Shown: positions 1 through 25,143 of the stretch, in pieces | Layout of the letters: each line of letters opens with the position of its first letter | Numbering within the stretch: the stretch's first letter is position 1 | Origin: a candidate division TA06 bacterium SM23_40 | GTDB lineage: Bacteria; LJUI01; SM1-40 | Direction: 5' to 3' | Length of the DNA stretch: 25,143 bases | Assembly (NCBI GenBank): GCA_001303705.1 | Contig: LJUI01000019.1 | Coordinates: 1-25,143, forward strand | Position numbers and translations under genes: made by a program | Notes under the pieces: generated by a model | The model's input: only the letters and a program-made list of their open reading frames with translations | Database searches by the model: none | What the model was told of the DNA's origin: nothing

Positions 1-546
1 CTCCTTGACCACCGAGATCGCATTATCACCATAGTGGCGGTAGATCTTGATCGCATACGTGCTCGAGATACCGTGCGACTGGAGAAAGAGCATCACGTCT
101 TTGATCTTCCGCTGCTCCTCCCAGGCCTGCGTGATGCGCGACGACCGTATCGGGCCGATACCATCCACCTCGGTGAGTCGCTCGGGATGCTCATCGATAA
201 CGTCGAGCGTCTCCAGCCCGAAGTGCTCCACGAGCCGCGCCGCCATGACCTTGCCAATTCCTTTGACGAGCCCGGAGCCGAGGTACCTCTCGATGCCCAC
301 GAGTGTGGAAGGTTTGACAGTGAGGAAGGAGTCGACTCGGAACTGCTCCCCGTACTTCCTGTCTGTCACCCATTCTCCGCGCAGCCGAAGGCTCTCCCCC
401 GGTTGGACCCCGGGCAGGCTCCCGACAGCAGTGACCAGATCGCGCTTCCCCTTCACCGCCAGCCGCACCACGCTCCAGCCGTTCTCGTCGTTCGTATAGA
501 CTACTCTCTCCAGAACGCCCTCGAAGGTCGTGGCATGATCTCCCAT
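1..546 (-). CDS. recD2: RecD2-type ATP-dependent DNA helicase, N-terminal part (gene runs off the window)
   Basis: About 182 residues are visible, beginning MGDHATTFEGVLERVVYTND. This is the OB-fold-like N-terminal domain of RecD2/YrrC helicases (EGxVERVVYxNxENG, then VGSLPGVQPGESLRLRGEW). It is followed by a helix-hairpin-helix region around residues 95-125 (GSGLVKGIGKVMAARLVEHF and TEVDGIGPI). The SF1 helicase motifs lie beyond the left edge. RecD2 proteins are 5'-3' helicases acting in DNA repair outside RecBCD. The ATG at 546 is preceded by TGGAG at about 9 nt, and the protein start matches the family. The frame stays open to position 1. The gene is transcribed away from everything else and probably has its own promoter at 644-672. 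Confidence 0.9.
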   Translation of the reverse strand, partial: MGDHATTFEGVLERVVYTNDENGWSVVRLAVKGKRDLVTAVGSLPGVQPGESLRLRGEWVTDRKYGEQFRVDSFLTVKPSTLVGIERYLGSGLVKGIGKVMAARLVEHFGLETLDVIDEHPERLTEVDGIGPIRSSRITQAWEEQRKIKDVMLFLQSHGISSTYAIKIYRHYGDNAISVVKE

Positions 547-643
547 TCTCAACGACTCCAGTGACGGCTTCGCACCGCACAGTGGCAAGATGGGGTACGC
601 ACAACAGCTATCGCCTCGCGACAGACTGCCGCGGATAGTTCAA

Positions 644-672
644 ATACTAAGATGCGAGAGCAACCCGATCAA
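644..672 (-). promoter_or_regulatory. Predicted sigma70-type promoter for recD2
   Basis: On the minus strand TTGATC (667-672) and TAGTAT (644-649) are separated by exactly 17 nt. Transcription would start near 637, about 90 nt before the recD2 ATG. The -10 matches consensus at 5 of 6 positions and the -35 at 4 of 6. Confidence 0.45.
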
Positions 673-756
673 CACCTTTTTCGGGAACCGCGAGAGAGCG
701 ACTCCGAAATCTGTCTTCCACAGAGTGCAGTCATGAGCCGTGTCCCCCACCAAACG

Positions 757-789
757 CAGGGGGCAGCCCATAAGAAAGGCTGCCCCCTG
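757..789 (-). terminator. Perfect 12-bp stem hairpin in the 547-903 gap, likely terminator of the 904-1989 gene
   Basis: CAGGGGGCAGCC (757-768) pairs perfectly with 778-789 across a 9-nt loop. It lies about 115 nt past the stop of the upstream minus-strand gene, which reads toward it. On the minus strand the stem is followed by CGTTTGG, so the U-tract is weak. The rest of the 357-nt gap holds the recD2 promoter and no convincing gene. Confidence 0.5.
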
Positions 790-903
790 GATAGTGAGTT
801 GTTGAATTGAGCTCCGCCGCCACATGCCAGGGCATCCGGTACACCCCGCCCGGGCTGTACGTCTCGTGCCCAGCGGCACCTTGGCGCGCAAACGCCTCAC
901 AGT

Positions 904-1989
904 CTACGGAGCGATCTCCACCAGGATGCCGTCCTGCTGATCCCAGACTGGATATTGCTCACCGCACCTGATGTACAGATTCCACAGGTCGATCGGCGCG
1001 GCGTTCGGCACATGAAGATTACGGAATACGCTGATGTACGCGCCGGGCGGCAGATTCACGTGCACAGGCCCCTCAACCATCTTCGTGAACGTCGTCCCCA
1101 CACGCTGGGCCTCGAGCCAGATGTCCCGAGACATCACCATATCGGTGTGGTTCTTGATGGTGGCGTTGATCGTGAACCACTCGCCGCGATGCGTCAGGAC
1201 GTACCGCGGGTTCAGGTACTGAGTGACTGGGTACAGACCCGCATTCAGCCAAACGTCGATCTGCCAGGCGATCGATTCCTGGTGGACCGTCCACAGGTAG
1301 TGGCCGTCCCAACAGATGTCCCGCGGATTGCCCTGTGGTGCGGAGATCGTGTTGAGGAGGACACCAGTGTTTGGGTCGTAACGGTTGAGCTCCGCGGTTG
1401 TCCACTTGCTATCCCAGAAATGGGAGCCATCCCAAGCCGCACCTATGCCACCCACAACCGGGAAGGATACGACGGACCCGCCAGTGTAGTAGTCAGTCTG
1501 ATACATCATCTGGTCCTGGAAATCCGTCACCCACAGCCACTGGTCGTCCCACGGGTTGTCCCACTTCCCCCAGGCAATCCCATACCCGCCTGGTGAGGGC
1601 TGACTGTAGTAGACCTGCCCCGTGTGCTTGTCGCTGAACCACATGGTGCCTGTGTTGTATCCATTCTGGATGAGATACCGGCCATCCCAGGCCAGCCCGT
1701 GGATCCCTTCGGCTGAGGGGAACTGGTTGAGAACCGTCCCTGTCGCCGGATCGACCTCGTAAATCTCATACATGCTGCAGATAAAGAGAGTGGCATCATT
1801 CTGATCGCCCTGGCACACCCAGACGATCGACAGACCGCCACTCGGTATAGGAATGGAATGGATGGGATCATCGGTGAGATGTCTAACGCCCTGATCCGGA
1901 ACCGTAACCCCCACCCCATCCATCTCGGTAGCTACCGCCGCAACCGCGATCACGGCAAACGCTAACAGTATCGGAAGTGTGCGCCACAT
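904..1989 (-). CDS. Secreted Trp-rich repeat (propeller-like) protein, paralogue 1
   Basis: 361 aa. Residues 1-21 form a signal peptide (MWRTLPILLAFAVIAVAAVA), so the protein is exported. The body (about 45-265) contains repeats of roughly 45-50 residues marked by W-D-G turns (HGLAWDGRYLIQ, GAAWDGSHFWDS, DICWDGHYLWTV) and RYDPNTGVLLNTI or VDPATGTVLNQF segments, a pattern typical of beta-propeller blades. The last ~90 residues (from LYPVTQYLNPRYV) look like an Ig-type beta-sandwich. A GAGGAGGGAG ribosome site precedes the ATG. The gene at 2587-3726 is a close paralogue in the same orientation. The function is unknown; binding or display at the cell surface is possible but not shown. I see no catalytic motif and no sorting tail. 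Confidence 0.85.
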   Translation of the reverse strand: MWRTLPILLAFAVIAVAAVATEMDGVGVTVPDQGVRHLTDDPIHSIPIPSGGLSIVWVCQGDQNDATLFICSMYEIYEVDPATGTVLNQFPSAEGIHGLAWDGRYLIQNGYNTGTMWFSDKHTGQVYYSQPSPGGYGIAWGKWDNPWDDQWLWVTDFQDQMMYQTDYYTGGSVVSFPVVGGIGAAWDGSHFWDSKWTTAELNRYDPNTGVLLNTISAPQGNPRDICWDGHYLWTVHQESIAWQIDVWLNAGLYPVTQYLNPRYVLTHRGEWFTINATIKNHTDMVMSRDIWLEAQRVGTTFTKMVEGPVHVNLPPGAYISVFRNLHVPNAAPIDLWNLYIRCGEQYPVWDQQDGILVEIAP

Positions 1990-2586
1990 CGTATACTCCC
2001 TCCTCGTCTACCTACAAATGGCTAGTCTCCCTAGAGGTGGATCGCAGATTTCTCCGGTACTCCTCCAGTACATGAAAATCGGGAGCGATCGGCCCACCCC
2101 ACTCCTCGTGGCTCTCGTCCCGCGCACTCACCCCCTTTCCCGTTGAGTCACACCACCACCTCGTCGCCCCGTCTGCCATTCTCGCTCGAGCGCGGACAGA
2201 GACAGACGAAGGCCGCTCAATCCCACAGGGGAACACTCATCCCCTCGCGGGCTTCTCCCACAGGTACACGCCCTTTCGGGCCTGCCGTCCGAGCAGACCC
2301 GCACAGGGGCCGGAAAGGCCATTGACCTCCGGGTGATGCCCGCCTATCGACCCGGGCAAGCATACACAAAGCTGCAAGGAAAGTCAAGAGAAAAACAGCA
2401 CCAGCAGGGCTCTGAAACCGGAGCGGGACAATACCGGAACAAGGGGCAGCCCGCGTACCGGACTGTCCCTACCATCAGATTATCCACCTGGACCTCGCCC
2501 CTACATCACCGCCAGCGCACGCATGTACACACTCGCGACAGGGCCATGCGCTCGTCTGCCGGCCCGAGCGAGCTCTGACGTCCCTT
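1990..2586 (-). other. Leader of the 904-1989 gene plus spacer; no gene seen
   Basis: This 597-nt gap holds the promoter at 2359-2387 and, after it, a leader of about 360 nt without a convincing ORF. On the minus strand GAAAGGGGGTGA (2128-2139) is one mismatch from a full 16S-complementary Shine-Dalgarno. It lies about 140 nt before the start codon and is followed only by a GTG that opens a frame of about 40 codons with no recognisable sequence. CCTGTG recurs three times at 2220-2310. Positions 2390-2586 show nothing I can name. Confidence 0.5.
2359..2387 (-). promoter_or_regulatory. Predicted sigma70-type promoter for the 904-1989 gene
   Basis: On the minus strand TTGACT (2382-2387), a 17-nt spacer and TATGCT (2359-2364). 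The start site would be near 2352, giving an untranslated leader of about 363 nt. Confidence 0.5.
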
Positions 2587-3726
2587 CTAGGGAACGACGT
2601 TCACGACGATCCCGTCCTGGAACTCCCACTCAGGGAAATCTCCGCACTTCATATAGAGATCCCACATCCCATGAGTGGTCGGGCAACCCGGCACATACTT
2701 CGTCACGAAGACATTGTACATGATCCCCGGCGCCAGAGTGACGTGCGCGACATCCCCGACCCACGTCTCTCCCGTCCCGACCTGGTGGGCCTCCATCCAG
2801 AGGTCCACCGCGACGGGAGCATCCGTATGATTCATCACGGATGCATTGAACGTGATCTCATCACCGGGCTGTTTCTCGATGTAGCGCGGGTTCAGATAGC
2901 AGGTGACCGGGTACAGCTGGGCGTTCAACCACAGGTCGATCTGATACGCGGTCTGGTTCTCCCAGTGGATCGTCCACAGATAGTGGCCGTCCCAGCACAG
3001 ATCGCGCGGATTCCAATACGGTGTCGCAATCGTGTTGAGAAGGGCACCCGTGTTCGGATCGTACCGGCTTACGGTCGACGCTACCCAATTGCTGTCCCAG
3101 ACATGGCTCCCGTCCCACGCGGCACCAACGGTAGTGCCGGTCCCGGGGAACGAAAAGACATTGTTGCCGGTGTAATAGTCATCCTGGTAGATCATTGCAG
3201 TCCCGTGGTCGGCCACCCACAACCACTGATCATTGTACGGATTGCCCCACTTCCCCCAGGTCATACCGTACCCGCCTGAGGAGGGCTGGCTGTAGTAGAC
3301 CATGCCCGTGTTCTTATCCGTAAAATGGGCAGTGTAGGCACCGTACTCGTTCTGAATGAGATACTGCCCATCCCAGGCCAGGCCATGAGCACCAGACCCG
3401 ACAGCCGCAAAGCTGTTGAGCACATCGCCGGTGGCCGGATCGAGCTCGTACATGACCAGGTCCCACAGATCGCAGACGAAGAGCGTGCCCTCAGTCTGAT
3501 CGCCCTCACACACCCAGACGATCGTCTGCACGCCCTGTGGCGTGGGGATCGAATGGACGACGTCATCGGTCGCCTGACCAGCTACAGGCCCAGCATGAGC
3601 GACGATCTCCAGCGTGGCATCGTCACGCCCATCCCCGTCCATATCCACAACTGCCGACAGGTCTGCGGCTGCTGCCGCGAACGCGATCATGGAGATCGCC
3701 ACAAAAATAGTGAGAGTGCGTCGCAT
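2587..3726 (-). CDS. Secreted Trp-rich repeat (propeller-like) protein, paralogue 2
   Basis: 379 aa, with signal peptide MRRTLTIFVAISMIAFAAAA. The mature N-terminus carries DMDGDGRDD (29-37), a DxDxDG calcium-loop-like element that paralogue 1 lacks. The rest follows paralogue 1 almost segment by segment: IVWVCEGDQ, ELDPATGDVLNSF, HGLAWDGQYLIQN, GKWGNPYNDQWLWVAD, GAAWDGSHVWDSNW, RYDPNTGALLNTI, DLCWDGHYLWTIHW, then a C-terminal Ig-like region from LYPVTCYLNPRYI. A tandem duplication followed by divergence is the simplest explanation. Each copy has its own promoter and long leader, so they are not one operon. The start is the only Met that gives a complete signal peptide. Function unknown. Confidence 0.85.
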   Translation of the reverse strand: MRRTLTIFVAISMIAFAAAAADLSAVVDMDGDGRDDATLEIVAHAGPVAGQATDDVVHSIPTPQGVQTIVWVCEGDQTEGTLFVCDLWDLVMYELDPATGDVLNSFAAVGSGAHGLAWDGQYLIQNEYGAYTAHFTDKNTGMVYYSQPSSGGYGMTWGKWGNPYNDQWLWVADHGTAMIYQDDYYTGNNVFSFPGTGTTVGAAWDGSHVWDSNWVASTVSRYDPNTGALLNTIATPYWNPRDLCWDGHYLWTIHWENQTAYQIDLWLNAQLYPVTCYLNPRYIEKQPGDEITFNASVMNHTDAPVAVDLWMEAHQVGTGETWVGDVAHVTLAPGIMYNVFVTKYVPGCPTTHGMWDLYMKCGDFPEWEFQDGIVVNVVP

Positions 3727-4072
3727 AATACTCTACCTCGCTGTTGAGTGCCCAGAATCTTGAGAGGGAGACTACGGAGTGTTCACTACCGCCACGATTG
3801 CCCTCGCTCCCCACACCACCTACTAAGGCCTCTTCTGCCCTTCCCTCACCTCCTTTCTCGGGCGCCAGCAGCCACGCCCTCTCCCGACTCTTTCCGGAGT
3901 CGCAGACCGAAAAAGCAACAGCGAGATGACCAATCGACCGGTCCCTTCGAAGGGCGTCCTGACGTCGGGCTCCTGCGCTGTACCACAGCATTGCGGAAAC
4001 ACGGCTTGAACGACGCACAACGACCAAAAAGACCGACTTGCCGAAGTGGGTTCTCGCTTCTTGACAGTGCCT
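3727..4072 (-). other. Long leader of paralogue 2 with an orphan full-length Shine-Dalgarno
   Basis: Between the promoter at 4073-4101 and the start codon lie about 340 nt without a gene. At 3846-3858 the minus strand reads AGAAAGGAGGTGA, 13 nt fully complementary to the usual 3' end of 16S rRNA. No ATG or well-placed GTG/TTG follows at 5-12 nt, and the real start codon is about 120 nt further on. A one-mismatch version lies at a similar distance in the paralogue's leader. It could be a ribosome standby site, a decoy, or the relic of a lost leader peptide. Confidence 0.5.
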
Positions 4073-4101
4073 AGAATATTGCAATCACGCCCAGAGGTCA
4101 A
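4073..4101 (-). promoter_or_regulatory. Predicted sigma70-type promoter for paralogue 2
   Basis: On the minus strand TTGACC (4096-4101), a 17-nt spacer and TATTCT (4073-4078). The start site would be near 4066. It is divergent from the arsR-type promoter, whose -35 begins 57 nt away at 4158. Confidence 0.5.
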
Positions 4102-4157
4102 GCCAAAAGTTAGAGGAATGCAAACCGAGCGAACTTCGAAATGAATGCAGATTTCCC

Positions 4158-4186
4158 TTGACAGACTGACCGGAGTACTTTAGTAT
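4158..4186 (+). promoter_or_regulatory. Predicted sigma70 promoter of the ArsR-type operon
   Basis: Perfect -35 TTGACA (4158-4163), a 17-nt spacer and -10 TAGTAT (4181-4186). Transcription would start at about 4192-4194, 50 nt before the arsR-type ATG. The -10 overlaps the dyad at 4184-4205, the arrangement expected for a repressor. Confidence 0.75.
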
Positions 4187-4205
4187 TTAAGCAGACACTT
4201 AAATA
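4184..4205 (+). promoter_or_regulatory. Dyad operator, probably for the adjacent ArsR-type repressor
   Basis: TATTTAAG (4184-4191) and CTTAAATA (4198-4205) are exact reverse complements separated by 6 nt. The A/T-rich palindrome covers the end of the -10 and the start site, as in ArsR/SmtB operators. Autoregulation is inferred from position. Confidence 0.65.
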
Positions 4206-4242
4206 TTGCTGCCGGCTTTTCCACTAACAGAGACGTTCGCCA

Positions 4243-4581
4243 ATGGCTCAGTCCCAGAAGCTTGCCCGGATGTTCAAGGCACTGTCGGTCGACACGAGGG
4301 TTCAGATCGTCATGCTCCTCAGAGGGAGGGCCCTCTGTGTCAACGTCCTCGCCGCAAGACTCAATGTCTCGGCAGCGGCCGTGTCACAGCATTTGCGGGT
4401 GTTGCGCGGGGCAGATCTTGTCATCCCGGAGAAGCGGGGCTATTACGTTCACTATAGACTCAACGAGGAGACGCTGGCGAAGTGGAAGCATGCCGCCGGT
4501 CGGCTCCTCGAGACCCCCACCACGGTGCGGCCCGCTGCCTGCGCCGCCGCGAAACGCTCAAAGAAGAAGAAGGATGAGTAA
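4243..4581 (+). CDS. ArsR/SmtB-family winged-helix regulator
   Basis: 112 aa. The family core is clear: LARMFKALSVDTRVQIVMLL, then a helix-turn-helix at about 35-57 (LAARLNVSAAAVSQHLRVLR) and a wing at 58-72 (ADLVIPEKRGYYVHYRL). ArsR/SmtB repressors release DNA on binding metal or metalloid ions. In the classic alpha-3 site (ELCVCDL) two or more cysteines are present; here the matching segment is ALCVNVLA with only Cys32. A second cysteine, Cys100, lies in the Ala-rich tail. The sensing chemistry therefore cannot be assigned. The tail ends in a Lys stretch (KRSKKKKDE). The gene follows a promoter with a dyad operator and is followed 1 nt after its stop by a Cys-rich small protein. Repression of this operon, possibly in response to a metal, is the likely role. 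Confidence 0.85.
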   Translation: MAQSQKLARMFKALSVDTRVQIVMLLRGRALCVNVLAARLNVSAAAVSQHLRVLRGADLVIPEKRGYYVHYRLNEETLAKWKHAAGRLLETPTTVRPAACAAAKRSKKKKDE

Positions 4582-4582
4582 C

Positions 4583-4732
4583 ATGGGTGAGGAGAAGAAG
4601 AAAGGTTGCCAGAAGCCCGAAGCCCTCAAAGGCGAGCCAGAAGAGTGCACCCCTGAACAGATCAGGGAGTGCCACGGCGACGTCAAAGACCACCCCTGTG
4701 TCGACGAGGAGAAGAAGAAGGGCAACGTCTGA
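4583..4732 (+). CDS. 49-aa Cys/His-rich small protein next to the ArsR-type regulator
   Basis: The product is highly charged, with four cysteines and two histidines: C9, C22, C30-H31 and H37-x-C39, in the order GCQKPEALKGEPEEC, then CTPEQIRECHGD, then HPC. It has Lys-rich ends and no signal peptide. The pattern suggests binding of a thiophilic metal or metalloid. From memory, similar PEEC(S/T)PEQIRxCHGD segments occur beside or fused to ArsR proteins in anaerobes and archaea, but I could not check this. The ATG at 4583 lies 1 nt after the arsR-type stop and has AAGGA at about 8 nt. An in-frame ATG at 4574 would overlap the upstream gene by 8 nt and add MSN. Translational coupling is likely. 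Metal buffering or delivery to the regulator or transporter is an inference. Confidence 0.75.
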   Translation: MGEEKKKGCQKPEALKGEPEECTPEQIRECHGDVKDHPCVDEEKKKGNV

Positions 4733-4771
4733 ACCGGTCCCTCGTTCGCACACGGCCAGGTACCCGCGTGG

Positions 4772-4935
4772 TGGTCGCTGCCCCGGGAATCTGGCTGCGG
4801 AGGTGCGTTGTCTGACTGAGGGACGCTATCTGCCCGAGGGGCGCCATCTGCCTGTGGTCCTGGCTGCCTGACGAGCGCCAGCTACTCGATGAGTGTCAGC
4901 TCGCAAAGGGCCTTATCCGCCCGGGAAGTGCCAAC
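4772..4935. repeat. Degenerate 18-bp tandem repeats between the Cys-rich gene and the ABC ATPase gene (array D)
   Basis: Nine or so diverged units fall into an 18-nt period, clearest at 4811-4864 (TCTGACTGAGGGACGCTA, TCTGCCCGAGGGGCGCCA, TCTGCCTGTGGTCCTGGC) and traceable to 4935. The core TCTGCCnnnGGGG and the period match the array at 7481-7732. Stops interrupt the frames, so it does not look coding. It fills most of the 236-nt gap inside the presumed operon. Confidence 0.6.
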
Positions 4936-4968
4936 TGCCTCCCAACGATGGAGCGCGTGCGATAGCCG

Positions 4969-5904
4969 ATGGATGAGATGATCAGAGTCCGTGGGCTCAC
5001 CCGACACTACGGTGAACTCGTCGCGGTGGACCACATCGACTTCGAGGTACACCGGGGAGAGATCTTCGGCTTCCTCGGCCCCAATGGCGCGGGGAAGACG
5101 ACTACGATCAGAATGCTCACCGGAGTCATTGACCCTACGGAAGGTTCTGCCTCAATCGACGGGCATGACATACGGACCAAGGCCATCGCAGCCCGGCGCC
5201 ACCTGGGCATCCTCCCTGAGGATGCCAACGTCTATGTGGATCTGACCGTGTGGCAGAATGTAATGCTAATGGGGGAACTGCTTGGCGCGGGACGCAGGGA
5301 ACGGCGACTGCGGGGCGAAGAGCTCCTGGAGACGTTCGGCCTCCAAGACCGCAGAGCCCAAAAGGGACGCGCGCTCTCCAAGGGGTTGCGGCAGCGGTTG
5401 ATGGTCTGCATGGCCCTGATCGGGGATCCGGACCTCCTCTTCCTCGACGAGCCCACGAGCGGCCTCGACGTGGCCAGCGCTCGCCTCATCCGTCAGATCG
5501 TGGCAGAACGAAACCGAAGGGGGTTGACGGTCTTCCTCACCACTCACAACATGGGGGAGGCGGAAGAACTCTGCGACCGGGTTGCGATCATCGACCACGG
5601 CAAGATCGCTGCGATCGATACGACCGAGGGTCTCATGCGGGTTGCGAGGTCGCGCCAGTCTGTCGACGTCGAGTTCGCCGGCGAGTCACCTCCCGCAGCC
5701 GAACTGGAGGCTATCCCCGATGTGACCGCTGTGAAGCGGGATGCCTCCAGATATGTGTTGTACTCGGAGCAACCAGGGCAGGTCGCCCAGCAGATCGCTA
5801 CCCTCGCCACAGAGCGAGGATATGATATCGCCGCTATCTCGACTCGTAAGCCCTCTCTCGAGGACGTCTATCTCTTCCTCACTGAGTCGAACGGATCTCC
5901 CTAA
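4969..5904 (+). CDS. ABC transporter ATP-binding protein, ABC-2 type exporter
   Basis: 311 aa, one nucleotide-binding domain. Walker A is GPNGAGKT (37-44), the signature loop is LSKGLRQR (136-143), Walker B is LLFLDEP with D160 and E161, and the switch His is H193 (TTHN). The Q-loop position reads LPEDANVY, with Glu in place of Gln, a variant seen in this subfamily. Residues 220-311 form the C-terminal extension typical of ABC-2 exporter ATPases (ending RKPSLEDVYLFLTES). The partner permease starts 13 nt after the stop. Either ATG 4969 or ATG 4978 could be used; neither has a clear ribosome site. The substrate is unknown. Position in the ArsR-type operon hints at export of a metal-related or toxic compound, but the 236-nt repeat-filled gap leaves co-transcription unproven. 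Confidence 0.9.
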   Translation: MDEMIRVRGLTRHYGELVAVDHIDFEVHRGEIFGFLGPNGAGKTTTIRMLTGVIDPTEGSASIDGHDIRTKAIAARRHLGILPEDANVYVDLTVWQNVMLMGELLGAGRRERRLRGEELLETFGLQDRRAQKGRALSKGLRQRLMVCMALIGDPDLLFLDEPTSGLDVASARLIRQIVAERNRRGLTVFLTTHNMGEAEELCDRVAIIDHGKIAAIDTTEGLMRVARSRQSVDVEFAGESPPAAELEAIPDVTAVKRDASRYVLYSEQPGQVAQQIATLATERGYDIAAISTRKPSLEDVYLFLTESNGSP

Positions 5905-5917
5905 CGGAGGTGTGGTC

Positions 5918-6688
5918 GTGAGTACGGCGGAGAGCGGATCAGCCCTCCTCAGCCAGCAGGCCCGTGGCGCAGTGACGGTCGCAAAGAAGAATGCCCTCAT
6001 CTACTACTTCAAGCCGCCGGTGCTGATCTTCGGCGTTCTATTCCCGGTCTTCTTCTTTCTCGCTTTCAGCCTCGGCCGCAGCATGCCGGCAGATCGCATC
6101 GTGCCGGCCATGGTGGCAATGGCCCTCTGGTTCACTGCCTCCGCCGTCGGCCCGCTCGTCACTCCGTGGGAACGTACGTCTCGGACATACGAACGCCTCA
6201 TCTCCACCCCCATAGCCATCCAGGCGATCGTCGCCGGCGACGTCCTGAGTGGCTTTGCCTTCGGGATCAGCTTCTCACTTGTGCCACTCCTGCTGGGACT
6301 GGCCTTCACCGACACAGCAGTGGCCTCCGCAACATCCCTTGTCTGCGGAATCGTACTGGGTGCGCTGGCGTTTTCATCACTCGGCGTACTCCTCGCCGCA
6401 CCGCCCGTGCACGGCCCCTCATACATTATGATGCTCTCCAACCTCGTCCGACTCCCCCTCCTGTTCGTGAGCGGGATATTCGTGCCGATTGCCGAGATGC
6501 CGGCCTGGGCACGATGGCTCGCACCGATCTCCCCGCTCTCGTACTGTGCCGACTGTATCAGGCGCGGCTTCGGGGAGACCGGCTATTTCCCCTTCTGGCT
6601 GAACCCGCTCATGCTTGTCCTCTTCTCCGCTCTCTTCTCATGGGCTGCGTGTCGCTTTCACATTCGCTCACGCGCCCACGGATTGTAG
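5918..6688 (+). CDS. ABC-2 type transporter permease
   Basis: About 256 aa with six hydrophobic segments. The first follows KKNALIYYFKPP, and a YISPLSY-like element (LAPISPLSYCADCIRRGF) lies before the last one, both usual for ABC-2 permeases. The frame is open further upstream, but GTG 5918 is chosen because CGGAGG (5905-5910) sits 7 nt before it and the preceding codons overlap the ATPase gene. It would form a homodimeric channel driven by the ATPase encoded just upstream. Its last 21 nt overlap the convergent DUF72 gene. Confidence 0.85.
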   Translation: MSTAESGSALLSQQARGAVTVAKKNALIYYFKPPVLIFGVLFPVFFFLAFSLGRSMPADRIVPAMVAMALWFTASAVGPLVTPWERTSRTYERLISTPIAIQAIVAGDVLSGFAFGISFSLVPLLLGLAFTDTAVASATSLVCGIVLGALAFSSLGVLLAAPPVHGPSYIMMLSNLVRLPLLFVSGIFVPIAEMPAWARWLAPISPLSYCADCIRRGFGETGYFPFWLNPLMLVLFSALFSWAACRFHIRSRAHGL

Positions 6689-7462
6689 CCCGTCATCGAG
6701 CCCCAGGAGCGCTGCGATCTCACGTGCGTTCTTCACGGCATAGGCGTGAAGGTCGTTATTGAAGTACACGTACACATCGCGCCCGTTGTCGAGCTGTCCA
6801 TTGATCCACGTAGCCCAGGGGCGGAGCTGCTGGCGCGTATAGCAGCCGGAGTGTACACGGGGGCGGCCATGAAACCGGACATAGATGAAGTCTGCCGTCT
6901 CCACCCGCGGTACTTCGAGTCCCTCTCGATCAGGAAGGCAGAGGGCGACGCCAGCCTCTTCGAGGCGTGAGTAGACCTTGTCGTCGAACCATGTGGCGTG
7001 TCGGAACTCGAGAGTGAAGCGCATCCCCTCGGCGCCGATATCACGACACGTCTCCCCGATGAGCGCCAAGAAGTCACCCAACAGGGCATCGTCCCGATGC
7101 ACTCCAGGAGGGAGCTGGATGAGGATCGGCCCGAGATGCTCATCGAGCCGCCGGGCTCGGACAAGAAATGACGCGACGTCTTGCTCCACGTTCACCAGCC
7201 GCTTGCGGTGCGTGACCATCCGCCACATCTTGACCGCGTAGATGAAGTCCTCGGGAGCTTTCGCCGCCCAGGAGTCGAATGTCTTCTCGGGAAACAGCCG
7301 ATAGAAGGTCGCGTTCAGCTCTACCGTCGAGAATGTCTTCGCGAAGAACGCGAACCAATCCTTCTTCGCCACATCAGGGGCGTAGAAAGGGCCGCGCCAG
7401 TGATCGTAGGACCACCCTGACGTGCCCACATACGGCTTCCCCCGGGAACCTCGAGGCGTCAC
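6668..7462 (-). CDS. DUF72 (YecE-like) family protein
   Basis: 264 aa, full length for the family. DUF72 landmarks are present: YVGTSGWSYDHWRGPFYAP (N-terminal), FFAKTFSTVELNATFYRLF, FIYAVKMWRMVTHRKRL, LGPILIQLPPG, FTLEFRHATWF and the C-terminal FIYVRFHGR with VYVYFNNDLHAYAVKNA. The fold is a TIM barrel; the biochemical function of the family is not established. The start is GTG at 7462 with GGAGG 9 nt upstream. The 3' end overlaps the convergent ABC permease gene by 21 nt. An 18-bp repeat array, possibly coding, begins 19 nt upstream of the start. Confidence 0.9.
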   Translation of the reverse strand: MTPRGSRGKPYVGTSGWSYDHWRGPFYAPDVAKKDWFAFFAKTFSTVELNATFYRLFPEKTFDSWAAKAPEDFIYAVKMWRMVTHRKRLVNVEQDVASFLVRARRLDEHLGPILIQLPPGVHRDDALLGDFLALIGETCRDIGAEGMRFTLEFRHATWFDDKVYSRLEEAGVALCLPDREGLEVPRVETADFIYVRFHGRPRVHSGCYTRQQLRPWATWINGQLDNGRDVYVYFNNDLHAYAVKNAREIAALLGLDDGLQSVGA

Positions 7463-7480
7463 CGCTCTCCACCTCCTCTC

Positions 7481-7732
7481 TCTGCCTTCTAGATTCTGTG
7501 TGCCGTGGGGATCCTCTCTGCCACGTGGATTCTATCTGCCGCGGGGATCCTGTCTGCCGTAGGGTCTCTGTCTGCCCCTCGGATCCTGTCTGAGGTAAGA
7601 ATCTTGTCTGCCGTGGGGTCTCTATCTGCCCCGCGGCTCCTGTCCGCCGCGGGGTCTCTGTCTGACCCGGAAGTCCTGTCTGACCCGGAAGTCCTGTCTG
7701 CCATAGGGAATCTGTCTATCACAGTGATCCTG
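7481..7732. repeat. 18-bp tandem array, 14 units in perfect register (array A)
   Basis: Fourteen consecutive 18-nt units run from 7481 to 7732 with no insertion or deletion. The consensus is TCTGCCGTGGGGATCCTG. Units 11 and 12 (7661-7696) are identical; the others differ at several positions. The first half (TCTGCC) and the end (CCTG) are most conserved. On the minus strand it lies immediately before the DUF72 ribosome site. There are no unique spacers, so this is not a CRISPR array. Confidence 0.9.
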
Positions 7733-7782
7733 CGTGGTACGGCGATCAAGCGCCCGCACGCCTCCCCCGGCATATCTCTCAT
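7489..7782 (-). CDS. Possible hexapeptide-repeat small protein encoded across array A
   Basis: A 97-codon frame from ATG 7782 to TAG 7489 translates the 18-bp array into about 13 copies of a hydrophilic hexapeptide near A-D-R-(I/D)-P-(T/A), for example ADRIPAADRIHVAERIP. GAGG sits 7 nt before the ATG, and the stop lies 26 nt before the DUF72 start in the same orientation. The strict 3n register of 14 units fits selection on a reading frame, unlike the 17-bp and 21-23 bp arrays elsewhere in the window. Against it, the opposite strand is also open (ILSAVG-type repeats), no promoter is evident and I know no homologue. It would be a disordered, charged, cytosolic protein of unknown function. Confidence 0.3.
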   Translation of the reverse strand: MRDMPGEACGRLIAVPRRITVIDRFPMADRTSGSDRTSGSDRDPAADRSRGADRDPTADKILTSDRIRGADRDPTADRIPAADRIHVAERIPTAHRI

Positions 7783-7811
7783 TGACGATCCTCGAGTAGT
7801 GCGTGTATGAT
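7782..7811 (+). promoter_or_regulatory. Predicted sigma70 promoter for the MFS gene
   Basis: TTGACG (7782-7787), an 18-nt spacer and TATGAT (7806-7811). The start site would be near 7818, making a leader of about 370 nt that contains the whole 21-23 bp array. No gene lies between this promoter and the MFS start at 8186. Confidence 0.55.
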
Positions 7812-7860
7812 CGATCTAATTCCGACCGCCGAGTTCGACGAAACGGGAGCAGGTGGCCCT

Positions 7861-8099
7861 TTCAACGGGAGCGTGTAGCCCCTCCAACAGGAGCGTATGA
7901 CCCCTTCAACAGAAGCGTGCGGCCCTTTCAACAGAAGCGTGTGGCCCCGTTCAACACGAGCGTGCGGCCCTTCAACGGAAGCGTACGGCCCTTCAACGGA
8001 GGCGTGCGGCCCTTCAACAGGAGCGTGCGGCCCTTCAACAGGAGCCCATCACTCCTTCAACGGGGAGGTGTCACCCGTTCACCAGGACCGCCCACCCTG
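7861..8099. repeat. 21-23 bp tandem array in the MFS leader (array B)
   Basis: Eleven units begin TTCAAC (or TCCAAC/TTCACC) at 7861, 7883, 7905, 7927, 7950, 7971, 7992, 8013, 8034, 8056 and 8078. The core is TTCAACAGGAGCGTGCGG followed by CCC. The four central units (7950-8033) are exactly 21 nt; outer units are 22-23 nt and more diverged. Because length varies by 1-2 nt, no reading frame is kept across the array. Several units carry AGGAG or GGGAG, which resembles a ribosome site, followed one base later by GTG. Confidence 0.9.
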
Positions 8100-8185
8100 A
8101 GAAGAGAGGGACAGGCACTCAGTCTCGCAACGTCGCCCGACCTGCCCTCATCCTGACATGAGAGGACATCAGATCCGAGGGTGCT

Positions 8186-9418
8186 ATGCTCTTCAGGTTC
8201 TCTCTGTACGGATTCCTCAAGAACCAGCGATACTTCGAACCATTCCTCATCCTCGCATTCAGAGCGAAGGGACTGAGCTTCTTCCAGATCGGCATACTCA
8301 TCGCCTTCCGCGAAGTGTGCATCAATCTCTTCGAGGTGCCGAGCGGGGCGGTCGCGGACGTGTGCGGACGGCGGCGATCAATGATCATCTCATTCTCCGC
8401 CTACATCATGTCATTCAGTGTCTTCGCGCTCGCCACGGGCTGGTGGTTGCTCTTCCCCGCCATGCTGCTCTTCGCTCTGGGGGAAGCCTTCCGCACGGGC
8501 ACCCATAAGGCGATGATCTTCGACTGGCTCAGCCAGGAAGGCCGATCCGAAGAGAGAACGAGAGTCTATGGATTCACGCGTTCGTGGTCGAAGATCGGAT
8601 CCGCGGCATCTGTTATCATCGCCGCTGCGCTCGTCTTCATCAGCGGTAACTACCAGTACGTCTTCTGGCTCTCGATCCCCCCCTACCTTCTCAATATCAT
8701 CAACTTCCTCGGGTATCCGCGGAGCCTCGATTGCAGGTCGCCGGAGTCACCATCCGTACCGCGGGTAGCCCGTCTACTCTGGCGTGCTGTACGGGACACG
8801 GCACGGAGACCAGTCCTTCGCGGACTCATCCTTGAGTCGATGCTCTTCGAGGGCACATTCAAGGCGACGAAGGACTACATTCAGCCGATCCTCAAGCAGA
8901 CCGCCCTGGCGCTCCCGCTCCTCCTCGCCCTGTCGGCTGACAGGAGAACGGCGATCCTCGTCGGCATCGTCTTCTTCACACTCCACCTCTTCGAGAGCGC
9001 CGCCTCCCGCCGCTCATACCTCCTTGCGGAACGGACCGGGGGCGAGCTTCAGGCCAACCGGGTCATCTGGATCGTTGCGCTCCTCGCCTACGCGTTCATG
9101 GCAGCCGCACTCTGGCGGGACGCGATCGGCGCTGCATTGCTGATCTATGTCGGTCTGTACGTCTCGCAGAACTTCTGGCGCCCCATACTCATCAGCCGCT
9201 TCAGTTACCACGCCGAAGAGGAATCGATGGCGACGGTTCTGTCGATAGAATCGCAGGCGAAGACGCTGGCGACTATGATCATCGCCCCGACGCTCGGTCT
9301 GGCAGTCGATCACTGGGGATTCTGGCCCGTGGGGCTTATCGGGTGCGCCGCCGCCGTGGCAGGCACCTATGTGAATACGAGGGCGCGTTCCCAGGCCCCG
9401 CAAGGAGGTCACGACTGA
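8186..9418 (+). CDS. MFS-type membrane transporter
   Basis: 410 aa, with many hydrophobic segments consistent with a 12-helix major facilitator. The N-terminal half has the MFS pattern FFQIGILIAFREVCINLFEVPSGAVADVCGRRRSM, where GAVADVCGRRRS is the loop 2-3 signature motif. FALGEAFRTGTHKAMIFDWL matches a sub-group of uncharacterised MFS proteins. The substrate cannot be inferred. GAGGGTG lies just before the ATG. A promoter about 370 nt upstream and an 11-unit tandem array make up its leader. The 3' end faces the FTR gene across a 33-nt convergent gap. Confidence 0.85.
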   Translation: MLFRFSLYGFLKNQRYFEPFLILAFRAKGLSFFQIGILIAFREVCINLFEVPSGAVADVCGRRRSMIISFSAYIMSFSVFALATGWWLLFPAMLLFALGEAFRTGTHKAMIFDWLSQEGRSEERTRVYGFTRSWSKIGSAASVIIAAALVFISGNYQYVFWLSIPPYLLNIINFLGYPRSLDCRSPESPSVPRVARLLWRAVRDTARRPVLRGLILESMLFEGTFKATKDYIQPILKQTALALPLLLALSADRRTAILVGIVFFTLHLFESAASRRSYLLAERTGGELQANRVIWIVALLAYAFMAAALWRDAIGAALLIYVGLYVSQNFWRPILISRFSYHAEEESMATVLSIESQAKTLATMIIAPTLGLAVDHWGFWPVGLIGCAAAVAGTYVNTRARSQAPQGGHD

Positions 9419-9451
9419 GGCCGGGCCGCCTGGGGGACTGAGGTCGCGCCC

Positions 9452-9961
9452 CTAGAGGAACCGCTCGAACCGCTCCTTCTTCGCCTTGCATACTGGACAG
9501 ATCTCGGGGGGGCCATCACGCGCGCAGAGGTACCCGCAGACGCGGCATCGCCACACGGGCAGGGAGAGAGATGAGACGGCCACGGACGGCGCGCCCCCTT
9601 CTCGCTTCTGCCGCTCCTCCGCTGACGGTCGCCGCTCCGGTATCGAACCGACAGCTTTCTTCCCTTCGAGGACATCCTGTGAGACATAGAGGGCGCAGTA
9701 GCATGAACCATGCTCGGTCAGGTCCGCATCCCGGTAATCACACGGACATATGATATCGAGATCATCGTCTTTCACCCCGGAAGCCAACCTGCAGGGACAC
9801 GCCCAATACCCGTACCTCTTCTCATTGATGAGCAAGCTCCTGACCAGATCCTTGGCGAACTCCTCATCCGGATTGAGATGATACCCGGAGGCCTCCGCCT
9901 CCTTGTCCAGTCTCCCATAGAGGGCCTGGATCTCTTTCTGCTCGACATCGATTTTCTTCAT
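9452..9961 (-). CDS. ftrB: Ferredoxin:thioredoxin reductase catalytic subunit fused to a rubredoxin-like domain
   Basis: 169 aa. Residues 1-105 are the FTR catalytic chain, with all six cysteines in three C-x-C pairs: C55/C57, C72/C74 and C87/C89. These hold the [4Fe-4S] cluster and the redox disulfide. After a charged linker (106-133) comes a short rubrerythrin-type rubredoxin domain ([22 protein letters not shown]) with C139, C142, C155 and C158 as iron ligands. The enzyme passes electrons from ferredoxin to a thioredoxin- or glutaredoxin-like protein. The rubredoxin tail could let it accept or donate single electrons. No variable (FTRv) subunit gene is nearby, as in methanogen-type enzymes. 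Its ATG overlaps the stop of the CGWC glutaredoxin-like gene (ATGA), so that protein is its probable partner. Confidence 0.9.
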
Positions 9962-10239
9962 ATGCCGATCGCCTCCCGAATCCGCGCTTCATCGAACCCG
10001 ACAACGCTCTTCTCGTCATTGATCACCAATGTGGGGAACGAGGTCCTGGGGCTCCACCGCCTCATCTCCTTCTCCGCTTCCGTCTTCTCCTTGCCCTTCA
10101 GGAGGTCAACATCGATGTATTCGTACGCCACGCCCAGGTTCTGTAGCAGGCGTTTCGTCTTCCTGCACCATCCACAGGTGCTCAGAGCAAAGAGGAAGAT
10201 GTGCCCTCTGTCCTTACCCTTAACATGCGTCGCCTTCAT
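9958..10239 (-). CDS. Glutaredoxin-like protein with CGWC active site
   Basis: 93 aa with the glutaredoxin/NrdH layout: beta strand HIFLFALS, active site TCGWC (C22 and C25), [18 protein letters not shown], the cis-Pro segment SFPTLVI, and [13 protein letters not shown] at the end. CGWC with a Grx-like body is common in anaerobes that use FTR-type reductases. It probably shuttles electrons from the FTR encoded next to disulfides in target proteins. The ribosome site GGGAGG lies 8 nt before the ATG. It is 3 nt downstream of the nitroreductase gene and overlaps ftrB by 4 nt, so the three are surely co-transcribed. Confidence 0.88.
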
Positions 10240-10242
10240 GTA

Positions 10243-10803
10243 CTATGCCTCCCTGTGCCTGTTCATGTGAGCAAACTGCTCGATCGGCATGCGCTCCGGC
10301 CTGTTCTTCTCCCACTCGATCTGCTTGTCAGAGAGCACGGGGCTTATCTCCTCCGCATGCTTGCCCACTATGACGAGCGTGATGAGCCTCATCTCCTCTG
10401 GTATCCCGAGAATCTCCTTGGCCTTGGCCTCATCGAATCCGGCGATGGGATGCGCCACAAGCCCCAGCTCAGTGGCCCGGAGGATGATGAACGCTGTAGC
10501 CATACCTGTATCGAACAGATAGTACACTCGGCCTTTCAGGTCGCAGTCCAGATCTCTCCGGGTGTGCACCGCTATGATGAGCGACGCCTGATACGCCCAT
10601 TCATTGCCTTTCGACAGGGCAGTGCGAAGTTGTCTCAGCACCGCCTCCTCATATGCGAAGACAAACCTCCAGGGCTGATTATTGAAGCAGGAGGGCGCCA
10701 GTTGGGCGTTCCCCGCCAGGTCTCGCACGCGCTCCTCGTCGATCTCCACGTACTCCAGGGAGCGGTACGCCCTCCGTTCCCGTATCGCTTGCTGTACGTC
10801 CAT
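10243..10803 (-). CDS. Nitroreductase-family FMN oxidoreductase
   Basis: 186 aa from ATG 10803, a usual size. It begins MDVQQAIRERRAYRSLEYVE, the phosphate-binding RRSxR region, followed by LAPSCFNNQPWRFVF, the FMN-contacting motif, and GLVAHPIAGFDEAKAKEILGIPE with RLITLVIVGK near the end. Such proteins reduce nitro compounds, flavins or other electrophiles with NAD(P)H. The frame extends to GTG 10812, but that GTG lies inside the GGGAGGTG ribosome site; ATG 10803 is spaced correctly (8 nt from GGAGG). It is 21 nt after the DUF1122-like gene and 3 nt before the glutaredoxin-like gene. The physiological substrate is unknown. Confidence 0.88.
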   Translation of the reverse strand: MDVQQAIRERRAYRSLEYVEIDEERVRDLAGNAQLAPSCFNNQPWRFVFAYEEAVLRQLRTALSKGNEWAYQASLIIAVHTRRDLDCDLKGRVYYLFDTGMATAFIILRATELGLVAHPIAGFDEAKAKEILGIPEEMRLITLVIVGKHAEEISPVLSDKQIEWEKNRPERMPIEQFAHMNRHREA

Positions 10804-10824
10804 ACATTTCACCTCCCGTTCCGT

Positions 10825-11511
10825 CTATCCCAAGCTCGCGCCCGTCTTCACCACCCCATCTATCTTCTCCAAAACGGATCTACTCCTCTCTGCCGCTCTC
10901 GCCAGCCATCTCTCATATTCGTCACCCGAATCTCCCGATGCATCCCCTACTTTCTCAAGATATGCTGTCACCTCATCCCGAATACCACGCACGTGGCGCT
11001 CCCGTCTCGTCTCATCGAGCGGCTTCTCTCCCTGAAGCTTCATCCCCCCCTCGCTTCCCCCTTCCGGGAAGTACCAGTCCTTGAACCATGTGAATCCAAG
11101 TTCAAACAGCTTGGAGCCAAGACGAGTTATAGCAGGGGGAACCCCGTACCGCAGGCCGTACAAGGTCTCTCTGTCGGCCTGATACTCGACGTAGATCTTC
11201 CCTCCCGGACCGAGATCCCTCGAAAACAACTCCAACAGCCTGTCCTCAAAGATCGAACCGAAATATTCGATTCTTGTCCCCAGATCTATCTGTGGACGAA
11301 TACCGGAAATCTCTACCCACGGCCGATAGTACGGCTCCCTGCCGTAGTAGACTTTGACGTGCAGAAGCCGATCTTCGTGTGCGGCTTTCTTTCCGTACAC
11401 AACCAGATTGGCCTCTTCACTGAACCTCCCGGCCGTGATCTCTTTTGCATAGAGGGTAGTCCCGTCGACCTCAATCCCCCTATTCAGGTGTTGAACGTCC
11501 TCTCTGAGCAT
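10825..11511 (-). CDS. Conserved protein resembling DUF1122
   Basis: 228 aa, soluble, no signal peptide. The middle contains SRDLGPGGKIYVEYQADRE, LRYGVPPAITRLGSKLFELGFTWFKDWYFPEGGSEGGMKLQGEKPLDE, a strongly patterned block that I recall from the DUF1122 family of archaeal and bacterial proteins of unknown function; I could not check this. The N-terminal half (YGREPYYRPWVEISG) is mixed alpha/beta. The last 60 residues are charged and helical. It sits in the redox island 21 nt before the nitroreductase gene and is probably first in a four-gene unit with nitroreductase, glutaredoxin-like and FTR genes. The start has only a weak ribosome site (GAGCCGAG). Confidence 0.65.
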   Translation of the reverse strand: MLREDVQHLNRGIEVDGTTLYAKEITAGRFSEEANLVVYGKKAAHEDRLLHVKVYYGREPYYRPWVEISGIRPQIDLGTRIEYFGSIFEDRLLELFSRDLGPGGKIYVEYQADRETLYGLRYGVPPAITRLGSKLFELGFTWFKDWYFPEGGSEGGMKLQGEKPLDETRRERHVRGIRDEVTAYLEKVGDASGDSGDEYERWLARAAERSRSVLEKIDGVVKTGASLG

Positions 11512-11880
11512 CGCTCGGCTCTAATGCTGGCAGGTCCTGGTAGTTCTCTCGGCCACTGACCATTTCCAAATCTCGGCCTCGACATCTGTCACGAACGAGA
11601 CTTCTGGTGTCGTCTCCTACCACTGCACCGACCACCACTGCACCGACAACGGACTACGGCAGACTGCCCGGCACCTGACCCCTGAGAGCCCACACTGCAG
11701 CCTGGGCACAGTGCATCTCCCCGGACTGCCGACACTCCTCTGCATCCCGGTGCTTCATTTCCATCAGTAAGCTCGCATCTACCGTTCTTCGCATATACGA
11801 CATCGGCAGCCAGCCCCGCACATCGCTCTCAGATCTCCTGGCTCGTAGGACCCAAAGCCGGGATGGTCAGACACAATGGA
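11512..11880 (-). other. 369-nt gap between hrb and the DUF1122-like gene; short 15-bp repeat
   Basis: No gene is convincing here. CACTGCACCGACCAC (11621-11635) is repeated with one change at 11636-11650, and loosely similar C/G-rich stretches continue to about 11750. I found no clear promoter or terminator, so whether the DUF1122-like gene is transcribed with hrb is open. Confidence 0.4.
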
Positions 11881-12609
11881 CTAGCTCTGGGGCGAGAACT
11901 GATCTTTGGATGCTCCGCAGACGGGACAGACCCAGTCGTCCGGGACTTCTTCGAATGGAGTCCCCGGGGAGACGCCGTTCTCCGGATCCCCTTCCCCTGG
12001 GTCGTACACATAACCGCATACGTCGCACTCATACTTCACCATTGTCCCTGGCCTCCTTTCGGGAGCTGACGTTTGCACAGCAGACGTCGGCGCGGGTGTC
12101 CTGTATGTCGGGGCGTTCTTCGCAGTCTTCCCCTTCTTTGTCTCATGATAGTACGCGTATGTGAGCGGTCTGCCTTTCTTCAAGATTTCCCCGCTGACTA
12201 CTTCTCCCACGAATATCGTGTGGGTTCCTACGTCAGTCTGGTCGATGACACGTGCATCCATCACTGACAGCACGTTCTCGGTTACGAGAGGACACCCGGT
12301 CTCACCTGTCTGGTACACAGTCTGGGATAACTTATCCACATCCCTCCCCGACTTGAATCCAAACAGCCCTACGAACTTCATCGGCGTGGACTCTTCGAGA
12401 ATGGAGACCCCGAATACGCCACTCCGGGAGATATATTCATGTGTGAGGTTATCTTTGCTGATGCTGACAGCAATCCGCGGCGGCTCGGCGGTTACCTGGA
12501 TGACCGTGTTGGCTATCTGACCGTTGAGTTTGTCGTCGAGGCGAGAGGTGACAACATAGAGCCCATAACTCAAGTCGCACAGGCATTCGATGATCCCTTC
12601 ATCATTCAT
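11881..12609 (-). CDS. hrb: High-molecular-weight rubredoxin (flavin reductase domain fused to rubredoxin)
   Basis: About 242 aa. Residues 1-160 are a flavin-reductase-like FMN domain ([46 protein letters not shown]). A Pro/Thr/Ser-rich linker follows (165-190), then a rubredoxin ([17 protein letters not shown] and [15 protein letters not shown]) with four Cys iron ligands. In Moorella thermoacetica the homologue Hrb carries electrons from NADH to the FprA flavoprotein. Here fprA lies directly upstream and overlaps by 8 nt, so the same electron path is likely. ATG 12609 has AGGAG at 10 nt; GTG 12615 is an alternative that adds two residues. This is one of three rubredoxin domains in the island. 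Confidence 0.92.
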
Positions 12610-13813
12610 GGGCACAGATCTCCTCTAGCCGCTCAGCGACGAGCTTCCCCAGGGAACGGCATCGGGCCAGTGTCTCATCATCCGGCACGTACTTGATTTT
12701 GATGTCCTCACCGATCGGCTCGATCTTCATCTGGTTGAGTGCGTCCCTCACCTGCGCCACACCGTCACCGCTCCAGCCGTACGAACCGAACGCAGCCCCG
12801 ATCAGGTTCCGCGGCCTCAGGCCCTTGAGGTATGTAAGCACATCGGCCACCGTGGGGAAGATGTTGTTGTTGAGCGTTGGAGTGCCCACGATCAGGGCGC
12901 CGGCATCGAGTATCTCAGTCGCTACCTGGCTCCGATGGGTGGATGCGAGCGGCATCAGCCTGGCGCTCGCCCCACTCTCCACAAGTCCCTCCCCGATCGC
13001 CCGTGCCATCGCTGCTGTGCTCTGCCACATCGTGTCGTAGACGACCAGAGCCTTCAGCGTCGGCTTCTGAACACACCATCTCGCGTACCAGTCAACGATC
13101 CTCTGCACGTCCTTCCGCCAGATCGGCCCATGATCTGGCCCAATCGTCTCAATTGTCAAGCCGAGGCTATCTACCCTAGCAAGCAGTTTGGCGACAAGGG
13201 GGGAATAAGGCAGCAGGATGTTGGCGTAGTACTTCGCCGCTTCGTACTCTAGTACTCCGTCGTCGATCTCGTCCGCGAACCGCTCGCCCGATGCGAGGTG
13301 CATGCCAAAGGCATCCTGCGAAAAGAGGAGCTGATCTTCCCCCAGGTAGGTGAACATGCTGTCCGGCCAGTGGAGCATCCTGGTCTCGATGAATCTCAGC
13401 TCCACATTCCCGAGGCTGAGGCTCTCGCCATCCTTTACCGGGACGATCTCCCGATCCAGATGAAAATGCTCCAGAAGCGCCTTCGCGCCCATGACCGAGG
13501 CGAATACCTTCTCAGGCCTGACGATGTCCCATATATCGGCCAGGCATCCCGAGTGATCCATCTCAGAGTGGTTTGAGACGATGTACCTGATGTCGCGAGG
13601 ATCTATCACGGACGCGATGCGGGAGAGCAACTCATTCTTGAACGGTGCCTTGACCGTATCGATAAGCGTGACGGCATCTGCCATAACGAGGTAGGCATTG
13701 TAGCTCGATCCCCGGTCTGTGGAGTAGCCGTGGAAGTCGCGCACGGCCCAGTCGACCGCACCTACCCAGTACACATGTTCGCTCACGCGGACGGCCTTGA
13801 ACTGCTCGTTCAT
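12602..13813 (-). CDS. fprA: A-type flavoprotein (flavodiiron protein), O2/NO reductase
   Basis: 403 aa, complete. The metallo-beta-lactamase-like domain (1-250) carries the full diiron ligand set: H82-x-E84-x-D86 with H87 (NHSEMDHSG), H148 (MLHWPDSMF), D167 (FSQDAFG) and H228 (GPDHGP). The flavodoxin domain (253-400) has the FMN loop [14 protein letters not shown] and the later SYGWSGDG loop. FprA proteins reduce O2 to water or NO to N2O in the cytoplasm, using a rubredoxin donor. The hrb gene overlaps its end. The ATG has GGAGG 8 nt upstream, 21 nt after the ferritin-like gene. Confidence 0.95.
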
Positions 13814-13834
13814 GCCACGAACCTCCGCCGACAG

Positions 13835-14329
13835 CTAGTGTTTCGGAGACGATAGGTGCATGCTCAGGATTCCGATATGGCGCATCTCTTCCCTGATGAT
13901 CTCTTCGACCCACTCTCCTCCCAGTCTCTGGGGAACGACCTCCCTCATCCCCTGATAGAAGATGACAGAGTCCTTCTCGAGCTCGATGGCGATCCTCAGA
14001 ACATCATCCATCGCCTCTTTCCCGGACAGGAGGTCAGTCGGATCGGCGTCCACATCGAAGATTCGCTTGTCCGCGATCGCCCGAAGGTACAGGGGAACCT
14101 GACCTTCCGGATCCCATATGGTAGAAGCACGCTCATCCTCTGATAGTTGCGCCCTCATCGAAGCGAAGATCTTCTCATGCTGGTCCTCCATCGCTGCGAG
14201 GTCGAGCAATATCTTACGTCCCCCTGCATCGCCTGCACCCTCCGCCGCGCGGCGATAGAACTTCGCTCCGTTCCGTTCGATCTGTTCCGCCATCTCGAAG
14301 ATCTCGTCAGCATTGAAATCAACACTCAT
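13835..14329 (-). CDS. Ferritin-like (rubrerythrin-type) diiron four-helix protein without rubredoxin domain
   Basis: 164 aa, all helical. Diiron ligands appear in the expected spacing: E18 (EQIERNGAKFYRRAA), E48 with H51 (MEDQHEKIF), E118 (IELEKDSVIFYQGM) and E148 with H151 (REEMRHIGIL). The family covers rubrerythrin-like peroxidases and related diiron proteins; lack of a rubredoxin tail means an outside electron donor is needed. It sits between the HMA gene and fprA (21-nt gap) in the stress island. GGGAG precedes the ATG. Peroxide reduction is more likely than iron storage, but this is inference from the family. Confidence 0.8.
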   Translation of the reverse strand: MSVDFNADEIFEMAEQIERNGAKFYRRAAEGAGDAGGRKILLDLAAMEDQHEKIFASMRAQLSEDERASTIWDPEGQVPLYLRAIADKRIFDVDADPTDLLSGKEAMDDVLRIAIELEKDSVIFYQGMREVVPQRLGGEWVEEIIREEMRHIGILSMHLSSPKH

Positions 14330-14460
14330 GGTCTCTCTCCCTGTGTTATCTACAGCCAGATAGGGTGGGAATATGCCATGTTCACCGGACCATAACTCCC
14401 GACTCCCTCGTGCTCAGAATCGCCATGATCGATCCCTGGCTCCATCAGAATCGACCGAGG

Positions 14461-14658
14461 CTAGCCGATCTCATATCCTGCCCCTACTATGCGCTCCCTG
14501 ATTGTCTCCATTTGCACGGGCTTCAGTTCCTCGAACGTTGCCTCTCCTCTGGCCAGATCGACGTTCACGTTCTCGATACCCTCGACCTCGCTGAGAGCTT
14601 TCTTCACAGCCATGACGCAATGCTCGCACGTCATCCCCTTCACCTTGATGGTCCTCAT
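14461..14658 (-). CDS. Heavy-metal-associated (CopZ-like) domain protein
   Basis: 65 aa, a single HMA domain: MRTIKVKGMTCEHCVMAVKK with the metal-binding GMTCxxC motif (C11 and C14), then VEGIENVNVDLARGEATFEE and the C-terminal helix. It binds soft metals such as Cu(I) through the two cysteines and acts as a cytosolic chaperone in known cases. ATG 14658 is chosen because AAAGGAGACGGGG precedes it and the protein then starts exactly at the domain; the frame extends 69 nt further upstream without homology. No copper ATPase is present in the window, so its partner is unknown. Confidence 0.9.
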   Translation of the reverse strand: MRTIKVKGMTCEHCVMAVKKALSEVEGIENVNVDLARGEATFEELKPVQMETIRERIVGAGYEIG

Positions 14659-14740
14659 CGCCCCGTCTCCTTTCCTGTTACACGATATATGTGAAGTGTA
14701 CCCTGTCCTGCTCCCCCGCAGACCCATCTCTGCCGATCAG

Positions 14741-14983
14741 CTATGCGTCATTTCCTATGAGCCTGCGCTTCCAGAAGACCATGATACTGTCTTTGCCGAA
14801 GGCCATCTGGACCAGCTCCCACCCCACCCTTCCGCGGTCGTTCAGCAGATCACCGAGCACTTGCAGTTCATCGCCGGGCACTTGATCTGCGGAGCATTCG
14901 CCGGTCTCGGAACAGAAGTAGACCACTTTGCGGAATGTCTCCGCTGGATGTACGGTGATCTCGTACTCAAATCGTTCCACCAT
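14741..14983 (-). CDS. DUF4177-like small protein
   Basis: 80 aa. MVERFEYEITVHPAET opens a beta strand, and LLNDRGRVGWELVQMAFGKDSIMVFWKR is the characteristic (L/I)N..G.xGWELV...x..FWKR end of DUF4177-type proteins. Two cysteines (C24 and C30, in YFCSETGECSADQ) lie in the insert between the halves. Function is unknown. It is the first gene after a predicted internal promoter (15025-15052) and has GGGAG just before the ATG. It could be a minor member of the stress regulon. Confidence 0.75.
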   Translation of the reverse strand: MVERFEYEITVHPAETFRKVVYFCSETGECSADQVPGDELQVLGDLLNDRGRVGWELVQMAFGKDSIMVFWKRRLIGNDA

Positions 14984-15342
14984 GATCTCCCTTCTGTCGT
15001 TTGATATCAGCAGATGCTGCCAACTCTATACGCTCCCTCAGTCCTCTGTCAATATCGATCGAGCATATCCCGATTCCCCGCCCTGGCGGGCCCCGCCGCG
15101 TCTATCTCCGCGGCCTCGTGACTCCCTTCCGGAACACGCCCGCACCCCCCTGCCGGCACACATCGCCACTCCCCTGATATCTGCCGGCTGTTACCTGATC
15201 TCCGCGCGGGAGCGCGGGAGCGAAGACTGCCGCCGCACCGCCCTATCCCCGGGCGATGCCAGGATCGAGCGAGACGGCGGCCATGATACGGAAGCAGACT
15301 GCGCCCCCTGCGCAGCGCGCTCAGAACGTGTCGCTGGTCACC
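14984..15342 (-). other. 359-nt gap between ferritin and DUF4177 genes
   Basis: It holds the internal promoter at 15025-15052. The remainder (15053-15342) is very GC-rich, with loosely repeated CTGATATCTGCCGGC and CTGATCTCCGCGCGG at about 15175-15210. I see no gene and no clean terminator, although the ferritin transcript probably ends here. Confidence 0.4.
15025..15052 (-). promoter_or_regulatory. Internal sigma70-type promoter for DUF4177 and downstream genes
   Basis: On the minus strand TTGACA (15047-15052), a 16-nt spacer and TATAGA (15025-15030). The start site would be about 35 nt before the DUF4177 ATG. No copy of the perR dyad is visible here. Confidence 0.6.
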
Positions 15343-15858
15343 CTACTCAGCGGGGGCAGCAGGCATAGTGAAGACTCGCTGGCCCAGCTCCTGATCGACC
15401 ATGAACATACCGCCACCGGCATCACCGACAAGCTTCAGCTTCTGGACTATGTCGTTAGCCGACGCCTCCTCCTCCACCTGCTCGGAGACGAACCACTGGA
15501 GGAAGTTGTTCGTGGCGTGATCCTTTTGCTCTATTGCGAGGTCGACCAGGTGGTTGATCAAGCCGGTCACGGTCTGCTCATGCCGGTACGTGTGCTCGAA
15601 CGCGTCCAGTGGTGACTTCCATTCCGCCTGCGGCCCCTCTACCGGCCCGAGGGTGACTCGTCCCCCGCTCTCATTCACGTAGTCGTAGAACTTCATTGCA
15701 TGGACGAGCTCCTCCTGTGCCTGCACACGCATCCAGTTAGCGAAGCCAGCCAGATTGACAGACTGGAAGTAGGCTGACATCGACAGATAGAGGTACGAGG
15801 AGTAAAGCTCCGCGTTGAGCTGCTTGTTGAGTGCCTCCTGCATCTTTTTGCTCACCAT
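15343..15858 (-). CDS. ftn: Bacterial non-haem ferritin
   Basis: 171 aa, FtnA-type. Ferroxidase ligands are in place: E17 ([14 protein letters not shown]), E50 and H53 ([14 protein letters not shown]), E94 ([33 protein letters not shown]), and E127/E130 ([11 protein letters not shown]). Residues 36-44 (LAGFANWMR) fit the family. It forms a 24-subunit iron-storage shell in known members and removes Fe2+ that would feed Fenton chemistry. ATG 15858 is preferred: AAAGGAT lies about 7 nt upstream and the gap to the superoxide reductase gene is then 5 nt. The earlier in-frame ATG (15876) would overlap that gene. Confidence 0.93.
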
Positions 15859-15863
15859 GACAT

Positions 15864-16238
15864 CTATCCTTTCCATAGACCGTGGACGTTACAGTACTCT
15901 CTTGCAGTCACCTTATCCGCTTTGATGGCAAACGTTGCTTCGGGCGCGTCTCCGGGCTTCAGGAAATGCCGATATGCGTTTCTGTCGGCTATCAGCTGGA
16001 TCCACTCGATGTAGTGTTTCTCCTCCATCGGATGGGCAACGCTCCCCACCTTCACCATAACGCCGCTGGCGGTCTTCTCGATCACCGGAACATGCTTCTC
16101 CTTTGCGGCGTCGGTCGTGTTTTCCTTGAACAGAACCATCGGCTGGTCGCAGCAGACCAGCTCGCCCTGTCCTTCATGGAGAACTTCGACGATGTTCCCG
16201 CAGATTTCGCACTTGTAGATCTGGAGCCTCTCTGTCAC
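15864..16238 (-). CDS. dfx: Desulfoferrodoxin, two-centre superoxide reductase
   Basis: 124 aa. The N-terminal desulforedoxin centre has C10, C13, C29 and C30 ([19 protein letters not shown]). The catalytic Fe centre has H49, H69, H75, C116 and H119 ([33 protein letters not shown]), with the conserved E47-K48 beside the active site. It reduces superoxide to H2O2 without making O2, using rubredoxin-type donors. The H2O2 is then handled by rubrerythrin and Tpx from the same cluster. The start is GTG at 16238 with AAGGAGGAGG just upstream. Confidence 0.96.
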
Positions 16239-16312
16239 TTTCCTCCTCCTTCTGAGACGAGTAGAACGTCACTCGACCGACAACAGGCGGGAGGGTCAGC
16301 ATCCTCCGCCCA

Positions 16313-16828
16313 TCAGGTCAACTCCCTCACTGCATTCAGTACTGCCTCGTAGTCCGGCTCGTTCGTCACCTCCGGCACGAACTGGATGTAGCGAATGGTG
16401 CCCTCCCGATCGACCACGAAAATCGCACGCCCCAGCAATCTGAGATCCTTGATCAGAACGCCGAATGCAGTGCCGAATGAGGCATCACGGTAATCTGACA
16501 GCGTCACAACTCTTGTTACCCCTGCGGCGCCGCACCAGCGTTTCTGGGCAAACGGGAGGTCCATGCTGATGGTGAGAATCACAACATCCGATCCCAGACG
16601 GGCGGCCTCTTCATTGAACCGCCTCGTCTCCATATCACAGACGGCCGTGTCCAGAGACGCTACCGAAGATATGACACAGACTTTCCCGCGATAGGAAGAC
16701 CCCTTGACCGGAGCCATGTCGTTCGCGATCACCTCGAACTCAGGAGCACGGTCGCCGACCTTGACCTCATCGCCTACCAGGGTCACGGGCTTCCCTTTCA
16801 TCGTTATGAGTCCAGTTCTCTCGTTCAC
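16313..16828 (-). CDS. tpx: Atypical 2-Cys peroxiredoxin, thiol peroxidase
   Basis: 171 aa, standard Tpx length. NERTGLITMKGKPVTLVGDEVKVGDRAPEF is the family N-terminus. The peroxidatic cysteine is C64 in LDTAVCDMETRRFNEEA (Txx C motif with T61), and the resolving cysteine is C99 in KRWCGAAG. A further cysteine at 51 is not catalytic in the family. It reduces H2O2 and alkyl peroxides and is re-reduced by thioredoxin-like proteins, here possibly the FTR and glutaredoxin-like pair. The start is GTG 16828, fixed by homology; GAGGAT and GGAGG lie close upstream. Confidence 0.94.
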   Translation of the reverse strand: MNERTGLITMKGKPVTLVGDEVKVGDRAPEFEVIANDMAPVKGSSYRGKVCVISSVASLDTAVCDMETRRFNEEAARLGSDVVILTISMDLPFAQKRWCGAAGVTRVVTLSDYRDASFGTAFGVLIKDLRLLGRAIFVVDREGTIRYIQFVPEVTNEPDYEAVLNAVRELT

Positions 16829-16897
16829 GCCTCCATCCTCTCTGCGGATGTGATTCTACCATCGTAGGTGCTACTCTCTGGCCCTGTTTGCACCTCT

Positions 16898-17473
16898 CTA
16901 CCAGTTCTCACAGAGCAACTCGTAGTACGCCTGAGGGTGTGCGCAGGCGGGACATTCATTGGGAGCCTCCGGGCCCTCGTGCAGATACCCGCAGTTGATA
17001 CACCGCCACACCACCGGCTTGTCCTTCTTGAAGATCTTACAGGCCTCCACGTTGGCAAGAAGACCCAGATAGCGCCTCTCGTGCTGTTTCTCGGCCACGG
17101 CGATCGAGGTGAAGATGGCGGCGATCTCGTCGAAGCCTTCCGCCTCCGCCACCTTGGCAAACTCCGGATACATCTCTGCCCACTCGTAGTGCTCTCCGCC
17201 GGCCGCTCCCTTGAGGTTTTCCGCAGTCGTCCCTATGATTCCCGCGGGGAACGCGGCCCGAACCTCGACCTCGCCGCCTTTGAGCTCCTTGAACAGCCGC
17301 TTGGCGTGTTCCTTTTCCTGGTTGGCCGTCTCTTCGAAGATCTGCGCGATCTGGACGTATCCGTCTTTCTTTGCCTGGCTCGCGAAATAGGTATAGCGAT
17401 TCCTCGCCTGCGACTCACCGGCGAACGCCGTTAAGAGATTCTTCTCCGTCTTCGACCCCTTCAGCTGCATCAT
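16898..17473 (-). CDS. rbr: Rubrerythrin
   Basis: 191 aa. The diiron four-helix domain carries E20 ([15 protein letters not shown]), E53/H56 ([11 protein letters not shown]), E94/E97 region ([14 protein letters not shown]) and E128/H131 ([12 protein letters not shown]). The C-terminal rubredoxin has C158, C161, C174 and C177 ([30 protein letters not shown]). It is a cytosolic NADH-linked peroxidase in anaerobes. The ATG overlaps the perR stop (ATGA), so the two are translationally coupled. GGAGG lies 4 nt before this ATG and 7 nt before the next one at 17470. Confidence 0.96.
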
Positions 17474-17973
17474 CGTTCCTCCTCTGTGCCCGTGTCACGG
17501 GTCAGTTCGTGAGATTTCTGTTCCTCCGCGGCTTCCGTGGCGTCCAAGCCGCGGTGAGCATGTTGCCCTTTCTGTCTGCACTGTGGACACAAGCCAACGA
17601 ATTCCAACTTATACCCTACCACCTCGTACTCCGTCAACCCCTGAAGAACATCATCCACCGCCGCGATCGGCTCAATCTCCACATCATCCACGCGCCCGCA
17701 CCGGAGGCAGCGCACATGGTAGTGGTTCTCAAGGAACCCGTCAAACCGCCGTTGACCGCCCCCCTCCAGCTTCTGGATCATGCCGTGCCGGGACAGGAGC
17801 TCGAGGTTGCGGTACACAGTGCCCAGACTGATATGGGGCAGCCGCTGCCGGACCATCTCATACACCTCATCCGCTGTGGGGTGTGAATCTACCCGCCGCA
17901 GTTCTTCCAAGATGGCCCGCCGCTGCATCGTCATCCGTAGGTCTTCTCGTACCATGTGTAAGTCTTTGTTCAT
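17470..17973 (-). CDS. perR: Fur-family repressor, PerR type
   Basis: About 167 aa. The winged helix spans 10-80 ([47 protein letters not shown]). The structural zinc site is C89-x2-C92 and C129-x2-C132. The sensing site has H31, D78 (RRFDGF), H84 and H86 (ENHYHVRC). Asp rather than Glu at position 78 is the residue typical of peroxide-sensing PerR. The frame is open upstream to 18144, but ATG 17991 lies inside the dyad operator, so ATG 17973 is preferred. The last 30 residues ([22 protein letters not shown]) are a family-atypical charged tail. It leads the stress island, has its own strong promoter and is probably autoregulated. Confidence 0.88.
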
Positions 17974-17989
17974 CAATCTCTTATCTCCC

Positions 17990-18018
17990 ATAATGGTAAC
18001 AACAATCGTTACTATTAT
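17990..18018 (-). promoter_or_regulatory. 29-bp dyad operator in front of perR
   Basis: On the plus strand ATAATGGTAAC (17990-18000) and GTTACTATTAT (18008-18018) are inverted repeats with one mismatch in 11 and a 7-nt centre. It lies directly downstream of the -10, covering the start site, and is A/T-rich like PerR and Fur boxes, though the half-sites are not the Bacillus PerR consensus. Autorepression is the likely use. Confidence 0.75.
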
Positions 18019-18019
18019 C

Positions 18020-18048
18020 AATATACACGGCGAAGCCCACGATGTCAA
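18020..18048 (-). promoter_or_regulatory. Strong sigma70 promoter of the perR-rbr operon
   Basis: On the minus strand a perfect TTGACA (18043-18048), a 17-nt spacer and TATATT (18020-18025). The start site falls in the dyad operator, about 40 nt before the perR ATG. Confidence 0.85.
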
Positions 18049-18353
18049 GGACTTTTGTCGAGATTTTTCCAAGACCGTGCGCAAAATCCGGTGCGAATTT
18101 CCGGCATGTCCTGTCACAACATATTGAATGCTGGAAAGTTGCATAATAGACTTCGGAGATTAGCACGTTGAACGCACTGAAGGATTCTACTATGCGAAAG
18201 AAACGGTGTATCCTCTGCAGCGGCAGGACTTTGAGCAGGACCGATCGCAACAGGGTATCCAGGGCTCGCCTCCCCCAATCCGCTTAGAAGCCCGACCTAT
18301 CGACAGTTAATCGCTCCGGACCAACCTCTCGATCACCGCAGCCGAGAATCGAT
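18049..18353 (+). other. Spacer between the divergent perR and protease promoters; one doubtful 31-aa ORF
   Basis: There is no established gene. A 31-codon frame at 18192-18287 (MRKKRCILCSGRTLSRTDRN...) has AAGGA 7 nt before its ATG, a CxxC pair and a very basic composition. No good promoter is placed for it and I know no homologue. The rest shows nothing I can name. Confidence 0.3.
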
Positions 18354-18383
18354 TTGCCAGCCTGCCCTCCCCACCGATATATT
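18354..18383 (+). promoter_or_regulatory. Predicted sigma70 promoter for the protease gene
   Basis: TTGCCA (18354-18359), an 18-nt spacer and TATATT (18378-18383); both hexamers match consensus at 5 of 6. The start site would be near 18390, giving a leader of about 355 nt that contains the 17-bp array. Confidence 0.55.
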
Positions 18384-18449
18384 GTTGGCGCAGCACCCCG
18401 GGGCGGGCAGACCGAGCAACGCACGGGGGCCGACACCGCAGCTGCCCGG

Positions 18450-18677
18450 GTCTTGTGCGTGCCCAGGTCTTGTGCGTGCCCAGGTCCGACGTGCGCCCAG
18501 GCCCGACATAAGTGCAGGTTCTACGTGCGTGCGCGTCCTATGTTTGTGCGCGTCGGCGGATGCTATGTGTTTGCGGATCCTGCGCATCTGCGGATGCTAT
18601 GTGTGTGCGGATCCTGCGTGTGCGGGGATCCTGCGTGTATGTCCGTCCTGGGTGTATGTCCGTCCTGCGTGTGTGCA
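18450..18677. repeat. 17-bp tandem array in the protease leader (array C)
   Basis: Thirteen 17-nt units plus one 7-nt partial unit (18552-18558) run without other indels. The later units read GATCCTGCGTGTGTGCG or close to it; the first two (18450-18483) are identical copies of GTCTTGTGCGTGCCCAG. Units change gradually along the array, as in an old tandem expansion. The unit has no stop codon in any plus frame, which explains the long open frames here. The 17-nt length excludes a repeated peptide. There are no spacers, so it is not CRISPR. Confidence 0.88.
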
Positions 18678-18744
18678 GGTAGTGAGCGCGAATGCCAGTA
18701 TGGGGAGGGAGCCAGTCTATGCGAGAATGCAAAGAGACGGGGTT

Positions 18745-19797
18745 ATGGCAATGGAGCAAGATGTACAGCGTGCACTTAGACTGCTCGACGGAGCAGAATA
18801 TCGTGAAGTTGATGATAGACGGTGTGAGGTCATCCCCTCGGACACGTCCCATGCCGAACTTCTCGACGCCTATTCACGTGCAGTCATTGCAGTCGTTGGA
18901 ACAGTGGGACCGGCTGTTGTCAGCATCTCAGTCGGGAGAAAGTCGCGAGGAGATGGCCCAGAGCAAGCCGGGGCCGGCTCAGGGGTCATCATCGCGCCTG
19001 ATGGGTATATCATCACGAACAGCCACGTAGTAAACAAGGCAAAACGGCTGACGGCGACCCTCGCCGATGGCACGAGCCTGACTGTGACCCGCGTCGGTGC
19101 AGATCCTGCTACCGATCTGGCGGTCATCCGCGCCAATGCCTCGGGCCTGCCGTGCGCCACGCTGGGCGACTCCTCCCTGTTGACTCCAGGCCAACTGGTG
19201 ATTGCCATCGGCAACCCGTTTGGCTTCCAGTCGACTGTCTCGGCCGGTGTCGTGAGTGCACTTGGCCGGGCTCTGCGAAGTCTCGACGGACGCCTGATCG
19301 AAAACATCATCCAACATACCGCTCCCCTCAACCCCGGGAATTCCGGCGGTCCCCTCGTCGATTCGAGAGGACGGGTCGTCGGGATCAATACGGCCATCAT
19401 CATGATGGCCCAGGGAATCGGTTTCTCCATCCCCTCCGACACCGTCAAGTGGGTAGCCTCTCAGCTCCTGGCCCACGGCCGGGTGCGACGCGGTTTCCTC
19501 GGGATCGCTGCTCGGCAACGTCCCCTCGATCGCCGGCTGGTCCGGTTCTACCACCTCCCTCAGGAACGCGGGGTCGAGGTGCTCTCGGCAAATCAGGGGG
19601 ACCCGGCCGATCGGGCGGGCGTACGAGAGGGAGACATCATCGTCGCCATGGACGGCAAGACGGTGGCAAGCGTTGATGACCTCCACCGGCTCCTATCGGA
19701 GTGGCCCATCGGCGCCTCAGTGGCTCTCACAATCATCAGAGGAGTGGATCGAATCGAGATAGAGGTCTCGCCCACTGAAGCGGAGTCCTCCCATTAG
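18745..19797 (+). CDS. HtrA-like trypsin/PDZ serine protease, apparently cytosolic
   Basis: 350 aa from ATG 18745. The trypsin-like domain (about 40-245) has the full triad: H94 (TNSHVV), D124 (PATDLAVI) and S200 (NPGNSGGPL), plus GSGVIIAPDGYIITN and AIGNPFGFQSTVSAGVVS. One PDZ domain follows (about 255-345: LGIAARQ, VEVLSANQGDPADRAGVREGDIIVAMDGKTV). Unlike DegP/DegQ there is no signal peptide or membrane anchor. The N-terminus is MAMEQDVQRALRLLDG, then AELLDAYSRAVIAVVGTVGPAVVSI. The start is uncertain: the frame stays open upstream through the 17-bp array to 18382, and ATGs at 18700, 18727 and 18751 are alternatives, none with an ideal ribosome site. A role in protein quality control is likely. 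Confidence 0.88.
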   Translation: MAMEQDVQRALRLLDGAEYREVDDRRCEVIPSDTSHAELLDAYSRAVIAVVGTVGPAVVSISVGRKSRGDGPEQAGAGSGVIIAPDGYIITNSHVVNKAKRLTATLADGTSLTVTRVGADPATDLAVIRANASGLPCATLGDSSLLTPGQLVIAIGNPFGFQSTVSAGVVSALGRALRSLDGRLIENIIQHTAPLNPGNSGGPLVDSRGRVVGINTAIIMMAQGIGFSIPSDTVKWVASQLLAHGRVRRGFLGIAARQRPLDRRLVRFYHLPQERGVEVLSANQGDPADRAGVREGDIIVAMDGKTVASVDDLHRLLSEWPIGASVALTIIRGVDRIEIEVSPTEAESSH

Positions 19798-19947
19798 CAG
19801 GCGCAACACGGGTTGCACTGCGGCCCGCATGAACTATCGTCCTATACCACTGGAAGGGACGCCGAGAACTCGCCCGCGCTCCACACCTTGACTCCGCCGG
19901 TCCCGGACCGGAGTGCATATTCTTGCCCTGCGCCGCACCCGGCCTCC

Positions 19948-19981
19948 AAAAAGAGATGAGCGCCTCGCATGAGGCGCTCAT
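19948..19981 (-). terminator. Intrinsic terminator of the beta-helix gene, within the 19798-20107 gap
   Basis: ATGAGCGCCTC (19956-19966) and GAGGCGCTCAT (19971-19981) form a perfect 11-bp stem with a 4-nt loop. On the minus strand it is followed by CTCTTTTTGG, giving the U-tract, so it serves the gene ending at 20108. On the plus strand there is no U-tract. The rest of this 310-nt convergent gap has a 7-bp inverted repeat (19897-19911, CCGGTCC/GGACCGG) that might end the protease transcript, and no gene. Confidence 0.8.
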
Positions 19982-20107
19982 ACCATATCACTCTATCAGT
20001 TCCTCGATATCAGTCTCGTGTACGTCTCCCGTACGTCCCCCTCTGTTCGCTAGCCGGAGGATCGGACGGGTACCCCGCACAGAGATGCCTGGATTTTGCC
20101 CGGCTGT

Positions 20108-21352
20108 CTATGGGCCCACCACCGTGACCCAGAACTGGTCCTTATCATACCGGGTCGCCGGCGGCACCCCGATCTTCGAGCGATAGCCGTACAGGCCAGG
20201 CCACGCGTTCGACGGCACGTTGTGATAGATATGCTGCTGCCACGTCTGCTGCGCTTGCAGCGTATATTGAGTCGGGCTCACAAGCTCCAGAACTCCTCCT
20301 GGCGGCAACAGTGCCTCGGTGAGCAGCCAGAACGGCTCAGCCTGTGTCCATCGGTTGATCAGCGTGTACGTCACACCCAGCTGCCCGCCCGGTGTGACGA
20401 CGGTAGTATCGGCCGTCAGGTAGATCGTGAGATAGTCATCTTGATTGAAGAAATGGGCCCCCATGTCGCAGCGAGTCCCGTCCGGGTCGAGCGAATCCGG
20501 GTGCCCGGCGTCTATGCAGGGCGACTCCCAGAAGAGGCGGAAGTCGCGCTTCTCGGCCAGCACAAACATCGGGTCCTCTTCTATGTTCCCCTCGCCAGGC
20601 CTGCCGCCCTCGATATCGGAGTAAGTGATATCGAGCGTGCTCCCCCCGGTCAGATACACTTCGGGGCCCGCGTTGGCCTCATCGCCCCAGAGAATGGAGT
20701 TGATGACTATGACCGAAAACGATACATTGCAGAAGATCCCGCCGCCCTTATCCGCCGTGTTCCCCGCAATCGTGTTACGATCCATGACCGGCGAAGACCC
20801 TTCGCAGAACACTCCACCACCATCGTATGGTGTCGAATTGCCCACGATCGCATTCCCCACGATAGTCGCAGTAGAGTTGTGAAGGCAGATACCGCCCCCG
20901 GCACCGCCGGCAACGTTGTCGATGAGAACGTTCCCGATAAAGGTCGGGGACGACCCATCACAGAAGACCCCACCACCACACGACTCCGGCCAGGGTCCGT
21001 AGGCGTTACCATTTCGTATCGTGAATCCCTGCACGACCGAGTTCGGGCCCTCCCCGCTGTGGAAGTAGAATCCCCGCTGTGCATCGCGTTGGTCTCCTCC
21101 ACAGTCGATGATCGTCGCCCTCGGCCCGTTCTTTGACATGACTACAACGGCCTTGCCCCCGAAGTCGATGTTGTAGTTCCCGAGGCCGGTGTACGTGCCG
21201 TCCGCCACGAGAACTGTATCGCCCTCTGCCGCCGCATCTATCCCTGACTGGATGGTAGCGTACTCATCCGGCACATGAATAACCGTCGCCGATGCGCCTA
21301 TCGCCAGCGACAGCACGAAGATCACATACACGAAACTCCTCAGCATCCCCAT
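20108..21352 (-). CDS. Secreted right-handed parallel beta-helix protein
   Basis: 414 aa. Signal peptide: MGMLRSFVYVIFVLSLAIGASA. Residues 23-60 (IHVPDEYATIQSGIDAAAEGDTVLVADGTY) are the standard opening of pectate-lyase-like beta-helices. About six to eight coils follow, several with G-G-G-(V/I)-(F/C) turns (CGGGVFCDGSSPTFIGN, GGGICLHNSTATIVGN, GGGVFCEGSSPVMDRN, GGGIFCNVSFSVIVIN). CIDAGHPDSLDPDGTRCDMGAHFF closes the helix at about residue 300, a common end in such proteins. The last ~105 residues are a beta-sandwich, loosely like the C-termini of the proteins at 904-3726. ATG 21352 follows AAGGAGG at 8 nt; an earlier in-frame start would add KKEEGV-type residues before the signal peptide. Extracellular adhesion or polysaccharide binding is a guess. 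Confidence 0.88.
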   Translation of the reverse strand: MGMLRSFVYVIFVLSLAIGASATVIHVPDEYATIQSGIDAAAEGDTVLVADGTYTGLGNYNIDFGGKAVVVMSKNGPRATIIDCGGDQRDAQRGFYFHSGEGPNSVVQGFTIRNGNAYGPWPESCGGGVFCDGSSPTFIGNVLIDNVAGGAGGGICLHNSTATIVGNAIVGNSTPYDGGGVFCEGSSPVMDRNTIAGNTADKGGGIFCNVSFSVIVINSILWGDEANAGPEVYLTGGSTLDITYSDIEGGRPGEGNIEEDPMFVLAEKRDFRLFWESPCIDAGHPDSLDPDGTRCDMGAHFFNQDDYLTIYLTADTTVVTPGGQLGVTYTLINRWTQAEPFWLLTEALLPPGGVLELVSPTQYTLQAQQTWQQHIYHNVPSNAWPGLYGYRSKIGVPPATRYDKDQFWVTVVGP

Positions 21353-21402
21353 AACGCCTTCCTCCTTTTTCCACACATCTCTTCCCAACGACGTTCACAT
21401 CC

Positions 21403-21422
21403 GGCCGCTCCTAGGAGCGGCC
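21403..21422. other. Perfect 20-bp palindrome in the beta-helix leader
   Basis: GGCCGCTCCT is followed directly by its exact reverse complement, with CCTAGG at the centre. It lies 51 nt upstream of the start codon. It could be a protein-binding dyad or, in RNA, a tight hairpin; no U-tract follows, so a terminator is less likely. Confidence 0.6.
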
Positions 21423-21785
21423 TGCGGAGGCCGGTTCACTGCGGTCTCCTTCCGGGCGGGCCGGCAACGTCGACCGGCACCATCCAAGAGGTGGCTCTCC
21501 GCTCCCAGAGCTCCCTCGAACTCAGCAACCCTCCGGGTTCTCTCGAAACGAGTCGGTACTAGTGAGAAGGTTGCAGAGGATTTCCAGAGAGGCAATCACA
21601 TAGCAGGAACCTGCGAGGATCGCCACCTGCAACACGCCATTGCATGTTGACTCTACCACTCACACCGCCCCAAGAGCCCCCATTCAGGATTCAGGCCTCA
21701 CCCGCTCCCCACGACACACCACACACCCCCCTCGGACATCCTGTATGCGGAGAGAAGTGAGGCCGAACGGCTCACATGTTAGCCT

Positions 21786-21815
21786 ATCATACCACAACGT
21801 AATGTCTCTTGTCAA
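21786..21815 (-). promoter_or_regulatory. Predicted sigma70 promoter of the beta-helix gene, with a GTTGTG motif in its spacer
   Basis: On the minus strand TTGACA (21810-21815), an 18-nt spacer and TATGAT (21786-21791). The spacer contains ATTACGTTGTG (21793-21803), also found at 22804-22814 inside the promoter of the zinc operon. Confidence 0.6.
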
Positions 21816-22103
21816 TAAAAACCCGAAAACCAGCCGCGCTGGCGGTCCGCCGCTCACCACCGTCCACGCCTGTGAACCGGCAGTCCTGAGCGGCAACTAT
21901 CTCAGGAAGCTCTCCCTCGAGCGGCGCGAACAGGCCAACCGAGGGCTCCGCTCTGCCTGAACTAGATCCGGCTGCTGATGCCCGAGATCCTCCCGATTGT
22001 GGCCGCCTGCCGCGAGGTCTCGCCATGGCGCTGCCGCATGACAAGCCGATCCGGCGATCGCCAGTTCGACGCCTCCTCGCTTGGACTCAGAGCAGACAGC
22101 GCC

Positions 22104-22721
22104 TTATGGATCTTCGCTGCTACCCGCCACCTCTTCGCGAGCTATCTGCTCCAGCGTCCGCCCGGTGAGCACGGATTCCGGCTCGGTACTGGTCGGCCTC
22201 CTGCGAGCGTCTGCCCATTCATCCTTCATCTTCACCAGCAACCAGCGCCTGTCATCTCCCCCTCCCGTGCGGACCAGGGCGTACCCGCCTCTCAGTTTCT
22301 TCCCGTCGAGCCAGATCTCAACCATGCCCTGCTCAATGGCCTGCTCCATGGAGGCTCCGTCGCCTTCCTTCTCCGCTCTCAGATTCCGATACGTTCCTGC
22401 ATCCCAGACAAGCACGGTTCCTGCGCCATATTCTCCGTCCGGGATGACGCCTTCGAACTCGGCATACTCGATCGGGTGATCTTCGGTCGGAACAGCCAGC
22501 CGCCTCTGACGAGGATCGGTCGAAGGTCCCTTGGGTACGGCCCACGACTTGAGCACGCCGCCGACCTCCAGCCGGAAATCATAGTGGAGCGTCCTGGCCG
22601 CGTGTTTCTGGATTACAAATATCGGCTGACCCGACGGTTCCCTCCCGCCTCCTGACGGCTCCGGCGAGCGGCGGAAGTCCCGTTTCTCCCGATATCTCTT
22701 CAGTTGTCGTCTACCTGCCAT
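22104..22721 (-). CDS. Stand-alone LigD-type 3'-phosphoesterase domain protein
   Basis: 205 aa. It matches the phosphoesterase (PE) module of bacterial LigD: IFVIQKHAARTLHYDFRLEVGGVLKSWAVPKGPSTDP, TEDHPIEYAEFEGVIPDGEYGAGTV and WDAGTY. H40, H46, D48 and H82 fall at the spacing of the Mn-binding and catalytic residues known from Pseudomonas LigD (H42, H48, D50, H84 there). The enzyme removes 3' ribonucleotides or 3' phosphates at DNA ends. No ligase, polymerase or Ku gene is in the window. The N-terminus (1-30) is basic and probably flexible. GGAG lies about 7 nt before the ATG. Confidence 0.92.
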   Translation of the reverse strand: MAGRRQLKRYREKRDFRRSPEPSGGGREPSGQPIFVIQKHAARTLHYDFRLEVGGVLKSWAVPKGPSTDPRQRRLAVPTEDHPIEYAEFEGVIPDGEYGAGTVLVWDAGTYRNLRAEKEGDGASMEQAIEQGMVEIWLDGKKLRGGYALVRTGGGDDRRWLLVKMKDEWADARRRPTSTEPESVLTGRTLEQIAREEVAGSSEDP

Positions 22722-22774
22722 TATCTGACTCCGGGAGCCGGATGATCAGCGCTCTCTCGATTTCGCCCCCAGGG

Positions 22775-22821
22775 ATACCACAACAGAAAGGCTTGACATC
22801 GGTATTACGTTGTGTTACCAA
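22775..22821 (+). promoter_or_regulatory. Promoter and putative operators of the RHH-znu operon
   Basis: A perfect TTGACA (22793-22798), a 17-nt spacer and a poor -10 TACCAA (22816-22821), as expected for a regulated promoter. The spacer and -10 contain a 19-bp dyad, GGTAnnACnnnGTnnTACC (22801-22819). A second partial copy, ATACCACAAC, lies at 22775-22784. The same 10-mer occurs in the promoter at 21789-21798. Confidence 0.6.
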
Positions 22822-22851
22822 TGATTGAACCTTCAGGCGCGGAGGATATCA

Positions 22852-23130
22852 ATGCCCATCCAGAAGAAGCGGGAAGTGATCACTTTCAAGGTTGACGAAT
22901 CCCTGTCGGAGGCAATGCAGGGCATGCAAAACCGATCGGAATTCATACGGAGAGCGATCCTTGCGGCGCTCGACGGCGTCTGCCCGTTGTGCAAAGGGGC
23001 GGGGGTACTCACTCCGAAGCAGCGTGTCCATTGGGAAGCATTCAGCACGGACCACTCTCTTGCCGAATGCACTGACTGCCATGCGATCCACCTCGTCTGC
23101 CTGGCGGCAAAAGATGAGTCGACGCACTGA
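22852..23130 (+). CDS. Ribbon-helix-helix regulator with Cys/His-rich tail, probable zinc-uptake regulator
   Basis: 92 aa. Residues 8-41 form a CopG-type ribbon-helix-helix (EVITFKVDESLSEAMQGM, RSEFIRRAILAAL). The tail (44-83) has C44-x2-C47, H60, H68, C73-x2-C76-H77, H80 and C83, enough for one or two zinc sites. Such a layout resembles NikR in concept, DNA-binding plus metal-sensing, but the tail is not an ACT domain. It is first in an operon with znuA, znuC and znuB, so zinc-dependent repression of uptake is likely. ATG 22852 has GGAGGA 5 nt upstream. The stop is TGA at 23130, overlapping a possible upstream start of znuA at 23114. Confidence 0.82.
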   Translation: MPIQKKREVITFKVDESLSEAMQGMQNRSEFIRRAILAALDGVCPLCKGAGVLTPKQRVHWEAFSTDHSLAECTDCHAIHLVCLAAKDESTH

Positions 23131-23182
23131 GCGGTACGCAGAATCCGTACGTCGAGTATACATAAGAGCGAGCGCTTTGCCC

Positions 23183-24064
23183 ATGAAAAATGCGCCGGCC
23201 CTCATCCTCCTCGCGCTGGTGACGGCATCGCTCACGTGCCGGGCTCCGGACCGGGCAAGCCCCGTCGGCCAACGCCCCCTGGGCGTCTTCGTCACCCTAA
23301 TGCCCCAGGCCTATTTCGTCGAACGGATCGGTGGAGAACATGTCTCGGTGAGCGTTCTGGTTCAACCGGGACAGAGCCCGCACACCTTCGAGCTGACCCC
23401 CAGGCAGATGACCGCCCTCAGCAGTTCGGCGCTCTTCTTCACGATCGGAATGCCGTTCGAGAAGACGTTGGTGGAGAAGATACGGACCGAACTGCCGCAC
23501 CTCACCGTTGCGCAGGCCGACGACGGGATCGAGAAGCGCATCATGGCAACTCACGACCATGAACATGACTCTTCAGCACCCGATCCACACATCTGGATGT
23601 CTCCGCCGTTCCTCAGAACGATCGCGAAGAACGTAGCGAATGCGTTGAGACTGGCCGATCCTGATAACGCCCAGGACTACGCAGCCAATCTCGATGCTGT
23701 TCTAGTGGAGATCGACTCGACAGATGTCAGGATCAGGCAGATTCTCGAGCCGTACGAAGGCAGTTCTTTCTATGTCTTTCATCCGGCGTTTGGATACTTC
23801 GGAGATGCCTACGGCCTGAAGCAGGTAGCGATCGAGACGGAGGGCAAGAGTCCGACGCCCAAACAGCTGAATGGGCTGATCGGGAGAGCGAAGGCCGAGA
23901 AGGTGAGAATCATTTTCGTCCAGCCGCAGTTCGATAGGAAGGCAGCCCAGGCAGTTGCCGATGCAATCGGCGGCGCTGTCATCCCTATAGACCCACTGGA
24001 AAAAGACGTCTTGCGCAACCTGATCGAGATGGCCGCGAAGCTCGAGATTGCACTCACAGAGTAG
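23183..24064 (+). CDS. znuA: ZnuA-type zinc ABC transporter substrate-binding protein
   Basis: 293 aa from ATG 23183. The N-terminus is a signal peptide (MKNAPALILLALVTASLTC). C19 could be a lipid anchor, but SLTC is a poor lipobox. Metal ligands of the cluster A-I family are present: H67 (GQSPHTFEL), H136 (DPHIWMSP), H200 (FHPAFGYF) and D270 (IPIDPLE). A short His-rich loop (THDHEHD, 123-129) typical of zinc binders precedes the second ligand. It captures zinc outside the membrane and hands it to ZnuB. The frame also opens at ATG 23114, overlapping the regulator gene, but that start would bury the signal peptide behind a basic stretch. There is no strong ribosome site, so coupling to the regulator gene is possible. 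Confidence 0.88.
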   Translation: MKNAPALILLALVTASLTCRAPDRASPVGQRPLGVFVTLMPQAYFVERIGGEHVSVSVLVQPGQSPHTFELTPRQMTALSSSALFFTIGMPFEKTLVEKIRTELPHLTVAQADDGIEKRIMATHDHEHDSSAPDPHIWMSPPFLRTIAKNVANALRLADPDNAQDYAANLDAVLVEIDSTDVRIRQILEPYEGSSFYVFHPAFGYFGDAYGLKQVAIETEGKSPTPKQLNGLIGRAKAEKVRIIFVQPQFDRKAAQAVADAIGGAVIPIDPLEKDVLRNLIEMAAKLEIALTE

Positions 24065-24117
24065 GGTGGGGATCTCGTGCGAGAGGATTTTCCGCCAGTT
24101 CACCTACGGGACAGAAC

Positions 24118-24879
24118 ATGAGTACAGAAATGCCGGTCGTCCAGTTCAGAGATGTGAGCTTCTTCTATGGAGCCTCTCCTGTTCTCACTAATGTCACCTT
24201 CGCCGTGGAACCGCTGGCGTTGACCTACATCGTGGGCCCTAACGGTGGTGGCAAGACGACTCTGCTCAAGCTCATATTGGCACTCCTGCAACCTGACAGG
24301 GGTGAGGTGCGCGTCTTCGGGCAGCCACCGAACCGGGTGCGCCACCGTATCGGCTATACCCCCCAGCACCCCGGTTTCGATCCCCAGTTCCCCGTCACTG
24401 TCCTGGATGTCGTGCTCATGGGCCGGCTGGGCGGGCAATCCGGCGGGCCCTACTCGCAATCAGACAGGGCAGCTGCCCTCGGGGCAATGGAGCAACTCGA
24501 AGTGGATGGTCTCGGTGGCCGGCTCTTTTCTTCCCTGTCGAGCGGAGAGCGCCAGCGCGTCCTCATAGCGCGGGCGCTGGCAACCGAACCTGACCTCCTC
24601 CTTCTCGATGAGCCCACTTCAAACGTCGACGTCCACACAGAAAACAGGTTGCTCGACATTATCGGTCAGCTCAACAAACGGTACACTATTCTGCTGGTGT
24701 CACACGACCTGAGTTTCGTCTCAGATAGGATAAAGAGTGTCCTCTGTGTCAACCGTCAGGTCCGGTTCCATCCTACCAGTGACGTCACTGACGACGCAGT
24801 GAGGCAGATCTACCAAAGAGAGATGCGTCTCATACGTCACGACCTCTCTGTCGAACACCAGGAGCAGGCCGATGACTGA
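24118..24879 (+). CDS. znuC: ZnuC-type zinc ABC transporter ATPase
   Basis: 253 aa. Walker A is GPNGGGKT (40-47), Q83 is the Q-loop (YTPQHPGFD), the signature is LSSGERQR (140-147), Walker B is LLLLDEP with D164 and E165, and H196 is the switch His (VSHDLSF). The PNGGGKTTLLK and FPVTVLDVVLMGR segments are those of metal-uptake ATPases. It powers ZnuB from the cytoplasmic face. The gene follows znuA by 53 nt and overlaps znuB by 8 nt. The ribosome site is weak (GGGACAG). Confidence 0.93.
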   Translation: MSTEMPVVQFRDVSFFYGASPVLTNVTFAVEPLALTYIVGPNGGGKTTLLKLILALLQPDRGEVRVFGQPPNRVRHRIGYTPQHPGFDPQFPVTVLDVVLMGRLGGQSGGPYSQSDRAAALGAMEQLEVDGLGGRLFSSLSSGERQRVLIARALATEPDLLLLDEPTSNVDVHTENRLLDIIGQLNKRYTILLVSHDLSFVSDRIKSVLCVNRQVRFHPTSDVTDDAVRQIYQREMRLIRHDLSVEHQEQADD

Positions 24880-25143
24880 ATTCCTCGGTGCCCTGACCGA
24901 TCCGAACATCCCGTTTCTGCGCTATGCATTTTACGCGGGTCTCCTGGCCAGCTTCGCCTTCGGCATCGTGGGGACGTACATCGTTACCCGCCGCATCTCC
25001 TACATCGCGGGCGCGATCTCTCACAGCGTCCTCGGGGGCATCGGCGCAGGACTGTACCTCCAGGCCGTACACGGTCTTGGTTGGTCTCACCCGATGTACG
25101 GAGCCGTGGCCGCGGCAATCGTATCGGCGATCATCATCGGCTT
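24872..25143 (+). CDS. znuB: ZnuB-type zinc ABC transporter permease, N-terminal part
   Basis: About 90 residues before the window ends. MTEFLGALTDPNIPFLRYAF leads into a first membrane helix (YAGLLASFAFGIVGTYIVTRR), then ISYIAGAISHSVLGGIGAGLYL, the conserved cytoplasmic loop and helix of ZnuB/MntB-type permeases (GAISHSVLGGIG), and a further helix (YGAVAAAIVSAIIIG). The ATG lies inside the last codons of znuC, with GGAGCAGG just upstream, so translation is coupled. Partial at the right edge. Confidence 0.92.
   Translation, partial: MTEFLGALTDPNIPFLRYAFYAGLLASFAFGIVGTYIVTRRISYIAGAISHSVLGGIGAGLYLQAVHGLGWSHPMYGAVAAAIVSAIIIG

Follow-up and report, generated by a model that had tools for sequence, protein, structure and literature searches.

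A conserved Cys/His mini-protein encoded beside, and elsewhere fused to, ArsR-family regulators as a candidate co-sensor

Described systems and the operon in the window

The metal sensors of the ArsR/SmtB family (SmtB, CzrA, CadC, CmtR, ArsR) share with the regulator described below a winged-helix fold and an operator-like repeat over their own promoter. Their class-defining sites are ELCVCD or CxCxxC motifs in alpha3/alpha3N and DxHx10HxxE in alpha5 (PMC8960804). Annotation often labels ArsR proteins lacking recognizable metal sites as metalloregulators, which leaves no means of testing for their signal. Where a small conserved partner is encoded next to such a regulator, or is fused to it or nested within it, that partner is a concrete place to seek the ligand. 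An ArsR-family protein with a separate partner has been described in Streptomyces griseus, where SrnR does not bind metal alone and works with the metal-binding protein SrnQ in a nickel-responsive system.

The window analyzed here comprises 25,143 nucleotides of contig LJUI01000019.1 from candidate division TA06 bacterium SM23_40. The original prediction, read from the DNA letters, placed in it a consensus promoter overlapped by a perfect 8-bp inverted repeat, an ArsR protein without the classic two-Cys motif, a 49-residue protein with four Cys and two His starting 1 nt downstream, and an ABC-2 exporter, and each of these elements is present (Table 1). As in SrnR/SrnQ, an ArsR-family DNA-binding protein is accompanied by a separate partner, metal binding having been reported for SrnQ in its description and being presumed for the mini-protein, and SrnR is among the PDB matches both by sequence and by fold. 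Unlike the operon in the window, however, the system as described there targets sodF rather than an exporter, SrnRQ represses with nickel, and that description includes no fused or nested form of the kind found at the loci below. The proposed likeness is one in way of working only, SrnQ being known here by description, and no membership is claimed.

Table 1. Coordinates of the operon features in the window
Feature	Position	Strand	Characteristics
Sigma-70-like promoter	4158..4186	+	-35 TTGACA (4158-4163), 17-nt spacer, -10 TAGTAT (4181-4186); 10/12 consensus matches
Operator-like inverted repeat	4184..4205	.	TATTTAAG-N6-CTTAAATA; perfect, 22 bp, across the -10 box
ArsR/SmtB-family regulator, 112 aa	4243..4581	+	HTH_5 E=4.5e-13; NF033788 78.3 bits (cut-off 55); stop codon 4579-4581
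Cys/His mini-protein (CHGD/HPC module), 49 aa	4583..4732	+	Conserved in 31 aligned relatives
Spacer, 236 nt	4733..4968	.	Degenerate 18-nt repeats at 4811-4854; no terminator found
ABC ATPase, DrrA-like	4969..5904	+	TIGR01188 (drrA) 312.0 bits (cut-off 312.45); PF00005 and DrrA1-3_C
ABC-2 permease, DrrB-like	5918..6688	+	PF01061 E=3.3e-18; TIGR01247 E=8.7e-16, below cut-off

The regulator scores 49.3 bits against PF01022 (cut-off 22), which places it in the ArsR/SmtB superfamily, and falls far below the cut-offs of the equivalog models for CmtR (NF047906, 42.5 bits against 150) and BigR (NF040642, 38.6 bits against 155). Its only cysteines are C32 and the tail residue C100. In contrast to the classical sensors, it contains no CxC pair, ELCVCD, CxCxxC or alpha5 DxHx10HxxE motif, the segment corresponding to ELCVCD reading ALCVNV with a single Cys. 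C32 occupies the first Cys position of that motif and is invariant in all 21 aligned partner ArsRs, with the second Cys missing; none of the 21 harbors CxC, and seven (L015, L026, L031, L032, L053, L054 and L062) lack the tail Cys as well. Judged by these motifs, the partner ArsRs are without the complete metal sites of the ArsR/SmtB family. The predicted structure of a fused relative has a clear ArsR fold (pLDDT >90 for residues 1-80), and a Foldseek search with this model matched ArsR-family structures, SrnR included.

The two cysteines of the regulator in the window equal the number seen in BigR/SqrR-type sensors (PMC8960804), and would suit a redox or reactive-sulfur response in which thiol oxidation or persulfidation, rather than a metal, relieves repression, as in the ArsR-fold proteins BigR, SqrR and RexT. 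A gene for a DsrE protein added to the operon at L022 and sulfur-transporter-like neighbors at some other loci (the latter read from sequence) fit this explanation too. We nevertheless consider it quite unlikely, because the tail Cys is dispensed with in a third of the partner ArsRs, the BigR score is far under the cut-off, and the conserved His pair of the mini-protein suits a metal better.

The pattern TATTTAAG-N6-CTTAAATA, with up to three mismatches allowed, has its sole match in the window at the position given in Table 1 (0 expected), and a single perfect copy in the whole 2.88-Mb genome. Perfect inverted repeats as such are not rare, 19 of 8 bp with spacers of 2-12 nt occurring in the window; this one gains credibility because its half-sites and 6-nt spacer recur 5' of ArsR at unrelated module loci. 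TTAG-N6-CTAA or TTAAG-N6-CTTAA was found in 12 of 29 regions (~195 nt) upstream of ArsR, against a background of 26 matches in 461 kb that itself counts these sites and duplicate copies of loci, and a TTGACA-like box lies 5' of the repeat in most of the partner-locus sequences displayed. A search for a second operator in the genome returned only a match with three mismatches, such as a reversed control pattern gave as well, and this candidate was rejected as not credible. Since the genome contains one perfect site, the regulator would act locally on its own operon, and the recurring operator supports a local autorepressor, repression itself being predicted. No second copy of ArsR or of the mini-protein was detected in this genome at the thresholds used.

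Conservation and neighborhoods of the Cys/His module

The mini-protein, MGEEKKKGCQKPEALKGEPEECTPEQIRECHGDVKDHPCVDEEKKKGNV, has the pattern C-x12-C-x7-CH-x5-H-x-C, with C9, C22, C30, C39, H31 and H37 as ligand-type residues. An in-frame ATG at 4574, overlapping the ArsR stop codon, could extend it to 52 aa; the start at 4583 is preferred because AGGA at 4571-4574 fits it. The absence of an assigned function, noted in the original prediction, holds: neither Pfam nor NCBIfam gave a match for the mini-protein at E<=1, and the 31 module members had none in Pfam. A profile of the module found nothing credible in the PDB (best E=1.4), matching no metallothionein or zinc-finger structure; plasmid, phage and viral collections contained no relatives, and a search of the available literature for the motif found no paper. 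None of the 31 aligned relatives deviates at C9, C22, C30 or H31, and H37 and C39 each occur in at least 90%. The mini-protein is a real, conserved and unannotated protein, and its Cys/His pattern suggests metal binding. At 40-60 aa, the family so named is easily overlooked by gene callers. Structure prediction of the module alone was of low confidence (pLDDT 62), and a fold search with that model was set aside for this reason; in the prediction of the fusion the module is likewise a floppy, low-confidence appendage. A secreted-peptide reading was dropped because the mini-protein has no leader and, at other loci, the module forms part of a cytoplasmic regulator. One further match (L003) was rejected as a module, its score being low and the profile search having missed it.

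Most relatives start with MC, from which the mini-protein in the window differs, and extra N-terminal cysteines vary among modules (MC, CC, CGCGC). Modules also occur in tandem, three at L014 and two at L017. At L096 there are two repeats, the first with altered Cys (IYHGD) and possibly decaying. Such variation in thiol number agrees with a metallothionein-like buffer or scavenger induced together with the exporter, the ArsR sensing the ion by itself through C32 and the tail Cys, and the unrelated small Cys-rich proteins encoded after other ArsR genes speak for it as well. As the main rival to co-sensing by ArsR and module, this explanation strikes us as unlikely: a buffer has no need of fusion to ArsR, yet the module is fused at 14 loci, and where the tail Cys is lacking the regulator is left with one thiol.

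The original prediction had proposed a regulator/mini-protein/exporter unit, and a search for the pattern and its gene neighbors finds the unit conserved far beyond the window. A genome-wide scan identified 32 module loci; the module was matched in 13 of 386 surveyed genomes and in 29 of 395 genomes of one further phylum (inferred to be Desulfobacterota-type), the genome of the window being the sole one of its phylum in the comparison. In total, 63 distinct loci are distributed over many bacterial phyla, for the most part anaerobe-type lineages without cultured members. The gene just upstream of the module is a separate ArsR at 29 loci, an ArsR fused to it at 14, and a PadR at three (one, L028, called through PF03551 and the other two by similarity), with neither regulator at 17. 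Eleven of the modules without an upstream regulator belong to the first set (L013, L016, L019, L023, L024, L027 and L033-L037), and the module may therefore have roles of its own.

Several neighbors recur. A class-I SAM methyltransferase is encoded between module and exporter at L014, L022 and L026, and methyltransferases lie just 5' of the module at L023 and L034. MOT1-type molybdate transporters occur near the module at L019 and L030. At L057 a MoaE-like gene (weak match) adjoins the fused gene and is followed by a MOT1-like gene read from sequence, and ArsC-like genes, likewise read from sequence, adjoin L058 and L060. Taken as raw occurrences, the neighbors suggest a connection to thiophilic metals, metalloids or sulfur chemistry.

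A DrrAB-type exporter or its remnant lies downstream at 27 of the 63 loci; an ABC sequence was flagged at 28, of which L019 was discounted because its ABC ATPase is distant and unrelated. The exporter in the window resembles DrrAB in both subunits, its ATPase falling just short of the drrA cut-off and its permease being related to DrrB, and differs in its operon partners, an ArsR and a Cys/His mini-protein. Transfer of the metal from module to transporter, one of the roles originally suggested, agrees with the shared operons but is weakened by the remaining 36 loci, an upper bound since several have short downstream flanks, which show no such exporter in the available DNA. Moreover, a CxxC in the permease of the window, considered as a metal site and rejected, is not conserved in 17 relatives, and at L018, L020 and L025 ArsR and module are kept while the exporter is broken. 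A metallochaperone function is thus highly improbable. The broken exporters (L018, 5114-5764; L020, 5172-5654; L025, 197-1096) each have the start of the ATPase joined in frame to part of the permease, at three different junctions beside an intact ArsR and module, and may be assembly errors.

Loss of the module from relatives that keep the regulator, which the original prediction had named as evidence against it, is seen in some less close relatives: at L117 an ArsR gene is followed directly by the ATPase, at L105 and L112 ArsR is present and the module absent, and at L111 a fused module is degenerate. The module is accordingly accessory and not obligatory. The ArsR profile search gives no rate of module-less regulators, its count being circular because the ArsRs used to build the query accompany the module in those very genomes.

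The known cargo of DrrAB transporters is mainly organic, and the signal could therefore be something other than a metal. The module could then be a structural helper that stabilizes ArsR, or a leftover domain, with the exporter handling an organic toxin sensed by ArsR. The exporter's DrrAB family matches, the module-less operon of L117 and the decayed fusion of L111 would be accounted for, but not the near-invariance of Cys and His over many phyla or the occurrence of the module with PadR and as an orphan gene, and we regard this as distinctly improbable.

ArsR genes without the module often precede other small Cys-rich genes (L116, L118, L120, L121, L122 and L126-L129), DUF5320-like or ending in CGC-x-PP, as if thiol-rich partners were recruited regularly. 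Their products resemble the mini-protein in being small, Cys/His-rich and encoded right after ArsR, and differ from it in sequence, one example matching DUF5320 weakly (E=0.001, below cut-off). A search of the available literature for an ArsR/DUF5320 pair found no paper.

Fused genes with a probable internal start

At the 14 fused loci the ArsR reading frame runs on into a C-terminal module. Twelve of these genes contain a strong Shine-Dalgarno sequence and an in-frame ATG 5' of the module, which makes it probable that both the fusion and the free module are produced. Eight have GAA-AGG-AGG-N9-ATG and four have AAG-GAG-G, coding KEG, KEV or KEE, at a distance of 8 nt from the ATG, such that the Shine-Dalgarno is read in either of two phases, as ERR or as KE[GVE]; weaker sites occur in the remaining two genes (L048/L057 and L079). 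Conservation of the ribosome-binding sequence, but not of the linker peptide, speaks for selection acting on the internal start. The internal Met is retained in 13 of 13 aligned fusions, and among in-frame starts the internal site ranks first by context in eight of nine fused genes tested. Shuffling of synonymous codons weakened the site (mean -6.8 kcal/mol, against -11.3 kcal/mol before shuffling), a result that is support and not proof because most single genes are not significant alone and the fused genes are related to one another. If true, the internal start would be another instance, comparable to Cas11b (PMC11899642), of two products made from a single reading frame.

The window itself carries the separate-gene form, and its operon is a variant ArsR-controlled export operon; the fused, probably nested form found outside it is the most surprising part. 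That the module, although fused there, keeps its own translation start suggests that ArsR and module sense something together, probably a thiol-loving metal or metalloid.

Proposed co-sensing and other features of the window

Operon layout, module conservation, fusion, the recurring operator and an ArsR without full metal sites are read from the sequence. From these we propose, tentatively, a self-regulated stress-response export operon, with the module serving ArsR as a thiol-metal-binding co-sensor; metal binding, contact with ArsR, the ligand, the direction of the response and the cargo of the exporter are the inferred parts. ArsR would bind the repeat over its own promoter and keep the operon down. 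The conserved Cys/His of the mini-protein would bind an ion, most likely a thiophilic metal or metalloid. Touching ArsR, the mini-protein would control operator binding, such that the DrrAB-type exporter is made once the ion or its conjugate appears. In other bacteria the module would be built into the ArsR C-terminus and probably also be translated separately from the internal start. Co-sensing is favored on three grounds: the incomplete site of ArsR, the conserved ligands of the module and the evolutionary fusion of the two. The original proposal that the module supplies the missing ligands gains indirect support from the fusions, the single invariant Cys of ArsR and the exchange of ArsR for PadR.

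An ArsR just upstream of or fused to the module at 43 of the 63 loci, together with the PadR cases, counts for co-sensing; the 17 loci with neither regulator just upstream, the module-less operon of L117 and the low-confidence structure predictions count against it. A broader version, on which we place less confidence, is that the module is a widespread, hitherto undescribed co-sensor domain of ArsR and PadR in anaerobe-type bacteria, occurring as a separate protein, a C-terminal fusion or nested in frame so that one reading frame gives both fusion and free module, and that the response may be set by competition or assembly between these two forms.

Read from sequence, the minus strand at 9452-18144 carries an oxygen-defense gene cluster of the kind found in anaerobes, with rubredoxin-, rubrerythrin-, desulfoferrodoxin-, ferritin- and Fur-like genes and an FprA-like flavoprotein gene, and possible zinc/manganese uptake genes (a ZnuA-like binding protein and an ABC ATPase) lie at 22892-24879; the module at L013 is likewise beside ZnuA-like/ABC uptake genes. 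The minus strand of the region upstream of the ArsR operon encodes a pair of related exported proteins (~360-380 aa; 904-1989 and 2587-3726), probably a duplication. Degenerate tandem repeats of 17-21 nt, several with a TCTGCC core, occur in and between genes at 7478-7717, 7855-8045 and 18443-18676, in addition to those between mini-protein and ATPase (4811-4854).

Follow-up and report, generated by a model that had tools for sequence, protein, structure and literature searches.

Tandem arrays and genes of the window

The window analyzed here, a stretch of 25,143 nucleotides, constitutes an entire contig (C78) from a draft genome of 2.88 Mb (189 contigs, ~90% complete). It holds four short-period tandem arrays, all of which lie between called genes, with no overlap with a called gene (Table 1). 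Copy-by-copy alignment together with TRF, run at permissive and strict settings, bore out a sequence-only reading in which four arrays had been placed near these positions, none of them interrupting a gene. The one array to shrink was that placed at 4772-4935, which was recovered only as a weak, borderline core of 4.5 copies in the gap between an ArsR-like gene and the ABC transporter gene; over the full claimed span, copies align only with five gap blocks and at low conservation. The 18-bp and 21-22-bp arrays occupy the single divergent gap between the DUF72 and MFS transporter genes, and the stretch 7400-8160 is without a second copy in the host genome. The exact stretch inside the 18-bp array is a late duplication. 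Copy alignment puts the copies of the window arrays at ~64-78% alike.

Table 1. Positions of the arrays, their neighboring genes and the dispersed 27-mer
Feature	Position	Strand	Detail
Weak degenerate 18-bp array	4800..4878	.	TRF permissive score 83, lag-18 identity 0.56
ABC transporter ATPase gene, after weak array	4969..5904	+	Pfam PF00005, E 6e-31
DUF72 gene, downstream neighbor of 18-bp array	6668..7462	-	Pfam PF01904, E 2e-64
18-bp array	7478..7729	.	14 copies of CTGTCTGCCGCGGGGATC, perfect register, without indel
Exact 2.4-copy stretch inside 18-bp array	7658..7700	.	100% match
21-22-bp array	7842..8090	.	~12 copies of GGCCCTTCAACAGGAGCGTGC, 7 gap blocks
MFS transporter gene, downstream neighbor of 21-bp array	8186..9418	+	Pfam PF07690, E 2e-19
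17-bp array, two blocks	18443..18677	.	>7 copies; blocks 18443-18486 and 18547-18676, 34-bp higher-order repeat
HtrA-like protease gene, after 17-bp array	18751..19797	+	trypsin-like and PDZ domains
27-mer example sites, outside window	L212:10429-10835, L143:5459-5874, L156:5802-5938, L199:15414-15644

The closest homologue of the MFS transporter (58%, in genome G039) has no array nearby. The open frame of the HtrA-like gene extends back across the 17-bp array that precedes it, and homology to named relatives starts only near 18724-18757. Between these two genes runs a minus-strand series of redox and oxidative-stress type (9452-17934), which includes a ferredoxin-thioredoxin-reductase-like protein with a rubredoxin-like domain (9452-9961), a Fur-family regulator (17470-17934) and, judged by translations alone, rubrerythrin-, ferritin-, desulfoferrodoxin- and flavodiiron-like proteins. 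Two adjacent and similar proteins (904-1989 and 2587-3726), probably secreted, carry recurring 'CWDGHYLW'-type stretches and matched no Pfam family above the cut-off.

Placement and density across the host genome

No compared genome is closer to the host than the same domain (best 16S match 82% among 386 genomes), so placement was tested by sampling the host genome itself in place of an ortholog comparison. The sample, of which the window was part, comprised 101 stretches totaling 1.28 Mb, or 44% of the genome. With filters of at least 70 bp, at least 2.8 copies and a period of 10-80, it yielded 85 permissive arrays, 54 of them at strict settings. A single Markov (dinucleotide-based) shuffle of 829 kb returned 1 array at the permissive threshold, compared to 59 in the real sequence. 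The arrays avoid genes: 25 of the 85 fall in coding DNA against 70 expected if they were uniformly spread, and 56 sit in a gap flanked by called genes on both sides; the calls come from an unvalidated custom caller, and some long gaps may hide genes. Outside the window, coding DNA at L003:4444-6815 also carries a large tandem repeat, its units being ~156 and 312 bp long.

Within gaps, placement follows gap length and favors neither start codons nor a gene orientation. By gap length, 41.5 arrays would be expected in co-directional, 9.9 in divergent and 4.6 in convergent gaps; the counts are 46, 6 and 4. The arrays of co-directional gaps are divided between those closer to the next start codon (22) and those closer to the previous stop codon (24). 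On the sense strand, promoter-like sites flank arrays on both sides: their density is 1.03 per kb upstream, 1.42 per kb from array to start codon and 0.22 per kb inside arrays. The arrays are not concentrated between promoter and start codon. The sequence-only reading had described, for two of the arrays, an order of predicted promoter, array and start codon. This order is present before the MFS and HtrA-like genes, where promoter-like sites at 7782-7811 and 18354-18383 lie upstream of the respective arrays, but not before the DUF72 gene, where the sole promoter-like match of the gap sits within the array, and it does not appear as a genome-wide bias. Leader-specific placement fails on the counts for convergent gaps, on the near-even division between start and stop codons and on the two-sided promoter-like sites. 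The same reading had proposed scoring a tandem-repeat scan against start codons, and what the 1.28 Mb returned is largely the scatter that it had named as speaking against its claim. With placement set by gap length, a small set of arrays would often look like those of the window.

Strict arrays reach 42 per Mb here, compared to 6.6 per Mb (a ratio of about six) in 1.21 Mb of comparison DNA pooled from coding and intergenic sequence of mixed lineages (18 genomes and 80 loci). When TRF is weighted more strictly and four or more copies are required, the densities become 18.8 per Mb here and 6.6 per Mb in the comparison DNA. Of 90-bp windows, ~4.0% of those in intergenic DNA but 0.35% of those in coding DNA exceed the 99.9% shuffle level of short-lag self-similarity. 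Lost mismatch repair was rejected as a cause because the host genome encodes two MutS-family proteins (open frames of 955 and 848 amino acids). Mismatch repair would in any case hardly act on loops the size of a minisatellite unit.

Units, copy history and folding

The units are mostly unrelated to one another. All-against-all comparison tied six arrays together through one dispersed repeat and joined one further pair; the others stood alone. Three of the window arrays had been read as related on shared motifs, a claim that did not survive its control: the only hit joined 4800-4878 and 7478-7717 at E 0.004, but the reversed-sequence control of the same pair scored better (E 1.9e-6), and 18547-18655 had no match to 7478-7717. 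The shortest fundamental period is 12 bp and the longest 74 bp; 32 of 56 lie between 14 and 23, in a distribution shaped by the array filters. The periods are spread over the residue classes modulo 3 (18, 15 and 23), so codon phase plays no part.

The dispersed repeat is a 27-mer, GGGGACGTNNNNRGGTTNNGAAGGTTA, with 110 copies in the host genome at up to two mismatches and none for the reversed pattern. In the sampled DNA, all 73 copies are intergenic, in 26 clusters and two subtypes, and often stand head to tail with inverted copies following 100-300 bp away. It is absent at up to one mismatch from 370 other genomes. The 27-mer resembles a REP-like element; a search for a partner transposase found none, and a Y1 transposase was rejected as its source, being represented by one below-cut-off fragment with no 27-mers beside it. 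A literature search for the 27-mer gave nothing relevant.

Variance between copies, column by column, fits a neutral tree of stepwise duplication in all 24 testable arrays, and no unit position is constrained. For the two main arrays of the window, the data reject a single simultaneous expansion (P below 0.0025 and 0.017). In the 18-mer, the CTGTCTGCC half is better conserved, yet within neutral expectation (P 0.22), and a conserved 9-bp core was rejected accordingly. Single-strand RNA folding is no stronger than that of unit-permuted controls (mean z ~0 on both strands), and Rfam gave no match within the window. Neither core nor structure thus exceeds neutral expectation.

Composition departs from this pattern. 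The sense-strand purine fraction is 0.559 in array units compared to 0.523 in other co-directional gap DNA, a difference of ~2.4 standard errors at array level, computed from the spread between arrays. Shine-Dalgarno-like tetramers are also commoner on the sense strand of array units than in array-free co-directional gaps of the 1.28-Mb sample; resampling P values overstate both excesses, since the copies of one array are not independent observations. These excesses may reflect transcription-linked slippage, or simply repetition that amplifies the asymmetry of transcribed gaps.

Origin and persistence of the arrays

We propose, with a probability of about 0.8, that the arrays are non-coding intergenic minisatellites that arose on the spot through tandem duplication, are tolerated between genes and are decaying. 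Each array would have started in place from a short sequence peculiar to it and would have grown through repeated tandem duplication, in steps and not in one burst; replication slippage or unequal exchange is the putative molecular step. Arrays would persist because extra intergenic DNA is tolerated in the host genome, presumably under selective neutrality, and would now be decaying through substitution and indels. They would share no signal, and neither promoters, start codons nor gene direction would fix where they lie. Tolerated expansion had been one of two suggestions in the sequence-only reading; the tolerance fits, but the zone is intergenic DNA in general and not leaders. Two observations count against minisatellites of this kind. 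Pure neutrality does not predict the sense-strand purine and Shine-Dalgarno-like excess, nor does it sit easily with about six times the comparison density in a genome with MutS proteins. A mutational process of the lineage's own, which keeps making arrays (mostly of 16-25-bp units) in transcribed intergenic DNA and favors purine-rich sense strands, is unlikely but the least so of the alternatives; such a process, for example transcription- or R-loop-linked slippage, would grow part of the intergenic DNA.

The second suggestion was a regulatory RNA or spacing element. As leaders, the arrays would act as repeated protein-binding sites, or as RNA repeats in 5' UTRs that tune the downstream gene, and it is true that a gene start follows three of the four arrays in the window, two of which have promoter-like sites upstream, and that their sense strands are enriched as described above. 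We nevertheless consider this distinctly improbable, given differing units and periods, folding at control level, the lack of a conserved core, placement that neither favors starts nor avoids convergent gaps, and promoter-like sites that flank arrays on both sides. Still further from likely is that the arrays encode short repeat proteins or extensions, for example hexapeptide repeats at 7489-7782 on the minus strand and heptapeptide repeats at 7803-8156 on the plus strand. Open frames do span the 18-bp and 21-bp arrays, but the gene caller rejected them and they have no Pfam match; the 17-bp array cannot hold a frame, the 21-bp array has several indels, and periods genome-wide ignore multiples of three. 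Just as remote is an origin as pieces of a dispersed mobile family, tandemized after insertion: the 27-mer shows that such a family exists here and forms six of the surveyed arrays, but the window arrays lie outside it and 7400-8160 is unique in the genome. The locally born minisatellite remains our preferred explanation.

Bacterial VNTR/MLVA loci also repeat units of minisatellite length in tandem and are often found between genes, as the arrays are. Copies here are, in contrast to such loci, strongly diverged, which suggests older and less mutable arrays. Subirana and Messeguer (2019; PMC6749651), who surveyed 142 archaea and 119 bacteria, found satellites to be few in most species, with some species rich in unique, unrelated and partly non-coding satellites, and ascribed them to local DNA-copying errors. 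Three of the window arrays (7478-7729, 7842-8090 and 18443-18677) reach the minimum used there, four copies of a 10-200-nt unit arranged head to tail, and stand outside protein-coding genes by gene calling, by a Pfam scan and by period residues modulo 3; the window arrays belong to this known prokaryotic kind of non-coding satellite or minisatellite, although with copies ~64-78% alike some might miss that paper's regularity threshold. The closest parallel is Methanobrevibacter ruminantium, with many short-unit arrays of unique, unrelated units across the genome, partly non-coding, although densities are not strictly comparable because the pipelines differ. Compared to those satellites, copies here are more decayed (~65-90% alike), nearly all the non-coding arrays lie between genes, and the host belongs to a bacterial lineage without a close relative among the compared genomes. 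Marine Beggiatoaceae, also environmental bacteria, likewise carry many intergenic direct repeats (PMC4679880), but there a common heptamer, TAACTGA, lies mostly just upstream of start codons, a placement that suggested regulation; the arrays here have neither a shared unit nor such placement.

Arrays near genes can therefore seem regulatory in a 25-kb window yet track gap length alone genome-wide. At about six times the comparison density, the host lineage is a usable case for the birth and decay of non-coding satellites in compact genomes.
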